Part shown: one piece after another, positions 1 to 60,829 of the stretch
Layout: every line of letters begins with the position of its first letter
Position numbering within the stretch: the stretch's first letter is position 1
Assembly (NCBI RefSeq): GCF_001695855.1
Contig: NZ_MBSS01000030.1
Location: forward strand, 1 to 60,829
From: Ensifer sp. LC163
GTDB lineage: Bacteria; Pseudomonadota; Alphaproteobacteria; Rhizobiales; Rhizobiaceae
DNA length: 60,829 nucleotides
Reading direction: 5' to 3'
Notes under the pieces: generated by a model
Database searches by the model: none
The model's input: the letters and a program-made list of their open reading frames with translations, nothing else
What the model was told of the DNA's origin: nothing
Position numbers and translations under genes: made by a program

Positions 1-65
1 GGCACCAGACTGTCGAGCGTCACCATCTCGAGCGCCGTCTGTTCGGGAACGGGTTTCTTCAACAT
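1..65 (-). CDS. IS1182-family transposase, 5' end only (cut by window edge)
   Basis: Reading leftward from the ATG at 65 gives MLKKPVPEQTALEMVTLDSL, which matches the characteristic N-terminus of IS1182-type (DDE) transposases. Only 21 codons lie inside the window, so completeness cannot be judged. The IS end must lie between this start and the alcohol dehydrogenase gene at 175. A long hairpin sits just upstream of the start. Confidence 0.7.
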   Translation of the reverse strand, partial: MLKKPVPEQTALEMVTLDSLV

Positions 66-79
66 GTCCCAATGAATCA

Positions 80-105
80 TAAACCCCTGGACGGTGCCAG
101 GGGTT
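80..105. repeat. Perfect 10-bp-stem hairpin upstream of the transposase start
   Basis: AAACCCCTGG and its exact complement CCAGGGGTTT flank a 6-base loop. The hairpin lies in the presumed 5' leader of the IS1182-type transposase. Such hairpins in insertion-sequence leaders often block read-through expression of the transposase; that role is inferred here. Confidence 0.6.
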
Positions 106-119
106 TGTCAGCGGTCTGA

Positions 120-150
120 TGCCTCGGCTTTCCGCCGAGGCATTTTTCTT
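120..150 (+). terminator. Rho-independent terminator for rightward transcription
   Basis: A GC-rich stem (TGCCTCGG, and CCGAGGCA after a short loop) is followed on the + strand by TTTTTCTTT. It would stop transcripts entering from the left. On the minus strand there is no T-run, so it does not terminate the leftward alcohol dehydrogenase operon. Confidence 0.6.
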
Positions 151-174
151 TGAGGGGAAGGCAGGCTGACCCGT

Positions 175-1293
175 CTAAAAGGCTGCGCGATACACAGACA
201 GGACATCCTCGACACTCATATCGATCGGATTGTTGTCCATCAGGCGGCGGTTTGCGTGCGCTTCACTTGCATAGCGAGGCAGATCATCCGCTGTCGCGCC
301 GTGGGCTGCAAGTGACATCTCGATACCGAGGTTGCTGCAAAAGCCGTGTGCAGCGCTCAAAAGCTGAGCTTCGGACAGGGCTTCGCCGAACCCGAGGGCA
401 AGCGCGATCTCATCCGTCTTCTTCGCCGCAACTGCTTGGTTGAAGGCGAGCACGTGCGGAAATATGATGGCGTTGGCGAGCCCGTGCGGCAAACCGAGCC
501 GTGTCCCAAGCGGATAGGCAATGGCGTGTCCGGCTGCCGTGTTGACTGGGCCGAGGCAGATGCCGCCGTAGTAGGACGCAAGCATAAGCCCTTCCCGCGC
601 CTCTGTGTCTGACCCGTCTTCGACCGCGCGCGCCAGATATTTGCCCACAAGATGGAAGCCCATTCGCGCAAACCCGTCGATCATCGGATGCGCCCGCCGA
701 TTGGTGAACGCCTCGACGCAATGGGCCATCGCATCGACACCAGTCGCTGCCGTGACCGCCGGCGGCACCGAATAGGTCAATTCCGGGTCGAGGACGGCAA
801 AATCCGCGATCATGTGCGGGCTTTCCACGGCGATCTTGTTGCCCTTTGCGGGGTCGGTAATCAACGAGCGGATACCCGCCTCAGAGCCGGTTCCCGCTGT
901 TGTCGCGACCTGAACCAGGCGCGTATTGCGGCCAGCAACGCGGTTCGGCCCGGCGACGTCCGCAAGCGTCTGATCCGAATCCCAAAGTACGGCAACCAGC
1001 TTTGCCACGTCGAGCACCGAACCACCGCCGAGCCCGACGATCAGGTCCGGCTTGCACCGGCGCGCTGTATCGAGCGCCGCCTCCAGCGTCGCGATATCCG
1101 GTTCCCCCGGGATTGCGTCGAACACCGTGATGCGGCCGGAAAGCTTCAGCCGATCGGCAAACCCGGCCGTTATCGGCGTTGCTATCACCAAGGTGGACTG
1201 CGCGTCTGCCGCCCAGGCGCCGACCTCGCCGATGAGACCGGCTCCGACGGCCAGCCGGCGGGGTTGATGAAGGGTGATTTGAGCGATGGTCAT
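175..1293 (-). CDS. Iron-containing alcohol dehydrogenase family protein
   Basis: A 372-aa member of the iron-dependent (type III) alcohol dehydrogenase / maleylacetate reductase family. These are cytoplasmic enzymes that oxidise or reduce alcohol/aldehyde groups with NAD(P). The nucleotide-binding GLGGGSVLDVAK motif and the metal-site region (ATGVDAMAHCVEAF, then GHAIAYPLG and LPHGLANAI) are all present. The ATG at 1293 is chosen because AAGGATGA ends 7 bases upstream; a longer GTG-started reading from 1317 would overlap the previous gene. It is the last gene of a three-gene leftward operon, starting 7 bases after the stop of the PdxA-family gene. The substrate is unknown; the neighbours suggest a sugar- or sugar-acid-derived intermediate. 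Confidence 0.85.
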   Translation of the reverse strand: MTIAQITLHQPRRLAVGAGLIGEVGAWAADAQSTLVIATPITAGFADRLKLSGRITVFDAIPGEPDIATLEAALDTARRCKPDLIVGLGGGSVLDVAKLVAVLWDSDQTLADVAGPNRVAGRNTRLVQVATTAGTGSEAGIRSLITDPAKGNKIAVESPHMIADFAVLDPELTYSVPPAVTAATGVDAMAHCVEAFTNRRAHPMIDGFARMGFHLVGKYLARAVEDGSDTEAREGLMLASYYGGICLGPVNTAAGHAIAYPLGTRLGLPHGLANAIIFPHVLAFNQAVAAKKTDEIALALGFGEALSEAQLLSAAHGFCSNLGIEMSLAAHGATADDLPRYASEAHANRRLMDNNPIDMSVEDVLSVYRAAF

Positions 1294-1300
1294 GGCTTGG

Positions 1301-2257
1301 TCATCCTTGCTTGGCACGGCCGGCGACGAGCTTGCGCGCGTAGGCGATGGCGGAGTTCATGTTGCCGTGGTTGGCGATGCCCTTTCCGGCGATGTCGAAA
1401 GCCGTCCCGTGGTCGACGGACGTGCGATCGATCGGCAGATCCACCGAGACGTTCACAGCGGTGTCGAAGGCGACGAGCTTGATGGGGATGTGTCCCTGAT
1501 CGTGGTACTGGGCGACGATGAGATCGAATGCACCGGAATAGGCGCGATAAAACACGGTGTCGGCCGAAATCGGCCCATGAACGTCGATCCCTTCCGCACG
1601 CGCCGCTGCGACCGCGGGCGCGATTTGGTCGTCATCCTCCATGCCGAACAGGCCATTCTCGCCGCAATGCGGATTGATGCCGGCGACCGCGATTTTTGGC
1701 GCGGCGTAACCGATGCGCTTCAGATGCGCGTCGCCTGCCCTGATCGTCGCCAGCACCCTGTCGGTCGTCGCCCGCCTGATGGCTTCCTGCAGCGAGACGT
1801 GCGTCGATACGTGGATGACCTTCAGCCGGTCGGAGGCGAGCAGCATATAGGCGGCCTTCGACCCGGTCAGGCTGCGCAGCATGCCGGTGTGGCCATCATA
1901 GTGATGGCCGGCGAGGTTCAGCGCCTCCTTGTTGATCGGTGCCGTGACGATGCAGCCGACCGCACCGGTTTCGGCGTCCCGCACCGCCTTCTCGATAAAG
2001 CGGAAAGCCGCGTCGCCCGCGACCGCGCTCAATTGCCCCCACGGCAGAGGTGCGCCTTCGATCGGCAGATCGACCACGAAAGGCGCAAGATCGATATCAA
2101 GGCCGAGTGCGGATCGAGCTGTTTCGAGCGTGGTCAGATTGCCGTAGATCCGCGTCTGGGCACGATCCTCAGGGGACATTTCAGCCAGGGCGCGGACCGA
2201 GATCTCGGGACCGACCCCACATGGGTCACCCATGGTTATTCCGATGATGTTGCTCAT
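1301..2257 (-). CDS. pdxA2: PdxA family 4-hydroxythreonine-4-phosphate dehydrogenase-like protein
   Basis: A 318-aa PdxA-family enzyme. The N-terminus [20 protein letters not shown] is the standard start, and the metal/phosphate-binding parts [11 protein letters not shown] and [10 protein letters not shown] are intact. PdxA oxidises 4-phospho-hydroxy-threonine in vitamin B6 synthesis. PdxA2 paralogues instead act on 4-phospho-D-threonate or erythronate in sugar-acid breakdown. A place in a catabolic operon, away from any B6 gene, favours the PdxA2 type, but the DUF1537 kinase usually found with PdxA2 is absent. The ATG at 2257 overlaps the upstream stop by 4 bases (ATGA), so translation is probably coupled. 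Confidence 0.85.
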
Positions 2258-3450
2258 GAAACACTCCGTCGAGCCGCACTGTCCCAGCCGGGAGCCAGGC
2301 GGACATATTTGATCGCGCGCCGATGATAGGTGTAGGCGAGATGCATGGTGCCGTCGGGACCTTCGAGCAGCCACGGGTAGGACATTTCCTGGTTGCGGCC
2401 ATCGGTCGAATCATTGGACAGGCAGGTACCGGGACCATCTTCGATTGACTGGCGCATCGCAAAGGAACGCCCCCCATCGTCGGAGAGGCAGAGCGCCACG
2501 GGTGCGCGCGGCACACCCCAGACCGGAACGCAACCTCCGCTTGGATCCGCATCGGGCCGGCTATCCTCCTCGCCCAGCTCGTCATAGAGCGAGGCGCGTC
2601 GATCGGTCGACGAGAGCGCATTGACGGGATTGCAGATCATGGCGATCCGACCGTCGCGAAGACGGGCGGCGGCAAGTGATGAATTATTGTTCGGCACATC
2701 AGTGGCGTGAGGCACGGACCAGGACCGCCCGCCATCGCTGCTGTCGCTGCGATAGACGAAGTCGGCCTGCCGACGGCGAAAGAAGGCGGCATATCGGTCC
2801 TCTCCGAGCGCCACGGGCGACATGTGCACGCAGCCCGTGGACTGGTCGATATCGTCGAGGTGCCAGCTCTCGCCGCCATCGATCGATACGCCGACGGCTG
2901 CCGTATCGTGGCTGCCGTTCCATTTCTGGCCGGGGCGCTGCACGCAGCGGAAGATCGGCAAGAGCCACGCTCCGTCATCGCGAACGACAACGGGTGCGCG
3001 GACGAAGCAACCACGCGGCAGATCGAGATAGTGACCTTGTTTGGCGACGAGCTTTTGCGGATCCGCTGGATCGCGCACTACCTCGGCCATGCGGATCCGG
3101 CATTCATCCTGATTTCCGGAAGGCTGGGAAGTATGAAAGAGCCAGAGTGCCCCGCCCGGCGTGGAAAACAACACCGGGTTCTGCTCCGAGTGCGAGGGAT
3201 CATCACTCAGGCGCTGGGGCGGTCCCCAGGTCGTCGCGCCTTCCGTCAGCACCGAAGCGAAGATGGAAATATCCGACTTGCCCTCGAGCGTTCCACCGAA
3301 CCAGGCGCACACGAGCGTGCCGTCATCGAGCAGGTGCAGAAATGCCGCATGATTCTGAATCATTGGCGAAGGCAGCAAGGCTTCGTCGCGCCCTGGGGAT
3401 GCGGATCGAAGCACGCCGTTCATGTTGCGAGCGATTTCATCGGGATGCAT
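2254..3450 (-). CDS. Sialidase-fold (BNR/Asp-box) protein
   Basis: A 398-aa protein of the six-bladed sialidase/neuraminidase-like fold. Three Asp-boxes are visible: SIDGGESW (189-196), SSDGGRSW (237-244) and SDDGGRSF (323-330). There is no signal peptide or membrane segment, so it should be cytoplasmic, unlike secreted sialidases. True sialidases need an Arg triad, which cannot be assigned confidently by eye. First gene of the leftward operon, ending in a 4-base overlap with pdxA2. With a lyase of the DapA/NanA family across the divergent promoter, it may hydrolyse an imported glycoside, although sialic acid itself is not proven. Confidence 0.75.
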
Positions 3451-3494
3451 TTAGGCCCTCCAGTCACGCTCGAAAATCGCCAAATTTTCCAAGT

Positions 3495-3622
3495 TGTCAA
3501 GTTTTTTAATGTTATTTTGTTAGCATCTGCAACATTACATTACATCTTATCTTATTGAAGATAAAGCCTTTTCTAGAAATGAAAGATCGCAAATAAATTT
3601 TACATAGCAAAATAATTTGACA
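3495..3622. promoter_or_regulatory. Divergent promoter region with paired TTGACA boxes and an 18-bp palindrome
   Basis: The 237-bp gap between the sialidase-like gene and the EamA gene is strongly AT-rich compared with its surroundings. A TTGACA box faces left at 3500-3495 and another faces right at 3617-3622. Both sit in a similar context (AAGTTGTCAAGTT versus the complement of the right copy, AAGTTTGTCAAATT). Between them, 3547-3564 reads TTATCTT-ATTG-AAGATAA, a perfect 7-bp inverted repeat suitable as an operator. No regulator gene adjoins this island. Confidence 0.45.
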
Positions 3623-3687
3623 AACTTCTTCGAACGTTAGATGGTCACGACAACCCGGCGCGAGGATGCCGGGGACGGAGGACCTTC

Positions 3688-4572
3688 ATGTACAACGCCA
3701 GCAGCCGCCACCAGGCTACGACGGCCGTCGTCTTTGCAGCGGGAGCAGCAACGCTCGCAGCGACAGATGCCGTGATCGTGCGGGCGCTGAGCGGTGCGGT
3801 ACACCCTTTCGTCATCGGATTTTTTCGCGCGTTCTTCGGCGCGCTCATCCTTCTTCCCTGGATCGCGCTGCGCCCATCCGTTCTGCGTACGACGCACCCG
3901 ATGCGTCAGCACGCGCTCCGCGCCGCTTTCAAGCTCCTTGCGATGATCGCACTGTTTGCCGCCTTCAGTTGGGGACCGCTGGCCGACGTGACCGCCATCG
4001 CCTTCACCTCCCCGATCTTTGTCGTGCTTGGCGCAGCATTGACGTTGGGCGAGCGACCAGGCCCGGCGATGATAGCAGCGGTCGCCCTCGGTTTTGCCGG
4101 CGCCATGCTGGTGATCGGCCCGTCGGGAACAGGCTTCACGCTGGCGATCTTGCTGGCGCTTGCAGGCGCCATGCTTCAATCAGCGATCCAGCTGATCCTG
4201 AAATCCATGTCGAAAGGTGACGCCACGTCGACGCTCGTGGTGTGGAACCTTCTCCTGACCGTGCCGATCGCCCTGCTGCTCGCCATCCCCTTCTTCGCCA
4301 TTCCTGGCCCAAGGGAAATGGGGCTGCTTGCGCTTCAGGGCGTGGTCGGTACCGCCTGCATGGGACTGATGACCCATGCCTTTTCGTTGGCGCCGGCGAC
4401 CGTCGTGGCGCCGGTGGACTTCCTGCGCCTGCCGCTTGTGGCCTTCGGCGGATTTGCCCTGTTCGGCGAAACCGCCGCGCTGACCACCATCGGCGGCGGT
4501 GCGCTCATATGCTGCGCCGCATTGATGGCCGCGCGTTCCGGAAAAATCGGATCTGACAACACGTCGAACTGA
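3688..4572 (+). CDS. EamA/DMT family transporter
   Basis: A 294-aa membrane protein with about ten hydrophobic segments in two EamA repeats, typical of the drug/metabolite transporter superfamily. The family exports or exchanges small metabolites across the inner membrane. Strongly hydrophobic stretches run from residue 10 to the end, with a short polar C-terminal tail. First gene of the rightward arm, 27 bases before the binding-protein gene and probably co-transcribed with the importer. The substrate cannot be told from sequence; it may export a by-product of the pathway. Confidence 0.8.
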   Translation: MYNASSRHQATTAVVFAAGAATLAATDAVIVRALSGAVHPFVIGFFRAFFGALILLPWIALRPSVLRTTHPMRQHALRAAFKLLAMIALFAAFSWGPLADVTAIAFTSPIFVVLGAALTLGERPGPAMIAAVALGFAGAMLVIGPSGTGFTLAILLALAGAMLQSAIQLILKSMSKGDATSTLVVWNLLLTVPIALLLAIPFFAIPGPREMGLLALQGVVGTACMGLMTHAFSLAPATVVAPVDFLRLPLVAFGGFALFGETAALTTIGGGALICCAALMAARSGKIGSDNTSN

Positions 4573-4599
4573 ACCAGACTTTCTAGGGAGGAGAATGCA

Positions 4600-6099
4600 A
4601 TGAAGAAAACGCTTATCCTGGGTGCGCTTATGTTGGGCTCGGCCATGTCGCCCGTCTTTGCAGCATCAGGGCCGATCAAGATTGTGCTGGCGGAGGAAGC
4701 CGATCTGCTCGAGCCCTGCATGGCGACCCGTTCGAATATCGGCCGCGTCATCATGCAGAATGTCAGCGAAACCCTGACCGAACTCGACGTTCGCGGCGGC
4801 AAGGGCGTCATGCCGCGCCTTGCCGAGAAGTGGGAGCAGAATGAGGACGGAAGCTGGCGTTTTCATCTTCGCCAAGGGGTGACATTCTCTGATGGCACGA
4901 CCTTTGACGCCAAGGACGTCAAGCATAGTTTCGACCGCATCATGAGCGACAAGAATGCCTGTGAGTCCCGCCGCTACTTCGGCGGGATGACGGTCACCGC
5001 GAACGTCGTCGACGATCATACGATCGATTTCAGCGCCGATCCGGTCCAGCCGATCCTGCCGCTGTTGATGTCGCTGGTCACGATCGTTCCGGAAGAAACG
5101 CCGCTCGAGTTCATCCGCGAGCCGATCGGCACCGGCCCCTACAAGCTGACCAACTGGACGCCAGGCCAGCAGATCGTTCTGAGTGGACGCGATGACTATT
5201 GGGGCCAGAAGCCGCAGGTCACGGAAGCGACCTATCTGTTCCGTGCAGACCCGTCCGTGCGTGCCGCGATGGTTCAGGCCGGCGAGGCCGACCTCTCGCC
5301 CTCCATCTCGCAGCTCGACGCAACAAACCCCAAGACCGACTTCTCCTATCTCGACAGCGAGACCGTCTATCTGCGCATCGACCACAACATCGAGCCGATG
5401 AACGACGTGCGCGTCCGCCGTGCCCTCAACATGGCCATCGACCGTCAGGCGTTCCTTGGCACTCTGGTTCCAGACAGCGCGCTACTCGCTACGGCAATCG
5501 TGCCGCCGCCGACGCTCGGCTGGAACCCGGACGTCAAGGTTTCCCCGTTTGATCCGGAGGGAGCGAAAAAGCTGCTGGAAGAAGCCAAGGCGGAAGGCGT
5601 GAAGGTCGAGACACCGATCACCATCATCGCGCGCTCGGCAAACTTCCCGAACGTGACGGAGATCATGGAAGCCATTCAGGCCCAGTTGCAGGAAGTCGGC
5701 TTCAAGATCGATCTCAAGTTCGTCGAGGTGGCAGAGCATGAAGGCTACTATTCCAAGCCGTTCAAGGAGGGTCGCGGCCCGCAGCTCGTCGCCGCCATGC
5801 ACGACAACTCCAAGGGTGACCCGTCCTTCTCGATGTTCTTCAAATACGCAACCGAGGGCACGCAGTCAGGTTTCTCCGACCTCAAGGTCGACGATCTGAT
5901 CAAGCGCGCCTCGGCAGCTGTCGGCGAAGAACGCGCCAAGCTCTGGTCGCAGACCATCGCCTATGTGCATGATGAGGTGGTGGCCGACGTGCTGCTCTTC
6001 CACATGGTCGGCTTCTCGCGCGTTTCCGAACGCCTGGACTTCAAGCCCACCATGGCGACCAACTCGATGCTTCAGCTTTCGGAGATCGGCATCAAGTGA
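4600..6099 (+). CDS. ABC transporter substrate-binding protein, family 5 (peptide/Opp-like)
   Basis: A 499-aa periplasmic binding protein with an N-terminal signal sequence (MKKTLILGALMLGSAMSPVF then AASG, a standard Sec cleavage region). The family-5 hallmarks are the early NVSETLTELD segment, LAEKWEQNEDGSWRFHLRQG, and GTGPYKL near residue 180. A GGGAGGAG Shine-Dalgarno precedes the ATG. Members bind oligopeptides, opines, nickel chelates or oligosaccharides. Here the catabolic neighbours favour a sugar-like or opine-like ligand. Followed by two hairpins before the permease genes. Confidence 0.88.
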   Translation: MKKTLILGALMLGSAMSPVFAASGPIKIVLAEEADLLEPCMATRSNIGRVIMQNVSETLTELDVRGGKGVMPRLAEKWEQNEDGSWRFHLRQGVTFSDGTTFDAKDVKHSFDRIMSDKNACESRRYFGGMTVTANVVDDHTIDFSADPVQPILPLLMSLVTIVPEETPLEFIREPIGTGPYKLTNWTPGQQIVLSGRDDYWGQKPQVTEATYLFRADPSVRAAMVQAGEADLSPSISQLDATNPKTDFSYLDSETVYLRIDHNIEPMNDVRVRRALNMAIDRQAFLGTLVPDSALLATAIVPPPTLGWNPDVKVSPFDPEGAKKLLEEAKAEGVKVETPITIIARSANFPNVTEIMEAIQAQLQEVGFKIDLKFVEVAEHEGYYSKPFKEGRGPQLVAAMHDNSKGDPSFSMFFKYATEGTQSGFSDLKVDDLIKRASAAVGEERAKLWSQTIAYVHDEVVADVLLFHMVGFSRVSERLDFKPTMATNSMLQLSEIGIK

Positions 6100-6105
6100 A
6101 CCGTT

Positions 6106-6167
6106 CTGGCGATCGTCAGATCCGCCAGGGACAGACGCAATCAAGGCGGCGGGACGATCTCGCCGCC
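6106..6167. promoter_or_regulatory. Two hairpins between binding-protein and permease genes
   Basis: Hairpin one spans 6106-6128 (CTGGCG ... CGCCAG with a small bulge). Hairpin two spans 6145-6167 (GGCGGCG, 9-base loop, CGCCGCC). Neither is followed by a T-run. This is the usual position for structures that protect the 3' end of binding-protein mRNA, giving more binding protein than permease; that role is inferred. Confidence 0.5.
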
Positions 6168-6187
6168 CTATGCAATGGAGGGGCACA

Positions 6188-7102
6188 ATGATGAGCTTCA
6201 TTCGTAAACGCGCAGTGGCCAGCCTGATTTCCCTTATCGGGCTGATCGTGATGGTCTTCTTCCTCTCGCGTCTGACGGGAGATCCCGCCGCCCTGTTCCT
6301 TCCCGTCGAAGCCTCGGCGGAAATGAAGCAGCAATTTCGCGAGATCCACGGCCTCAACGATCCGCTCATGGTTCAGTTTGCCCGCTATGTCGGTGACGTC
6401 GTAACCGGCGATTTCGGCGAGTCCCTGCGCAAGGCACGCCCGGCGCTCGACGTCGTTCTGGAAGCTTTCGTGTGGACGCTCTGGCTTGCCGCCATCACCA
6501 TGTCCCTGGTGACAGGCGCTGCCATCGTCGTCGGCTCGCTGGCCGCATTCCGCGCCGGCGGCTTTTTCGATCGCCTCTCTTCGGTCATCTCGCTGATCGG
6601 TGCGGCCGTACCGGATTTCTGGCTCGCCATTGTCGCGATCGTGGTTTTCTCGGTGAACCTTGCCTGGCTTCCCACATCCGGCACCGGTTCGCTCCTGCAC
6701 TGGATCCTGCCCATCAGCGTGCTTTTCGTTCGCCCGTTCGGCATCATCGTCCAGGTCGTTCGCGGCTCGATGATCGGCGCGCTTTCTTCGGCTTACGTCA
6801 AGACGGCACGCGCCAAGGGCGTCAAATCAGGGCCGATCATCTTCCTCCACGCGTTGCGCAACGCCATGCTTCCCGTCATCACCGTCATCGGCGATCAGGC
6901 GGCCAGCCTTTTGAACGGCGCGGTCATCGTCGAAACCATTTTCGGTTTTCCCGGCGTTGGAAAGCTGATGATCGACAGCATCCTGCAGCGTGACTTCAAT
7001 GTCGTGCTCGCCGCCATTCTCGTCACCGCGCTCGCGATCTTCGTCATGAATCTGCTGATCGACCTCGCCTATGCGCTGCTCGATCCACGCATCCGTCATT
7101 GA
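6188..7102 (+). CDS. ABC transporter permease, DppB-like
   Basis: A 304-aa inner-membrane permease of the DppB/OppB type, with an N-terminal membrane segment, a periplasmic region (LTGDPAALFLP, IHGLNDPLMVQF) and five further helices. The cytoplasmic coupling (EAA) loop is seen at TARAKGVKSGPIIFLHALRNA. GGAGGGG at 6177-6183 serves ATG 6188 or 6191. The open frame extends upstream to 5963, but that part overlaps the binding-protein gene and is not coding. It pairs with the following permease to form the channel. Confidence 0.88.
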   Translation: MMSFIRKRAVASLISLIGLIVMVFFLSRLTGDPAALFLPVEASAEMKQQFREIHGLNDPLMVQFARYVGDVVTGDFGESLRKARPALDVVLEAFVWTLWLAAITMSLVTGAAIVVGSLAAFRAGGFFDRLSSVISLIGAAVPDFWLAIVAIVVFSVNLAWLPTSGTGSLLHWILPISVLFVRPFGIIVQVVRGSMIGALSSAYVKTARAKGVKSGPIIFLHALRNAMLPVITVIGDQAASLLNGAVIVETIFGFPGVGKLMIDSILQRDFNVVLAAILVTALAIFVMNLLIDLAYALLDPRIRH

Positions 7103-7113
7103 AGAGTTCTGCC

Positions 7114-8037
7114 ATGACCTTACAGACGACAGATACGACGATCGCCGCCGAACCGGGGTTCGTGGTCCGCATGGCGCGCATGCTTTGGGCGGACAAGTTC
7201 GCCCTCTGTGCCGCCATCTTCCTCATCGTCATCCTCGTCCTGGCCATCGTCGGCCCGAGTTGGCTCGGCGATCTTGCGACCAAGCAGAACCTGCGAGGCC
7301 GAAATGCTGCCCCGTTCGAGTGGGAACGCGGCTGGGTCTGGTGGATGGGGGCGGATGCCCTCGGGCGTCCGCTGTTTGCCCGCATCATCGTGGCGACGCA
7401 AAACACGCTGATGGTCGCGGCCGGCGCCGTGGCGATCTCCGCCGTCGTCGGCACGACCCTCGGCCTGATCGCGGGCTTCTCCTCCGCGCGCGTCAACCAG
7501 ATCATCATGCGGCTGGCCGACGTCATCATGTCGTTCCCGTCGCTCTTGATCGCGGTGATCGTGCTTTATGTCCTCGGTTCGTCGATCCTGAACCTGATGC
7601 TGGTCCTCTCGATCACGCGCATTCCGGTCTACCTGCGCACGACCCGCGCCGAGGTGCTGGAGATCCGCGAGCGCATGTTCGTGCAGGCGGCGCGCGTCAT
7701 GGGCGCATCGAGCAGGCGCATCCTGTTCCGGCATATCCTGCCGGTGGTTCTGCCGACGCTGACAACGCTCGCCACCCTCGACTTCGCCTATGTCATGCTG
7801 GCGGAAAGCGCGCTTTCCTTCCTCGGCATCGGCATTCAGCCGCCCGAGATCACCTGGGGCCTGATGATTTCCCAAGGGAGGCAGTATCTCACCAATGCCT
7901 GGTGGCTGTCCTTCTGGCCGGGCCTTGCAATCATCCTGACGACGATGTCGCTGAACCTGCTTTCGAACTGGATGCGCATCGCGCTCGATCCCGTCCAGCG
8001 CTGGCGCCTGGAAATGAAAGGCCGCAGAAATGGCTGA
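7114..8037 (+). CDS. ABC transporter permease, DppC-like
   Basis: A 307-aa DppC/OppC-type permease with an N-terminal helix near residue 30, the GADALGRPLFARI motif typical of this subunit, and a coupling loop around AARVMGASSRRILFRHILP. The ATG at 7114 is taken as start; the frame also contains a TTG at 7099 overlapping the DppB stop, but GAAGAG lies 7 bases before 7114. Its 3' end overlaps the ATPase gene by 8 bases, so expression is coupled. Confidence 0.88.
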   Translation: MTLQTTDTTIAAEPGFVVRMARMLWADKFALCAAIFLIVILVLAIVGPSWLGDLATKQNLRGRNAAPFEWERGWVWWMGADALGRPLFARIIVATQNTLMVAAGAVAISAVVGTTLGLIAGFSSARVNQIIMRLADVIMSFPSLLIAVIVLYVLGSSILNLMLVLSITRIPVYLRTTRAEVLEIRERMFVQAARVMGASSRRILFRHILPVVLPTLTTLATLDFAYVMLAESALSFLGIGIQPPEITWGLMISQGRQYLTNAWWLSFWPGLAIILTTMSLNLLSNWMRIALDPVQRWRLEMKGRRNG

Positions 8038-9649
8038 CCATCTGCTGGAAGTGCGCAACCTCTCGGTTGAATTTCACACGGTCATGGGCGTGGTCAAAGC
8101 CGTCCGCAACATCTCCTACCATCTCGATCGCGGCGAGACGCTGGCGATCCTTGGAGAAAGCGGGTCGGGCAAGTCGGTCTCCTCGTCGGCGATCATGAAC
8201 CTGATCGACATGCCGCCAGGGCATATCAGCTCGGGCGAGATCCTGCTCGACGGCGTCGACCTCCTGAAGATGCCGGCGCAGAAACGACGCGAGGTGAACG
8301 GTCGCCGCGTTGCGATGATCTTTCAGGATCCGCTCAGCCATCTGAACCCGGTCTATACGGTCGGCTGGCAGATACGCGAGGCATTGACGACCCATGGCGC
8401 CGCGAGCGCCGCGGCACAGTCGGAGGCCCTGCGCCTGCTCACCCGCGTCGGCATTCCCGACCCGGAAAAATCGCTCGACAAATATCCGCACGAATTCTCC
8501 GGCGGCCAGCGCCAGCGCGTCATGATCGCCATGGCGCTTGCGCTTCGCCCCGATTTGCTGATCGCCGACGAGCCGACGACGGCGCTCGACGTGACGGTAC
8601 AGGCCGAAGTGCTGGCGCTTCTCGAAGAGCTGCAGCAGGAAACAGGTATGGCGGTTCTCATCATCACGCATGACCTTGGCGTCGTCGCCGAGATCGCCGA
8701 CCGCGTCGTCGTGATGGAGAAGGGCGAACTGGTTGAGGCGGGAACGGTCCGCGATGTCTACAAGAACCCGCAGCACCCCTACACGCGCAAGCTGATCGCC
8801 GCCGCCCCCGGAAAGGGCAAAATGCACGCGCCAGGCGCGCGTGGCGAGCCGGTTCTGTCGGTCCGCGACGTGCGCAAGCATTACGGCAACTTCGAAGCGC
8901 TGAAAGGCATCTCCTTTGACCTCATGCCCGGCCAGACCATGGCCGTCGTCGGCGAGAGCGGCTCGGGCAAATCCACTCTCGCGCGCATTCTGCTCAGGCT
9001 CGACGAGCCCGACAGCGGCAGCGCGCTGTGGAAGGGCCGCGATCTTTTTCAGCTGTCGCCGGCGGAACTCTACAAATTGCGGCGCGACCTGCAGATGGTG
9101 TTCCAGGATCCCACCCAGTCGCTTAACCCGCGCATGACCGTCTACCAATTGATCTCCGAGGCCTGGGTGATCCATCCGGACATTCTGCCGAAGTCAAAAT
9201 GGCGGGAACGTGTGGCCGAACTCCTGGTTCAGGTGGGCCTCGGCCCGGAACACATGGGGCGATATCCGCATCAATTTTCCGGGGGCCAGCGCCAACGCAT
9301 CGCCATTGCCCGGGCGCTGGCGCTCGAGCCGCAGTTGATCATCTGCGACGAGGCGGTTTCGGCGCTTGACGTCTCGGTCCAGGCCCAGGTCATTGCCTTG
9401 CTCGACAAGCTTCGCAAGGACATGGGCATCGCCTTCATCTTCATTGCGCACGACCTTCCCGTCGTGCGTGACTTCGCCGACCACGTCATGGTGATGCAGA
9501 AGGGCAATGTCGTGGAATTGGGCACGGTGCAGGAGGTATTCGAAACCCCGCGCCAGAACTATACCCGCGCGCTGCTGGCAGCCGGACTTGATCCCGACCC
9601 CGATGTTCAGGCGGCCAATCGCACTGCCCGGCTCGAATGCGCCTCTTGA
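8030..9649 (+). CDS. ABC transporter ATP-binding protein, fused DppD-DppF type
   Basis: A 539-aa protein with two complete nucleotide-binding domains in one chain. The first Walker A motif (GESGSGKS) begins near residue 42 with signature SGGQRQR near 157. The second Walker A (GESGSGKS) begins near residue 308 with signature SGGQRQR near 417. Both Walker B motifs (LLIADEPTTALD, LIICDEAVSALD) are intact, and the oligopeptide-ABC C-terminal extension follows each domain (NPQHPYTRKL, PRQNYTRALL). It energises the adjacent DppB/DppC-like channel. The fusion replaces the two separate ATPases seen in the second importer of this window (22.0-23.8 kb). Confidence 0.92.
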   Translation: MADHLLEVRNLSVEFHTVMGVVKAVRNISYHLDRGETLAILGESGSGKSVSSSAIMNLIDMPPGHISSGEILLDGVDLLKMPAQKRREVNGRRVAMIFQDPLSHLNPVYTVGWQIREALTTHGAASAAAQSEALRLLTRVGIPDPEKSLDKYPHEFSGGQRQRVMIAMALALRPDLLIADEPTTALDVTVQAEVLALLEELQQETGMAVLIITHDLGVVAEIADRVVVMEKGELVEAGTVRDVYKNPQHPYTRKLIAAAPGKGKMHAPGARGEPVLSVRDVRKHYGNFEALKGISFDLMPGQTMAVVGESGSGKSTLARILLRLDEPDSGSALWKGRDLFQLSPAELYKLRRDLQMVFQDPTQSLNPRMTVYQLISEAWVIHPDILPKSKWRERVAELLVQVGLGPEHMGRYPHQFSGGQRQRIAIARALALEPQLIICDEAVSALDVSVQAQVIALLDKLRKDMGIAFIFIAHDLPVVRDFADHVMVMQKGNVVELGTVQEVFETPRQNYTRALLAAGLDPDPDVQAANRTARLECAS

Positions 9650-9676
9650 GGCGTCCCCCAATCCCTGGAGACTGAA

Positions 9677-10558
9677 ATGTCCAAGCAAGCCTTTGTCGCG
9701 CTCGTCACCTGTTTCAACGACGATGAGACAATCAACTACGAAGCAACGCGCGCCCAAGTCCGCCGACAGGTCGACGCCGGCAACAACATCATGTGCGCGG
9801 GCACCAACGGTGACTTCAGTGCCCTCACCTTCGAAGAAAAAGTTCGCCTGACGACGGAGGTGGTTGATGAAGTCGCCGGTCGCGTCAAGGTAATCGTCAA
9901 TGCGGGCATGCCCGCCACCTTCGAAACGCTGAAGCTCTCACGCGAATTCGACCGCATCGGCGTCGACGGTATCGCCGTGATAACGCCGTTCTTCATCGCC
10001 TGCACTCAGGACGGTCTGATCCGTCACTTCTCGACCGTCGCCGATGCCGTCGAAACGCCCGTCTATCTCTACGACATTCCCGCCCGCACGCAGAACCACA
10101 TCGAGCCGGAGACCGCCCGCACGCTGTCGCGCCACGGTAACATCGCCGGCATCAAGGATTCGGGCGGAGCGAAAGAAACGCTTGAGGCCTATCTCGAAGT
10201 GGCCGGAGACGTGAAGGGTTTCGAAGTCTACTCCGGCCCCGACCATCTGGTCCTCTGGGCGCTGCAGAACGGCGCCGCCGGATGCATATCGGGCCTCGGC
10301 AATGCCATGCCGAACGTTCTGGCGGGGATTTTGAACGCCTTCAACACCGGCGATATCGCCGAAGCCGAGCGGCAACAGGCGATCTACTCCGCCTTCCGTA
10401 CGGATCTGTACGCCCTCGGCTTCGCGCCTGCGATGGTCAAGCGCTCGCTCTATCTGCAGGACGCCTCCGTCGGCGCCAGCCGCCAGCCGGCCCTTTTGCC
10501 CAACAGGAATCAAGACGCCCAGATCGAGGAAATTCTGCGCCGGTACGAGCTCCTGTGA
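9677..10558 (+). CDS. DapA/NanA-family (dihydrodipicolinate synthase superfamily) lyase
   Basis: A 293-aa class I aldolase-type TIM-barrel protein. The Schiff-base lysine is K160 (AGIKDSGG) and the catalytic tyrosine is Y132 (YLYDIPAR), matching E. coli DapA spacing. The substrate loop reads AGTNGDFS at 41-48, neither the GTTGE of DapA nor the GSTGE of sialate lyase, so the substrate is probably another 2-keto-3-deoxy acid. Lysine biosynthesis is unlikely in this context. The family either condenses pyruvate with an aldehyde or cleaves the reverse product. Last gene of the rightward importer operon, 27 bases after the ATPase gene. Confidence 0.85.
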   Translation: MSKQAFVALVTCFNDDETINYEATRAQVRRQVDAGNNIMCAGTNGDFSALTFEEKVRLTTEVVDEVAGRVKVIVNAGMPATFETLKLSREFDRIGVDGIAVITPFFIACTQDGLIRHFSTVADAVETPVYLYDIPARTQNHIEPETARTLSRHGNIAGIKDSGGAKETLEAYLEVAGDVKGFEVYSGPDHLVLWALQNGAAGCISGLGNAMPNVLAGILNAFNTGDIAEAERQQAIYSAFRTDLYALGFAPAMVKRSLYLQDASVGASRQPALLPNRNQDAQIEEILRRYELL

Positions 10559-10725
10559 CCGGCGCCACCTTTCGCCATCGCCGTTAAATCCCTCCAACGC
10601 CGTCGATGGGCCTGCGACGAAACCATCTGAAGGCAGGCGGCATTTGCACGGTGAGGGGAGTGGCAAGATAGGATGGTCGCCGGGATACCAGCCACGAGGA
10701 TGTGCCATCGGCCGTGCGTTGTCGA

Positions 10726-11847
10726 TTACGCCGCGTCCTCGTCGGCAACCCTGCTTTCAAAAATCGCTCTTGCGGCCGCAGCTAACAGATCGGTCTGAGA
10801 GATTAGCCCCAGGACATGGCTGTTTTCATCGACGATGATGACGGCGTGTATCCTGCCGCTCGTCAAAGCGGGCAGAAGGCTCATGGCCCGGTCCTGCGGG
10901 CCGGCTGTTACCGGCACCGCGAGACTGTTGGAAAGCGTCGTGCCGGCTTGTGAGAGCTCTCTCAGCCCAACTGTGCCCACGAGCCGATCATCCCCGTCCT
11001 TGACCGGCAGAATGCGAACATTGTGCTTGAGCAGAAGCGAGCGCGCCAAATCACTGTTGTCTTCATCACGCACGCTGATGACGTCGCGCGACATGATATC
11101 GCGGCACAGAATATTTGGTGTCGCGCGGATCGCAGCCTGCAATTCCACCTGCCGCAACAGCCGATCGAGGTCGTCGCGACTAATGTCGAAAGTCTCCTCG
11201 AGCGCCTCGAGTGCCGCGTCGACGTCAGCACTCGTGAAACCGACACGTCGATCCGACGGTGGGTCAACTGTCTGATGGGCATTCGAAACCGGCGCCGCCA
11301 CATGAGGGTAGTTGCGTCTGGCGAGCTTGTGAAACAGGACGCCGAGCGCAACCAGCAGGCACGAATTGAGCGCAACGGGCACCAGAGGGAACCAAAGGCC
11401 CCAATTTGCAACGACCGGACCTCCAAGCACCGCCGTCAAGGCGGCAGCGCCGCCTGGCGGATGGAGGCAGCGGGCAAATGACATGGCAGCGATTGCAAGC
11501 GCAACACCGATACCGGTCGCAACTAGCGGGTCCGGTATAAGCATCGCTGACAGGACGCCGATAAACGCTGAGATCGTATTGCCCCCGATGATTGACCAGG
11601 GCTGAGCAAGTGGACTGGCCGGCACAGCGAACAGGAGAACTGCGGACGCACCCATGGGCGCCACGATCAGCGGAAGGCTGGCACCAGCACCGAAAAAGCT
11701 GCCGCTAATCATACCGGTCAACAGGATGCCAACCAGTGCCCCGAGGCAGCCGAGCAGACGCTCGCGCAATGTGGCTCCGGCAAGAATTGGCACAAAGAAA
11801 CGCCGGGGCGGCCTTGCGGGCGGCACGATGTTGGGTGAATCGACCAT
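10726..11847 (-). CDS. HPP family membrane protein with tandem CBS domains
   Basis: A 373-aa protein. The N-terminal half carries four hydrophobic segments of the HPP family, with the naming motif in CLHPPGGAAALTAVLGG. The C-terminal half has two CBS motifs (DIMSRDVISV... and the later VILGLISQTDLL-like end). HPP proteins are integral membrane proteins, some implicated in nitrite transport in plastids and cyanobacteria; CBS pairs usually bind adenosyl ligands. The ATG at 11847 is preferred because the frame upstream overlaps the LysR gene and has no membrane character. It runs convergently to the lyase gene. The function in this strain is unknown. Confidence 0.8.
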   Translation of the reverse strand: MVDSPNIVPPARPPRRFFVPILAGATLRERLLGCLGALVGILLTGMISGSFFGAGASLPLIVAPMGASAVLLFAVPASPLAQPWSIIGGNTISAFIGVLSAMLIPDPLVATGIGVALAIAAMSFARCLHPPGGAAALTAVLGGPVVANWGLWFPLVPVALNSCLLVALGVLFHKLARRNYPHVAAPVSNAHQTVDPPSDRRVGFTSADVDAALEALEETFDISRDDLDRLLRQVELQAAIRATPNILCRDIMSRDVISVRDEDNSDLARSLLLKHNVRILPVKDGDDRLVGTVGLRELSQAGTTLSNSLAVPVTAGPQDRAMSLLPALTSGRIHAVIIVDENSHVLGLISQTDLLAAAARAIFESRVADEDAA

Positions 11848-11908
11848 GGGGTTTTCCGTTACTGGCGGTGCGTTCGAAATCGAGATAGCCGATTGCCGGT
11901 TCGAGAAA

Positions 11909-12793
11909 TCAGCGTGCGTACGGGCCGGGATTGGCCAGCATCGCGTGATGCAGGATCTCGACCGCCGGGGAGCGACTGCCCTTGCGGCAGATAAGCAGTG
12001 TCTGGACATCGCGCAACGGGTATATCCTGACCGCACCCGGCCAATCCATGAGATCAAATACGGATCTCGGCATCACACCGATCGCGTCGCCCGCTGCGAC
12101 GCTTGCCAGCATCGCGTGGTAGGACGAGACTTCCGTGGTCGTTATCGACCCGGCTGACCTGGTCCAGGTTTCCGCCACGCGCCGATAGGTGCAGCCGGGC
12201 TCAAGCGCTGCCAAGGAAGTGACCCGCACGTCGGCAGCCGTCGTGATCGGCGGGTGGGAAGCGGGCAATACGATGAGCACCTCCTCCCGGTAGATCGGCT
12301 CCGCATCAAGATCATCTGATATCTCTGACCGTGCATCGACAATGTCGGCTGGCATCCGTGCGATCAAGGCGCAGTCGATTTCCTCGGCAAGGACAGCGCG
12401 GGTCAATTCCTCCGACGAACCCATTGTCAATCGCACGGCGATATCCGGATGGGCCAGATTGAATGCCTGCAGCACCAGTGGCAGACGTGTGGCGGCGGTA
12501 CTTTCCATGCTGCCTACCCGCAGCATGTTGGGCATCGCCGAAGGCTTGAGCGCGTCGCGCGCTTCCTTGCCTAGCGCGAGCAGACGGCTGGCATAGGACC
12601 GAAACGTTCGACCATCGCGCGTCAAGGTCATCTTCTTGCCTTGGCGACTGAAGAGTTCGACGCCCAGTTCCTCCTCAAGGGCACGAACGCGGTTCGTCAC
12701 ATTGGATGGTGCGCGACCCGCCGCAGTGGCTGCCCGCGTCACGCTGGCATGCTCGGCGACCGCCAGAAAGATTTCGAGACTCGTGAAGTCCAT
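11909..12793 (-). CDS. LysR family transcriptional regulator
   Basis: A 294-aa LysR-type regulator. The N-terminal helix-turn-helix is clear (MDFTSLEIFLAVAEHASVTR, AATAAGRAPSNVTNRVRALE, LFSRQGKKMTLT), followed by the periplasmic-binding-like effector domain (LRVGSMESTAATRLP). The ATG at 12793 is chosen because it gives the canonical N-terminus; the upstream extension has no family similarity. It lies 118 bp from the divergent cyclo-ligase-like gene and 61 bp upstream of the HPP-CBS gene on the same strand, so it probably controls one or both. Confidence 0.88.
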   Translation of the reverse strand: MDFTSLEIFLAVAEHASVTRAATAAGRAPSNVTNRVRALEEELGVELFSRQGKKMTLTRDGRTFRSYASRLLALGKEARDALKPSAMPNMLRVGSMESTAATRLPLVLQAFNLAHPDIAVRLTMGSSEELTRAVLAEEIDCALIARMPADIVDARSEISDDLDAEPIYREEVLIVLPASHPPITTAADVRVTSLAALEPGCTYRRVAETWTRSAGSITTTEVSSYHAMLASVAAGDAIGVMPRSVFDLMDWPGAVRIYPLRDVQTLLICRKGSRSPAVEILHHAMLANPGPYAR

Positions 12794-12911
12794 TATCAGC
12801 CTGCAGGAAGAATGAAACTGCCTTATTGTTCTCGATGTCGGAATGACAATCAAGGCGGCCGCAGGAATTGGATTTCGAAACTTCGCCGGATCAAGAGAAA
12901 GGCAGACGATC

Positions 12912-13583
12912 ATGAACGGAAACAATGAGGACGACATTTCGCCGACCTATTCGTCGTCACCATGTCGCATGAACGAGGTGGATCCTACCTATATCGGTCT
13001 CGGAGAGGCCGAACCGAACTCGACCTACGAATGGCGCAAACCGTTGCGTCAAGCGCTGATCAATTCGAGACAGACCCCACTTGCTGCGGAACGCGCAGTG
13101 TGGTCACAGGCGATCCAGGCGGCGATTGATCCACTCGTGCCTGACGTCGAGGGCAAGGCGATTGCTCTTTATTGGCCGTTTCGTGGCGAACCGGACCTGC
13201 GCCCCTGGATGAACGCGCTCGTTGAGCGCGGAGCCCTCTGTCTGTTGCCGGTCGTTGTTGCCAAAGCGCAGCCGTTGAGTTTTCGATCATGGCGACCGGG
13301 CGAACCGCTGGAAAGAGGCGTCTGGGGCATCCCGGTGCCGGCCGGCGGACAGCCTGTCGAACCGTCGGTCGTCGTTGCACCTGTGGTGGGTTTCGACAAG
13401 GACGGTTTTCGCCTGGGCTACGGCGGCGGCTATTATGACCGCACGCTGGCCGTTCTCAGGCCAAAACCACTTGTGATCGGAGTGGGTTTCGAACGGCAGA
13501 AGATCGAGAGCATTCGTCCGCAATGGCACGACATTGCCATGGACGCGATCGTCACCGAAATGCGGACACGGTTGCGAACATGA
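12912..13583 (+). CDS. 5-formyltetrahydrofolate cyclo-ligase family protein
   Basis: A 223-aa protein ending in the cyclo-ligase signature GFDKDGFRLGYGGGYYDRTL (residues about 160-180), including the ATP-binding glycine/tyrosine loop. The enzyme converts 5-formyl-THF to 5,10-methenyl-THF using ATP. The N-terminal 45 residues are unlike the housekeeping enzyme, and there is no nearby folate or one-carbon gene, so this may be a specialised paralogue. Divergent from the LysR gene. The ATG at 12912 follows a weak AAAGGCAG site; upstream starts are possible. Confidence 0.8.
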   Translation: MNGNNEDDISPTYSSSPCRMNEVDPTYIGLGEAEPNSTYEWRKPLRQALINSRQTPLAAERAVWSQAIQAAIDPLVPDVEGKAIALYWPFRGEPDLRPWMNALVERGALCLLPVVVAKAQPLSFRSWRPGEPLERGVWGIPVPAGGQPVEPSVVVAPVVGFDKDGFRLGYGGGYYDRTLAVLRPKPLVIGVGFERQKIESIRPQWHDIAMDAIVTEMRTRLRT

Positions 13584-13622
13584 GGCCAATGCACGGGCCT
13601 GCGCCTACTCTCGGGCCGGTGG

Positions 13623-13949
13623 TCAAACGGTTGAAACCAACAGCCCCCCTAGCTGCAAATAGACGCAAAGGGCGACGGTCGAGATGATGAGCGAGGTCGT
13701 CTGCGACATCAGCCGGCCAGCCACAAGCGAAAGTCCCACTCCAAACAACACGGCTGCCACGCCAAGCCACAGACCCTGATAGCTGAACACCAGTCCGAGC
13801 GCGGTCAGGCCGACGGACGTCGCGACAGTTGCCCGCACCGCGTTGCCGCGCGCCACCTGGACATGCTCGCTCAATACGGAGCAGACCCCCTTGAGACTGA
13901 GCCCCATCGAAATGCTCAGCAACAGCGATAGCAGCAATCCATTCCACAT
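13623..13949 (-). CDS. Small hypothetical membrane protein
   Basis: A 108-aa protein, not recognised. It is almost entirely hydrophobic, with about three membrane segments (residues 3-20, 45-65, 70-105), and has GGAGAG just before the ATG at 13949. Convergent with the cyclo-ligase-like gene. The good ribosome-binding site and unbroken hydrophobic character support a real gene; the function cannot be stated. Confidence 0.55.
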   Translation of the reverse strand: MWNGLLLSLLLSISMGLSLKGVCSVLSEHVQVARGNAVRATVATSVGLTALGLVFSYQGLWLGVAAVLFGVGLSLVAGRLMSQTTSLIISTVALCVYLQLGGLLVSTV

Positions 13950-14166
13950 CGTCTCTCCAACCCTTGAGCTCGTGCGCCAGATGGAGAGAAGCAAAAGGCG
14001 GGCCATCCGGCGACACCTCGCTTCGGCGCGCTTAAACCTACGCAAAAGGAAACGGTTTGCGGGAAAATCCGGCACGCGGCCGGGCAGATTGCTCGTTCGT
14101 TGTGCAGATCAAGCAATCGCAGCGAGGGCTTCAGCAAGATCATCCCTCAGATCCCGCTCGCGCAAT

Positions 14167-14637
14167 TCACCTGAGCGTTCTTTGTTGGAACGCAAGTTCA
14201 ATACGGCGAGATCGCGACCACCGCCGCTTTTCTCCCGCTCTGGCATGAATGCACTGCAGACAACGGATCGCCGCCGCTGCAAAGACCTGAGCGCGTTGCC
14301 GCAGACGCTTTTCGTGCTCGCGCTCGCAAAGGTCGAGGTGTCGCTCGATCAGGAATTCGCAGAGCACCGCTGCCGAAATTGGCTCACCCACTGGTCGCGG
14401 CACGAGCCCCGACGGCGCGGTAAAGGGAACATCGGCATCTCGCCAATGGCGAACGCTTCTGGACCCATGCCTTCGAATAAACGCGTGAGCGTCATTGCGG
14501 ATGACGCAGTGAGCGCGGATCTCGGCATCGACCTTTTGAGCCAGGCGGGCAATCGGGCGCGCTTCAGTCTCGTGGCGTAGGAACCGGGCGCAACGGAAGT
14601 CAGGGCGACGTGGGCGGTCGTCAGCGACACGAACCAT
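14167..14637 (-). CDS. Hypothetical protein, basic, Cys-containing
   Basis: A 156-aa reading frame, not recognised. Codon choice is rich in G/C at third positions and there is no internal stop. It is arginine-rich, with a CEREHEKRLRQRAQ stretch and an RCLQCIHAR segment carrying a CxxC pair near the C-terminus. Its ATG overlaps the end of the upstream DUF6522-like gene by 17 bases on the same strand, suggesting coupled translation. Competing frames on both strands are also open here, so coding status is uncertain. Confidence 0.35.
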   Translation of the reverse strand: MVRVADDRPRRPDFRCARFLRHETEARPIARLAQKVDAEIRAHCVIRNDAHAFIRRHGSRSVRHWRDADVPFTAPSGLVPRPVGEPISAAVLCEFLIERHLDLCEREHEKRLRQRAQVFAAAAIRCLQCIHARAGEKRRWSRSRRIELAFQQRTLR

Positions 14638-14950
14638 GGTTACCGTGACGGCGGCGCCAACTGGCCAGACGCTCGCGATCAAACGAGAAAACTTCGTCCA
14701 TCACCGTTCCGTCGGCAGAAACCGTCGCGGTCCAGAGGCGACCCCCGCATCGCAACGTTAGTCTGAATGTTCCAGAGTGCTCACCTTGACCGATCTCGAC
14801 CTGGCTTTTGACTTCCCCGCGGCTCAGGCGGTTCTTCAACTCCGTCGGCGGCAGGCGGAGTGCTGACGACATCGTTGCTGCCGGAACGGAAAAATCACCG
14901 CCGGCGTCGCGCTCGACACGTAAAACCCGTCTTTTTGTCAGCGTCAGCAT
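14621..14950 (-). CDS. Small hypothetical protein, resembles DUF6522
   Basis: A 109-aa protein. The central part (LPPTELKNRLSRGEVKSQVE, then GTFRLTLRCGGRLWTATVS) resembles the DUF6522 family of small cytoplasmic alphaproteobacterial proteins, as judged from memory rather than alignment. AGGAAGAG lies 9 bases before the ATG. The function is unknown. Confidence 0.5.
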   Translation of the reverse strand: MLTLTKRRVLRVERDAGGDFSVPAATMSSALRLPPTELKNRLSRGEVKSQVEIGQGEHSGTFRLTLRCGGRLWTATVSADGTVMDEVFSFDRERLASWRRRHGNHGSCR

Positions 14951-15164
14951 TGAACTGCTCTTCCTGAGGATGCGGCTCTCTCGATGAGGCGCAAAGCGCC
15001 GATGTTCGCCCTCTTCGAGGTTTCAATCTTCGCGCTACCAGCCAAGCCAAGGCAATAGCAAATGGTCGTAAAAAGGGATCTCAGACCTGTTTCCAACGAT
15101 GAAGGACTGTTGTGACAAATAAGGGTACGCGGGCATCCATCCTGATCACCATGGTCATCACGGC

Positions 15165-15914
15165 ATGCGAGCTCACAGATCACAACAAAACCGCTTCTGG
15201 CCATCAGAAGGTCCTCGCCAGTCGCCGTTCATGCTTTCGTCGCGCAATGCGGAAATTTCCGCAAAACTCGCCGCCGATCTCCCCAACGTTGTTGTCTCAG
15301 TCGACAACCAGACGATCATCGATGAGTGCGATACCGTCGTCCTTGCGATCCGGCCGCAGATTGCCGAAGCGGTCATCCGCCCCCTCCGGTTCCGCAACGG
15401 CCAGAAGGTAATCAGCGTCATCGCCGCAACCGGCCGACCCGTGCTATCGGACTGGATCGGGGCGGACGTGCACCTGACCCAGGCTATTCCACTGCCTTTT
15501 GTGTCCAGGCGGAAAGGTGTCACGGCCGTCTATCCGCCGGATCGCGAAACCGCTGCGATCTTCAATGCGCTCGGCAACGCCGTCGAATGCGATACCAGGG
15601 AAGAATACGATCTCCTCGCGGCGGCGAGCGCCTTGATGGGCACCTATTTCGGGATCATGCAGCGCACGACGGAGTGGCTCGCCGATCAAGGGCTGCCGGA
15701 AGAAAAAGCCCGCGCCTATCTCGCTCCCCTGTTCGTGGAGCTGTCACAAACGGCGGCCGCGGCGGGCGAGGACGTTGCTTTCATCGAGCTCAGCCGCGAG
15801 TTTTCCACCAAGGGTGGATTGAATGAGCAAGCTTTCCGGGACTTCGAGCAAGAAGGCGGATCAGACGCTCTGGCGCGAGCGCTTACCAATGTGCATGCGC
15901 GAATTAAGGGTTAG
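15165..15914 (+). pseudogene. Pyrroline-5-carboxylate reductase-like (ProC) protein lacking its N-terminal Rossmann motif
   Basis: A frame of 249 aa whose residues from about 22 on look like ProC-family NADP oxidoreductases. It shows SSRNAEISAKLAADLPNVVV, CDTVVLAIRPQIAEAVIRPL, and the C-terminal dimerisation domain with STKGGLNEQAF. The usual first 25-30 residues, with the GxGxxG dinucleotide-binding loop, are missing. The preceding DNA (15112-15165) has no such motif in any frame, although the frame starting at 15112 is open there, so a frameshift or replacement is possible. Without that loop the enzyme should not bind cofactor normally. Probably a decayed gene. Confidence 0.6.
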
Positions 15915-15979
15915 TTTTCGAGAGGATCGCCTTCATTGCCGCGATCGATGATCCGGAAAATCCTGTTCGGTCCGCCTTT

Positions 15980-17590
15980 TTACAGTTGAACTGCTTTGCC
16001 TTGCATCCGCCGAGCGGGTGCCCTTGCACATCGGGACAATCCGATCTTGATGCCGACCAGCAGGGGGGCGGCGATCAGAAAAAGCAGGGCGACTGCGTTG
16101 AACGCAGTGTCGAAGGCAATCACCGTCGACTGACCTGTCACGACCCGGCCCAAAAGGCTCGTCGCGGCCCGGCTTGCGGCGGCTCCTTCCATCCCTTTCG
16201 CCATCAGCATGGCTGTGGTGGCCTTCAGCCGTTCGAGGACCGCAATCTCCCCTGCGGTCACGTCGGCGGCAAGCACTGCGACATTGGCGGCGACGTTGTG
16301 ATCGATCAATGTCTGGAGGCCTGCGACCCCGATAAGTCCGCCAAGCTGGCGACCCGTATTGAACAGGCCGATCCCGGAAGCGAGGTTTCGGCTGTTGAGG
16401 TTGCTGAAGGCAATCAGGGTAATCGATAGAAACAGGAAGCCAAGACCCAGACCGCGCAACAGGATCGCTGCCATCATATCGTCCGCGCCACTCTCGCTGG
16501 TCGAGCCTGACAGCATCCACATCGCTCCCATGATCATCAGGATGCCAAAGGGCACCGTGGCAAAAGGAGGAAGGTGGCAGGCCTGCATCAGGAAGGCGGC
16601 CAGAAGAAGCGCGCCGATGAAGAGTGCGCCGCTCGGCAACAGGAGCTGCCCGGCGTCGGTAGGGGTGAACGCGAGAACGGACACGGCAAATGACGGAATG
16701 AGGAAGGCGCTCCCGAACAATGCGGCGCCGGCAACGAAGCTGACGATGAAGGCGAAGCTGAAATCCTCCGATCTGAACAGGGTAAAGTCGAGCAGGCCCT
16801 GACCTTCAGCGAGTATCTGCTGGCCGAGAAACGCCAGCAGCGTGGCCGTACCAATCACCGTTAGCCACAGGATGCGCGGCTCCTCGAACCAATCCCATCG
16901 GCTGCCCTGGCCGAGGACATAAGTGCCGCAGAAGAGCGTGACGGACATCAATGTGAAGCCGATCCAGTCAAACGGTCGTTGCGCGGTCCTGGCGGGCATT
17001 GGTCCGTCTGCAATCAGCAGGAGCCCGGCCGCGGCAAGCGACACCGGGACGATGCTGAAGAAGATCCACATCCAGGATTGGCTGTCTAATAACCATCCCT
17101 GAAGGGCCGGCGCGATGGTCGCGGGCGCGACAACGGCTCCCATGGCGAACAATGCTTGCAGCACCGGCTGGCGGGTTCGAGGATAGGCAAGGAAGATAAT
17201 CGCCTGGCCGCTAACCAGCAGGGTGCCGCCGGAGAAGCCCTGGATCAGGCGAAGGCCGACCAGCAGGTCCAGGCGAGCTGTCATGGCGGCAATGGCGCAC
17301 GCCATGCCCATGGCAAGTGTCGAGCCAAGGATCAGCGCCCGCGGATTGATGCGGCTAAGCAGCCAAGGGGTCGCCATGAAGCCGATGAGCTTGAGAGTTG
17401 TGTATCCGATGTCCAGCCAGGCGAACTCATCAGGCGTCGCATAGGTGTCGCCGATGATATCACCGCGCCCGAGCGACAGGGCGGTGCTGGCAATTGCCTC
17501 CGTCAGTGCGGCAAGCACGATGCCCGCGACAAGAAGGGCCCCGGTTGTCGATCTCTCACGGCTCGGGATCGCGGTGACGGCCGTCGTCAT
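15980..17590 (-). CDS. MFS transporter, DHA2 (EmrB-like, 14 TM) family
   Basis: A 536-aa inner-membrane transporter with about fourteen hydrophobic segments. The family motif occurs around GLRLIQGFSGGTLLVSGQ. DHA2 members use the proton gradient to pump drugs, bile salts or metabolites and usually work with a membrane-fusion protein. Its start overlaps the stop of the HlyD/EmrA-type gene by 4 bases (ATGA), so the two are translationally coupled. No outer-membrane TolC-type gene is in the window. Confidence 0.88.
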   Translation of the reverse strand: MTTAVTAIPSRERSTTGALLVAGIVLAALTEAIASTALSLGRGDIIGDTYATPDEFAWLDIGYTTLKLIGFMATPWLLSRINPRALILGSTLAMGMACAIAAMTARLDLLVGLRLIQGFSGGTLLVSGQAIIFLAYPRTRQPVLQALFAMGAVVAPATIAPALQGWLLDSQSWMWIFFSIVPVSLAAAGLLLIADGPMPARTAQRPFDWIGFTLMSVTLFCGTYVLGQGSRWDWFEEPRILWLTVIGTATLLAFLGQQILAEGQGLLDFTLFRSEDFSFAFIVSFVAGAALFGSAFLIPSFAVSVLAFTPTDAGQLLLPSGALFIGALLLAAFLMQACHLPPFATVPFGILMIMGAMWMLSGSTSESGADDMMAAILLRGLGLGFLFLSITLIAFSNLNSRNLASGIGLFNTGRQLGGLIGVAGLQTLIDHNVAANVAVLAADVTAGEIAVLERLKATTAMLMAKGMEGAAASRAATSLLGRVVTGQSTVIAFDTAFNAVALLFLIAAPLLVGIKIGLSRCARAPARRMQGKAVQL

Positions 17591-18684
17591 GATCCCCTCC
17601 CCAGCTCGATCGCGACGCGCGCGGAAAGGCCTGACACGAGACGGCCGGGAAGCGGATTGCCGGCAAAGCGGATCTTCACCGGAACGCGCTGGACGACACG
17701 AACGAAGTTGCCTGTGGCGTTGTCGGCGGGGAGCAGGCTGAAGGCAGACCCGCTGCCTGGCGCAAAACTGTCGACCACGCCCTCAAGGGCCTCGTTGGGA
17801 TAACCGTCAACGCGAATGCGAACGCGCTGGCCGTGCCGGATATGTTCGAGCTGGGTTTCCTTGAAGTTCGCCACGACCGACACGCCGGCGACCGGAACGA
17901 TATCAAGCAAGGCGTTGCCCGGCGCTACAAGCCTGCCGACGCGAACCTGGCGGTTGCCGACAACACCGGAGACAGGCGCGCGAACCACTGTGCTTTCGAG
18001 ATCGATCTGGGCTAAATCGCGAGCGGCCTCTGCCTGCGCCACGGCCGCAACGGCCGCTTCGCGCTGCGCTGCCAGGACGGCGATGCGTTGCTGTTGAGCC
18101 TCGACCGTTGCGGAGGCGGCGGATACGCTCGCCTCGGCTCTCGACCGCGCCGCGTCGCTTTCATCGACATGCGCCTGACTGATCGTCTTGCTGCGGATAA
18201 GCTCACGTCGACGCCCATAGGCCTTGGTCGCCAGATTCATCTCAGCGACGGCCGAACGTCTCTGAGCTTCGGCCTGTCGAATGAGCGCCCGCTGAAGCTC
18301 AGACTCCGCATCAACATTGATGAGGCGGGCTTGAGCGGCTTCCACATTCGCGACCGCCTGGGCAAGCCGTGCCCTGTAATCTCGATCATCGATCCGGAAC
18401 AGCACCTGCCCTGTGCTTACGGTCTGGTTGTCATCAACCTCCACCGTCGTGACGTAGCCCCCAACTTTTGGGGCAAGCGAGGTAACATCTCCGCGCACAT
18501 ATGCATTGTCGGTCGATACCTCGCCGCTCGGACGAGCCCAGGCCCATCCGCCAGCAACGGCTATCACGGCGCCAAGGCACAGAAGCAGACCGACGATCTT
18601 TTTCTTGTTGGCTGGCGCGACGGCGTCACCGATCGCGGCGCGCTTGCCTGCGACGATGGCGGCCTTGTCCTCGAGCGAATCCAT
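17587..18684 (-). CDS. HlyD/EmrA-type membrane fusion protein
   Basis: A 365-aa periplasmic adaptor. It has a short cytoplasmic N-terminus, one membrane segment at about 27-48 (KIVGLLLCLGAVIAVAGGWA), then the biotinyl-lipoyl halves (TSLAPKVGGYVTTVEVDDNQ, APVSGVVGNRQVRVGRLVAP) around a long alanine-rich coiled coil (about residues 100-210). It links the EmrB-type pump to an outer-membrane channel. First of the two efflux genes, separated from the upstream cupin gene by a 10-bp-stem hairpin. Confidence 0.88.
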   Translation of the reverse strand: MDSLEDKAAIVAGKRAAIGDAVAPANKKKIVGLLLCLGAVIAVAGGWAWARPSGEVSTDNAYVRGDVTSLAPKVGGYVTTVEVDDNQTVSTGQVLFRIDDRDYRARLAQAVANVEAAQARLINVDAESELQRALIRQAEAQRRSAVAEMNLATKAYGRRRELIRSKTISQAHVDESDAARSRAEASVSAASATVEAQQQRIAVLAAQREAAVAAVAQAEAARDLAQIDLESTVVRAPVSGVVGNRQVRVGRLVAPGNALLDIVPVAGVSVVANFKETQLEHIRHGQRVRIRVDGYPNEALEGVVDSFAPGSGSAFSLLPADNATGNFVRVVQRVPVKIRFAGNPLPGRLVSGLSARVAIELGRGS

Positions 18685-18717
18685 TTTCTCAGTTCCTGCT
18701 GGGTGTGGGTGACCGCG

Positions 18718-18753
18718 GGGCAGCCTTTAGACGGGAATTGCCGAAGGCTGCCC
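18718..18753. terminator. 10-bp-stem hairpin between cupin and efflux genes
   Basis: GGGCAGCCTT at 18718-18727 is exactly complementary to AAGGCTGCCC at 18744-18753, with a 16-base loop. There is no T-run on either strand. It lies just downstream of the cupin stop and probably limits read-through or stabilises the transcript. Confidence 0.5.
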
Positions 18754-18776
18754 GCGCGGAAAAACGTTCGATGCGG

Positions 18777-19196
18777 CTATTCGCCGATGGGCGTGGTCAG
18801 TTCCTTTTCGTCGGTGTCGACGATGAACACCGCGAGCAATCGCGCCGGCTTCGTGTCGCTGGCGTTTGCGCTGACGCCGTGACGAGCGCCGGGCTCCTCG
18901 TAGAAGTTCTCGCCGGCTTCGTAGACCCGTTCCGGCGCGCCATTGACGCTGCTGCGGATCGAGCCTTCAAGCACCGTTGCGTAGATGAAGGCGGAGTCCG
19001 GATGCGTATGGCCGGGCGATGCGCCACCTGGCCCATATTCGACGAGCACTCCCTTCATGCTCTTGCCGGGGACATTCGGAAGGGCGTGATCGAAGACGAT
19101 CGTCACCTTGCCCTCCGGCTGATCGGCGGCCGACGCCGCGGTGATCGAGAGCGCGGTGAGGGCAAAGGCCTGAAGTAACCGTGTAAGCATTGTCAT
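18777..19196 (-). CDS. Secreted cupin-domain protein
   Basis: A 139-aa protein. Residues 1-23 form a Sec signal peptide (LLQAFALTALSITAASA then ADQ). The rest is a single cupin: GHTHPDSAFIYATVLEG supplies two histidines and the later ARHGVSANAS another, fitting a metal-binding jelly roll. It is likely periplasmic. It sits between an NmrA-type reductase and the efflux genes on the same strand; the same grouping opposite a winged-helix regulator suggests a stress- or quinone-type response, which is inference. Confidence 0.8.
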   Translation of the reverse strand: MTMLTRLLQAFALTALSITAASAADQPEGKVTIVFDHALPNVPGKSMKGVLVEYGPGGASPGHTHPDSAFIYATVLEGSIRSSVNGAPERVYEAGENFYEEPGARHGVSANASDTKPARLLAVFIVDTDEKELTTPIGE

Positions 19197-19270
19197 TCTC
19201 CTTTGAGAGTATCTATCGGGAAGTGGCGCCCGGTCCCGGGCGAGGCTCTTCTGTTTTGTCCGCGCAAGCC

Positions 19271-20023
19271 TCAGTGTGCGGCTTGCTGGCCGAGCCAGTC
19301 ATCGAAGCGGATCCTGCCGAGGCGCGGTTTTTCGCCTGGTGTCAGCGACTGATCGTCGAGCACGGCGCCGAAGTAGCGTGCGTGAACGTCGGGCACGACC
19401 TTGCGCGTGTCGCACTTTGCCTTCAGGAAGCGCCTCACCAGTTCATCGAGCGGAACAGCCTCCGGGCCGGCGACTTCGACCGTGCCGTTGACCGGCGGTG
19501 CGAGTGCGACATCGGTGAGCGCGGCCGCCACGTCGTCGGACGCGATCGGCTGGAAGAGCGCCGGCGACAGGCGGATCTCGCCATCGACGGTGGCCGATTG
19601 CGCAATGCCGTCGACAAACTCGAAGAACTGCGTGGCGCGCAGGATGGTGTAGGGAATGCCGGACGCCTTGATGAGGTTTTCCTGCGCGATCTTCGCTCGG
19701 AAGTAGCCGTTGTCCGGAAGCCTCTCGCTGCCGACGATCGACAGGGTGATGTGATGGCGAACGCCCGCCGCGGCTTCGGCCGCCAGCAGGTTACGACCAG
19801 AGGTCTCGAAAAACTCCAGCACGGCCTTGTCTTCCCAAACTGGCGCATTCGCCACGTCGACAACGATCTCGGCTCCATCCATCGCTCCCGCGAGGCCCTC
19901 GCGGGTAATGGTATTCACGCCCGTGTTGGGGGCGGCTGCGAGCACGTCATGACCGCGCTCGCGCAGGTTCTTCACAAGTTTCGATCCGATGAGGCCGGTG
20001 CCTCCGATGACGACGATCTTCAT
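19271..20023 (-). CDS. NmrA-like NAD(P)-binding oxidoreductase (atypical SDR)
   Basis: A 250-aa Rossmann protein of the NmrA/atypical SDR family. The start MKIVVIGGTGLIGSKLVKNL holds the GGTGxxG dinucleotide loop, and YFRAKIAQENLIKASGIPYT is typical of the family. The ATG at 20023 has GGAGAAAA upstream. Members act as redox sensors or as quinone/aldehyde reductases. Divergent from the large winged-helix regulator, which is the obvious candidate controller. Confidence 0.85.
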   Translation of the reverse strand: MKIVVIGGTGLIGSKLVKNLRERGHDVLAAAPNTGVNTITREGLAGAMDGAEIVVDVANAPVWEDKAVLEFFETSGRNLLAAEAAAGVRHHITLSIVGSERLPDNGYFRAKIAQENLIKASGIPYTILRATQFFEFVDGIAQSATVDGEIRLSPALFQPIASDDVAAALTDVALAPPVNGTVEVAGPEAVPLDELVRRFLKAKCDTRKVVPDVHARYFGAVLDDQSLTPGEKPRLGRIRFDDWLGQQAAH

Positions 20024-20265
20024 GGGTTTTCTCCGCTTTTCCCGACCGCAACCATTGCCGTCTATGCAAATGGAGAGTACCTGCGGGTATGCGAGAAGTC
20101 CTTGAGGCAGGCTTGAATTGCCCTTGGAGGATGCTTGAATATATGTCCAAGACGCCTGCCTGGCCGACGCCCTTGCGGGCGGGTGGGCGGGCCAGGCGTT
20201 CGCCATCGATGTCAGATATTTTTCGTCAGTTGCCTCGGCCGGGAGCCGGTGGCGCGCGGTCAGGG

Positions 20266-21870
20266 ATGCCGGCCTTGCGGTTCATGTTTGGAGACTACGT
20301 GCTCGATCAGGAGCGCAGGGAACTGACCTTGCGCGGGCAAGTCGTGGGCGTTGGACCGCAGGTCTTCGACCTTCTGCTGCACCTGGTGGCGAACCGCAAC
20401 CGGGTCGTCAGCAAGGACGACCTGCTGGAGGCGGTGTGGGGCGGCCGGGTGGTCTCGGAATCGACGATCACCAGCCACATCAACGCGGTTCGCAAGGCCA
20501 TCGGAGACAGCGGCGAGGAGCAGCGCCTGGTTCGCACGATCGCGCGCAAGGGCTTCCGCTTCGTGGGCGACATCGCGGTCGATGAGACCGGACAGGCACG
20601 CCAGCCTGGCGGGGCTGGCGCCACTGAAGACGCCTCCGACAGATTGAAGGAGCAACCGTCTGCGCTGGTACTTCCGGACAAGCCATCCATGACCGTCCTG
20701 CCGTTCCAGAACCTGAGCGGCGATCCGGAGCAGGAGTATTTTGCCGACGGCGTGGTCGAAGACATCATCACGGCGTTGTCGCGCATCCGCTGGCTGTTCG
20801 TCATCGCGCGCAATTCGAGCTTTACCTACAAGGGCCGAGCGGTGGATGTGAAGGAAGTCGGCCGGGAACTGGGCGTGCGCTATGTGCTCGAAGGCAGCCT
20901 GCGCAAGGCCGGCAACCAGGTGCGCATCACCGGGCAACTGATCGACGCCACGACCGGCGCGCATCTGTGGGCAGAGCGCTTCGAGGGCACGCTCGACAAC
21001 ATCTTCGAACTTCAGGATCAGATTTCGGCAAGCGTCGTCGGCGCGATCTCGCCGCAACTCGAACGGGCGGAAATCGAGCGCGCCAAGCGCAAGCCGACGG
21101 AAAGCCTGGATGCCTACGACTACTACCTGCGCGCCATGGCAAAGCTGCATATCGGCACCCACGAAGCGATCGAGACGGCACGCACCCTGTTCTACAAGGC
21201 AATCGAGCTCGACCCCGAATTTGCATCAGCCTATGGCGGGGCGGCCTGGTGTTATTTCTGGCGCAAGCTGAACGGCTGGATGGTCGACCGACCCCGCGAG
21301 ATCGCCGAAGGCGTGCGGCTGGCGCGGCTGGCCGTGGAACTTGGCCGGGATGATGCGGTGGCGCTGACGCGAGGCGGGCACGCGCTCGGGCATCTTGCCG
21401 GCGATCTTGACGGCGGCATCGCGCTCATCGACAGGGCGCGGCTGCTCAATCCCAATTTTGCCCCCGCCTGGTTCCTCGGCGCGGCGCTGCGCGTTTTCCG
21501 TGGTGAAACGGGGAGCGCGATCGAGGATCTAGCGCATGCCGTTCGCCTGAGCCCGTTGGATCCGGAGATGTTTCGCATGCAGGCCGCGACGTCTCTCGCG
21601 CATTTTTTTGCCGGGCGCTTCGATTCCGCCTCTGCCTGGGCGGAAAAGGCGCTCGGGAACTTGCCGAGCCTGCTGGTCGCAGCCGCCCTGTTGGCGTCGA
21701 GCCAAGCGCTTGCGGGAAGACAAGAGGAAGCGCGGCAGGCGATGCAGCGCCTGCGCACGCTCGACCCATCCTTGCGCATCTCCAACCTCAAGGACTGGCT
21801 TCCGATCCATCGCTCGGAGGATTTTGCGCGGTTCGCCGATGGCCTGCGCCGGGCGGGGTTGCCCGAGTGA
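20266..21870 (+). CDS. Winged-helix (OmpR/CadC-type) regulator with TolB/FlgO-like and TPR domains
   Basis: About 534 aa. An N-terminal OmpR-type DNA-binding domain (FGDYVLDQERRELTLRGQ, then SESTITSHINAVRKAIGD and TIARKGFRFVGDI) is followed by the region found in many rhizobial CadC-like regulators and adenylate cyclases (SMTVLPFQNLSGDPEQEYFA, AVDVKEVGRELGVRYVLEGS). Helical TPR-like repeats follow to the end. There is no clear membrane helix, so it is probably cytoplasmic. The start is uncertain: ATGs at 20209, 20266 and 20284 are in frame; 20266 is used because the conserved domain begins just after it. It likely regulates the divergent NmrA-cupin-efflux genes. Confidence 0.8.
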   Translation: MPALRFMFGDYVLDQERRELTLRGQVVGVGPQVFDLLLHLVANRNRVVSKDDLLEAVWGGRVVSESTITSHINAVRKAIGDSGEEQRLVRTIARKGFRFVGDIAVDETGQARQPGGAGATEDASDRLKEQPSALVLPDKPSMTVLPFQNLSGDPEQEYFADGVVEDIITALSRIRWLFVIARNSSFTYKGRAVDVKEVGRELGVRYVLEGSLRKAGNQVRITGQLIDATTGAHLWAERFEGTLDNIFELQDQISASVVGAISPQLERAEIERAKRKPTESLDAYDYYLRAMAKLHIGTHEAIETARTLFYKAIELDPEFASAYGGAAWCYFWRKLNGWMVDRPREIAEGVRLARLAVELGRDDAVALTRGGHALGHLAGDLDGGIALIDRARLLNPNFAPAWFLGAALRVFRGETGSAIEDLAHAVRLSPLDPEMFRMQAATSLAHFFAGRFDSASAWAEKALGNLPSLLVAAALLASSQALAGRQEEARQAMQRLRTLDPSLRISNLKDWLPIHRSEDFARFADGLRRAGLPE

Positions 21871-22033
21871 CCACGGCGCGATTTCTCCCCGCCGACGCTT
21901 CGCGGATCACGGTCCTCCGCCCGCACGCAAGTCAGAACTTGGGCCGGTGCTGCAGCATGTGCACCAATAACCGCACCACGACACCTTGATCTAGCTTTCG
22001 CCGGCACCGCCGTCGGCAGCGCGGTGACTTCCA

Positions 22034-22828
22034 TCATCTGGACCTATCGCGCAGATTGCCCCCATATCCCATCAGCTGGCGCGTGTACTCCTCCGCTGGT
22101 GCAAACGATATCTGTTCGGTCGAGCCGGCTTCGACGACCCGACCGCTCCGCATGACGACCAGCGTATCGGAAACATGGCGGACAACCTTGAGATTGTGCG
22201 TGACGAACAACATCGACAGCCCCAACTCCTGCTTGAGGTCGGCCAGAAGGTTGAGGATCTGGGCCTGCACGGAAATGTCGAGTGCCGAGGTCGGCTCGTC
22301 GAGAATGAGGAGCTTGGGCTGCAGCACCAACGCTCGCGCGATGGCGACACGCTGTGCCTGCCCACCTGAAAGTTCCCGCGCCCGACGGGTGAGGAAAGTG
22401 CCGGGCAGCCCACAACGTTCGAGCATGTCGGCTGCACGCTCACGCAGCTCCTGGGCAGGGACACGGCCTTGTGCCGTCATAGGTTCCGCCAGGATTTCCG
22501 CGATGGTCAGCCGCGGACTAAGGGAGAGGAAGGGGTTTTGCGCAACGACGCCGATCGCGCGGCGGCGCTCGCGCAAGACCTGTTCCGGCAAAGCCAGCCA
22601 GTCGTCGCCGTCGAGCCGGATGGTGCCGCTTTCGACCGGGACAAGCCGCAGGATGGCCCGCAGCAGACTGCTCTTGCCCGAGCCGGATTCACCGACGAGA
22701 CCAAGCGTGCTGCCGCTCGCCAGTTCGAGGCTAATTGCGTTGACAGCCGGTGGCGGCGGGGCCGAGAAAAAGCCCGTTCGGCGATAGCGCACCACGAGAT
22801 CGCGTATCTGTAGCAACGGCTCATCCAT
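22034..22828 (-). CDS. ABC transporter ATP-binding protein, DppF-like
   Basis: A 264-aa single nucleotide-binding domain. Walker A is GESGSGKSS, the signature is LSGGQAQRVAIARAL and Walker B is LLILDEPTSALD. It is shorter than classic DppF (about 330 aa) because the C-terminal oligopeptide-ABC extension is brief. The ATG at 22828 overlaps the preceding DppD-like gene by 8 bases. Last gene of the HyuA/DUF917 importer operon. Confidence 0.88.
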   Translation of the reverse strand: MDEPLLQIRDLVVRYRRTGFFSAPPPPAVNAISLELASGSTLGLVGESGSGKSSLLRAILRLVPVESGTIRLDGDDWLALPEQVLRERRRAIGVVAQNPFLSLSPRLTIAEILAEPMTAQGRVPAQELRERAADMLERCGLPGTFLTRRARELSGGQAQRVAIARALVLQPKLLILDEPTSALDISVQAQILNLLADLKQELGLSMLFVTHNLKVVRHVSDTLVVMRSGRVVEAGSTEQISFAPAEEYTRQLMGYGGNLRDRSR

Positions 22829-23774
22829 GGTGGGGCTCCAGGTGGCATGTCCAACAATGCTGCCCATCGCCCCGCTGCGGTGGCTTCGCCTCGCGACAGA
22901 TCGGCAAGGCGCTTGCGCAACGCGGCGCGAAAGCACAGCCCTGGATCACGGCAAAGGGAGGTGGAATGTGGCCTTCGATCGACGCCAGCTTCTCGCCTTT
23001 GGCCACCGCATCCGGCAGTGCCGCGAGCAGGGCCCGGGTGTAGGGATGGCATGGCGTCGCCAAGAGTTCGCTCGTGCGTCCTGTCTCCACCGTATGGCCG
23101 GCATAAAGCACGGTGGCGCTGTCGCAACATTCGACAACGACGTCCATGTCGTGCGTGATCATCAACACCGTCAGTGCACGCTCGCGAACAAGCCGCTTCA
23201 GCAGCGCCAGCACCTGCGCGCCGACCGTCACGTCGAGCGCAGTCGTCGGCTCGTCGGCGATGATGAAGTCGGCGCCGGTCGCAAGCGCCTGCGCGATGAC
23301 CACACGCTGCTGCATGCCGCCCGAAAGCTGATGCGGATAGCTCTTCAGGACCCGCCGCGGATCCGGAAGACCGGTCGCCGCCAGCAATTCCTCGGCCGCT
23401 GCGCGCCGCTGGAAGCGCGGCAGGCCGCTGTGGCTCTTGAGCACATCATCCATTTGCCTGCCGATCCGCAGCACCGGGTTGAGAGCTGCGGCAGGGTCCT
23501 GCGAAATCATGGCAATGCGCCGACCGCGCAGGCTTTTGGCGACATCGAGAAGATTGAGGCCGTCGAAGCGAAAGACGTCGGCCGAAACGCGCGCACTTTG
23601 CGGCAACAGACCGAGCAGCGCCATGCCGGAAATGGTCTTGCCGCAGCCGGATTCCCCGATCAAGCCATGGATCGTCCCGCGCTCGATCGTCAGGTCGACG
23701 TGACGAACAGCATGGATGGGATTGTGGAGGCTGCCAAAGCGGATCGACAGGTCCTTGATTTCAACGAGCGGCAT
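22821..23774 (-). CDS. ABC transporter ATP-binding protein, DppD-like
   Basis: A 317-aa nucleotide-binding subunit of the oligopeptide type. Walker A is GESGCGKTISG, signature LSGGMQQRVVIAQAL and Walker B FIIADEPTTALD. The C-terminus carries the oligopeptide/dipeptide extension with cysteines (GCAFAPRCASALPICRE) that resembles the iron-sulfur-binding tail of DppD. The start MPLVEIKDLS at 23774 overlaps the permease stop by 14 bases. Confidence 0.88.
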   Translation of the reverse strand: MPLVEIKDLSIRFGSLHNPIHAVRHVDLTIERGTIHGLIGESGCGKTISGMALLGLLPQSARVSADVFRFDGLNLLDVAKSLRGRRIAMISQDPAAALNPVLRIGRQMDDVLKSHSGLPRFQRRAAAEELLAATGLPDPRRVLKSYPHQLSGGMQQRVVIAQALATGADFIIADEPTTALDVTVGAQVLALLKRLVRERALTVLMITHDMDVVVECCDSATVLYAGHTVETGRTSELLATPCHPYTRALLAALPDAVAKGEKLASIEGHIPPPFAVIQGCAFAPRCASALPICREAKPPQRGDGQHCWTCHLEPHHG

Positions 23775-24603
23775 CGCCCAGCCCTCCATCGTCGCCGCGC
23801 AGCGCGTCTCCCAGCACCGAAAAAGCAAGCGCAAGCACGAAGATGGTCACGCCCGGGGCAGCGGCGTACCACCAGCGCAGCGGAAAGAAGGAGCGACCGG
23901 CGTTGACCATCTGCCCCCAGTCGGCCGTCGGCGGCAGGATGCCAAGACCAAGAAATGACAGCGCTGACGCCGTCAGGAGTGCCGGACCGAAATCGAGCGC
24001 CGCCTGCACGGCGAGCGGTCGGCTGGTGCTCGGCAAGATGTGACGCAGGATGATCGTGCCATGAGAGACCCCCATCACCCTTGCCGCCTCGACATAGGGC
24101 TGGCCGCGCAGGACGAGGACTTCGGCACGCGCCAGCCGCGCATACCACGGCCACCAGGTGACAGCGACAGCAACGGTCGAGTTGACCATGCCCGCTCCCA
24201 TTGCCGCCGCCATGAGAACCGCGAGCAAAAGCGCCGGGAAAGCCAGGAAGACATCGGTGACGCGCATCAGCGCATCATCGATCCACCCGCCGAAATAGCC
24301 CGCCAACAGGCCGACAGGCAGCCCGATTGCCAGCGAAAGGGCAACGATCAACATGCCTGTCGTCAAGGAGACACGAGCGCCATAGATGACCCGGCTGACC
24401 ATGTCGCGCCCGAGATGATCGGTACCCAACCAATGCTCGGCCGACGGCGGCATCAGCTTGTCGGTGATATTGGGCGTGCCCATGCCCTGCGCCGGAAAGG
24501 GCGCGACCACAGGTGCAAGGATCGCCAGGAGAAAACAGAAGACGATGATCCCGAGGCTGATGGAGCCGGCCCAGCCCAGCCGCTTGAAAAGACTGCGCAT
24601 CAT
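23761..24603 (-). CDS. ABC transporter permease, DppC-like
   Basis: A 280-aa permease with six predicted helices and the DppC hallmark GTDHLGRDMVSRVIYGARVS. The coupling loop lies around AARVMGVSHGTIILRHILP. Start and upstream stop share ATGA (4-base overlap). It forms the channel with the preceding DppB-like protein. Confidence 0.9.
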   Translation of the reverse strand: MMRSLFKRLGWAGSISLGIIVFCFLLAILAPVVAPFPAQGMGTPNITDKLMPPSAEHWLGTDHLGRDMVSRVIYGARVSLTTGMLIVALSLAIGLPVGLLAGYFGGWIDDALMRVTDVFLAFPALLLAVLMAAAMGAGMVNSTVAVAVTWWPWYARLARAEVLVLRGQPYVEAARVMGVSHGTIILRHILPSTSRPLAVQAALDFGPALLTASALSFLGLGILPPTADWGQMVNAGRSFFPLRWWYAAAPGVTIFVLALAFSVLGDALRGDDGGLGDAAR

Positions 24604-25619
24604 AGGGCCACCCTCGGATCAAAGATCGCCTGTGCAAGGTCGATCAGGAGGTTCATCGCGACATAGCAGATCGTCACCACCAGGGTTGCCGCCGCGATCA
24701 CCGGAAAGTCTTTGGACAGGATCGCCTCGGAGACATAGCGGCCAAGGCCGGGCCAGGCGAAGATGATCTCGACCAGCACGGCTCCAGTCAGCGCATAGGC
24801 AAAACTCAAGCCGACAACCGTCAGCGCGGGCCCCATGGCGTTCGGCAGCGCGTGTCCAAAGAGGATGCGCGACCCCGACAGGCCGAGCGCACGCGCGGCC
24901 ACGATGTGCCGTCGCTGCAGGATCTCGATCATGGCCGATCGAGTGAGCCGCATGGCCACACCAGCGGGATAGCTGGCAAGGGTCAATGCCGGCAACACGA
25001 GATGCGACACGGTATCGAAGAACGCCGCGGGGCGCCCGGCCAGGAGCGAATCCACCAGGTTGAAGCCAGTGACGGTTGGCAGCGGCGCAAGCACCGCGAA
25101 CTCCTTTGACAGTCGGCCCGAAAGCGGCAGGATGCCGAGCCACTGCGCAAAGAAAGCCTGCAGAAGCATGGCCAGGAAGAAGGTGGGCATCGCCACAGCG
25201 GCAATCGAGCTTAGTCCGCCCAGCCGATCGAGCAGCCCGCCGCGCCCGGCTGCCGTCAGCACACCGGCTGGCACGCCGATCAGCAGCGCCAGCACAGTGG
25301 AGAAGACAGCGAGTTCCAGCGTCGCCGGTAGAAAGACGGACAAGTCATCGGCGATCAACCGCCGCGTCTTGTAGGAAGCGCCGAATTCTCCGGTAGCCAT
25401 TCTGGCGGCGAAGGAGAAGAAGCGTTCATGCAGCGGCGCATCGAGCGCCAGCACCCTGCGCGCCGTCTCGATCTGTTCAGCCGTCGGCCGAGGACCGGCA
25501 TAAAGTGCCGCCGGATCGGAGGGCACCACCTGGGCCACGACGAAGACCAGCAGAGTGACACCGAGCACGACGAAGACCGAGAGAACCAACCTTCGCAACA
25601 AATAACGCATCAGGTGCAT
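24600..25619 (-). CDS. ABC transporter permease, DppB-like
   Basis: A 339-aa permease. The first helix (LVLSVFVVLGVTLLVFVVAQ) follows a short cytoplasmic MHLMRYLLRR. The family features VPSDPAALYAG and the coupling loop (ALGLSGSRILFGHALPNAMG) are present. ATGs at 25619 and 25610 are possible; the first has GAGG closely upstream. Eighteen bases separate it from the binding-protein stop. Confidence 0.9.
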   Translation of the reverse strand: MHLMRYLLRRLVLSVFVVLGVTLLVFVVAQVVPSDPAALYAGPRPTAEQIETARRVLALDAPLHERFFSFAARMATGEFGASYKTRRLIADDLSVFLPATLELAVFSTVLALLIGVPAGVLTAAGRGGLLDRLGGLSSIAAVAMPTFFLAMLLQAFFAQWLGILPLSGRLSKEFAVLAPLPTVTGFNLVDSLLAGRPAAFFDTVSHLVLPALTLASYPAGVAMRLTRSAMIEILQRRHIVAARALGLSGSRILFGHALPNAMGPALTVVGLSFAYALTGAVLVEIIFAWPGLGRYVSEAILSKDFPVIAAATLVVTICYVAMNLLIDLAQAIFDPRVAL

Positions 25620-25637
25620 GACGCCTCGCTCCCCGCC

Positions 25638-27218
25638 TCAGCGGCTCAGTTCGTGGACGAAGGTCACATGGCCATAGGCCGGGTTGTCGGCGTAGTTCTT
25701 GATATCGGCGCGAATGATGTGAACATTCGGCTTGTCGACGACAAAGACGGCAGCTGCCTCGTCGATCAGGATGCGCTGCGCCTTTTTGAAGGACGCCTCC
25801 GCAGCGTGCCTGTCGGTCGCCGATCGTGTGTTGGCCTCATCAATCAGCTTGTCGAATTCCGCATTGGCGTAATAGCCGAGGTTGAAATTCGGCGCCGTCT
25901 CGGAATGGAAGAGATTGAACAGGTAATCGTAGGGCGTGACGAAGGTCGGCCACCAGTACATGAGGAAGATATCCTGCCCCGCCGCGGGATCGGCCTTGGC
26001 CAGTTGCCATTGCGCCTCCCAGGCCATCGGCTGCAGCGTCAGCGTAATGCCCAACTGCTCGAGATTGGCCTTCCAGAGTTCGCCGGCCAGCGCCTCGAGC
26101 GCGTCGCCGGTCGCATAGGTGAGCGTCAGCTCCAGTCCGCCTTCGGCAATGCCGGCTTCCGCCAGCAATGCCCGTGCCTTCTCGATGTCCGTTACCGGGA
26201 TCGGCGCCTCCGCATCGTGCCCCCAGATACCAGGCGGAATGACCCCCTTGGCACGGGCGCCAAGGCCAGCGGTTCCGGCGGCGATGACGTCGTCATAGGG
26301 AAATGCGATGGACAGCGCCTGGCGGACCTTGACGTTGTCGAGTGGAGCACGGCGCGTGTTGTACATGCCCACCAGCGTTTCGAAGGACGGGTTCGCCACG
26401 ACGGCCAGTTCCGGGCGTTCCTTCAGGCTTTCGAGATTGTCGTAGGGAATGCCGAAGGTCCAGTCGGCCTCTCCGCTTTCGAGCTTGTTCTGCGCCAGCA
26501 CCACATCTTCGATGACCTCGAAGACCACCTTGTCGAAGGCGCCCTGCTGCCACCCGCCCCAGTAACCTTCGTTGCGGGTGAGGATCGCGCGTTGGCCGGG
26601 CTCGTAGGATTCGATCTTGTAAGGGCCGGTGCCGGCGCTGTTGCCGGCGTTGAACCAGGCATTGTCCTTGTCGATCGAGGCGGGGCTATAGATCCAGGCG
26701 GCAAAGCCGGCTGCCGCGGTTATGTCCATTGGCTGCGCCGTCTTGAGACGCATGATCACTGTTGCGGCATCCGGCGTCTCGATCGTCTCGACCGGCGCCC
26801 AGATGAAGGAGGCGCCGCCGGCTATCTTCTTGGTCCGTTCGATCGAGGCTTTTACCGCCTGCGCGGTCAGCTCCGCCCCATCATGGAACTTGATGCCGGG
26901 GCGCAGGCGGAATGTCCAGGTCAGGCCGTCCGGCGAGGACTGCCAGCTTTCGGCCAGCAAAGGCTCCACCTTGGCCTCGACACCGTCGCGTGCGGGAATG
27001 TAGCGCGTCAGGGTTTCGTAGGTATTGGCCAGCACAGCACCGTCATTCGAAAACGAGGTGGCGGGGTCGAGATCGGGAAAGCCCGCGGGATAGGCGAGCG
27101 TGAAGATCGACGTGCCATCGGCGGCCATCGCCTGGCGCCCACGCAAGGCAGGCACCCCGGCACCGAAGGCAAAAGCGGCAAAACCAGCAGTTTTCAGCAG
27201 ATCACGACGGTTCATCAC
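25638..27218 (-). CDS. ABC transporter substrate-binding protein, family 5, probable Tat signal
   Basis: A 526-aa family-5 binding protein. The N-terminus MMNRRDLLKTAGFAAFAFGA carries a twin-arginine-like RRDLLK motif followed by a hydrophobic stretch, so export by Tat in folded form is likely. The family landmarks NTYETLTRY, LAESWQSSPDGLTWTFRLRP and GTGPYKIESYEPGQ are present. It should capture the small molecule acted on by the HyuA/DUF917 pair, perhaps a cyclic amide or modified peptide. Its start overlaps the DUF917 stop by 4 bases. Confidence 0.9.
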   Translation of the reverse strand: MMNRRDLLKTAGFAAFAFGAGVPALRGRQAMAADGTSIFTLAYPAGFPDLDPATSFSNDGAVLANTYETLTRYIPARDGVEAKVEPLLAESWQSSPDGLTWTFRLRPGIKFHDGAELTAQAVKASIERTKKIAGGASFIWAPVETIETPDAATVIMRLKTAQPMDITAAAGFAAWIYSPASIDKDNAWFNAGNSAGTGPYKIESYEPGQRAILTRNEGYWGGWQQGAFDKVVFEVIEDVVLAQNKLESGEADWTFGIPYDNLESLKERPELAVVANPSFETLVGMYNTRRAPLDNVKVRQALSIAFPYDDVIAAGTAGLGARAKGVIPPGIWGHDAEAPIPVTDIEKARALLAEAGIAEGGLELTLTYATGDALEALAGELWKANLEQLGITLTLQPMAWEAQWQLAKADPAAGQDIFLMYWWPTFVTPYDYLFNLFHSETAPNFNLGYYANAEFDKLIDEANTRSATDRHAAEASFKKAQRILIDEAAAVFVVDKPNVHIIRADIKNYADNPAYGHVTFVHELSR

Positions 27219-28378
27219 AGTGCTCCCACGGGAGCCGAAGAGGTTTCGCGCTCCATCTGTTTGTCGTTGACATAGGCATGCACGGGCTCGGCCATGTTCG
27301 GCTTGCCCAACGGCTCAAAATCAAACCCGTAGCCGAAAGCACGCGGGCCGACGGACGCAAGCGCCCGCTCGGTGCGCAACAGCGCCGGCGACGGGATCGC
27401 GAAGACGCTGACACGCAGACCGTAGCGCTGCTCTTCCGTGGCGATCGGCCGCCCCGTTTCACTGTCGACCATGCAGATCAGGTCGGGGACCATTGCCAAA
27501 GTCCGCCCGTCCTCGCGTGCGACCAGATATTCGTTCTGAATATCGACCTCGACCGAACGGCCCGAGAACTGACCCAGTCCGGCGATCGTCATCCGCCCGC
27601 GCACGAAGCCGCCCTCGATCTTGCGACCGATATCGATGACCTTGCCCTGCAGGAGCAGCGTTCCGCCTTCCTGGTTCAGCACGGCAGCCACCGGGTCCGT
27701 CTTGGCAGCGCGCGCTGCAAGGACGGCATCGCCGAGCCGCCAAGCCTGGCTCACTGTGTGCGGAACGCCGAAACGGCGGACGAAATCACCGGTCATCGGC
27801 GCCGTGCACATATGCGCTGTGCACCCCATCGCAATCGTTCCGGCACGCATCAGCTTTTCCAGCATTTCCGGGCTGGTCGCTTCGGTGACGACGAGCACAT
27901 TTCCGGAGGCATCGGCGAGTGCAGAGGGTGCAGAGGGATGGCCGTTGATGAAGAACGTGGTCATCTGCACTTCGGGAAAGGCGCGCCCCATGCCGTCGGC
28001 ATCGACGACCGGGATGTCGAGTTTTGCCGCGGTGATCATCGGCGAGATGCCATTGGCCCCGCCGATCTCATCGGCGATGACGGCGTCGATCTGGCGGCCG
28101 ATCAGCGCTTCGATCGAGCGCAGCACCCGTATGCCTTCGTCGCCCTCTTCCATCTTTTCGATGCCGACGGTCGGCGCACCGATGCCGCCAAGCGCCAATA
28201 TCATGGAATCCGGCGCCAGGTCGGCCGGGCGGACCACCCTGATTTGGCGCCCCTGCCGAAGTTGCGCCTTGGCCATCAGCGCGCCGAGATAGGGGCTGCC
28301 GCCGCCACCGGTGCCGAGGATGCCGGCACCAAGCGCGATCCGGTCGATATCGGTTTCCTGCAAGTTCCAGAACTTCAT
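27215..28378 (-). CDS. DUF917 (S-methyl-thiohydantoin desulfurase-like) family protein
   Basis: A 387-aa DUF917 protein. The N-terminal glycine-rich loop ILGTGGGGSPYLGALMAK (residues 20-37) and the later IADEIGGANG and MGCTAHMCTAPMTGDFVRRF are typical. This family almost always neighbours hydantoinase/oxoprolinase subunits; Pfam now names its N-terminal domain after S-methyl-thiohydantoin desulfurase, though most members are uncharacterised. Its start overlaps the HyuA stop by 4 bases. Likely cytoplasmic and functionally tied to HyuA. Confidence 0.88.
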   Translation of the reverse strand: MKFWNLQETDIDRIALGAGILGTGGGGSPYLGALMAKAQLRQGRQIRVVRPADLAPDSMILALGGIGAPTVGIEKMEEGDEGIRVLRSIEALIGRQIDAVIADEIGGANGISPMITAAKLDIPVVDADGMGRAFPEVQMTTFFINGHPSAPSALADASGNVLVVTEATSPEMLEKLMRAGTIAMGCTAHMCTAPMTGDFVRRFGVPHTVSQAWRLGDAVLAARAAKTDPVAAVLNQEGGTLLLQGKVIDIGRKIEGGFVRGRMTIAGLGQFSGRSVEVDIQNEYLVAREDGRTLAMVPDLICMVDSETGRPIATEEQRYGLRVSVFAIPSPALLRTERALASVGPRAFGYGFDFEPLGKPNMAEPVHAYVNDKQMERETSSAPVGAL

Positions 28379-29928
28379 GGGCTGAGATCCCCTACCACCT
28401 TGGCCGCGATCCGCATGGCATTGCCGGGCAGATAGGAGAGCGGCGTTTCATCGATTTCGGCGAGCGTCACGGTTGCTTCTGCCGCCCCTGCTTCGACAGC
28501 ACGCCGGCGCGCCTCGGCGATAACGCCATCAAGCGCCGCCTGTCGCGACTGGCCATCAAGCGACACGATGTTGTCGACTTCTCCGGAGACCTGGGCGATC
28601 GCTGCACCGATGGCGTTTGCCGAACCGAAGTGGTCGGGCCGCAACGAGACGCTCGTTCCCTCCAAGAGGCCATCGACCAGCACCGAGCCGCCGCCGACAA
28701 GGATCGCCGGAATGGGCTCAGGCCCCGGCTTCATCTGGTCGACAACGGCCTCGACATCGCTTTTCATCTTGGCAAGCGCAGCCGCCACCATTGCGCCGTC
28801 GAGATGTTTCAGTCGCGTCTTGTCGCCAAGATCGACGAGCCCGGCGGCAGCGGCGACATCGGTCGCCGTCAAAGTGTCCCCGCCAAAGCAGAGCGCCTTT
28901 TCCGGCAGACGGAAGCCAACAGACTCTGGCCCGATGCGCAATCCACCCTCGTCACGCACGAGGCTGCCGCCCCCGAGGCCGAAGGAGAACACGTCCGGCA
29001 CCCGGAAATTGGTTGGTACGCCGGCAATCGATGCACCCTCGCCGCGGCTGCGCGGGAAGCCGCCGATCAGCATGCCGATATCTGTCGTCGTGCCGCCGAT
29101 ATCGATGACGACGGCATCTTTCAGGCCGGTAAGGAAAGCCGCACCGCGCATGGAATTGGTCGGGCCGGAAGCGATGGTGAAGACGGGAAAGCGCTCTGCA
29201 TAGTCCGCCGACATCAACGTGCCGTCATTCTGGGTGAGGTAGAGTGGGCAGGACAGTCCGAGCTCGCCGAAGGCCTGGCGAAAGGCCGCGATTGTCTCAT
29301 GCCCGATGCGGTGGAGGCTGGCATTGAGGATCGCGGCGCTCTCACGCTGCAAAAGCCCGGTGCGGCCAATGCGGTGGGACAGGCTGATTGAGGCGCCGGG
29401 CAATTCCTCGGAGACGATTGCAGCCGCCTCCTGCTCCATACGGGAGTCAACCAGTGCAAACACCGAGCAAATGGCAATTGCGCTGATACCGCGGTCGCGC
29501 CAGTCGCGGCAGGCCTGCCGGATCGCATCGGCGTCGAGCGATGCGATCGCCGAACCATCGTAGTTCACGCCGCCGCCGACAAGTGCGGCGCCGCCATCAA
29601 CGACAAGCCTGAGATCTTCGGGCCAGTCGATCATCGGAGGCAGTGCCCGCGTGGAAGAGCCACAGAGCCTCAGCACGCCGGTGCGCTGCAGGCGGCGGCG
29701 CTCGACCAAGGCATTGAGAAAATGCGTCGTGCCGATCATCACTGCGCCGACCTGATCACCAGGGATGCCCGCAGCCGAAAGCACCGACCGGATCGCGCCC
29801 GAGACGCCATCGGTGACATTCTCCGTCGTCGCCGTCTTCACCGTCGCAAGAACTTCGTTGCCCCGCAGCAGCGCCGCGTCCGTGTTCGTTCCTCCGACAT
29901 CCACGCCAATGCGCAAACGCTCCGTCAT
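28375..29928 (-). CDS. Hydantoinase/oxoprolinase (HyuA-type) family protein
   Basis: A 517-aa protein with the actin/acetate-kinase-like ATP-binding fold of HyuA. The N-terminal phosphate loop is DVGGTNTDAAL (residues 10-20) and the second is DIGGTTTDIGM near 278. The family opens hydantoin, oxoproline or related cyclic amides, or carboxylates ketones, at the cost of ATP. It is shorter than classic HyuA (about 680 aa), and no HyuB gene is present, a pattern seen in HyuA-DUF917 pairs. Start overlaps the regulator stop by 4 bases. The substrate is unknown. Confidence 0.88.
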   Translation of the reverse strand: MTERLRIGVDVGGTNTDAALLRGNEVLATVKTATTENVTDGVSGAIRSVLSAAGIPGDQVGAVMIGTTHFLNALVERRRLQRTGVLRLCGSSTRALPPMIDWPEDLRLVVDGGAALVGGGVNYDGSAIASLDADAIRQACRDWRDRGISAIAICSVFALVDSRMEQEAAAIVSEELPGASISLSHRIGRTGLLQRESAAILNASLHRIGHETIAAFRQAFGELGLSCPLYLTQNDGTLMSADYAERFPVFTIASGPTNSMRGAAFLTGLKDAVVIDIGGTTTDIGMLIGGFPRSRGEGASIAGVPTNFRVPDVFSFGLGGGSLVRDEGGLRIGPESVGFRLPEKALCFGGDTLTATDVAAAAGLVDLGDKTRLKHLDGAMVAAALAKMKSDVEAVVDQMKPGPEPIPAILVGGGSVLVDGLLEGTSVSLRPDHFGSANAIGAAIAQVSGEVDNIVSLDGQSRQAALDGVIAEARRRAVEAGAAEATVTLAEIDETPLSYLPGNAMRIAAKVVGDLSP

Positions 29929-30446
29929 TTAGTCCTCCTGGCGCGGCGCCCCGCTCCGTTTGCCGACGGCTCGCGCTGGCTCAGCGCCGTCGTGCGAGTG
30001 CCGTAGATCTTGTACATCCGTAGGATCATGTTGGTGACGACCCGGTGCACCCCGGGGATCTTGCCGACAGTGCCCTCGGTGAATTCGAAGAGTTCGGCAT
30101 TGGTATCGAAAAAGACCGAAGCAGCGAGCGCGTAGCGCCCGGTGATCGCCGCGAGATATCCGACCTCGTCATACTCGCCGAGTTCGGCTGCGACCTCATC
30201 GGCCTTGCCCGGCTCGACCTCGATCAACAGCTCTGCCTGAACGTCACGGCCGATGGCCGTTGGATCGGGAATGGCGCCGATAACGATGTGCCGGTTCTGC
30301 AGGAGCGCGGCGATGCGGTTACGCACCGTGCGTTCGGAAACATTGCCGATGCGCGCGGCGATTTCCGATGCGGAAAGCCGCCCATCCTCGGTCAGCATGG
30401 AAATGACCGTTCGGTCGAGCTCGTCCAGATCGTCTCGGTTCGTCAC
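29925..30446 (-). CDS. Lrp/AsnC family transcriptional regulator
   Basis: A 173-aa Lrp-type regulator with an N-terminal helix-turn-helix (LDRTVISMLTEDGRLSASEI, AARIGNVSERTVRNRIAALL) and a C-terminal effector domain (VQAELLIEVEPGKADEVAAE). The GTG at 30446 is chosen because GAGGAG sits 6 bases upstream; ATG-started longer frames have no support. It is the first gene of its operon and overlaps hyuA by 4 bases, so it is co-expressed with the pathway it probably controls. Three dyad sites just upstream suggest autoregulation. Confidence 0.85.
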   Translation of the reverse strand: MTNRDDLDELDRTVISMLTEDGRLSASEIAARIGNVSERTVRNRIAALLQNRHIVIGAIPDPTAIGRDVQAELLIEVEPGKADEVAAELGEYDEVGYLAAITGRYALAASVFFDTNAELFEFTEGTVGKIPGVHRVVTNMILRMYKIYGTRTTALSQREPSANGAGRRARRTK

Positions 30447-30483
30447 CAGCTGCTCCTCAGGCTTATCTAACCAACAGCTTATT

Positions 30484-30555
30484 TTCCGAACCGGCACAAA
30501 GTCAATTGTCTTATTCCGAATCGGCATAAAATATTTCCATGCTGCCGTTTCGGAA
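30484..30555. promoter_or_regulatory. Three spaced dyad sites, probable Lrp operators
   Basis: TTCCGAACCGGCA (30484-30496), TTCCGAATCGGCA (30514-30526) and the inverted TGCCGTTTCGGAA (30543-30555) are three copies of a near-palindromic 13-mer. Their centres are 30 and 29 bases apart, about three helical turns, as expected for a multimeric Lrp-type protein binding one face of DNA. A possible leftward promoter (TTGACT at 30505-30500, TAAGCT at 30481-30476, 18-base spacer) has the first site inside its spacer. Confidence 0.6.
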
Positions 30556-30559
30556 AAGG

Positions 30560-30896
30560 TATCATTGCCATAGCGGCAACTCTCAGCGACTGCGCAGCAG
30601 ATCGGCAAGGTGTCGCGCGAAGACACCCTGCTTGCTGGATCGGGACGGTGGGGGCGAAGTGAGCGAAGAGCGTATCGGTGGCGTCGAGAGCCGCTTCCCG
30701 TGCTGTGATCCTGAGACGGACGCTGCCGCCCTCGTCGCTGAGATCGAAATCGAGCCGCCCGAAGTTTTGACGCCATCGCCCAGACACTCGGCGACATCTG
30801 CAACCTCTCCGGCGTGGATAATGCCGCAACGACTCCAAGACTGCCGGATATGAGGCCAATTAAACGCGACAAGCGCCAGGACACGCAGGCGACAAT
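30560..30896. other. 337-bp stretch without a confident gene
   Basis: Between the operator array and the prepilin peptidase gene. On the minus strand, 30859-30620 reads as a sensible short protein piece (NFGRLDFDLSDEGGSVRLRI, then REAALDATDTLFAHFA) but lacks a recognisable family or good start. It may be the tail of a lost gene. Confidence 0.3.
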
Positions 30897-31499
30897 TTAC
30901 CTAAAGACCTGGGCTAAGTACCATGCGCCCCAAACTGCCGGGGCTAGAAACGAGGCGTAAGGAATGCGTCGCCCTGCCGGCCAATGACCGTGCTTCATCG
31001 TCGAACCCAGTACGAACAAAAGCGCGCCCAACGTTGCACAAAAAACAACCAACGCAAAATTTTCCCAGCCGATCCAAATACCTGCAGCAGCGCCGAGTTT
31101 GATATCGCCCAGTCCTAACCCCTCGACACCGCGGAGCCTGAAATAGAACTCTCGCACCAACAGCAATGCCCCGCCGGTCAGTGTGGCATCGCGGGCGATC
31201 TGAAGGAGAGTTCGCGACGTCGCCACTCCCACCGGATCGACGCCAACGAACCATGCTGTGATACCGATAACGGCGACCATCGCATTCGTAAAATCCGAAA
31301 CCCTGAGGCTTCGCCAATCCTGAAGCGTGATAGCTGTCATGCAGCCAGCAAGGAGCACCGACAGAAATATTCGTGCCGCTTCGAGGGTTGCGAGCCCAAC
31401 CACGAGCGCAGCCACGGTCGCGACGACGACCGGAAGTAAGTCCGGGCCAATGTGCTTGGAAAGCAGCACTACTTCAATGCTTTCGAGCCCATGCCCCAC
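30897..31499 (-). CDS. gspO: Prepilin peptidase (A24 family), GspO/PilD-like
   Basis: A 200-aa integral membrane aspartic protease of the short, CpaA-like kind without the N-terminal methylase domain. The two catalytic aspartates are seen in DWRSLRVSD and in the GxGD motif (GLGLGDIKLG). It would cleave type II/IV prepilin leader peptides at the inner membrane. Its start overlaps the secretin gene by 31 bases, so the two form a unit. No pseudopilin gene is in the window, so any substrate must be encoded elsewhere. Confidence 0.85.
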   Translation of the reverse strand: MGHGLESIEVVLLSKHIGPDLLPVVVATVAALVVGLATLEAARIFLSVLLAGCMTAITLQDWRSLRVSDFTNAMVAVIGITAWFVGVDPVGVATSRTLLQIARDATLTGGALLLVREFYFRLRGVEGLGLGDIKLGAAAGIWIGWENFALVVFCATLGALLFVLGSTMKHGHWPAGRRIPYASFLAPAVWGAWYLAQVFR

Positions 31500-33562
31500 A
31501 TCCGCCCCTGCAGCTCCTCGGCAACGCTCTGCGCATCGCGTGAATCGCGGATGACCATCGGCCTGATCATGATCAGCAGCTCGGTTCGCGCATTCGACCG
31601 GTTTTTGCTGCCGAACAGGCTACCGACGTGCTTCAGGCGGCTGAGGAATGGAATGCCGTCTTTGCCGCGCTCCTGCGTTTCGCTGATCAAGCCGCCAAGC
31701 AGAACCGTCTGGCCGTCGAGGACCGATACCGAACTCGAAATGCTTCTGTTGGAGATGACCGGCGTCAGGCTGTCGCCATTGGTTGCGTTCGATATTTCCT
31801 GGTCGATTCTCATCGCCACTACGCCGTTCTCGGCGATCCTCGGGCGCACGTTCATGATGATGCCGGTGTCCCGGTATTCCACCTGGTTGCTGACCGGCGC
31901 ATCGGGGGTTTCGACGGGCACAACCGTACGTGTAATGATCGGGATCTGATCGCCGACCTGGAAGCGCGCGACTTCGTTCTCGACCACCACCAGCGACGGC
32001 GACGACAGTATCTGAACGTCGGTGATCTTATCCAGCGCACTGATGATCACATCCGGGCTGCTTTCCGAACCCAGGACGAAGTTGAAGCCGGGAACCTCGC
32101 GGGCGACGTTGTCGGCCAGAACCTTGAACAGACCGAACGATCCGTTGTCGGTGCCCAGACCGACCGATTTGCTCTTCACGAAATACTGGACGCCGAAGCG
32201 CAGTTCGTCGGTGAGCCGAACCTCCGCCATCGTCACGCTGATCGCGACCTGGAGCTGGGGAACGTCGATCCGCGTCAGGGCGGCAAGCACTCGCTTGCGC
32301 ATCTCGAGATCGGCGTAGATCACGATCGAATTGTTGGATGGATCTGAGCGGATGCGAACCGGCTCGGCCCCAAGCTCCGGTTCCAAAGGAGCGCCGAAGC
32401 GCGCCGGGTCGATGTCGACGACATCTTCGCCGGTGGCCGTTGGCTCCTGCGTCGCCGCTTCATCGGGAGCCGCCTGCTCTTCGGTTTCAGCCTCTTCGTT
32501 GGCCGCAAACAGGCGCTGCAGAAGTTCGGCAATCTTCGTCGCGTCGCGATATTTGACGCGATAGACATGAACGCTTTGCCCGAGATCAGGGTTCTCCCGG
32601 TCGAGACGGCGGACCCAGGTGTGGGCGCGTTCCGTGAGCGCGCGGTTCTGCGAAACCGCCAGGACTGCACGCAGCCGCGGCATCGACATGAACTGTATGA
32701 CGTTGTCGCCATTGCCGCCTTTGCTGGCGAAAATCCGCTCAAGCTCGGGAATGACGGCTTCGGGACGGGCATGCTGGAGCGGCAGGACTGCCACCGACTG
32801 ATCCTTCATCCAGTCGACGTCGAATGCCGTCACCGTCTCCAGCGCCGCTTCGCGATCCGGCCCGCTGCCGGCGATCAGAATCGCGTTACGCGTGGTGTCA
32901 ATTCGCAGCGAGCCCGGACGCGCGCCGAAGCCGTCGACGAGTCGCGAAAGCGCCTGCGCCGAAACATACTTCAGCGGCACGACCGTAATGCCAAAGCCCG
33001 TCGGGCGACCTTTCATGCTGACCTGGCCGGCAACCGAAGATCCAGCCTCGACGATCTGAAAGGCACTGCCGCGCCGAACCAGATCGGCACCATTCATTTC
33101 AAGCAGCGTTTCGAGAATGGACATCAGGTCGTCACGAGGAACCGGCCGCGCGCTCGACAGCGTCACCGTCCCGCTTACCGTTGGATCGATCGTGTAAGTC
33201 TGGCCAAGCGTATCGCCAAGGATGGCTTGCACGACGTCACGAAGCTCGGCCCCCTGAAAATTCAGATTGACGCTATCGCCGCTTGCGCCTTCCCCGCCAC
33301 CTGGAGCGGCGACAACCCCGAGGCGAGAGCTTGAATAGATCGCCGGCTGGCGGGCGTCTGCCGATCCGGCAGACGCATAGCCCATCGTCGAATTACCACC
33401 ATTTCTGAGTGTGCGCGCCTGCAGGTCCGCGCTTGTCACCGAGCCAAGGATCGAGTCGACGTCGTTCCCCAATCGACCCTCTTCCGGAGCGACACAGCCC
33501 ATGGCCAGCAGACAGACACCGAAAAACAAAGCCGTCCGAAGAACTGTCCTGCCAAGTCTCAT
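31469..33562 (-). CDS. gspD: Type II secretion secretin GspD
   Basis: A 697-aa outer-membrane secretin. A lipoprotein signal (TALFFGVCLLAMGC) is followed by a Ser/Gly-rich linker, the N0 domain (LNFQGAELRDVVQAILGDTL), N1-N3 domains with a long acidic insert (EEAETEEQAAPDEAATQEPT), and the C-terminal secretin barrel (VPVETPDAPVSNQVEYRDTG, ISSSVSVLDGQTVLLGGLIS). It appears complete. It should form the exit pore for folded proteins, but the remaining gsp genes are missing here and the divergent gspE is broken. The start at 33562 is chosen because the lipobox then lies 23 residues in. Confidence 0.9.
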   Translation of the reverse strand: MRLGRTVLRTALFFGVCLLAMGCVAPEEGRLGNDVDSILGSVTSADLQARTLRNGGNSTMGYASAGSADARQPAIYSSSRLGVVAAPGGGEGASGDSVNLNFQGAELRDVVQAILGDTLGQTYTIDPTVSGTVTLSSARPVPRDDLMSILETLLEMNGADLVRRGSAFQIVEAGSSVAGQVSMKGRPTGFGITVVPLKYVSAQALSRLVDGFGARPGSLRIDTTRNAILIAGSGPDREAALETVTAFDVDWMKDQSVAVLPLQHARPEAVIPELERIFASKGGNGDNVIQFMSMPRLRAVLAVSQNRALTERAHTWVRRLDRENPDLGQSVHVYRVKYRDATKIAELLQRLFAANEEAETEEQAAPDEAATQEPTATGEDVVDIDPARFGAPLEPELGAEPVRIRSDPSNNSIVIYADLEMRKRVLAALTRIDVPQLQVAISVTMAEVRLTDELRFGVQYFVKSKSVGLGTDNGSFGLFKVLADNVAREVPGFNFVLGSESSPDVIISALDKITDVQILSSPSLVVVENEVARFQVGDQIPIITRTVVPVETPDAPVSNQVEYRDTGIIMNVRPRIAENGVVAMRIDQEISNATNGDSLTPVISNRSISSSVSVLDGQTVLLGGLISETQERGKDGIPFLSRLKHVGSLFGSKNRSNARTELLIMIRPMVIRDSRDAQSVAEELQGRMWGMGSKALK

Positions 33563-33713
33563 TTCACCACGACTGATTCTCGCTTCACCCATGGCGAAGC
33601 CTAGCATTTCTGCAAAGCATCACTGTTATTATCAGCGGCTAATCCACCTCCTCCATCACGGTTCCTGGGGATAACGGCCTATGATCCCAAGGGCCGGCAT
33701 CTAACGGCCGTCA

Positions 33714-34090
33714 ATGTCGCAAGCCACCAAAGATGGCGGTCGAACAAGCGGGGCAGTGCTGAGACATACGGCGGCGGGACGGATGAATACGGCAAAGACT
33801 GTAACGCAGTTCATTCGCTATCTGTTGACGAAGGATGACCTGATCGGGCTGGCAGAGAGGCCGTCCCTGGAGCGGCTTCTTGCCGATGCGCCCTCGAACT
33901 ATACGGGCCTCTGGGAAACCGGGCTTTTGTCGGGAGAGCTGCTTGCCGACGCTATTGCCGTTTCACAAGCTGGATCGCGCCGCATTCAACCGCGTCGAAT
34001 TTCGTCCGGAACTGACCGAAGATCTGTCGGCCCGGTTCCTGCGCGCCGCGCTTGAAGCCGCGTCCAGATACCCCTCGAGTATGTGTCCGG
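33714..34090 (+). pseudogene. gspE remnant: N-terminal domain of type II secretion ATPase, frameshifted and truncated
   Basis: Divergent from gspD, the usual position of gspE. One frame reads TKDDLIGLAERPSLERLLAD ... TGLLSGELLADAIA. After about 33960 the family-like sequence continues one frame over as FHKLDRAAFNRVEFRPELTE, DLSARFLRAALEAASRY. Removing one base (ATT GCC G TTT CAC) restores a continuous GspE N-terminal domain. After about 34090 similarity stops; no ATPase Walker motif follows. So both a 1-base shift and a large 3' deletion are present. Confidence 0.7.
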
Positions 34091-34405
34091 ACTGGTCGAT
34101 AGCCCGATACCCGAACCTCGGTATAGCCATTCACCACCACTGGAGTGCTGCAGACGGGCGAGAACTCAACCCTAGCGATAAAGCCGGATCGAATACTAAG
34201 CTCAAGGCAACTATAAAAGAATGTCGGAAATCCTCAACGGAGGACAACGGTAAAAATTACTCTTTGTAAAATTTCGCTCGATCTAAGTCGGAACAATCAT
34301 AAGACTAAGGTCTGATCTAATCATTGTGGTTGCAAGTGTTAATGCGTATTCTCAGAAATATTAAGATCGGAGGACCATGAACTACATTTGATAGGGGCGG
34401 ATTAA
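34091..34405. other. Noncoding gap with possible deletion scar; leader of the multicopper oxidase
   Basis: After the gspE remnant the sequence turns AT-rich and holds no gene-like frame. The end of type II secretion similarity marks a probable deletion boundary. Closer to 34406, GGGGCGG precedes the oxidase start. Confidence 0.4.
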
Positions 34406-36727
34406 ATGTACATTTCTAACGACGCGTCGCGGGCGCGACAGAGAGAAGCGCAGCTCGCACGGGATAACCGTGCCGAGATCGCGCGGGCAATCAATCAGGA
34501 ACAGGTGACACGTCGTGAGCTGTTGCGATGGGGCATCTTCACGGCCAGCGGAATGCTCGCCATGAAAAATGGGCTCAGTCCGTTTGCGACGAGCGCCTAT
34601 GCGGCGGTGCCGACCGGGGCGCCGCGAACGCCGCTGTTCGGCGTCAAGAAATTCTCCCAACCCATGCATCGTCTGCATCTGCTCAATCCCGTGCCGATGA
34701 CGCGCACTTCAGAGGGTCACGCCGCGTTTCCCGCGCAGCTGGCCGAACGGCCGGCGAAACGATTGTCCTACCACACCGATTTTTCGGCCGATCCGACAAA
34801 CAGGCAATTCATCAATCCCAGGACCTATCGTGGCCCGATCGAGGGCCGCCCGCCGGGAGAGATCTTCGCGCACCAACGCTGGGACGAGTACTTCCCCAAA
34901 GTGGGTTACATCATGAGGCTCGGCCAGATTACCCAAACCGGCAGCGGATACTTCCATGACAACTTCCCGGTGCAGCAGCCAAACAGCGTCTGGAGTTATG
35001 GCGCCGGTAGGACCGGTGAATGCACCCTGCCTCCGTTCCTGATCAAGGGCCGCTACGGCGAACCCATCATCACCCGCGTCTACAACGACCTGCCCGTCAA
35101 CCGGGCGGAGAACAACGGCTTTGGCCGCAACGAAACCCAGCTTCACTTTCACAATGCGCACAATGGCGCCGAAAGCGATGGCGCAGCGAATGTGCACCAC
35201 TTCCCAGGCACGTTCTACGACTACCGCTGGAGCACGACGCTTGCCCGACGCGACAAGATCAACACACAGGCCACCGATCGGCGGGCGTCGGGTCCTGACG
35301 ACAGCACCGGCCTTGTTAACGTTCCCGGAGACTTCCGCGAGCTACAAGGCAGCATGTGGGCGCACGATCACCGCTTCTTCTTCACCGCGGAGAACGTCTA
35401 CAAGGGCAATCTCGGTGCCATCAACTATTACAGCGGCCCCGACCGCGGCAACGAGGAGCTTTCCGACGGCGTCAATCTGCGGCTGCCCAGCGGCAAGCTT
35501 CTGGGTTGGGGCAACATCGACTTCGACGTCAATCTGATCTTTTCCGACTGTGTATGCGACGCTTCTGGCCAGCTCTTCTTCGATATTTTCGATACGGACG
35601 GAATGGTTGGGGACGTGCCACTGGTCAATTTTGGCTATGCGCCATTCTTCGAAGTGTTGCCGCGAAAATATCGCTTCCGCATCCTGAACGCCTGCATGTC
35701 ACGCTTCCTGAAGCTTGCCCTGGCCGATGCCAAGGGAAATCCTGTCCCGATCAAGTTCATCGCCAATGACGGAAACCTTGTGGTCACCCCCCTGACCTTG
35801 ACGTCGCTTCCGGTGCAGGGCATGGCGGAGCGCTACGACATCATCGTCGACTTTTCCGGCTTCCGGATCGGCGACAAGATACGGGTCGTCAATCAGATCC
35901 TCCATGACGATGGTCGCGGGCCGAAGGAAGAGCTCAGCCTGGCAACGGCTATCAAGGGCCTTTCCAAGGATCCGGTCGTCGGGCCGATGCTTGAGTTTCG
36001 CGTGGTCGGCGCCGTCGAAAGTGTCGATGTGCCCGGCGTCATCCACCGCGCCACGGACCCGGACGTCAGCCGCGTTCCGCCCAAATTGACCGAACAAATA
36101 CCGATCGTCACGCCGGTGCGCACGAGGCTCGTCGAGTTCGGCAGGTCGGGAGAAGGGGATTCCCGCGGGCCCGACGGGTGCATTCCGGATTGTGGCGAAT
36201 ACGTCAATTTTCCCTGGACCATTCGCATCAATGGCGAGTCCTCCCACTCAATGAACGCCAACAGGATTTCGTTGCTCATTCCAAAAGCCGGCGAGGTCGA
36301 GCACTGGACCTACAAGAACGGCGGCGGCGGATGGGATCACCCTATTCACCTGCACTTCGAGGAGGGCGTCACCATTTCGCGGACAGGACTGAAGCTTGCA
36401 GCCACCGAGGCTTTCCAGCGAAAGGACGTCTGGCGCCTGGGCGAAAACGGCAGCGTCACCTTCCAGGTGCAGTTTGGCGAATTCGGCGGCGCCTACGTCA
36501 ACCATTGCCATAACACCATTCATGAGGACTTCGCGATGTTGGCACGCATTCAACTGCTGACCGGTGTCGCGGGCACACCTCAGACCGCGGTGACCCCGAC
36601 CCCCAATCCCACTCCGGACGGCGTCATTTTCACCGCGCCGGAAATCTTGCCCGAAGGCGCGCCCAAGGGCTGGCAGGACAGCCAGCCGATGCAGGCAGCG
36701 CAGCTCGAAGACACTGTTAAACCGTGA
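34406..36727 (+). CDS. Tat-exported multicopper oxidase
   Basis: A 773-aa periplasmic oxidase. The twin-arginine signal is TRRELLRWGIFTASG (about residues 35-49), ending near AYAAVP. Copper ligands are found in four clusters: HFHNAH (247-252), HDH (320-322), HPIHLH (645-650) and HCHNTIHEDFAM (700-711). These give the type 1 site H645, C701, H706, M711, with the trinuclear site from the other histidines. The spacing fits a three-domain enzyme with long insertions. It oxidises a metal ion or phenolic substrate with reduction of O2 to water; Mn(II), Cu(I) or Fe(II) are possible. The neighbouring SCO-cytochrome gene suggests copper delivery and electron transfer. Confidence 0.88.
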   Translation: MYISNDASRARQREAQLARDNRAEIARAINQEQVTRRELLRWGIFTASGMLAMKNGLSPFATSAYAAVPTGAPRTPLFGVKKFSQPMHRLHLLNPVPMTRTSEGHAAFPAQLAERPAKRLSYHTDFSADPTNRQFINPRTYRGPIEGRPPGEIFAHQRWDEYFPKVGYIMRLGQITQTGSGYFHDNFPVQQPNSVWSYGAGRTGECTLPPFLIKGRYGEPIITRVYNDLPVNRAENNGFGRNETQLHFHNAHNGAESDGAANVHHFPGTFYDYRWSTTLARRDKINTQATDRRASGPDDSTGLVNVPGDFRELQGSMWAHDHRFFFTAENVYKGNLGAINYYSGPDRGNEELSDGVNLRLPSGKLLGWGNIDFDVNLIFSDCVCDASGQLFFDIFDTDGMVGDVPLVNFGYAPFFEVLPRKYRFRILNACMSRFLKLALADAKGNPVPIKFIANDGNLVVTPLTLTSLPVQGMAERYDIIVDFSGFRIGDKIRVVNQILHDDGRGPKEELSLATAIKGLSKDPVVGPMLEFRVVGAVESVDVPGVIHRATDPDVSRVPPKLTEQIPIVTPVRTRLVEFGRSGEGDSRGPDGCIPDCGEYVNFPWTIRINGESSHSMNANRISLLIPKAGEVEHWTYKNGGGGWDHPIHLHFEEGVTISRTGLKLAATEAFQRKDVWRLGENGSVTFQVQFGEFGGAYVNHCHNTIHEDFAMLARIQLLTGVAGTPQTAVTPTPNPTPDGVIFTAPEILPEGAPKGWQDSQPMQAAQLEDTVKP

Positions 36728-36835
36728 AACGATGGCAAAGCGCCTTATCGTCAGCAATGAGCAACGGCCGTTGGCCATCGTGGCACGAAGTTCGAGCGTG
36801 TTCGCGTCGGCGGCGCCACTGCACGGAGGGTCCAA

Positions 36836-37825
36836 ATGAAGCGCTGGTCCATGATTTTTGCAGCAGTCATCACAATTTTACTGTCGAATACCGGCGAGCC
36901 GGCCGCAAAGAGTTCACGGTGGGGAAAGGACTATTTTCCAAACGTCAAAGTCGTCACTCAAGATGGCAAGAAGGTGAAATTCTATGACGATCTGATCAAG
37001 GACAGGATCGTCCTCATCAGCTTCATCTTCACCAGCTGCACGGACCTCTGCCCGCTGACGACAGCGCGTATCGCCCAGGTGGTGGACAGGCTGAGAGACG
37101 AAATCGGCAAGGACATTTTCGTGCTGTCGATCACGGTCGACCCCGAAAACGACACGCCGGACAAACTGAGAACCTTCGCCAACGCCTTTTACACCGGCCC
37201 TGGCTGGACATTCATCACGGGGAAGCCAGCCGACATTCGTGCCATCAATTCAAAGCTTGGCAACAAGAGCGATGTGGCGACCCAGCACCGCAACGAAATC
37301 GTTCTTGGCAACGACAAAACTGGCGAATGGACAAGAAACTCGCCGTTCGCGGACATCGAGAACCTGGAGCTTGCCATCCGCGACATGGACCCGGACTGGC
37401 GGGATCGTCGTCACGTTCGGCAGGATGCCTTGGCAGCAGACCATAATCCACATGGCCTGACAATCGGCCGCGAACCGGGGCAGGTCCTGTTCAAGAAGAT
37501 CTGTGCACCTTGCCACACAGTGGGCGTAACCGACCATATCGGCCCCGATCTGCTCGGCGTCACGGACCGGCGTGACCCCAAGTGGCTGGTGGAAATGATC
37601 ATGAACCCGGCCAGACTGCGCGCAAATAGAGACCCAATCCTCGCCGACCTCGACGCGAAATACAAAGGCGTCCGCATGCCGAATCTCGGCCTGTCGGCGA
37701 GCGACGCATCGGACCTCATCTCGTATCTGGCCAGCAGAACGGTTCAGATAGAAGAATTGCGGGCCCAGCCCGAGGAATCGCATCTCCACCCCACACAAGG
37801 CGGGTCTCATCACCAGCACAAATAG
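36836..37825 (+). CDS. SCO-family copper chaperone fused to cytochrome c
   Basis: A 329-aa exported protein. After a signal peptide comes a SCO1/SenC thioredoxin-like domain with the copper-binding CxxxC (C68 and C72, SCTDLCP) and a candidate His in ATQHRNEIVLG. The C-terminal third is a class I cytochrome c: haem site CAPCH (C223, C226, H227) and a likely axial Met in VRMPNLGLS. The tail is His-rich (HLHPTQGGSHHQHK) and may bind copper. GGAGGG precedes the ATG. It lies 108 bases after the multicopper oxidase, and the two are probably co-expressed. Confidence 0.85.
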   Translation: MKRWSMIFAAVITILLSNTGEPAAKSSRWGKDYFPNVKVVTQDGKKVKFYDDLIKDRIVLISFIFTSCTDLCPLTTARIAQVVDRLRDEIGKDIFVLSITVDPENDTPDKLRTFANAFYTGPGWTFITGKPADIRAINSKLGNKSDVATQHRNEIVLGNDKTGEWTRNSPFADIENLELAIRDMDPDWRDRRHVRQDALAADHNPHGLTIGREPGQVLFKKICAPCHTVGVTDHIGPDLLGVTDRRDPKWLVEMIMNPARLRANRDPILADLDAKYKGVRMPNLGLSASDASDLISYLASRTVQIEELRAQPEESHLHPTQGGSHHQHK

Positions 37826-38090
37826 ACGACCGCTTCCGGTGAAGTCGTGTTTGATTCGCGCCCGTTTGACGCTGTGCTCTTGGACGACGTTTGAGCTTTG
37901 CGGGTCAGCTGCAGTCATGTCTGGAGTGATGAGGTAGACGGCCTCCGCTCCTGGCATCGCTGTGGCATGCTGTGGGCACCGTGACGTTAACGGACCGGCG
38001 AACAGACTGTGTGATGCTGCAGCATGACCCGCGTCGCCCGAGATCCGCTCTATCGCTGCCACCGATTTGCGAGGGAATCTCGGCGCAAAG
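37826..38090. other. Noncoding, degenerate DNA
   Basis: No convincing gene on either strand. It leads into the IS110 remnant and marks the start of a region of decayed mobile DNA that runs to about 48.7 kb. Confidence 0.4.
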
Positions 38091-38310
38091 AGTGTTTTCC
38101 AGCTTCACTGTGTTGACACCGATTGGCAGGTCGTCCTGCGCAGTCGCTGCGACGCGGGCAGATGCAGCCATTCTTCGAGAAGCCTGCTCCTTGCCTGATC
38201 GGCATGGAAGTCTGCGCGACAGCGCATCACTGCTGGGCGGGAATGCCGAGGGAGGCTGGCCATGAGGTGCGGCTGATTCCATCAGGCTACGTCAAACCAT
38301 GCCGCATCGA
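38091..38310 (+). pseudogene. IS110-family transposase remnant, frameshifted
   Basis: Two adjoining frames together read VFQLHCVDTDWQVVLRSR, then FEKPAPCLIGMEVCATAHH and AGHEVRLIPSGYVKPCR. This matches the N-terminal DEDD region of IS110/IS1111-type transposases. The break between frames is near 38150, and similarity ends after about 75 codons. Not functional. Confidence 0.75.
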
Positions 38311-38694
38311 GCCCTCCGGCGAGAGTATGCGAAAACAGAAAGCCGTGACCACAGACCAAACAACCCTAGTTTGATCGCGAAATGGGTTCAGGTCAAAAAT
38401 CCGCACGACCCAGGGGCACGCCGACTGTTCGGCTTCAGATTGGAATCACCGTCCGGCATCACCGGAACACGCAAAAACAGCTATCGGGACTGAAACCTGC
38501 TACTCGCTACGACAACAAACACCGGTTGAAAGGTGCGTTGGCAGCAGTTGACGGTGAGGAAGGATGCTCCGGACATCTTGTTGCCGGGCGACGGCGACAC
38601 AGCCGACGGCTTTTGTAGCCCAATAGGCTGACTTGAACGCGTCACACTCGTTGCTTAGTTTCCGTTTTGGAGGAGCCGTGAAGGGGAGGGCGAG
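38311..38694. other. Noncoding, probable IS scar
   Basis: No complete gene. A short frame near 38470-38520 (QLSGLKPATRYDNKHRLKGA) recalls the C-terminal ATRYD motif of IS5/IS4-type transposases but is too short to assign. Confidence 0.25.
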
Positions 38695-38991
38695 ATGGCC
38701 GCAATGCCTTTTGGACATGCTGTGTATGTTCAACGCAAACAATTCATCGAGAAGATCACGTCTCTCGATGAAGTCTTCGATTTCCTAAACCAATGGCCGG
38801 AACAGCGAAGAGATCTCGCTCATGAGACGCTGTTGAAAGCCTGCCGGGATGCCGCCATTGGCCGGTTTCCGCTCGGTGCCGCGAGGGAGAATTTCCGGCG
38901 TTTTATCAAGAAAGCCGGGATGCTTGCGGAGGTCGATCAATTTCCGGGTCTGGGGAGGCCGAGCGCCGACCGAAACATCGGCAATACCTAG
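38695..38991 (+). CDS. DUF982 family protein
   Basis: A 98-aa small cytoplasmic protein of DUF982, a family largely limited to rhizobia and relatives. It shows the expected strand-helix start (AVYVQRKQFIEKITSLDEVF), a central LNQWPEQRRDLAHETLLKAC, and an arrangement ending in FRRFIKKAGML. GGGAGGGCGAG precedes the ATG. The function is unknown; many paralogues lie on symbiotic plasmids. Confidence 0.8.
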   Translation: MAAMPFGHAVYVQRKQFIEKITSLDEVFDFLNQWPEQRRDLAHETLLKACRDAAIGRFPLGAARENFRRFIKKAGMLAEVDQFPGLGRPSADRNIGNT

Positions 38992-39859
38992 CACTTTGAA
39001 CCCGCGTGCTGTGTCTGACACGGTGCTGTTGGCACGAGCCTTAAGGCTCCCCCGGCGGAGGTCTCCTTGGCAATCCTTTTGAGCAAGGGCATTACTTTGC
39101 GCTCGGCTGCGGAGAGCAAGGGGGTCGGCTACGAACGGTCCGGACACAGCTTCCTCCATCTTCGACAAAACTGGCGTCCGACGCCAGTCGGAACTGGTTG
39201 CGTTGATTGGCACGATGGCGACGGTACGCTTGTGATTTCCTGCTGCCGCTGCGCTAGCCGTGAGCCTGTCGGGTCGCTTTCACTCCAATGGTATTCGGGT
39301 CGAGCGCCCAACCACGCATCGGGGTACCCCAAAACAGGCCAGCCGATTGCCTGAAGTCACCGCAACCGCCGTTCCGGCGGGACATCACGGGTTCCGCAGT
39401 GCGTGCCTGGCGCTACTATGGACGGTGAGGCTGTCTCGACCATCGCCGGGCACCAGCGTTGCAGCAAGCTGGGTCTCGATATCCTTGTCAAAGGCGATGC
39501 GGTTCATGGTGTGGATCGGTGATCCATGACGTCGTCAGGCCGAAGCATCGCAGTCCGGCACTGAAGATCTGCATTCCATGGTGAACTTCTGGCCGCGGGG
39601 TGAGCTTCTGGCCGCGGCAGTGGCCTCGCAGGCGCACCGTCTTCGAGGGGTCAACATTCCATGTAGGATCAGATCACCACCCTGGCGAAGGTGGCGCAAA
39701 ACTCGATTGACGATTGTCGGCAATTGAAGAACCGAAACCCACGCCTGTTCTTCTAAGTGGCCGCTGATCCGGCAGCAGGCCGAGCGTCACACGGAGACGT
39801 AAGCCTCATTCAAGATTGCTGATCAATGCTGTCTGTAACACTCTGAATCCAATCAACTA
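38992..39859. other. 868-bp stretch with no confident gene
   Basis: Several short open frames on both strands have mixed, non-family-like translations and poor start sites. On the minus strand 39213-39000 begins MPINATSSDWRRTPVLSKME and looks protein-like, but it runs into the antisense of the DUF982 gene. Probably degraded mobile DNA. Confidence 0.3.
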
Positions 39860-40063
39860 ATGGATGTATTCCCGTTGAGATACGTGGTGGAAGTGGTTGA
39901 TGATGCGGATGAAATCCGCTGTTTTGCAGGCGAGTTGATCCGGCGAGACGGTAGCAGACTGGTGATGCGCCATCACGATATGGAATACTCGTTTGATTTG
40001 GCCTGCCTTTCCGATTGGCTCGCCGTGGATTGCCCAGAAAACTCTCACCTCGCGTCGAACTAG
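39860..40063 (+). CDS. Possible small hypothetical protein
   Basis: A 67-aa frame, MDVFPLRYVVEVVDDADEIR..., acidic and soluble, not recognised. It ends 43 bases before the LuxR-type regulator gene and is on the same strand. The ribosome-binding site is weak, so coding status is uncertain. Confidence 0.35.
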   Translation: MDVFPLRYVVEVVDDADEIRCFAGELIRRDGSRLVMRHHDMEYSFDLACLSDWLAVDCPENSHLASN

Positions 40064-40106
40064 GCTGTACACCATAAAAATAGACGGGAAAGCGGAGGGA
40101 GGGGGA

Positions 40107-40880
40107 ATGGCGGAATGCTCTAGCACGGGCGATTTTGAAGACAGCCACAAGGCTTTGTCGCACAAGAAAAAGATCGTCGTGCTTGCCAGGTTTGATCTGT
40201 TTGCGGAGTCGTTCATTCGGGCGGTCGGCAAACGGTTTCCCGAGCACGACGTCGTCGGATACTCCGATCGCGACAACTTGCTGGACGGCAAACTCGGCGA
40301 GGTCACGTTGATCATGCTTTACCGCATATCGTCGAAGACCGTTCCAAGCATTCTGCGAACAATTCACGAGTTCCACCCCGAAGCGTCCATCGGCCTGTTG
40401 GTAAACGATGCCGATGAAATCGACCTGTCGATCGCCAGCTTCGTTGAACAGAAGTCGATCCATGGCGTTCTGCCCCTGAACCTGCGCTTGGATGTTTGCC
40501 TCGCGGCGATCGACCTGCTGATGAAGGGAGGCGAGCACTTCCCCTCTGCGCTGCTGCGACGGCTGCCGCCGGAGCCGTTCACCTCGACCAGCGCTTCCGC
40601 TCGGCAAGCCGAAACGTCCGATGGCACCGTCTTTGCCAACCAGGGGCGGCGTCGGCGCGAGGCCGGTCTCGATGGATTGACGACCCGAGAGGTGCAAATT
40701 CTCGATCTGATCTGCATGGGCACGCAGAACAAGGTCATCGCCGCGCGGCTCGGGCTGTCCGAAAACACCGTGAAGGTTCACGTCCGCAACATCTATCAGA
40801 AGATGAACGTGCGCAACCGCACCGAGGCGGCCTCGCGCTATTTCACCGCCGAAGCCGATTGCGAAGATGCGCACGAGTAG
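40107..40880 (+). CDS. LuxR/NarL-type regulator with atypical receiver-like domain
   Basis: A 257-aa protein. The C-terminal LuxR helix-turn-helix is clear (LTTREVQILDLICMGTQNKV, IAARLGLSENTVKVHVRNIY). The N-terminal part (KKIVVLARFDLFAESFIRAV ... TLIMLYRISSKTVP) looks like a receiver fold, but the usual paired acidic residues and phospho-acceptor aspartate are not evident, so it probably does not respond to phosphorylation. The GGAGGGAGGGGG leader before the ATG at 40107 is very strong and fixes the start. Targets unknown. Confidence 0.8.
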   Translation: MAECSSTGDFEDSHKALSHKKKIVVLARFDLFAESFIRAVGKRFPEHDVVGYSDRDNLLDGKLGEVTLIMLYRISSKTVPSILRTIHEFHPEASIGLLVNDADEIDLSIASFVEQKSIHGVLPLNLRLDVCLAAIDLLMKGGEHFPSALLRRLPPEPFTSTSASARQAETSDGTVFANQGRRRREAGLDGLTTREVQILDLICMGTQNKVIAARLGLSENTVKVHVRNIYQKMNVRNRTEAASRYFTAEADCEDAHE

Positions 40881-41023
40881 ATCGGGTGTCCGATATTGTT
40901 ACGGTTCGCGGCCATCGCCACCCGCCATTTCCGGGTGTCGTCGCGGTTTGTGAACAATCCGCTGCTCCTCGCACCCGAGCGCCGGCACGTGAGCCGCGGA
41001 TCAGGCGGTGCGACGCGCGCGCC

Positions 41024-41345
41024 ATGAACGCACATCTTCCGGACGTCGGCGGCGAGGTCGATTCCGATGCGCACGCGGTCCTCGACCAGACCAATCACGT
41101 AGGCATTCATCGGCCAAGCTGGTTGCGCCGGAAAACATCACCTTGCGGTCCTGCCGCCACGTTTCTCCGGACTGAACCCGGTCGAATATGTCTGGAAGTT
41201 CCTGCGCGGCGACTGGCCCTCAAGCTGGGCCTTCACATCCTGCGACGCCATCGTCGAGCGTCGCTGCGCCGCTTGGAACAGGCTCGTCGCACAACGATCG
41301 AGATCCATTGCGTTCGGAGTGCTGAACTGGGCGCATCGGTTCTGA
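41024..41345 (+). pseudogene. IS630-family transposase 3' remnant, frameshifted
   Basis: Pieces in successive frames read MNAHLPDVGGEVDSDAHAVL, LVAPENITL, then GLNPVEYVWKFLRGDWPSSW and VERRCAAWNRLVAQRSRSIA, ending FGVLNWAHRF-stop. This is the order of the C-terminal DDE region of IS630-type transposases. At least two frameshifts separate the pieces. Upstream, 40881-41023 holds nothing recognisable. Confidence 0.8.
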
Positions 41346-41358
41346 TCAATGCCGCCCA

Positions 41359-41450
41359 AGGATCGCCAAGAACGGCGTGGCGGCGATGAAAATCGACCAG
41401 GAAATATCGAACGCAGCTTCCGGCGACAGCCCGATGCAAGCGTCGGTGCA
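41359..41450 (+). pseudogene. Second, isolated gspD (secretin) fragment
   Basis: RIAKNGVAAMKIDQEISNAA lies directly after the IS630 remnant and matches RIAENGVVAMRIDQEISNAT of the intact gspD in this window. At DNA level 53 of 57 bases agree between 41359-41415 (+) and 31840-31784 (-). Similarity fades after the following GGCGACAGC. It is too short to code for anything useful and is a remnant of a duplicated or rearranged secretin gene. Confidence 0.75.
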
Positions 41451-41596
41451 CCTCCCGCCACGTCTTACCGTCCACAAAAGGCCCACTCAATCTGTGGACA
41501 CGCTCGCGTGGGGAGACGTATTCAGTGGACAGATCTTCCAAATGTGACAGGTCTGGTCACGACCATCCACAGCACGGTCATTTCGGAGACCCATTC

Positions 41597-42166
41597 ATGG
41601 GAACTATTATCGGCTACACCCGCGTCTCGCCCGGCGACCAGGATGCCGCCGGTCAGACCCTGCGTCTCGAGCGGGTTGGCGCCATCAAGGTCTTCACCGA
41701 CGTCAAATCCGGGAGAAACATCGACCGGCCGGGCTTGGCGGAGTTGCTGGCATATGCGCGCGCCGATGACACGCTTGCGGTCGTCAGGCTCGATCGCCTC
41801 GGCCGTTCGCTTGCGGAATTGCTGGAAACGGTGACGATCCTTCGCGAGCGCCAGATTGCTCTTCTCAGCCTCGAGGAGAAGATCGACACCTCCTCTGCCG
41901 CTGGCGAACTGATCTTCCAGGTGTTCGGCGCCATCGCTGATTTCGAACGCAGGCTGATCTCGGAACGAACCAAAGACGGTGTGGCGGCCGGCAAGGCGAA
42001 GGGAAGACGCCCCGGACGTCAGCCGCTCGACATGAAAAAGGTCGATGCCGCCATCGAGCTCATCGCGACAGGAAGCACCCCGACCGAGGCGGCAAAGCAA
42101 CTCGGTCTCGGACGCTCCACGATCTACCGTGAAATGTGGAGGCGCGGGGTGAGCCGATCGGCGTGA
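41597..42166 (+). CDS. Serine recombinase (Tn3-type resolvase/invertase family)
   Basis: A 189-aa small serine recombinase. The catalytic serine is S11 (IGYTRVSPGDQD), with arginines in VVRLDRLGRSLAEL and ERRLISERTKDG. A C-terminal helix-turn-helix is at TPTEAAKQLGLGRSTIYREM. Start ATG at 41597 with GGAGA upstream. It is complete and could resolve or invert DNA at sites in this island. No partner transposase is intact nearby, so it may be left over from a Tn3-like element. Confidence 0.88.
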   Translation: MGTIIGYTRVSPGDQDAAGQTLRLERVGAIKVFTDVKSGRNIDRPGLAELLAYARADDTLAVVRLDRLGRSLAELLETVTILRERQIALLSLEEKIDTSSAAGELIFQVFGAIADFERRLISERTKDGVAAGKAKGRRPGRQPLDMKKVDAAIELIATGSTPTEAAKQLGLGRSTIYREMWRRGVSRSA

Positions 42167-42170
42167 CAAT

Positions 42171-42217
42171 CGTTCCTTGCAGTTCCCGACGCAAGGTTAT
42201 GTATCGGGAAAGGAACG
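42171..42217. repeat. Inverted repeat just downstream of the recombinase
   Basis: CGTTCCTT ... TTCCCGA (42171-42189) pairs with TCGGGAA-AGGAACG (42204-42217), leaving a 4-base bulge and a 14-base loop. It may be a terminator-like structure for the recombinase transcript or part of its crossover site. The remaining 42218-42477 shows no gene. Confidence 0.45.
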
Positions 42218-42477
42218 CCATGCTCTCGACGCCGCCCGTGTGTCCGCACTCATCCCTGAATTGCCAACCACTGGCTCCCGAAGCCAACATCTAGCCCGTC
42301 AGGACGGCCCGACTTCAACCTTGGCGGTGGCGGTCAGGCCAGAATGTAACCAAGTAACGATATTGCGGAAATGCTTCACGGACAATGCGAAATGAAAGGG
42401 GTTGAGTGAGGTGTGATTTAATCAATGCTTAAATTGTAACCAATACTTTTATCGGCGGGGTGGAGGAAATTACGTCG

Positions 42478-42795
42478 ATGAAAACTATACATCATAAAGT
42501 GATCTTTGTTGGTATTGCAGTATTTGTTGTCGCAGGCGGTGGCGCGGCGGCGGGCCTTGGGGCCGCAAGCAGGCTTACGCAAAATGTCGAGGTGGTGACG
42601 CAAGACGCCCAGTCGCTTCGCAATCACATGCAGGCCGACATGATGCATGACGCGCTTCGCGGCGATGTCCTTGCGTCACTACTGGCTCGGGATCCGGGCG
42701 CAGGATCGACATCGTGCAATTTATTGAATTGTAAGCAAATATTAATTCAGTTCATGATTGCATATGCAAAAATCCCACAAAACTCGCACCCATGA
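42478..42795 (+). pseudogene. Truncated methyl-accepting chemotaxis protein, N-terminus only
   Basis: The first about 80 codons read as a chemoreceptor start: a membrane helix (VIFVGIAVFVVAGGGAAAGL) and then a periplasmic helix (LRNHMQADMMHDALRGDVLA). After DPGAGSTS at about 42715 the sequence becomes AT-rich and the frame ends shortly after. No HAMP or signalling domain follows. GGAGG precedes the start. A decayed receptor, probably cut by a deletion or insertion. Confidence 0.65.
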
Positions 42796-42814
42796 CAGGT
42801 GGGTCTAACCCACT

Positions 42815-43111
42815 TCACCGATTAGGCCGTTCGAGCAGCGCCACCACGTCAGCCTGCATATCGAGGCATAAACTCTGATATTCGAGGATCAGCTCTTCCT
42901 GTCGAGGAACCTCCCTTCGGAGGTCATCGAGCTTCTTGGCGGCTAACGCGTAGCTTTCGAAAAGGTCATCCAACTCGTGGCTTTTGACAGAACGCAGGTG
43001 CCCTCTATGACGAGGCAAGGCCAGCGCTAAGCGGGCTCTGCCGTTCTGAACCAAGGACATTTTCTTGTCTTCCCGTTGCGATCCAGGAACTTTAATCGAG
43101 ACGGCAAACAT
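42815..43111 (-). CDS. Small hypothetical protein
   Basis: A frame of 98 aa, not recognised. The C-terminal half is helical and acidic (HELDDLFESYALAAKKLDDL, then RREVPRQEELILEYQSLCLD) with coiled-coil character. The start may instead be MSLVQNGRAR at 43060. Codon use looks normal for the region. Convergent to the truncated chemoreceptor. Confidence 0.5.
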   Translation of the reverse strand: MFAVSIKVPGSQREDKKMSLVQNGRARLALALPRHRGHLRSVKSHELDDLFESYALAAKKLDDLRREVPRQEELILEYQSLCLDMQADVVALLERPNR

Positions 43112-43538
43112 ATTCGACTAACCGGTGGGGCCGGTGTTGGGCATCATGCGCCGAAAAAAGTGCATCGGTGGGCCCTGCGGTGGATTGTGAGCCATTCGCG
43201 CATGGCGCGACTCGCCACAATTTAACAGCGATGCATCACTTACAAAGCATTGTGTCCATTCAATATTCCTAACAATAAATTTACCACAAGAACATATCGA
43301 GGACATCGGCTAGTCAAATGGCTGAAATAACCTGCAGAAATCAGGGGTTTGGTTGTGAACCATCTAGGAACGCACCGGAACATTTCGCGCCCGCAGCAAG
43401 AAACTTGCGCATTCCCCCTACAATCTGGCTGGCGGATTGTTGCTGCGAACGTGTCGGCTGTCCCCTAAGCTGCCTCTTTCTTGATCATTGGAGGAGATGA
43501 TCTGCTCAGACGCCGAAAGAAGCATTTCAAAGGGAGGC
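43112..43538. other. 427-bp noncoding stretch
   Basis: Lower GC than the surroundings and only short frames. It contains the promoter region for the two small genes that follow; no structure stands out. Confidence 0.35.
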
Positions 43539-43748
43539 ATGACTGTGATCACGAAGCGATATGACCTAAGGCGTGAACTGGATGGGACTTCAACGGTGTT
43601 CGACGTGTTCACCGGGAGGCCAGCTACGGTCGACCATCAGCTTGCCGTAGGACTGTCCGCTGAGTTAGCGGACGATACGCTCCAAGTACTCAACCTTGAG
43701 GATGCCATTCGAAGAGGCTTCATGTGGAAGCCCAGAGTTAGGCGCTAG
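43539..43748 (+). CDS. Small hypothetical protein
   Basis: A 69-aa protein, MTVITKRYDLRRELDGTSTV..., not recognised. The start at 43539 is backed by AAAGGGAGGC immediately upstream. Soluble, slightly basic at the C-terminus (WKPRVRR). It ends 11 bases before the next small gene on the same strand, suggesting a pair. Confidence 0.5.
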   Translation: MTVITKRYDLRRELDGTSTVFDVFTGRPATVDHQLAVGLSAELADDTLQVLNLEDAIRRGFMWKPRVRR

Positions 43749-43759
43749 GGGGTAACACC

Positions 43760-44062
43760 ATGAACGCCATCAACAACCGCTGCCAGCCCAAAGCCACAAC
43801 CTATCGTGCTCGCTCCTATTTCCCCCTAACGGGTAAGGTCACTTGGTACCTCACGCATGACTATCATCACGCTCGGTGGTGCTGGACCAAGGATGCCGAT
43901 CGCCAAGCATCGTTTCGAGATGATGGAGAGCTGTTCAAAGCGATCGCAGAAGCTGGAAGCCGAAACGAAAAGATTGGCGTCCGCAATGTGATCGTCGAAA
44001 CAACCACTCACGAGGAGCAGGAGCTTAGCCACTTCGATCACCCACGGGAACACGCCGAGTGA
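43760..44062 (+). CDS. Hypothetical protein
   Basis: A 100-aa protein, not recognised. It is rich in aromatic and His residues in the middle (VTWYLTHDYHHARWCWTKDA), with an acidic C-terminus. Second of two tightly spaced small genes. A good GGGGG site precedes the ATG. Confidence 0.5.
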   Translation: MNAINNRCQPKATTYRARSYFPLTGKVTWYLTHDYHHARWCWTKDADRQASFRDDGELFKAIAEAGSRNEKIGVRNVIVETTTHEEQELSHFDHPREHAE

Positions 44063-44881
44063 ACCAACGCACCAATGTCCTACAATTCATTCTCCTTACA
44101 AACCAGCCAGAGTGAGATCCCCTAGCCCTTGGACAGCCAAGCATAACCCACTCCCCCAAGGGGGCATGGCAGGGGGGGGGCTGGAAAGGGGGGCACTTTT
44201 TCTGGCGGCCATGCTTGTGCGTTGCAGGGCTGGCCGGTGGTGGATAAGGCGATGTTTTTCTTGCCGAGATAGCCTCCTGAAAAATGGCATGAAAAGGAGG
44301 GTGGGTATGAAGGCGCTGTGCTTCGCAGCCACCGAGCATCCGTCCCCGCTAACATGCTGAAAACAAAGGGCGGCAGTGCCGACCAAAGGATGCCATGTCC
44401 TCTTATCGCTGCCTCGCAGCGCTTGACCAGACGGAAAAACAACGGCAGGGATACGAATGGGTCTCATCGCGCATCCCTGCTCAGTGGCAAGGGCTTACGG
44501 GAAGTGGGCAACTTCCCGCGCTTCTCATGCCCTGCTGGGGAAACTTCCTCATCAAAGCCGGTCACGCTCGCGTCGGTCGTGCTTCTCCCCCTATAACGGG
44601 CGATTGTGGATTTGGTTCCCGTGGGGCAGATTAGTTGCATTCCAACTTTTCCCGCGATCGTGCAATCTTGAAAAAAGGCGCGCGCAACGCGCAATGTGGC
44701 ACATTCCAGCCTTTGAACGTGCGCCAATCGAGGGGAGGCCATCGATTTTGTCCGTCTGCGGCCCCGCATCGCTGCGCACAACATTCGTTAAGTATTTGAT
44801 TTTTAACGATAAAACGAGTCTTCCATCAACGCCGGATCGAGCGACCGTTGGCCCAGCGTCAAGCAGAACCGCTGCTGGATG
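44063..44881. other. 819-bp noncoding, hairpin-rich region
   Basis: No convincing gene. It contains the perfect palindrome CCCCCAAGGGGG (44153-44164), a run of nine G (44172-44180), a perfect 8-bp-stem hairpin CGGGAAGT/ACTTCCCG (44498-44518) and a GCGCGCGCAACGCGC stretch near 44682. Such density of dyads in noncoding plasmid DNA could mark a transfer or replication origin, but no relaxase or Rep gene adjoins. Confidence 0.35.
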
Positions 44882-45076
44882 TCATTGGCGCGGCGAGTTC
44901 GTATCCGTTATCTGCGGCGTGTATACGACCGTCTGGGTTTCTTCGTCCAGCAGCACACCGATCGCCAAGTAGACGAAGATGGCGCATATCAGGAGGAGTA
45001 GGACGCTGATAGGGAGTGCGGCTGACGATCGCCTTTCGGGAGCATTGTGGTGATATCGGCTGAACATGTTGTTCAC
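44882..45076 (-). CDS. Small single-pass membrane protein, hypothetical
   Basis: A 64-aa frame with a short basic N-terminus, one strong membrane helix (ALPISVLLLLICAIFVYLAI) and a polar C-terminal tail. The start may be GTG 45076 or ATG 45067. Not recognised; the clean membrane topology argues for a real gene. Confidence 0.45.
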   Translation of the reverse strand: MNNMFSRYHHNAPERRSSAALPISVLLLLICAIFVYLAIGVLLDEETQTVVYTPQITDTNSPRQ

Positions 45077-45150
45077 CCATTAGTGTTTTATCGAATGCCA
45101 TCATAAGCCGCCCAGGTCGTGGCAAAGGTGCGTTAAAAGAGCGCAAGCCG

Positions 45151-45378
45151 TTAAAAGGCCGTTGTTTTCTTCCGCCGCTTCCTCCGAACGCGTTGCGTGC
45201 TCTTCGTCACCGGCACTTCGGGCAATCCAAAGCCTGCAAGGGCGGCCAGCACAGCTGTGCTGTGTACGCCAAGCATGGCTTGTGCACCTTGCTGCACTGC
45301 GGCCCTAAACACCGGAACCAAGTCGTCATAGCCCAGTTCAATAAGCGCTCTTCAAAGCCTTTTTGTTCTTGCAGCATT
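45151..45378 (-). pseudogene. Frameshifted small gene, unknown family
   Basis: From ATG 45378 one frame reads MLQEQKGFEERLL. About 40 bases on, the protein-like sequence continues in another frame: ELGYDDLVPVFRAAVQQGAQ, AMLGVHSTAVLAALAGFGLP, EVPVTKSTQRVRRKRRKKTT, stop at 45151. The second piece has strong coding character and a basic tail, but no good start of its own. A single indel near 45345 would join them. Confidence 0.4.
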
Positions 45379-45522
45379 GGTTGGTTACTCCATGTGGGGC
45401 AAAAGAATTAAATGTAATTATACGTCGATTTCGCGCGGATTTCCATGTATCCGCAAATAAAACCGCCGCTTCACCTGGCTTAGCAAACGTTTCCAAGCTA
45501 TATTTCTGGATTGTCGCCTAAC

Positions 45523-45697
45523 CTATTGGCCGAGCGCTTGGCGCGACTTCATGGACACTTCGTCATGTCAGTCAACGACGTGCCAGCGATCCGCGAGACC
45601 TTCGCGAGGTTCGCCTTCTACGAGGCTGAGCGTGGGCGGTGGAAAATGAACGCCGGAGCTGATCATCAGCGGGCCGCGCCGCTTGAAGTCCAACTGA
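45523..45697 (+). pseudogene. DNA adenine methylase (D12 class) C-terminal remnant
   Basis: ERLARLHGHFVMSVNDVPAI, RETFARFAFYEAE matches the C-terminal region of D12-class adenine methylases. After a frameshift near 45655 the typical ending GELIISGPRRLKSN-stop appears. The N-terminal SAM-binding and DPPY parts are absent. Such genes are common in prophages of rhizobia, so this suggests a lost phage or mobile element. Confidence 0.65.
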
Positions 45698-45786
45698 CAG
45701 TTCACCACATCAAATGCGAGGCGGCAGAGCCAAAATATACGCGGGTTCCATGTTAATAAGCGCCGCCCGCCTTTCAGTGTGAACCG

Positions 45787-46185
45787 ATGAAGAAAGAACT
45801 GGACATCTCAACGGTCTACCTCGCCTTGTCGTTGTTGAAGGAGCCAGCGCGCAAGGCTCTAGCAGGAACCGGGCACACGCGTCGTCGTGATCAATCGAGC
45901 GCGGTGGCTATCGCCCATCACGTCGTCAGCTATTTGCGGCGGAACTGGGAGTTTCATCGACACGGCAAGGCGGTGGCGAACAGCGAGGTAGTTGCGCATC
46001 TGGCCAGCATCATCTGGAACGTTCCGCCAGAGATTACAAACGATCACGCCGCCATCGACGCCAATAATCGAGAGGACGCTCGCCAGTTCATCGCCGAGGA
46101 AATCTTCGCGACGCTGACAGCCGAGTATGAGCCGGTCTACGCGCCCGAGCGTTACACTGGCTGGGGTGGCCCGCGCTTAGCTTGA
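45787..46185 (+). CDS. Hypothetical protein
   Basis: A 132-aa soluble protein, not recognised. It starts MKKELDISTVYLALSLLKEP and contains a helical middle (VAIAHHVVSYLRRNWEFHRH). It lies 90 bases after the methylase remnant on the same strand and may belong to the same lost element. Codon use is consistent with coding. Confidence 0.45.
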   Translation: MKKELDISTVYLALSLLKEPARKALAGTGHTRRRDQSSAVAIAHHVVSYLRRNWEFHRHGKAVANSEVVAHLASIIWNVPPEITNDHAAIDANNREDARQFIAEEIFATLTAEYEPVYAPERYTGWGGPRLA

Positions 46186-46289
46186 ACAACGACCGACGCC
46201 GGCTGCTAACGCTTATCTGGCCAGGTCGCGCCGCGCCAGAGTTAGCATCGACCCGGTTGCATTCGGCTGCATCCAACGAATGTTAGCAG

Positions 46290-46962
46290 TTGCGAGCCAT
46301 TAAAATCATTCGACCCGATCCTCCTGGAGGGACTGGTTAGTTTATATTCTGGAAAAAGTGACCTCGAGATCGTCGCCAAGGGCGAAAACGCGGTCGATGC
46401 TTTGAAAATTGTTGAAGAAATTTCGCCGCATGTCCTCGTGCTTGATCTGAGCATGCCCGGCAACGCCATGGCCGCCATCGAACGGATCGGGCAGAACTAT
46501 CAAGCTACGCGGATTATTGTCTTTACAGCAAATTCGAGCATTGAAACAGCGATCCAAGCGCTGAACTATGGCGTTACGGGCTATGTGCTCAAAGGCAGCA
46601 GCGCCGATGATCTGCATGAAGCGATCCGGGTTGTGCATGACGGCGACACATTCATCACTGCCGGCTTTGCCACAAAGGTCATGATGGCCATGAAGACCGC
46701 AGACCTTCGCCGTCGTACCCAAGCGCAAAAGCGCCTGAGCCTGCGCGAAGAACAGATCGTTCGCCATCTCATGCGTGGCAGCACGAACCGTGAGATCGCC
46801 GCCTGTCTCGACATCACCGAGACGACCGTGAAACACTACATGACCATGCTGATGCATAAGCTTGACGCACGGAACCGCGTCGAGGTTGTACTTGCCGCCC
46901 AGAAGTTGAACGTGATTGCTGATGGCGGTGCCAACCGGGGGATGTCCGGGCGGTTCAAATGA
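46290..46962 (+). pseudogene. NarL-type response regulator with damaged receiver N-terminus
   Basis: The frame from about 46314 reads PILLEGLVSLYSGKSDLEIV ... VLVLDLSMPG (phospho-acceptor region), a Lys-containing YVLKGSSADDLHEAI, and a full LuxR helix-turn-helix (LSLREEQIVRHLMRGSTNRE, IAACLDITETTVKHYMTMLM). Just upstream, 46290-46313 reads LRAIKIIR in another frame. The DDH acidic residues expected between these pieces are missing, as if 8 or 11 bases were deleted. A shortened protein from TTG 46402 is possible but would lack the first receiver strand. Confidence 0.65.
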
Positions 46963-47445
46963 ACCGTGCTTGAGCCAGCGATTTCGCCGGCGTGTCTCCG
47001 GTGGGATGGGGCGGGTGGTCAGGTGTGCGCCACTGACCGGCTCCAGCGGGATACGGGCAGAAAACCACACGTTTTCCCATTCTTCGGCGTCTCCGATGGC
47101 TTTTTCGCAGCGAAAAGAACTTGAAGTGCGGCGATGCGCGGCCGTAATTCCGGGAATGCCAGGGCGTCCAGGTCGAAAAGGACCGCGGAGGATGGGGTGC
47201 TTAGACTCCATGACGATTCGCGTGGCAACCGTAAAAATGCAACAATACCAGATACTTACTATCAACTGGTGCATATTTTCCCGAACGAACGCAGCGATAC
47301 TCGTGACTTAAAGTTCCATAAATCGCATTACGCCTCAACCGTCTCCAGTTGGGCGGATGCAACGCAAGTTTCGTGCAAACCGGCCCCCGCAACTGACTCC
47401 AGCAAACGGGCGGCTGTTCTCGTTCTGTGCTCAAATGATCGCATA
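46963..47445. other. 483-bp stretch without a confident gene
   Basis: Open frames on both strands overlap here with unremarkable, Pro/Arg-rich translations and no good start sites. It is the left flank of the IS1595-type insertion. Confidence 0.3.
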
Positions 47446-47453
47446 ATGTATCG
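47446..47453. repeat. Target-site duplication, left copy (ATGTATCG)
   Basis: Eight bases directly abutting the left end of the IS1595-type element, identical to 48645-48652. Eight-base duplications are typical for IS1595. Confidence 0.85.
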
Positions 47454-48644
47454 GGCCTTTATCAACCAAAAACAGCTACTGCTGATTTGACGATAATCCC
47501 GCCGTCCAGACTTCTGCGCATTTGGCGACCGGTAGCAGCGCGAAAGACCTGCAGCAATTGCAGTGCCGGCGGCACCCGCGACCACATGGTTTTCATGCGT
47601 TCCCTGCCATTTCGGCTTTTCCGCACCACCTGGCCCGTCACAATGCGCTGTGACCATCGGAAACCGATCTCGTGGAAATACAGGTCGGCATGCTGCGGGC
47701 TGATATGATGAAAGACGCCGGCAATTGTGCGGCGGACGCGGGAATTGAAACCTTCGACCGAATTGACATGAACGTCGTCACGAACGTATTCGCGGCTGGA
47801 ATGCTTCACGGTATCATGCCTGGTATAGTTCTCGCCAAGGGCCATGAACGCTGTCGCCTCATCGCTCATCAAATAGGCGTCGGGATCGATCTGCGCTTCG
47901 GCGGTGCGCGCCGCTGCGCGGAGCGAAAGACCCGTCACTACCGCAGCACGCGCGTCACCGGCCGGAGTGCCGGGTGTGACGTCATCTGGTCGCTGCACGA
48001 TCACCATGACAGGCGTCTTCTGGGTGTTCGGTAGACCTTTTCGGCCTCGTCCAGGCGGTGGATCATCCGGATTTATTCTCGCTCGCCCACCGAGATAGAA
48101 ATGGTCGATCTCCACCGTGCCATCGAGCATGCGCTCGCGCGCCGCCATGAGACGCAGCGCGTGTCCCATCCGCCAGGCCGTCGGTTGACTCACCCCCAGA
48201 GCCTCGGCCAGGCGCACCGAGGACAAACCTTTATCCGACTGCAGAATAAGCCACATGCCCTTCAGCCAGACACTCAGAGGAAGCTTTGTGGAATGCAGCG
48301 GCGTGTGTGTCGTCACCGTAAACTGGAAGCGACAATCGCCGCTGGAGCATTGATAGAGACCCGGGCGCGCACGCCGCTTGCCCATATCGCGCCCGGCGAT
48401 TGCGATCGAGCGCTTGTAACCACAGGCAGGGCAAACTCTCCCGGCCGGCCACACCATGCTTTCCAGCAATCGCCGACACTGCTCCTCATCGCGAAACGCC
48501 ACGATCATATCTTCCGCGGTCCGAATGTTGGTTAGCGCTGCAAGCATCGTTTCCGACATTCTCATCTCCCCCGGATCATGCCCGAAGAATCGCACGGCAA
48601 TCCCTAGACAGCAAGGCTATTGCTGTCTTTGGTTGATAAAGGCC
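47454..48644 (-). mobile_element. Intact IS1595-family insertion sequence (1191 bp)
   Basis: The left end (47454 on) starts GGCCTTTATCAACCAAAAAC and the right end read inward starts GGCCTTTATCAACCAAAGAC, inverted repeats that match at 23 of the first 25 positions. One transposase gene fills the element. An 8-bp duplication (ATGTATCG) flanks both sides. All signs point to an intact and fairly recent insertion. Confidence 0.9.
47462..48559 (-). CDS. IS1595-family transposase
   Basis: A 365-aa transposase. An N-terminal zinc ribbon (CPACGYKRSIAI ... CSSGDCRFQF) precedes a helix-turn-helix (VRLAEALGVSQPTAWRMGHA) and the DDE/DDN core (GTVEIDHFYLGG, MSDEATAF, HVNSVEGFNSRVRRTIAGVF). The ATG at 48559 follows GGGGGAG by six bases. 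The stop codon lies inside the left inverted repeat, 8 bases from the end of the element. No frameshift, so likely active. Confidence 0.9.
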   Translation of the reverse strand: MSETMLAALTNIRTAEDMIVAFRDEEQCRRLLESMVWPAGRVCPACGYKRSIAIAGRDMGKRRARPGLYQCSSGDCRFQFTVTTHTPLHSTKLPLSVWLKGMWLILQSDKGLSSVRLAEALGVSQPTAWRMGHALRLMAARERMLDGTVEIDHFYLGGRARINPDDPPPGRGRKGLPNTQKTPVMVIVQRPDDVTPGTPAGDARAAVVTGLSLRAAARTAEAQIDPDAYLMSDEATAFMALGENYTRHDTVKHSSREYVRDDVHVNSVEGFNSRVRRTIAGVFHHISPQHADLYFHEIGFRWSQRIVTGQVVRKSRNGRERMKTMWSRVPPALQLLQVFRAATGRQMRRSLDGGIIVKSAVAVFG

Positions 48645-48652
48645 ATGTATCG
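48645..48652. repeat. Target-site duplication, right copy (ATGTATCG)
   Basis: Identical to 47446-47453 and directly abuts the right end of the IS1595-type element. Confidence 0.85.
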
Positions 48653-48701
48653 AGTGGAATGAACCGAAGCCGTCCTTCTGAACGGCTTTCAGCTTGGTCC
48701 G

Positions 48702-49598
48702 TCACTCTACGAAGCGGTTAGCCGGTAGTCCGCGAACACCGGGGTTTACTGCGAACACCGCGCCTTCCTGTGGGTTGGCTGCCAGGTGTTCATCGCGCAT
48801 CGTGAAGCGTGCTGAAGTTACGAAAAGAGTCTCAAATCCAGGCCCGCCGAATGTGCAACTTGTCGGCCAGGAACAGGGCAGTTCGACGACGCGATCTATC
48901 CTGCCATCCGGGGCAAATCGAACGACGCAGCCGCCGCCCGCAACGCGACAATTCCATATGAAACCTTCGGCGTCCACGCAGGATCCATCCGGCCGGCCTC
49001 GTTCAAACCCCGAAAGAATGGTTCGCCGATTGCGTAGCAACCCAGACTCTCTATCGAGCTTGTAGCTGTAGATAGCGTTTTCTTCGGTGTCCGCCGTGAT
49101 GAGGCGGCCGTCGCTGGTCCAAATGAGCGTGTTTGTGATGCCAAAGCGGTCATCACATACGGGACGCAATTCTCCGTGCGCATAGCGATAGAGCCTTCCT
49201 GTTTTAGCCGACATCGCAAGCGGCGTGCCGTCGGCGGCGATGTTGTCTTGCATCGTCCCCACCCAGAAGCTGCCGTCCGGTGCGACGACGCCTTCATTCA
49301 GTCGGTTGCCTGGCTGTTCAGGCTCGACCTCCGTCACAAAACGAAGTGGCCCGTCGAAGTCCCATAGCGCGATCGACTTTCTCGACCCGACAATTGCGCC
49401 ACCATCGGCTCGAAGACCGATCGAAGTGACCAGATCGGGAACGCGCCATGTTTCATGCTTGCGAGACGTTGGGCAGAACCGGTGGATCGCTTTCCCCACG
49501 ATGTCGACCCAACAAAGCTTGTGCTGTCGATCATCCCATACTGCACTCTCGCCGACGATATTTTCCGCCACGAGGACAACGCCAACTTCGACTCTCAT
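48702..49598 (-). CDS. SMP-30/gluconolactonase family lactonase
   Basis: A 299-aa six-bladed propeller of the SMP-30/regucalcin family, which opens sugar lactones using a divalent metal. Metal-site motifs are visible: E in NIVGESAVWD, N in NRLNEGVVAPDGSFWVGTM, the ITNTLIW region and D in GRPDGSCVDAEGFIW. AGAGGAG two bases before the ATG at 49598 fixes the start. Divergent from the GntR operon with a shared operator, it is the likely lactonase between the SDR dehydrogenase and the acid dehydratase of the sugar pathway, comparable to XylC of Caulobacter. Confidence 0.88.
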   Translation of the reverse strand: MRVEVGVVLVAENIVGESAVWDDRQHKLCWVDIVGKAIHRFCPTSRKHETWRVPDLVTSIGLRADGGAIVGSRKSIALWDFDGPLRFVTEVEPEQPGNRLNEGVVAPDGSFWVGTMQDNIAADGTPLAMSAKTGRLYRYAHGELRPVCDDRFGITNTLIWTSDGRLITADTEENAIYSYKLDRESGLLRNRRTILSGFERGRPDGSCVDAEGFIWNCRVAGGGCVVRFAPDGRIDRVVELPCSWPTSCTFGGPGFETLFVTSARFTMRDEHLAANPQEGAVFAVNPGVRGLPANRFVE

Positions 49599-49627
49599 AA
49601 CTCCTCTGACTGTCTTCAAAATGGTTC

Positions 49628-49656
49628 TTGACACACAGCTTACCTATAAATTATGA
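49628..49656 (+). promoter_or_regulatory. Probable rightward promoter of the sugar operon
   Basis: TTGACA (49628-49633), 17-base spacer, TTATGA (49651-49656). It precedes the gntR gene by about 50 bases, and the palindromic operator lies just downstream of the -10, near the expected transcription start. Confidence 0.5.
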
Positions 49657-49669
49657 CTCAGTTCAATTC

Positions 49670-49686
49670 AACCTGTCGGACAGGTT
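49670..49686. promoter_or_regulatory. Perfect 17-bp palindrome, probable GntR operator
   Basis: AACCTGTC-G-GACAGGTT is a perfect inverted repeat about a central G. It lies between the divergent lactonase and gntR starts, 21 bases before the gntR ATG, where a bound repressor would block the rightward promoter and could affect the leftward one. Its length and symmetry fit FadR-subfamily GntR operators. Confidence 0.7.
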
Positions 49687-49707
49687 TTATCAAACCGGGA
49701 GACGAAA

Positions 49708-50430
49708 ATGACCATGGCGCCCCTTGACGAAGAGCAATTTGCATCCGGCAATCTCGTCGGCACAGCTATCGGCGCCATTACCCAGCACATCCGGACAAAC
49801 GAGCTTGGCCCGGGCGATCGGCTTCCGAGCGAGGCTACGCTGTCGAAGGAACTGAGCGTCTCACGATCGGTGGTTCGTGAAGCTTTCCGGTCACTCGCCA
49901 CCATGCGGCTGATTGATCTCAACGTCGGAAAGCGCGCGACCGTGGCTCTACTTGATCATGGCGCAATGTCCCTGATGATCGAGCACGGCGTGCACACCGC
50001 CCAGATCAACATCAATCAGGTTTATGACGTGCGCCGCACGATCGAAATGCGAACGGCGACGCTAGCGGCGTTGAGGCGAACGGATGCGGAAGCGCGCATC
50101 ATCCTCGACCACGCGCAGGCGATGGAGCAGAATTTCGCCGATGCGGACAAGGTCATGGAAAGCGACCTTGCCTTTCACCTGGAGATCGCGCGCGCCTCCA
50201 AGAACCCGATCTTCTCCATCATTGTCGGAGCGTTTCAAGGTGTCTCTCGACAGACCTGGCCGATCGGGTGGCGCAGTCGCGCCTCCGACGCGGAGCGGTA
50301 CGCCATGAATCGCATCCATATTGAGTTAGCTGAGGCGATCCGTGCCGGCGATCCGCAGGCCGCCAGCCAGCTTATGGCTCGCCATTTTGATGAGAGTGCC
50401 AAAGCACTGATCGCTGCCGGTATCGCTTAA
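49708..50430 (+). CDS. GntR family (FadR subfamily) transcriptional regulator
   Basis: A 240-aa regulator with an N-terminal winged helix (GDRLPSEATLSKELSVSRSV, VREAFRSLATMRLID) and a C-terminal FCD ligand-binding domain (VYDVRRTIEMRTATLAALRR, SDLAFHLEIARASKNPIF, with metal-site histidines near HIELAEAI and ARHFDESA). Start ATG 49708 with GGGAG. First gene of the rightward operon and probably its repressor, with a pathway intermediate as inducer. Confidence 0.9.
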   Translation: MTMAPLDEEQFASGNLVGTAIGAITQHIRTNELGPGDRLPSEATLSKELSVSRSVVREAFRSLATMRLIDLNVGKRATVALLDHGAMSLMIEHGVHTAQININQVYDVRRTIEMRTATLAALRRTDAEARIILDHAQAMEQNFADADKVMESDLAFHLEIARASKNPIFSIIVGAFQGVSRQTWPIGWRSRASDAERYAMNRIHIELAEAIRAGDPQAASQLMARHFDESAKALIAAGIA

Positions 50431-50441
50431 AGGATAGCCCT

Positions 50442-51644
50442 ATGCAAATAACGAGACTTGAAACGCTCCGCGTCGCGGAGCGACCGAACCTGCTTTGGCT
50501 GCTCGTACATACGGACGAGGGACTGAGCGGACTTGGAGAAACTTTCTTCGGCGCCGAGACTGTCGAAGCCTACATCCACGAGTATGTCGCGCCGCGCGTT
50601 ATCGGCCGAAACCCGCTCCAGATCGATCTTCTCGCGACTGACCTGGTGGGTTACCTCGGGTTTCGCTCGTCCGGTGCGGAGGTACGCGGCAATTCGGCCT
50701 TTGACATTGCACTCTGGGATATATTCGGAAAGGCGACTGGTCAACCTATCGCGCAACTGCTCGGTGGCTTCAGTCGCAATGAAATCCGGACCTATAACAC
50801 CTGCGCCGGTACGGAATACATCAAGAAGGCGACTGGCCAGACAACGGCGAACTACGACCTATCCTCTGCGGCCAGCCGCAACTACGACGACCTGAATGGT
50901 TTCCTCCATCGCGCCGACGAACTTGCCTTGTCTCTCCTGGAGGAGGGCATTACCGCGATGAAGATATGGCCATTCGACATCGCAGCGGAAAAGACGCGCG
51001 GCCAATATATTTCGGTTCCTGATCTTAAATCGGCGTTGGTACCGTTTGAGAAGATCCGCGCCGCGGTCGGCGATCGTATGGACATAATGGTCGAGTTCCA
51101 TTCGATGTGGCAGCTCTTGCCGGCAATGCAGATTGCCCGCGCGCTCGAGCCGTACCAGACATTCTGGCACGAAGACCCCATCAAGATGGACAGCCTCTCG
51201 AGCCTCAAGCGTTATGCGGCGGTCTCGCCTGCGCCGATTTCAGCGTCGGAAACTTTGGGTTCGAGATGGGCCTTCCGCGACCTCTTGGAAACTGACGCTG
51301 CAGGCGTGGTCATGCTGGACATAAGCTGGTGTGGCGGACTGTCGGAGGCGCGGAAGATCGCCGCGATGGCGGAGGCATGGCATCTCCCGGTTGCGCCGCA
51401 CGATTGCACTGGTCCGGTCGTACTTTGCGCTTCGACGCACCTGTCACTCAACGCCCCCAATGCGTTGGTTCAGGAGAGCGTTCGAGCCTTCTACAAAACC
51501 TGGTACCGCGACCTGGTGACGGCGCTTCCAGAAGTTCGAAACGGAATGATCACGGTCCCACCCGGTGCAGGTCTCGGGATGGAGCTCAACCCAGACCTCG
51601 AAAAGGCATTCACGGTGTCACGCCGCGTCTCAAGCGCGGACTGA
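50442..51644 (+). CDS. Enolase-superfamily (mandelate racemase/muconate lactonizing) sugar-acid dehydratase
   Basis: A 400-aa enzyme of the MR/MLE group. The capping domain (GLSGLGETFFGAETVEAYIH) is followed by a TIM barrel with a Lys at AMKIWPFD and three metal ligands in MVEFHSMW, WHEDPIK and SASETLG. A general acid/base His lies in APHDCTGP. This pattern belongs to acid-sugar dehydratases. In the pathway it should convert an aldonate into a 2-keto-3-deoxy acid, replacing the IlvD/EDD-type dehydratase of classical xylose and arabinose loci. The exact sugar is unknown. Confidence 0.88.
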   Translation: MQITRLETLRVAERPNLLWLLVHTDEGLSGLGETFFGAETVEAYIHEYVAPRVIGRNPLQIDLLATDLVGYLGFRSSGAEVRGNSAFDIALWDIFGKATGQPIAQLLGGFSRNEIRTYNTCAGTEYIKKATGQTTANYDLSSAASRNYDDLNGFLHRADELALSLLEEGITAMKIWPFDIAAEKTRGQYISVPDLKSALVPFEKIRAAVGDRMDIMVEFHSMWQLLPAMQIARALEPYQTFWHEDPIKMDSLSSLKRYAAVSPAPISASETLGSRWAFRDLLETDAAGVVMLDISWCGGLSEARKIAAMAEAWHLPVAPHDCTGPVVLCASTHLSLNAPNALVQESVRAFYKTWYRDLVTALPEVRNGMITVPPGAGLGMELNPDLEKAFTVSRRVSSAD

Positions 51645-51684
51645 AGAAATTCGACAGCAATCTGCAGCTTAAGGAGGAGTAAGC

Positions 51685-52665
51685 ATGCGAACGGTTTTGA
51701 TTGTAAGTGCATTAGGGTTGGCGCTTCTCGGCTCGAGCGCGCTTGGCGCATCGGCCGAGCCGTTGAAGATCGTCTTTACACATCACTCGTCGGCTTCGAA
51801 TACGTTCTGGCAAGCGGTGAAGAAGGGGTTTGACGACGCCTGTGAGAAGATCGCGGCAAGCTGCCAGATGGTGTTTACACAGACTGAAGGGTCTGTGGAA
51901 CAACAACTCTCCAACATGGAAGCTGCGTTGGCGAGCAAGCCCGACGCGCTTCTGACCTCCATCGTTGATGACAAGGCGTTTGACGACGTCATCGCGCGGG
52001 CCACCAAGAATGGCGTGGAGGTGATCGGCGTCAACGTTGATGACAGCGAGGGAGCGAAAGGAAACGCGCGCGCCGCTTTCGTCGGACAGGGCTTCCGAAA
52101 AGCCGGGTACTCGCTCGGGAAGGCGATGTCAGAGAATTTTCCGAAAGAAGGACCGATCAAGGTACTCGTCGGGATCTCGGCGCCGGGGCAGAATTGGTCT
52201 GAAGCACGCGGGCAGGGCGTGATGGACTTCCTTGAGGAGTTTAAGGCTGCAAATCCTGGCCGTGACATCTCTTGGGAACGGATCGACAGTGGAACGGACC
52301 TTGCGGTCACGTCGGATCGTGTTGGCGCCTTTCTCAACGCGCAGCCCGACACGACAGCCTACTTCGACACCGGCTTCTGGCATGCTGCCGTAGCGCGCAT
52401 GCTCAAGGACCGTGGGGTCGCACCAGGCAAGGTGCTCCTGGGCGGTTTCGATCTTGTGCCCGAGGTCGTCCAGCAAATGCAGACTGGCTATGTCCAGGTG
52501 CAGGTCGATCAGCAGCCCTACATGCAGGGATTCATGCCTGTCATGCAGGTCTATCTCGCCCGGAATTTTGGCCTCGCTCCGGCGGAAATCGATACGGGGC
52601 AGGGGATCGTGCGCCCGGAAGATGCCGACAATATCATGGACCTGTCTGCAAAGGGCCTGAGGTAA
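51685..52665 (+). CDS. Sugar ABC transporter substrate-binding protein (type 1 periplasmic fold)
   Basis: A 326-aa exported protein. The signal peptide is VLIVSALGLALLGSSALGAS then AEP. The mature part is a ribose-binding-like fold (KIVFTHHSSASNTFWQAVKK, GFDDACEKI, VEVIGVNVDDSEGAKGN, GYVQVQVDQQPYMQGFMPVM). AAGGAGGAG precedes the ATG. It delivers a monosaccharide to the adjacent permease. The ligand is presumably the pentose or related sugar used by the pathway. Confidence 0.88.
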   Translation: MRTVLIVSALGLALLGSSALGASAEPLKIVFTHHSSASNTFWQAVKKGFDDACEKIAASCQMVFTQTEGSVEQQLSNMEAALASKPDALLTSIVDDKAFDDVIARATKNGVEVIGVNVDDSEGAKGNARAAFVGQGFRKAGYSLGKAMSENFPKEGPIKVLVGISAPGQNWSEARGQGVMDFLEEFKAANPGRDISWERIDSGTDLAVTSDRVGAFLNAQPDTTAYFDTGFWHAAVARMLKDRGVAPGKVLLGGFDLVPEVVQQMQTGYVQVQVDQQPYMQGFMPVMQVYLARNFGLAPAEIDTGQGIVRPEDADNIMDLSAKGLR

Positions 52666-52806
52666 GCGCCTCTCTCCAACGCTCAAGCGATTAGAGAGTA
52701 ACGAATCGATCAAGCATCGGCTTTGCGCGGCAACAGTGGCGCGCAAAGCCATGAATTTGGCTGGAGGCCTGCGAACGAGCAGCCCTGCCGCACGGGAGTG
52801 CATGTA

Positions 52807-53784
52807 ATGAAAAGAATGCTGAAAATGTACATGGAGAAGCCGGAACTGGCGGCGCTTCTCCTCCTCTTTCTCTTGATTGTTCTCTTTCAGATAAGGTCGG
52901 GAGGCGTCTTCTTGAGCCTTGATAATCTGCGAGGCTTCTTTGGGATCCTGCCGGAAATGGCGCTGGTAGCGATCGGCGTCACAGTTTTGATGATTTGCGG
53001 TGAATTCGATCTGTCGGTGGGAGCGGTGTTCGCCCTGATGCCGATGACGATGGCAGTCCTGATGGCCATGGGGATCGCGTTCCCGTTGGCCTTTATCGCG
53101 GGCGTGCTGGTCTGCGTGGCAATAGGATTCCTGAACGGCTTTCTGACGATCCGGTTCGCCATTCCGAGTTTCATCACCACGCTTGGCATGATGTTTGTGG
53201 CGAGGTCTCTCACCGTGGTGATCTCCGGCGGCTTTCCGCCACTCCTGCCGGCTGATCTTCCCATATGGCTCTTCACCAGTTTCGTGGGGCCAGGGCAACT
53301 TCTTCGCATGTCGTTCATCTGGTTCGTCGTCATTGCTGTCCTTGTGTCTCTGCTTCTGAACCGGACGAACCTGGGAAACTGGATACGAGCAACTGGCGGG
53401 TTCCTGCCGGCCGCAGATGCGCTCGGGATCCCGACGGCGCGCGTCAAGATTGCCTGCTTCATTCTGTGTTCGGTGCTTAGCGGCTTTGCCGGGCTTATTC
53501 AGGTGCTGCGCCTTGGCTCGCCGCTGCCTTCGATTGGCGAGGGTATGGAGCTCCAGGCCGTCGCCGCAGCCGTCATTGGCGGAACCGCCTTGAATGGCGG
53601 AGTGGGGGCCGTCCTCGGGGGCATCATTGGCGTCGTGCTCATCCGTGTCATCGATAACGGTCTGATCCTCAGCCAAGTCGATGCCAACTGGTTCAAGTTC
53701 GCGATCGGAGCACTGACCATCTTTGCGGTCGTCGCCAATTCATGGCTGCGCAAGCGGGCCAAAGCGATTAAGGTGGAGATCTGA
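52807..53784 (+). CDS. Sugar ABC transporter permease (RbsC-like)
   Basis: A 325-aa inner-membrane permease of the BPD transp 2/RbsC family with eight to ten hydrophobic segments. Family landmarks are GEFDLSVGAVFALMPMTMA, GFLNGFLTIRFAIPSFITTL and the C-terminal GGTALNGGVGAVLGGIIGVV. The ATG at 52807 has GGGAG eight bases upstream; the frame extends to 52723 but that part is not membrane-like. Three bases separate its stop from the ATPase start. Confidence 0.9.
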   Translation: MKRMLKMYMEKPELAALLLLFLLIVLFQIRSGGVFLSLDNLRGFFGILPEMALVAIGVTVLMICGEFDLSVGAVFALMPMTMAVLMAMGIAFPLAFIAGVLVCVAIGFLNGFLTIRFAIPSFITTLGMMFVARSLTVVISGGFPPLLPADLPIWLFTSFVGPGQLLRMSFIWFVVIAVLVSLLLNRTNLGNWIRATGGFLPAADALGIPTARVKIACFILCSVLSGFAGLIQVLRLGSPLPSIGEGMELQAVAAAVIGGTALNGGVGAVLGGIIGVVLIRVIDNGLILSQVDANWFKFAIGALTIFAVVANSWLRKRAKAIKVEI

Positions 53785-53787
53785 GCG

Positions 53788-54519
53788 ATGAACGGTCCAA
53801 TTGTTTCCGTCAAAAACCTGCACAAATGGTATTCCGGCGTTCATGCCCTTAGGGGTGTCTCGGTCGATTTCGCGCGCAATGAAGCTGTCGGCCTGATCGG
53901 CGACAACGGTGCGGGCAAGTCGACGCTGATCAACATCCTTTCCGGTGTCCAGAAGCAGGACGAAGGTCGCATTTTTGTCGAAGGCAAGGAGGCGACGATA
54001 TCAAGTCCGCGTGACTCGATGCGGCTCGGTATCGAGACCATCTATCAATACAACTCCATGGTGCCGACCATGTCGATCGCTCGGAATCTCTTCATTGGCC
54101 GCGAGCCGATCAAGTACTCCCTCTTCGGCATTGGCGTGCTCGACATGCGCAAGATGCGCAAGGAGAGCGTACAGGCCATCGCGGATGTCGATCTGCACCT
54201 GCGCTCGCCCGACGCTTTGGTTGGCGAACTCTCGGGCGGCCAACGACAGGGCGTCGCTATCGCGCGAGCCATGCACTTCAAGTCGAAAGTCATGATCCTC
54301 GACGAGCCGACAAATCACCTGTCGGTGAAGGAAACCAATAAGGTCATAGGTTTCGTTCGCTCGTTGAAGGAACAGAACGTCACCGGCATCTTCATCAGCC
54401 ACAATATGCACCACGTGTTCGAGTCCTGCGACCGGGTTGTCGCTATGGCGCGTGGGCAGATCGTGCTCGACAGGCGCGTCAGCGAGACGTCGATCGACGA
54501 AGTTCAATCCGTGCTCTGA
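53788..54519 (+). CDS. Sugar ABC transporter ATP-binding protein, single-domain
   Basis: A 243-aa nucleotide-binding protein. Walker A is GDNGAGKSTL, signature ELSGGQRQGVAIARAM, Walker B VMILDEPTNHLSVKE. Ribose-type importers usually carry a fused double-domain ATPase (about 500 aa), so a single domain that would work as a homodimer is the fructose (FrcA)-like arrangement. It completes the importer with the binding protein and permease. Confidence 0.9.
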   Translation: MNGPIVSVKNLHKWYSGVHALRGVSVDFARNEAVGLIGDNGAGKSTLINILSGVQKQDEGRIFVEGKEATISSPRDSMRLGIETIYQYNSMVPTMSIARNLFIGREPIKYSLFGIGVLDMRKMRKESVQAIADVDLHLRSPDALVGELSGGQRQGVAIARAMHFKSKVMILDEPTNHLSVKETNKVIGFVRSLKEQNVTGIFISHNMHHVFESCDRVVAMARGQIVLDRRVSETSIDEVQSVL

Positions 54520-54531
54520 GGAGGAATGCAG

Positions 54532-55272
54532 GTGAAACCACTTGAGGGAAGGGTGGCGCTGGTCACAGGCGGTCTCGGCACGCTCGGTCGCGCGCAGACC
54601 AGTAAACTCAGCGCCGAAGGCGCGACCGTCATCGTGCTCGATCGCCCCGGTCACGAGGGACAGGCCACAACGCAAGGCCTTGGCGAGAATGCGCGCTTTC
54701 TCGGTTGTGATCTCAACGACCTTGCGCGGTCAGAGCAACTCATTCGAGAGGAGGCCGAGGCATCAGGCGGCATCGACATCCTGATCAACAACGCTGCGCT
54801 CATCATCAACAAGCCGTTCCAGGACTTCAGCCTCGAGGAGTACGAGGATCAAATCCGCGTCAATTCCTCGGCTGCTTTTGCAGCGGTGCGAGCCTGTGCC
54901 GAGTGGATGAAACAAAAACGAAGCGGAAAGATCCTCAACTTCGCGTCCATCACACTCAACGGACAGTGGGATGGTTATGTGCCCTATGTCGCTTCGAAGG
55001 GGGCGATGATCGGCCTGACGAAGTCGCTTGCGCGGGAACTCGGCCCCCATGGCATCAACGTCAATGCCATCTCCCCCGGAGCCGTCATCTCCGAGGCCGA
55101 AAACCGTGTCTTTGCAGATCGACTTCAGGAGTACAACGATTGGGTTCTGGAGCGGCAATGCATCAAGGCACGTCTCAAGCCCGAGGACGTGGCGGAGCTT
55201 GTCTATTTCCTCGTTTCCCCGGCCTCAGACATGATCACGGGTCAGAACTTCGCCATTGACGGCGGTTGGTAG
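54532..55272 (+). CDS. SDR family sugar dehydrogenase
   Basis: A 246-aa classical short-chain dehydrogenase. The cofactor loop is TGGLGTLG near residue 13, NNAAL follows strand 4, and the catalytic Y152-x3-K156 is in YVASKGAM. It ends in the usual GQNFAIDGGW. A GTG start at 54532 is chosen because GGAGGA then sits seven bases upstream; the ATG at 54526 would leave almost no spacing. The length and role match Caulobacter XylB: oxidation of the sugar to its lactone, the first step of the pathway. Confidence 0.85.
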   Translation: MKPLEGRVALVTGGLGTLGRAQTSKLSAEGATVIVLDRPGHEGQATTQGLGENARFLGCDLNDLARSEQLIREEAEASGGIDILINNAALIINKPFQDFSLEEYEDQIRVNSSAAFAAVRACAEWMKQKRSGKILNFASITLNGQWDGYVPYVASKGAMIGLTKSLARELGPHGINVNAISPGAVISEAENRVFADRLQEYNDWVLERQCIKARLKPEDVAELVYFLVSPASDMITGQNFAIDGGW

Positions 55273-56172
55273 ATGGTTGTCGAACGGGTCACCGTCGAGA
55301 ACGGCAGCGCGCACCTGCAGCTCGTTCCGGCGCTTGGCGGTGGGATCGCGGAGCTTGATGTGCGAACTGCGAGCGGAGACTGGGTTCCTGTATTGAGGCC
55401 CTGGCATGGCCGGTTGGAGGATGGTCCCTTCGAACTGGGATGTAACGTCCTGGTTCCGTTTTCGAACCGCATTTCCGGGGGCGGTTTCGAGCATGACAGT
55501 GAGTTCCATCGCGTGCCTGCCAACCTTGCCGGCGAGCCGTTCCCTATTCACGGCGACGGCTTCCAGCGGCACTGGCACTTGCTTGCTCACAATGGTGAGA
55601 CAGTGGAACTCGGATGCGATGGGGAGATCGGTCCATTTCGCTATCGGGCTTGGCAGCTCTTTACCCTTCGGGACGACAGGCTGGTGGTGGAGCTGCGCGT
55701 CCAAAACCTCTCGCAGCAAGCGCTACCTTTCGGCATTGGGTTCCATCCGTGGTTTCCGCGAAATGAGGGCACTCGGCTGAAATTTCGGGCCACGGAGTTT
55801 TGGCTAGAGGACGGCAATCATCTTCCCGCTGGTCGGCGGAGCATTTGCGAGGTTCCGGACCGGAACTTTGGCGACGGCCGGGCACTGCCCGAGCATTGGA
55901 TTAACAACGCCTTCGGTGGGTGGGCGCGAGAAGCGATCATTTCCCAGGAGGCGGGGGCCGCTTCGGTCAAGATCACTGTTTCCGATACTCTTGGATATGC
56001 GCTGGTCTATTCGCCAGGATCGAAGGCGGACTTCTTTTGTTTCGAGCCGGTTTCCCACCCGGTAGACGCACATAATCTCGTTGGCCGTCCGGGTTTAAGG
56101 GTACTCGAACGTCATGAGGAACTGACGGCTTCAATGACGCTGAATTGGGATGAACGATATGGAACTCGATAA
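55273..56172 (+). CDS. Aldose 1-epimerase (galactose mutarotase) family protein
   Basis: A 299-aa beta-sandwich mutarotase-like protein. The substrate-site histidines are in PIHGDGFQRHWH and GIGFHPWFPR, and the acid Glu is probably in CFEPVSHPVDAHN. It interconverts sugar anomers, supplying the form required by the dehydrogenase. Its ATG follows the SDR stop with no spacing, so translation is coupled. Confidence 0.85.
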   Translation: MVVERVTVENGSAHLQLVPALGGGIAELDVRTASGDWVPVLRPWHGRLEDGPFELGCNVLVPFSNRISGGGFEHDSEFHRVPANLAGEPFPIHGDGFQRHWHLLAHNGETVELGCDGEIGPFRYRAWQLFTLRDDRLVVELRVQNLSQQALPFGIGFHPWFPRNEGTRLKFRATEFWLEDGNHLPAGRRSICEVPDRNFGDGRALPEHWINNAFGGWAREAIISQEAGAASVKITVSDTLGYALVYSPGSKADFFCFEPVSHPVDAHNLVGRPGLRVLERHEELTASMTLNWDERYGTR

Positions 56173-57295
56173 GTCTGGCACCTTCGTTGGTCGTGTGTGG
56201 TCATCTGAGGAACAGGGACCGGTGTTGGTGACTGTCAGGGCAGGCGTAGTCTTCGACATCACGTCGAAAGAGGCGCCAACGATGCGGGATCTCGCGGAGA
56301 TGGATGATCCTGTTAGATACGTCAGGGCGCAACGGGGGAGGGCGATCTGCGATCTGGTGGAGCTCCTCTCGGCAATTCCTGCGAAGTCCGAAACGCCACG
56401 GATCCTCGCACCATGTGACCTCCAGGCGATCAAAGCCTGCGGCGTCACCTTCGCACGATCGATGCTCGAAAGAGTCATCGAAGAGCGCGCTGCCGGCAAT
56501 CCAGAACGTGCCTCCGAAATCCGCGAGCGCGTGACAATGCTCGTCGGCGATAGCTTAAGCAACCTCAAGGCCGGCTCACCGGCGGCGGCAAAGGTCAAGC
56601 AGGCGCTGATCGAAGAAGGCGTATGGTCCCAATATCTCGAAGTCGGGATCGGTCCCGACGCCGAAGTCTTCACCAAAGGCCAGGTTATGTCAGCCGTCGG
56701 CTACGGGGATGAAGTGGGTCTGCACCCGATTTCGAGATGGAATAACCCCGAGCCCGAGGTCGTGCTGGTTGTCAACAGTAGAGGCATAGTCAAGGGAGCC
56801 ACGCTCGGTAATGACGTGAACTTGCGTGATGTTGAAGGGCGGTCAGCACTCTTGCTTGGCAAGGCCAAGGACAACAACGCATCCTGCGCGCTCGGACCGT
56901 TCATTCGGCTGTTCGACGAGAGCTATTCGCTCGACGACGTGCGCAATGCAGAGCTAAATTTGCGGATAGAAGGCCAGGATGGGTATGCGCTGACAGGCCG
57001 GAGTTCCATGAAGGAAATCAGCCGCGACCCGCTTGACCTCGTCGCACAGACCATCGGTGACCACCATCAGTACCCCGATGGCTTCATGTTGTTTATGGGC
57101 ACACTGTTTGCGCCCGTTGAAGATCGCGACGTTCCAGGTCAGGGTTTTACGCACAAGATCGGGGATCTAGTCACAATCTCGAATCGGCAACTCGGGGAAC
57201 TGGTGAACACGGTGCGTCTGTCGACCGAGTGTAGCCCCTGGACATTTGGCACATCGCACCTGATGCGTAATCTTGTGGCGCGCCGGCTGATCTGA
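56150..57295 (+). CDS. FAH-family 2-keto-3-deoxy sugar-acid dehydratase (XylX-like)
   Basis: A 381-aa fumarylacetoacetate-hydrolase-family protein. The size and N-terminal arrangement (FVGRVWSSEEQGPVLVTVRA) resemble Caulobacter XylX, the 2-keto-3-deoxy-D-xylonate dehydratase. Metal ligands are expected at E201 and E203 (NNPEPEVVLVV) and the Asp of LGNDVNLRD. It would convert the 2-keto-3-deoxy acid to 2-oxoglutarate semialdehyde, which the next gene oxidises. ATGs at 56150 and 56159 are possible; either overlaps the mutarotase gene. A hydrolase role, as in the fucose route, is the main alternative. Confidence 0.82.
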   Translation: MNDMELDKSGTFVGRVWSSEEQGPVLVTVRAGVVFDITSKEAPTMRDLAEMDDPVRYVRAQRGRAICDLVELLSAIPAKSETPRILAPCDLQAIKACGVTFARSMLERVIEERAAGNPERASEIRERVTMLVGDSLSNLKAGSPAAAKVKQALIEEGVWSQYLEVGIGPDAEVFTKGQVMSAVGYGDEVGLHPISRWNNPEPEVVLVVNSRGIVKGATLGNDVNLRDVEGRSALLLGKAKDNNASCALGPFIRLFDESYSLDDVRNAELNLRIEGQDGYALTGRSSMKEISRDPLDLVAQTIGDHHQYPDGFMLFMGTLFAPVEDRDVPGQGFTHKIGDLVTISNRQLGELVNTVRLSTECSPWTFGTSHLMRNLVARRLI

Positions 57296-57307
57296 AGGGA
57301 ACCGACC

Positions 57308-58741
57308 ATGACATTGCACCAGAACCTGATTGCCGGCGAATGGGTTGGCGGTGATGGCGTTGCCAACATCAACCCGTCCGACACCAACGACGTGATCGGG
57401 GACTATGCCCGCGCCTCGGCCGAGGATGCCAAGGCGGCGATCGCCGCCGCCAAGGCGGCGTTTCCGGCCTGGTCGCGCTCCGGCATTCTCGAACGCCACG
57501 CCATCCTGCGAAAGACCGCCGACGAGATTTTGGCGCGCAAGGACGAACTCGGGCGGCTGTTGTCGCGCGAGGAAGGCAAGACGCTGGCCGAAGGCATCGG
57601 CGAGACGGTGCGCGCCGGCCAGATCTTCGACTTCTTCGCCGGCGAGACACTGCGACTGGCCGGCGAGGTCATTCCCTCGGTGCGCCCGAACATCGGCGTC
57701 GAGATCACCCGCGAGCCGGTCGGCGTCGTCGGCATCATCACGCCGTGGAATTTTCCGATCGCCATTCCCGCCTGGAAGATCGCGCCGGCGCTGTGCTACG
57801 GCAACACCATCGTCTTCAAGCCGGCCGAACTGGTGCCCGGCTGCTCATGGGCGATCGTCGACATTCTCATGCGCGCCGGCCTGCCGAGGGGCGTGTTGAA
57901 CCTGGTGATGGGCAAGGGCTCGGTCGTCGGCCAGGCGATGCTCGACAGCCCCGACATCCAGGCGATCACCTTTACCGGCTCGACCGGCACCGGCAAACGC
58001 GTGGCGCTGGCCTCGGTCGAGCACAATCGCAAGTACCAGCTGGAAATGGGCGGCAAGAACCCGTTCGTGGTGCTCGACGATGCCGATCTCGGTGTTGCCG
58101 TCGAAGCCGCCGTCAACTCCGCCTTCTTCTCCACCGGCCAGCGCTGCACCGCCTCGTCGCGCATCATTGTCACCGACGGCATCCACGACCGCTTCGTGGC
58201 GGCGATGGGGGAACGGATGAAGGGCCTCGTCATCGACGATGCGCTGAAGGCCGGCACCCATATCGGCCCGGTGGTCGACCAGAGCCAGCTCAACCAGGAC
58301 ACCGACTATATCGCCATCGGCAAACAGGAAGGCGCCAGGCTCGCCTTCGGCGGCGAACTGCTGCAGCGCGACACGCCCGGCTTCTACCTGCAGCCGGCGC
58401 TGTTTACCGAGGCGACCAATGCGATGCGCATCTCGCGCGAGGAGATCTTCGGACCGGTCGCGTCGGTGATCCGGGTGAAGGACTATGACGAGGCACTCAG
58501 CGTTGCCAACGACACGCCGTTCGGGCTGTCGTCGGGCATTGCCACCACCAGCCTCAAACACGCGACGCATTTCAAGCGCCAGGCCGAGGCCGGCATGGTG
58601 ATGGTCAACCTGCCGACCGCCGGCGTCGATTTCCACGTGCCGTTCGGCGGCCGCAAGGGCTCCTCCCACGGCGCGCGCGAGCAGGGCCGCTATGCCGCCG
58701 AATTCTACACCACCGTCAAGACGGCCTACACCTTGGCTTAA
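57308..58741 (+). CDS. Aldehyde dehydrogenase, probable 2-oxoglutarate semialdehyde dehydrogenase
   Basis: A 477-aa NAD(P)-dependent aldehyde dehydrogenase. Catalytic C280 is in FSTGQRCTAS, E246 in YQLEMGGKNP and N148 in TPWNFPIAIP. The N-terminal ANINPSDTNDVIGDYARAS and the C-terminal AYTLA resemble 2-oxoglutarate semialdehyde dehydrogenases of pentose-acid routes. It would produce 2-oxoglutarate for the TCA cycle. Third codon positions are almost all G or C, clearly more so than in the upstream genes of the operon, so it may have a separate origin. Confidence 0.88.
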   Translation: MTLHQNLIAGEWVGGDGVANINPSDTNDVIGDYARASAEDAKAAIAAAKAAFPAWSRSGILERHAILRKTADEILARKDELGRLLSREEGKTLAEGIGETVRAGQIFDFFAGETLRLAGEVIPSVRPNIGVEITREPVGVVGIITPWNFPIAIPAWKIAPALCYGNTIVFKPAELVPGCSWAIVDILMRAGLPRGVLNLVMGKGSVVGQAMLDSPDIQAITFTGSTGTGKRVALASVEHNRKYQLEMGGKNPFVVLDDADLGVAVEAAVNSAFFSTGQRCTASSRIIVTDGIHDRFVAAMGERMKGLVIDDALKAGTHIGPVVDQSQLNQDTDYIAIGKQEGARLAFGGELLQRDTPGFYLQPALFTEATNAMRISREEIFGPVASVIRVKDYDEALSVANDTPFGLSSGIATTSLKHATHFKRQAEAGMVMVNLPTAGVDFHVPFGGRKGSSHGAREQGRYAAEFYTTVKTAYTLA

Positions 58742-58903
58742 GCGGGAATGTTTAGGTTGAGGCGCCGCCTTGAGTTCATTCGAGGCAAGGAGGGAGGGGC
58801 CGACGGTTCGGTTCCCTTCAAGGCGCACAGTGTTTATGGGCTCATAGAGTCGGGCCTACCGACGTTGGTCGAATGCTGGCAGAGATTTACGAACTTAACA
58901 AAC

Positions 58904-58932
58904 TTGACGAACTTCTACATCTTGCCTAAATT
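58904..58932 (+). promoter_or_regulatory. Probable promoter of the Xre/RES pair
   Basis: TTGACG (58904-58909), a 17-base spacer, TAAATT (58927-58932), then GGAGG and the ATG at 58955. Repeated AACTT units (AACTTAACAAACTTGACGAACTT region) overlap the -35 and could be the antitoxin's own binding site. Confidence 0.55.
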
Positions 58933-58954
58933 GTAGCGCAGGAGGCTGAAGACC

Positions 58955-59629
58955 ATGCCCACTACGAAAACTGTAGCCAACGAGCCCCGAAACGATTCTT
59001 CCAACGTTGCGCTCTCGATGAAGCTGCCCCGGAAGGCAGATTTCGAGAAGGCGTTGATCAGGCAATACGCCAAGGCGGTTAAGCTGAGCCGAAAGGCCGG
59101 CCATCAGGTCAGTTTCCGTGTCGTCGTGGATCCGCTGGCCGGAGCGCAGACAATCTCAGTCGTTGAAGAAGAACCGCTGTCTCATCAGGATGCGTTTCCA
59201 GTTGAAGAGGTACCAGAGCCGAATGACGAACTCCAGGCAGCGTTGGCTGCCGCACGGGAGCGCGGCCGGCGTCGGGTGGCGGAGATTCTCGCGGAGGATG
59301 ATATGTTGAGCGCGGAAGCGTTCGCGGACCTGCTCGGCGTTTCGCGCGTCACGGTCAACACAAAGCGTCAGAACGGGCAGGTTCTCGGACTCGACGGCGC
59401 CAAGCGGGGCTTCCGTTTTCCGTCATGGCAACTCGATCGGGATGGTCGGCCCTATGCCGTGCTTCCGAAACTGCACGAGGTCCTCGGTGGTGCATGGGCG
59501 GTTTACCGCTTCCTTGTCACGCCGCACGGCGCTTTGGATGGCCGGAAGGGTCTCGACGCGCTGAAACGCGGTCAGGATGATGAAGTGGTTGCAGCGGCCG
59601 AGAGTGTCGCCCGCGGTGATTTTCGCTGA
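58955..59629 (+). CDS. Xre/MbcA-ParS-type antitoxin
   Basis: A 224-aa protein. The N-terminal part is polar; the middle has a helix-turn-helix (MLSAEAFADLLGVSRVTVNT). The C-terminal toxin-binding domain (FRFPSWQLDRDGRPYAVLPK, LHEVLGGAWAVYRFL) is typical of the MbcA/ParS/Xre antitoxins that partner RES toxins. It would neutralise the toxin and repress the promoter upstream. GGAGG is 8 bases before the ATG. The toxin gene follows with no gap. Confidence 0.85.
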   Translation: MPTTKTVANEPRNDSSNVALSMKLPRKADFEKALIRQYAKAVKLSRKAGHQVSFRVVVDPLAGAQTISVVEEEPLSHQDAFPVEEVPEPNDELQAALAAARERGRRRVAEILAEDDMLSAEAFADLLGVSRVTVNTKRQNGQVLGLDGAKRGFRFPSWQLDRDGRPYAVLPKLHEVLGGAWAVYRFLVTPHGALDGRKGLDALKRGQDDEVVAAAESVARGDFR

Positions 59630-60247
59630 ATGACCGGAATAAAGCCGCCTCCGGGTTTCGAGAAATCCCTCCTCGACATCGAGACTATTCCTGCCGGTCG
59701 TCGATTTGGACGTATCTATGCGAGCGCCTTTCCCGACCCGTTAGGATATGGAAAGACGCCGAGCCGGTTCAGTGATCCCCGCCGGCGTGACCCGGCAAGG
59801 CGGTTTGGCGTCGTCTATTTGGGCGACACACTCAAGGTCTGCTTCCTGGAAGCGGTCCTGCGTGATAGGCGCGATGGTCTCGTGGGCGATCTCCCGATCG
59901 AGGAGAAGGAGATCTATGCGCGGCGTTATTCAGAGATTGAGACGATCGCGGATCTCCGCCTTGTTGATCTCCGCGCGGACCACGCGATCAGAATGGGAGT
60001 GCCGACGGATGTCGCGAAATCTTCCCGCCAAACCCTTGCGAGGGCGTGGTCGCTTGCCTTCCATGAGCACCGATCCGTGCCGGACGGCATAATCTATCCA
60101 TCTCGCCTGAATGGACATACGAATCTTGCGATCTTTGACCGCGCCATCTCAAAGTTGTCGGCGGTACGCGTCGTGCCATTGATTGGAGCACCAAGCCTTG
60201 CCACCGTCATAAACGATCTTCGCGTGAGCCTCGTCGACATCATCTGA
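59630..60247 (+). CDS. RES-domain toxin
   Basis: A 205-aa RES-domain protein. The conserved Arg is in GRRFGRIYAS, a Glu in VCFLEAVLRD and a Ser in DGIIYPSRLNG. RES toxins (such as MbcT and Res) degrade NAD+, halting growth when the antitoxin is lost. The ATG directly follows the antitoxin stop. The frame is intact and the domain complete. It may stabilise this replicon or the adjacent sugar island. Confidence 0.88.
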   Translation: MTGIKPPPGFEKSLLDIETIPAGRRFGRIYASAFPDPLGYGKTPSRFSDPRRRDPARRFGVVYLGDTLKVCFLEAVLRDRRDGLVGDLPIEEKEIYARRYSEIETIADLRLVDLRADHAIRMGVPTDVAKSSRQTLARAWSLAFHEHRSVPDGIIYPSRLNGHTNLAIFDRAISKLSAVRVVPLIGAPSLATVINDLRVSLVDII

Positions 60248-60704
60248 GATCGCCACGAAGGCCAAAATTTTCGGTGGAACAGCGGGACTGCTTATGCCTT
60301 TGGCCCGATGGTATCAATGACATCATAGCTTGCGATGAAAGCCTCCGGTCCATTGCTCAACAGGGCGAGCACACTCGATTGGGTTACACATACGATCTCT
60401 CGCTGTGTGGCTGCTTCCAGCCTGTTGAGATCAAAGAGTGGGTAGGGCGCCGACACCGGACAGCTCTTTGCCACGCTGCGTCATTGGTGACGCATCAAAC
60501 TTCCGCTCGACGATCGACTTCCTGACGGGGATCAACCGGTACTGGTTCCAGCGGTTAGTCCGCGTACGCTTCGGCCGATTTAGAGAATTCCCATGTCTCT
60601 CGCATGCCGATCGCTTGCGAGGCCAGCGAAAGGCTTGTTGCTTAGTTGTTCACCTTCGGGACATCCTAACCGAAGTGCATCATGCCGGTTTTTAGGGTAG
60701 GGGT
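60248..60704. other. 457-bp stretch without a confident gene
   Basis: Short frames on both strands (for example 60474-60292 minus, starting MAKSCPVSAPYPLFDLNRLE) cannot be assigned. It lies between the RES toxin and an IS30-type element and may hold that element's end. Confidence 0.3.
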
Positions 60705-60829
60705 TCAGCTTCCATCTTGCAAATGTGCCCTGAACACTTCGGCCGGCGTCCTGTAATTCAGGCACTTTCTCGGCTGGTCGTTGAGATGGCGAGCAAGCTG
60801 GATGAGCTTGCGTTGCGACACGGCTGCAA
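60705..60829 (-). CDS. IS30-family transposase, 3' end only (cut by window edge)
   Basis: The leftward frame entering from the window edge reads AAVSQRKLIQLARHLNDQPR, KCLNYRTPAEVFRAHLQDGS-stop. The NDQPRKCLNYRTPAEVF motif is the standard C-terminal end of IS30 transposases. The rest lies outside the window. Confidence 0.8.
   Translation of the reverse strand, partial: AAVSQRKLIQLARHLNDQPRKCLNYRTPAEVFRAHLQDGS

Follow-up and report, generated by a model that had tools for sequence, protein, structure and literature searches.

Gene Organization and Proposed Pathway

Which sugar is oxidized by a gene cluster of Ensifer sp. LC163 that carries an enolase-superfamily protein where known xylose and L-arabinose loci have an IlvD/EDD dehydratase, and by which route? 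The window, that is, the whole stretch of DNA analyzed, comprises 60,829 nt (assembly GCF_001695855.1, contig NZ_MBSS01000030.1, positions 1 to 60,829, forward strand). Ten genes were located at 48702-58741 in the list of open reading frames, each above the Pfam cut-off of its named family. A divergent SMP-30 lactonase gene is followed by a tight run encoding GntR, the MR/MLE enolase, the ABC importer, SDR, mutarotase, the FAH protein, and aldehyde dehydrogenase (ALDH). The features are as follows:

48702..49634, minus strand: SMP-30/gluconolactonase-type aldonolactonase, divergent, putative step 2 (Pfam SGL, 243 bits; PDB matches regucalcin and the SMP-30 protein 7PLB)
49628..49633, plus strand: TTGACA, -35-like box for the gntR operon (invariant in six of six aligned regions)
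49670..49686, no strand: inverted repeat AACCTGTCGGACAGGTT, predicted GntR operator (sequence searches, conservation)
49708..50430, plus strand: FadR/GntR (FCD) regulator (Pfam GntR and FCD)
50442..51644, plus strand: MR-subgroup enolase-superfamily protein, putative sugar-acid dehydratase of step 3 (Pfam MR_MLE N and C; 4DX3/4DXK, 2POD; catalytic residues)
51685..52665, plus strand: sugar-binding protein of the ABC importer, CUT2-like (Pfam Peripla_BP_4)
52723..53784, plus strand: ABC permease (Pfam BPD_transp_2)
53788..54519, plus strand: ABC ATPase, single 243-aa domain (Pfam ABC_tran)
54526..55272, plus strand: SDR, presumed aldose 1-dehydrogenase of step 1 (Pfam adh_short_C2)
55273..56172, plus strand: aldose 1-epimerase (mutarotase) (Pfam Aldose_epim)
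56150..57295, plus strand: probable XylX-type FAH-family 2-keto-3-deoxypentonate dehydratase, step 4 (Pfam FAA_hydrolase; 9KKT; conserved residues)
57308..58741, plus strand: alpha-ketoglutarate semialdehyde dehydrogenase-like ALDH, putative step 5 (Pfam Aldedh; NF042993 best NCBIfam match)

The nine plus-strand genes are separated by gaps of at most 57 bases, with a 23-base overlap between the mutarotase and FAH genes. The TTG start of the permease at 52723 is probably too far upstream, the in-frame ATG at 52807 being the likelier start. The initial annotation had described a five-step aldose-to-2-oxoglutarate gene set encoded together, accompanied by an importer, a mutarotase, and a GntR regulator, with an MR/MLE protein in place of IlvD/EDD; the open reading frames and Pfam families bear out this gene content in full. 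Comparison of genomes demonstrated that the gene order is conserved within the genus, with FAH included in three genomes (G007, G012, and G014) and the ALDH also in one of them (G012, 94%). The cluster is therefore an inherited unit.

It is probable that this GntR-controlled operon imports an aldopentose, most likely a D-pentose, and oxidizes it to 2-oxoglutarate via the enolase and the FAH protein. The ABC importer would take up the aldopentose; the lactone formed from it by the SDR would be opened to the pentonate by the SMP-30 protein. The MR-subgroup enolase would then convert the pentonate to 2-keto-3-deoxypentonate (KDP), the FAH protein would yield alpha-ketoglutarate semialdehyde (KGSA), and the aldehyde dehydrogenase would form 2-oxoglutarate.

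Regarding the first two steps, Pfam places the putative aldose 1-dehydrogenase and lactonase in the SDR and SMP-30 families expected of such enzymes. The best PDB match of the SDR is sulfoquinovose 1-dehydrogenase (9GWU, 150 bits), and it fell below the cut-offs of all the best 25 of 227 NCBIfam families matched. The ALDH was likewise below the cut-offs of all the best 25 of 44 families, its best match being the alpha-KGSA dehydrogenase model NF042993 (540 bits, cut-off 770). The binding protein scored 142 bits against the NCBIfam rhizopine binding-protein model (cut-off 420), and its best PDB match reached only 76 bits, from which the sugar is not readable. The ABC ATPase aligns to residues 3-233 of RbsA, an NCBIfam model of 501 positions (187 bits).

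The Predicted Operator

The inverted repeat occurs once in the window, compared with no site in 100 shuffles, and is the sole perfect site in the genome, where four more sites carry two mismatches. In 49 of 54 loci, the region upstream of gntR carries a site matching 12 or more of the 16 bases, compared with 16 of 1000 control stretches. Of 20 genomes, 16 have the exact pattern AACCTGTNNNACAGGTT at a single position and four lack it, while the reversed control pattern was present in 2 of 20. This conserved repeat is likely the operator. It can also be observed that the TTGACA box falls within the first codons of the listed lactonase ORF, the true start of which may be further in.

The FAH and Enolase-Superfamily Proteins

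The FAH protein is approximately 52% identical to PDB 9KKT/9KKV (418 bits for 9KKT), the title of which names 2-keto-3-deoxy-D-xylonate. The catalytic Glu114 of KdaD corresponds to E172, and its metal ligands Glu143, Glu145, and Asp164 to E201, E203, and D222; these four residues are invariant in all ten aligned FAH sequences, including that of the window, and K240 is listed with them. The AlphaFold model (mean pLDDT 65.7, shallow alignment) served only for reading the titles of its PDB matches. Judged by sequence, the assignment as a XylX-type KDP dehydratase acting at step 4 is well supported, which in turn supports the Weimberg (Route II) pathway. A hydrolase giving pyruvate and a hydroxy acid, the alternative named in the initial annotation, appears disfavored by the relation to 9KKT and by the retained catalytic Glu and metal ligands, which indicate the dehydratase type.

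PDB matches of the MR protein were 4DX3/4DXK (819 bits), 2POD (657 bits), and 3DIP (353 bits). The closest relatives with solved structures were deposited under no more than a superfamily name, and we know of no activity or substrate for the 4DX3/2POD family; in a literature search on 4DX3, 4DXK, 2POD, 9KKT, and 9KKV, none of the 20 papers listed, out of 26, was relevant judging by its title. The protein is below every NCBIfam cut-off among the matches listed. The best match was DgoD (NF010624, 195 bits, cut-off 311); the gluconate/galactonate model gave 174 bits (cut-off 750), ManD 155 bits (cut-off 550), and the archaeal arabinonate dehydratase AraD_Arch (NF040866) 120 bits (cut-off 650). 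The first three scores place the enolase outside the curated hexonate families, a grouping considered in the initial annotation. In the PDB search, 3STP, which we take to be LyxD, matched with only 100 bits.

Residues E218, H220, E244, E270, D293, H320, and E345 align with DgoD of the same genome and are invariant in 22 of 22 aligned MR sequences, the window's included. We take E218, E244, and E270 to be the acidic metal ligands, D293 and H320 the His-Asp dyad, and K174 the strand 2 Lys; with K174, these constitute the MR-subgroup signature, which is complete in all 22 sequences. Strand 2 carries a KxW motif (K174, W176) throughout the same set, whereas the corresponding motif of LyxD is KxR. 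The AlphaFold model of the MR protein was set aside (mean pLDDT 48, shallow alignment). Such an active site is consistent with dehydration of a pentonate at step 3.

Neighborhoods in Relatives

Flanks of up to 10 kb were retrieved for a sample of 80 MR loci. A XylX-like FAH gene lies within the retrieved flanks in 33 of the 80 loci and elsewhere in the genome for 43 of the other 47; in four MR genomes, FAH was not found at E <= 1e-60. Among relatives of the order outside the genus that lack the MR gene, 7 of 24 have FAH (Fisher p 1e-10 versus MR genomes, kinship not corrected). FAH of the same type is present in all 12 same-genus genomes lacking the MR gene, and so FAH has other roles. Six of 27 importer operons contain FAH, the other 21 having none in the retrieved stretch, although several of these stretches were truncated. 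Since, in addition, ALDH is present only in L010 among the 80 loci, where gntR, MR, FAH, and ALDH stand in a row, the complete set is unusual. A single, co-inherited clade of FAH genes from the importer operons was not supported; these genes are scattered in the tree, with many weak forks and long branches that meet (L086 with L128).

This distribution bears on an unlikely alternative, in which the enolase acts on a hexonate or 6-deoxyhexonate while FAH and ALDH process an intermediate of another pathway. The 21 importer operons without FAH would fit it, as would the catalytic residues, which are those of DgoD, the best NCBIfam match. Moreover, in L068 and L083 a UxuA mannonate dehydratase gene (446 and 445 bits, cut-off 200) lies right behind the mutarotase, and no FAH was found in the L083 genome at E <= 1e-60. 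However, UxuA of L068 may be a separate unit because its own GntR and TRAP genes come after it. The genome of strain LC163 has a DgoD over the cut-off and a DgoK/aldolase cluster elsewhere, and the MR-FAH neighborhood recurs with FAHs from at least two well-supported clades. From chemistry, XylX-type action on 2-keto-3-deoxyhexonate would not yield KGSA. Oxidation of a pentose is still preferred, though somewhat less firmly in view of UxuA.

The scan for genes downstream of the importer operon covered 10 + 10 + 10 chosen ORFs, picked with a crude ORF caller prone to errors where GC content is high. In five of the 27 operons (L072, L077, L078, L081, and L084), a desaturase gene and a PanB-like gene come next. 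Neither these nor UxuA are accounted for by a pentose pathway; the remaining scanned genes are apparently unrelated.

Identity of the Sugar

A D-pentose is the most likely sugar; D-xylose and D-ribose rank before D-arabinose and D-lyxose. Active-site reasoning favors D-xylonate or D-ribonate as the enolase substrate. The genome encodes other candidate routes, namely XylA for D-xylose and an L-arabinonate dehydratase-like IlvD for L-arabinose, which fits the proposal; XylA also suggests, however, that D-xylose has no need of this operon, a point against it as the sugar. The initial annotation had suggested D-arabinose, L-lyxose, or another less common pentose. D-arabinose seems less likely because, in the enolase, the second Lys of a KxK motif is missing and the His-Asp dyad is retained.

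An operon for L-lyxose or another L-pentose, with a route like the L-lyxonate pathway, is improbable, given KxW rather than the KxR of LyxD and the low score of 3STP. In its favor, L-lyxonate is a 2R acid, and L-lyxose is among the growth substrates given in Table 2 of PMC4207669 for S. meliloti 1021, which has a 77% MR operon with FAH not adjacent. The MR gene of that strain lies on pSymA at about 34.2-35.4 kb; PMC4207669 counts 73 carbon sources for the wild type and 69 in the absence of pSymA. One FAH/MhpD enzyme is described as moderately L-KDP-preferring and a Paraburkholderia homologue as strict for L-KDP (PMC6336799); against this, PMC7374468 gives a preference for D-KDP of 35-fold or more for the FAH-type KDP dehydratases tested there. 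Since enzymes of the FAH type mostly prefer D-KDP (PMC7374468, PMC6336799), L-lyxose is less likely than a D-pentose.

Least probable is Route III, described for KDP in Herbaspirillum (PMC6336799), in which the SDR would oxidize the 2-keto-3-deoxy acid at C4, FAH would split a C-C bond to give pyruvate and glycolate, and ALDH would use an aldehyde from another source: the FAH-MR locus L060, beside a D-erythronate dehydrogenase and a GlcD-like oxidase and with an SDR near FAH, would fit such a fate, but the dehydratase-type Glu and close kinship to 9KKT, the lactonase and mutarotase implying aldose oxidation, the single SDR, and the KGSA-type ALDH directly behind FAH in the window, L010, and G012 argue against it.

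Relation to Known Systems and Implications

The Caulobacter-type D-xylose Weimberg pathway employs an SDR, an SMP-30 lactonase, a XylX-type FAH, and a KGSA dehydrogenase; the window locus has predicted counterparts of all these and would run through the same five steps. It differs in having an MR-subgroup enolase at step three instead of the Fe-S IlvD/EDD enzyme, and in bringing along an ABC importer, a mutarotase, and a GntR regulator. The P. aeruginosa L-lyxonate pathway, with the enolase-type dehydratase LyxD, resembles the proposed route in that a bacterial MR-subgroup pentonate dehydratase leads to 2-oxoglutarate; here, by contrast, the enolase belongs to another MR family, and the route would have a FAH-type KDP step and start from the aldose. 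PMC6336799 cites P. aeruginosa as growing on L-lyxonate.

For D-xylose, the Weimberg pathway is described with an IlvD/EDD D-xylonate dehydratase and a FAH-type D-KDP dehydratase (PMC9795676, PMC7374468), while archaeal aldopentonate dehydratases are typically of the enolase superfamily (PMC9795676). Archaeal Route II (S. solfataricus D-arabinonate and H. volcanii D-xylonate dehydratases) would share with the proposed route an enolase-superfamily pentonate dehydratase, followed in S. solfataricus by a FAH-family KDP dehydratase (PMC9795676). It is unlike the present locus in that AraD_Arch scores far below its cut-off for the window enolase, and in that the S. solfataricus aldose dehydrogenase is given as MDR (PMC6336799) rather than SDR. 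Route II for D-arabinose in Herbaspirillum/Paraburkholderia also combines a non-IlvD dehydratase with a D-KDP-preferring FAH, but uses a UxaA/GarD superfamily dehydratase and an aldo/keto reductase (PMC6336799). The MR-subgroup structures 4DX3/4DXK, 2POD, and 3DIP belong to the same family as the window enolase or a near one. Because enolase-type pentonate dehydratases are already known in archaea and in Pseudomonas (LyxD, for L-lyxonate), the novelty is smaller than first implied. What is most likely new is an enolase from a family without assigned function at the third step of a known pathway.

The most specific form of the proposal, a bacterial Weimberg pathway for D-xylose or D-ribose with a 4DX3/2POD-family enolase as pentonate dehydratase, is offered tentatively, at slightly short of an even chance. 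If true, it would assign a role to a family that is widespread, at least 582 genome stretches encoding relatives of this enolase and close kin being structurally solved, and the archaeal route that joins an enolase to a FAH protein would have its counterpart in bacteria. The operon offers a specific assignment for the enolase, that of a pentonate dehydratase feeding a XylX-type enzyme. A pentonate dehydratase free of Fe-S, with its full cognate pathway, could also help engineered Weimberg routes limited at the IlvD/EDD step. Furthermore, the candidate operator would define the regulon of the operon, and a single-site GntR regulon would mark the pathway across alphaproteobacteria.

Gene content and predicted regulation of the locus

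All genes named in the initial annotation, which proposed a complete Weimberg-type locus (aldose to 2-oxoglutarate) with an enolase-superfamily enzyme at step three instead of IlvD/EDD, were found where it had placed them in the ORF listing and Pfam assignments of the window:

47462-48595, minus strand, IS1595/ISXO2-type transposase, directly behind the lactonase gene
About 48702-58741, sugar locus: SMP-30 lactonase (divergent), GntR/FCD regulator, MR/MLE enolase-superfamily protein (MR, 50442-51644), periplasmic binding protein, permease, single-domain ATPase, SDR, aldose epimerase, XylX-type FAA_hydrolase protein (FAH, 56150-57295) and aldehyde dehydrogenase (ALDH, 57308-58741)
49670-49686, perfect inverted repeat AACCTGTCGGACAGGTT in the lactonase-gntR gap
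58955-60247, plus strand, region in which a 224-aa protein without Pfam match precedes the RES-domain protein
59630-60247, plus strand, RES-domain protein

The plus-strand genes of the locus, with spacings of -23 to 57 bases, are arranged as in one transcription unit. The locus is bordered by the IS1595-type transposase on one side and the RES-domain gene on the other; with a transposase adjoining, the operon's stretch may be mobile or rearranged, while the RES-domain and 224-aa proteins possibly form a RES-type toxin-antitoxin pair. An ORF at 46402-46962 (plus strand), which begins with TTG and is possibly 5'-shortened, encodes a response-regulator receiver domain, partial at its start, and a LuxR-type HTH. 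The MR gene was detected (E <= 1e-150) in 4 of 16 genus genomes, including the window's own (6.52 Mb), and is accessory in the genus.

No match to the inverted repeat was obtained in 100 shuffles, and TTGACA upstream of it is invariant in all six aligned regions. With at least 12 of 16 bases matching, the repeat stands ahead of gntR in 49 of the 54 loci whose gntR relative (at least 50% identity) lies on the plus strand, compared with 16 of 1000 random stretches. Its exact form, AACCTGTNNNACAGGTT, occurs in one place each in 16 of 20 genomes and is absent from four; a reversed pattern, used as control, turned up in 2 of the 20. On the simplest reading, GntR would be an autoregulating repressor with a single predicted operator, whose repression would be released by the sugar acid or 2-keto-3-deoxypentonate (KDP).

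Neighborhoods of relatives

The 80 best loci among at least 582 stretches confirmed in genome contigs were divided, within fetched flanks that in some cases end at contig ends, into 27 with the importer operon, 27 with an FAH relative but not that importer, and 26 with neither. FAH was located near MR in 33 loci, comprising six importer operons and, by definition, the 27 of the second group; ALDH was nearby only in locus L010. FAH was encoded elsewhere in 43 of the 47 genomes without it near MR, and no FAH was found at E <= 1e-60 in the other four (L022, L083, L084, L085). MR-lacking relatives outside the genus carried FAH in 7 of 24 cases, one by partial match (Fisher p = 1e-10 against genomes with MR, uncorrected for kinship). 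FAH of the window's type was present in all 16 genus genomes, and since 12 of these have no MR, the MR-FAH coupling is not exclusive. FAHs of about 72-74% identity are also found in most genus genomes, even without MR. One such second XylX-type FAH, 74% identical, adjoins an SDR and a DAO-type oxidoreductase in L116 (G000:C12:758001-778000, 9103-10533, minus strand).

The second-group FAH is often accompanied by a TRAP transporter, FadR regulator, GlcD-like oxidase and D-erythronate dehydrogenase, families assigned in L060 and taken from annotation in L104 and L107; some other TRAP-FAH clusters have no MR within the stretch examined. The FAH-TRAP-FadR cluster recurs together with D-erythronate dehydrogenase, and has MR or IlvD near it (L104/L107, L060, L131, L132); it appears to represent an uncharacterised route for a sugar acid. 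When 35 FAH proteins were placed in a tree, the TRAP-linked members formed one clade (support 100/100) and the window's FAH, its genus kin and L010 another (99/93), the remaining importer-operon FAHs being placed elsewhere with weak support.

Among 280 plasmid records with an FAH relative (E <= 1e-40), 11 neighborhoods were examined. IlvD/Edd lay within 7 kb of FAH in three, an altronate-family dehydratase with an aldo/keto reductase in one, an enolase-type dehydratase in two, and none of these dehydratases in five. On the Shinella plasmid (L134, 4808-8122), an SDR, an annotated L-fuconate dehydratase and the XylX-type FAH are consecutive, the dehydratase directly before FAH, which gives a second bacterial pairing of enolase with FAH; on a Mesorhizobium plasmid, an MR protein lies about 6 kb from FAH. 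This FAH type thus has acid dehydratases of three or more kinds near it, and the pairing of enolase and FAH occurs more than once in bacteria.

The possibility that the operon serves a hexonate is kept alive by genes behind the importer operon of some relatives. UxuA mannonate dehydratase, above its cut-off, lies directly behind the mutarotase in L068 (15628-16824, followed by a GntR gene and TRAP genes) and L083 (7758-9068), and a desaturase and a PanB-like gene, the latter's protein below its family cut-offs, follow SDR/mutarotase in five operons (L072, L077, L078, L081, L084; copies 84-97% identical to those of L072). Such genes may belong to units of their own or point to other fates of the product.

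Enzymes of a proposed pentose route

For a pentose route, MR would act at step three. Its nearest solved chains (4DX3/4DXK, 819 bits; 2POD, 657; 3DIP, 353) were deposited under superfamily names, and it fell below the cut-off of all 11 NCBIfam models matched (bits/cut-off: DgoD 195/311, gluconate/galactonate 174/750, ManD 155/550, AraD_Arch 120/650, L-talarate/galactarate 119/500, L-rhamnonate 96/393, others lower). When aligned with the DgoD of the same genome, which exceeds its own cut-off (727 bits), MR shared the metal ligands, Asp-His dyad and acid His but differed in its strand-2 motif, K-I-W; nine checked positions were invariant in all 22 sequences, the window's counted. The proton of 2R acids is removed by the His-Asp dyad and that of 2S acids by the second Lys of KxK. 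Because MR keeps the dyad and has no second Lys, this enzymology would favor D-xylonate or D-ribonate over D-arabinonate or D-lyxonate among D-pentonates.

FAH matched PDB 9KKT over nearly its full length (418 bits) and is 52-53% identical to 9KKT/9KKV, whose titles concern modifying the activity of a 2-keto-3-deoxy-D-xylonate enzyme, presumably the dehydratase. In the alignment from the same PDB search, KdaD Glu114, Glu143, Glu145, Asp164 and Lys182 correspond to E172, E201, E203, D222 and K240, invariant in all ten aligned sequences, the window's counted. A specific Glu is reported to take the C3 proton of KDP in KDP dehydratases, while the superfamily's C-C hydrolase is described as having a His/Glu pair (PMC6336799). 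Hydrolase activity of FAH, which the initial annotation named as one outcome that would overturn its pathway, is made unlikely by the dehydratase-type Glu.

Candidate sugar

FAH-type KDP dehydratases are described as preferring D-KDP 35-fold or more and the DHDPS type L-KDP 45-fold or more, one D-KDP arising from all D-pentoses (PMC7374468). Within the FAH type, C785_RS13680 has a 34-fold D preference, C785_RS13710 a moderate L preference, and a Paraburkholderia homologue strict L specificity (PMC6336799). The catalytic Glu is at position 172 in the window's FAH, compared with 182 and 138 in the C785_RS13680/C785_RS13710 pair, which suggests the C785_RS13680 type. A D-pentose is therefore favored, and not proven, as the operon's sugar.

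S. meliloti 1021 is reported to use D-ribono-1,4-lactone, D-ribose, D-xylose, D-arabinose, L-arabinose and L-lyxose, among others; the wild type grew on 73 carbon sources and a strain lacking pSymA on 69 (PMC4207669); GntR regulators SMa0062 and SMa0065 appear in a bacteroid network (PMC11387232). Its pSymA (L135, 20000-50000; about 11534-20709) carries the importer operon, with MR 77% identical and FAH and ALDH not beside it. The window's genome also encodes xylose isomerase (696 bits against a cut-off of 533), an IlvD resembling L-arabinonate dehydratase (907 against 882), DgoD and a DgoK/aldolase cluster, which gives common sugars other candidate routes.

Comparison with known pathways

Among bacteria, P. 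aeruginosa has an MR-subgroup pentonate dehydratase, LyxD, on a route to 2-oxoglutarate; its KxR motif is not present in the window's MR. Aldopentonate dehydratases are described as IlvD/EDD-family in bacteria and typically enolase-superfamily in archaea (PMC9795676), and a bacterial UxaA/GarD D-arabinonate dehydratase is also reported (PMC6336799). Among the results listed by literature searches of open-licence papers, none was on the window's MR family. From comparison with these dehydratases, the locus is predicted to work like a Weimberg pathway, and is best seen as a variant in which step three falls to a different, unassigned MR family, paired with an XylX-type FAH and served by a dedicated importer and regulator.
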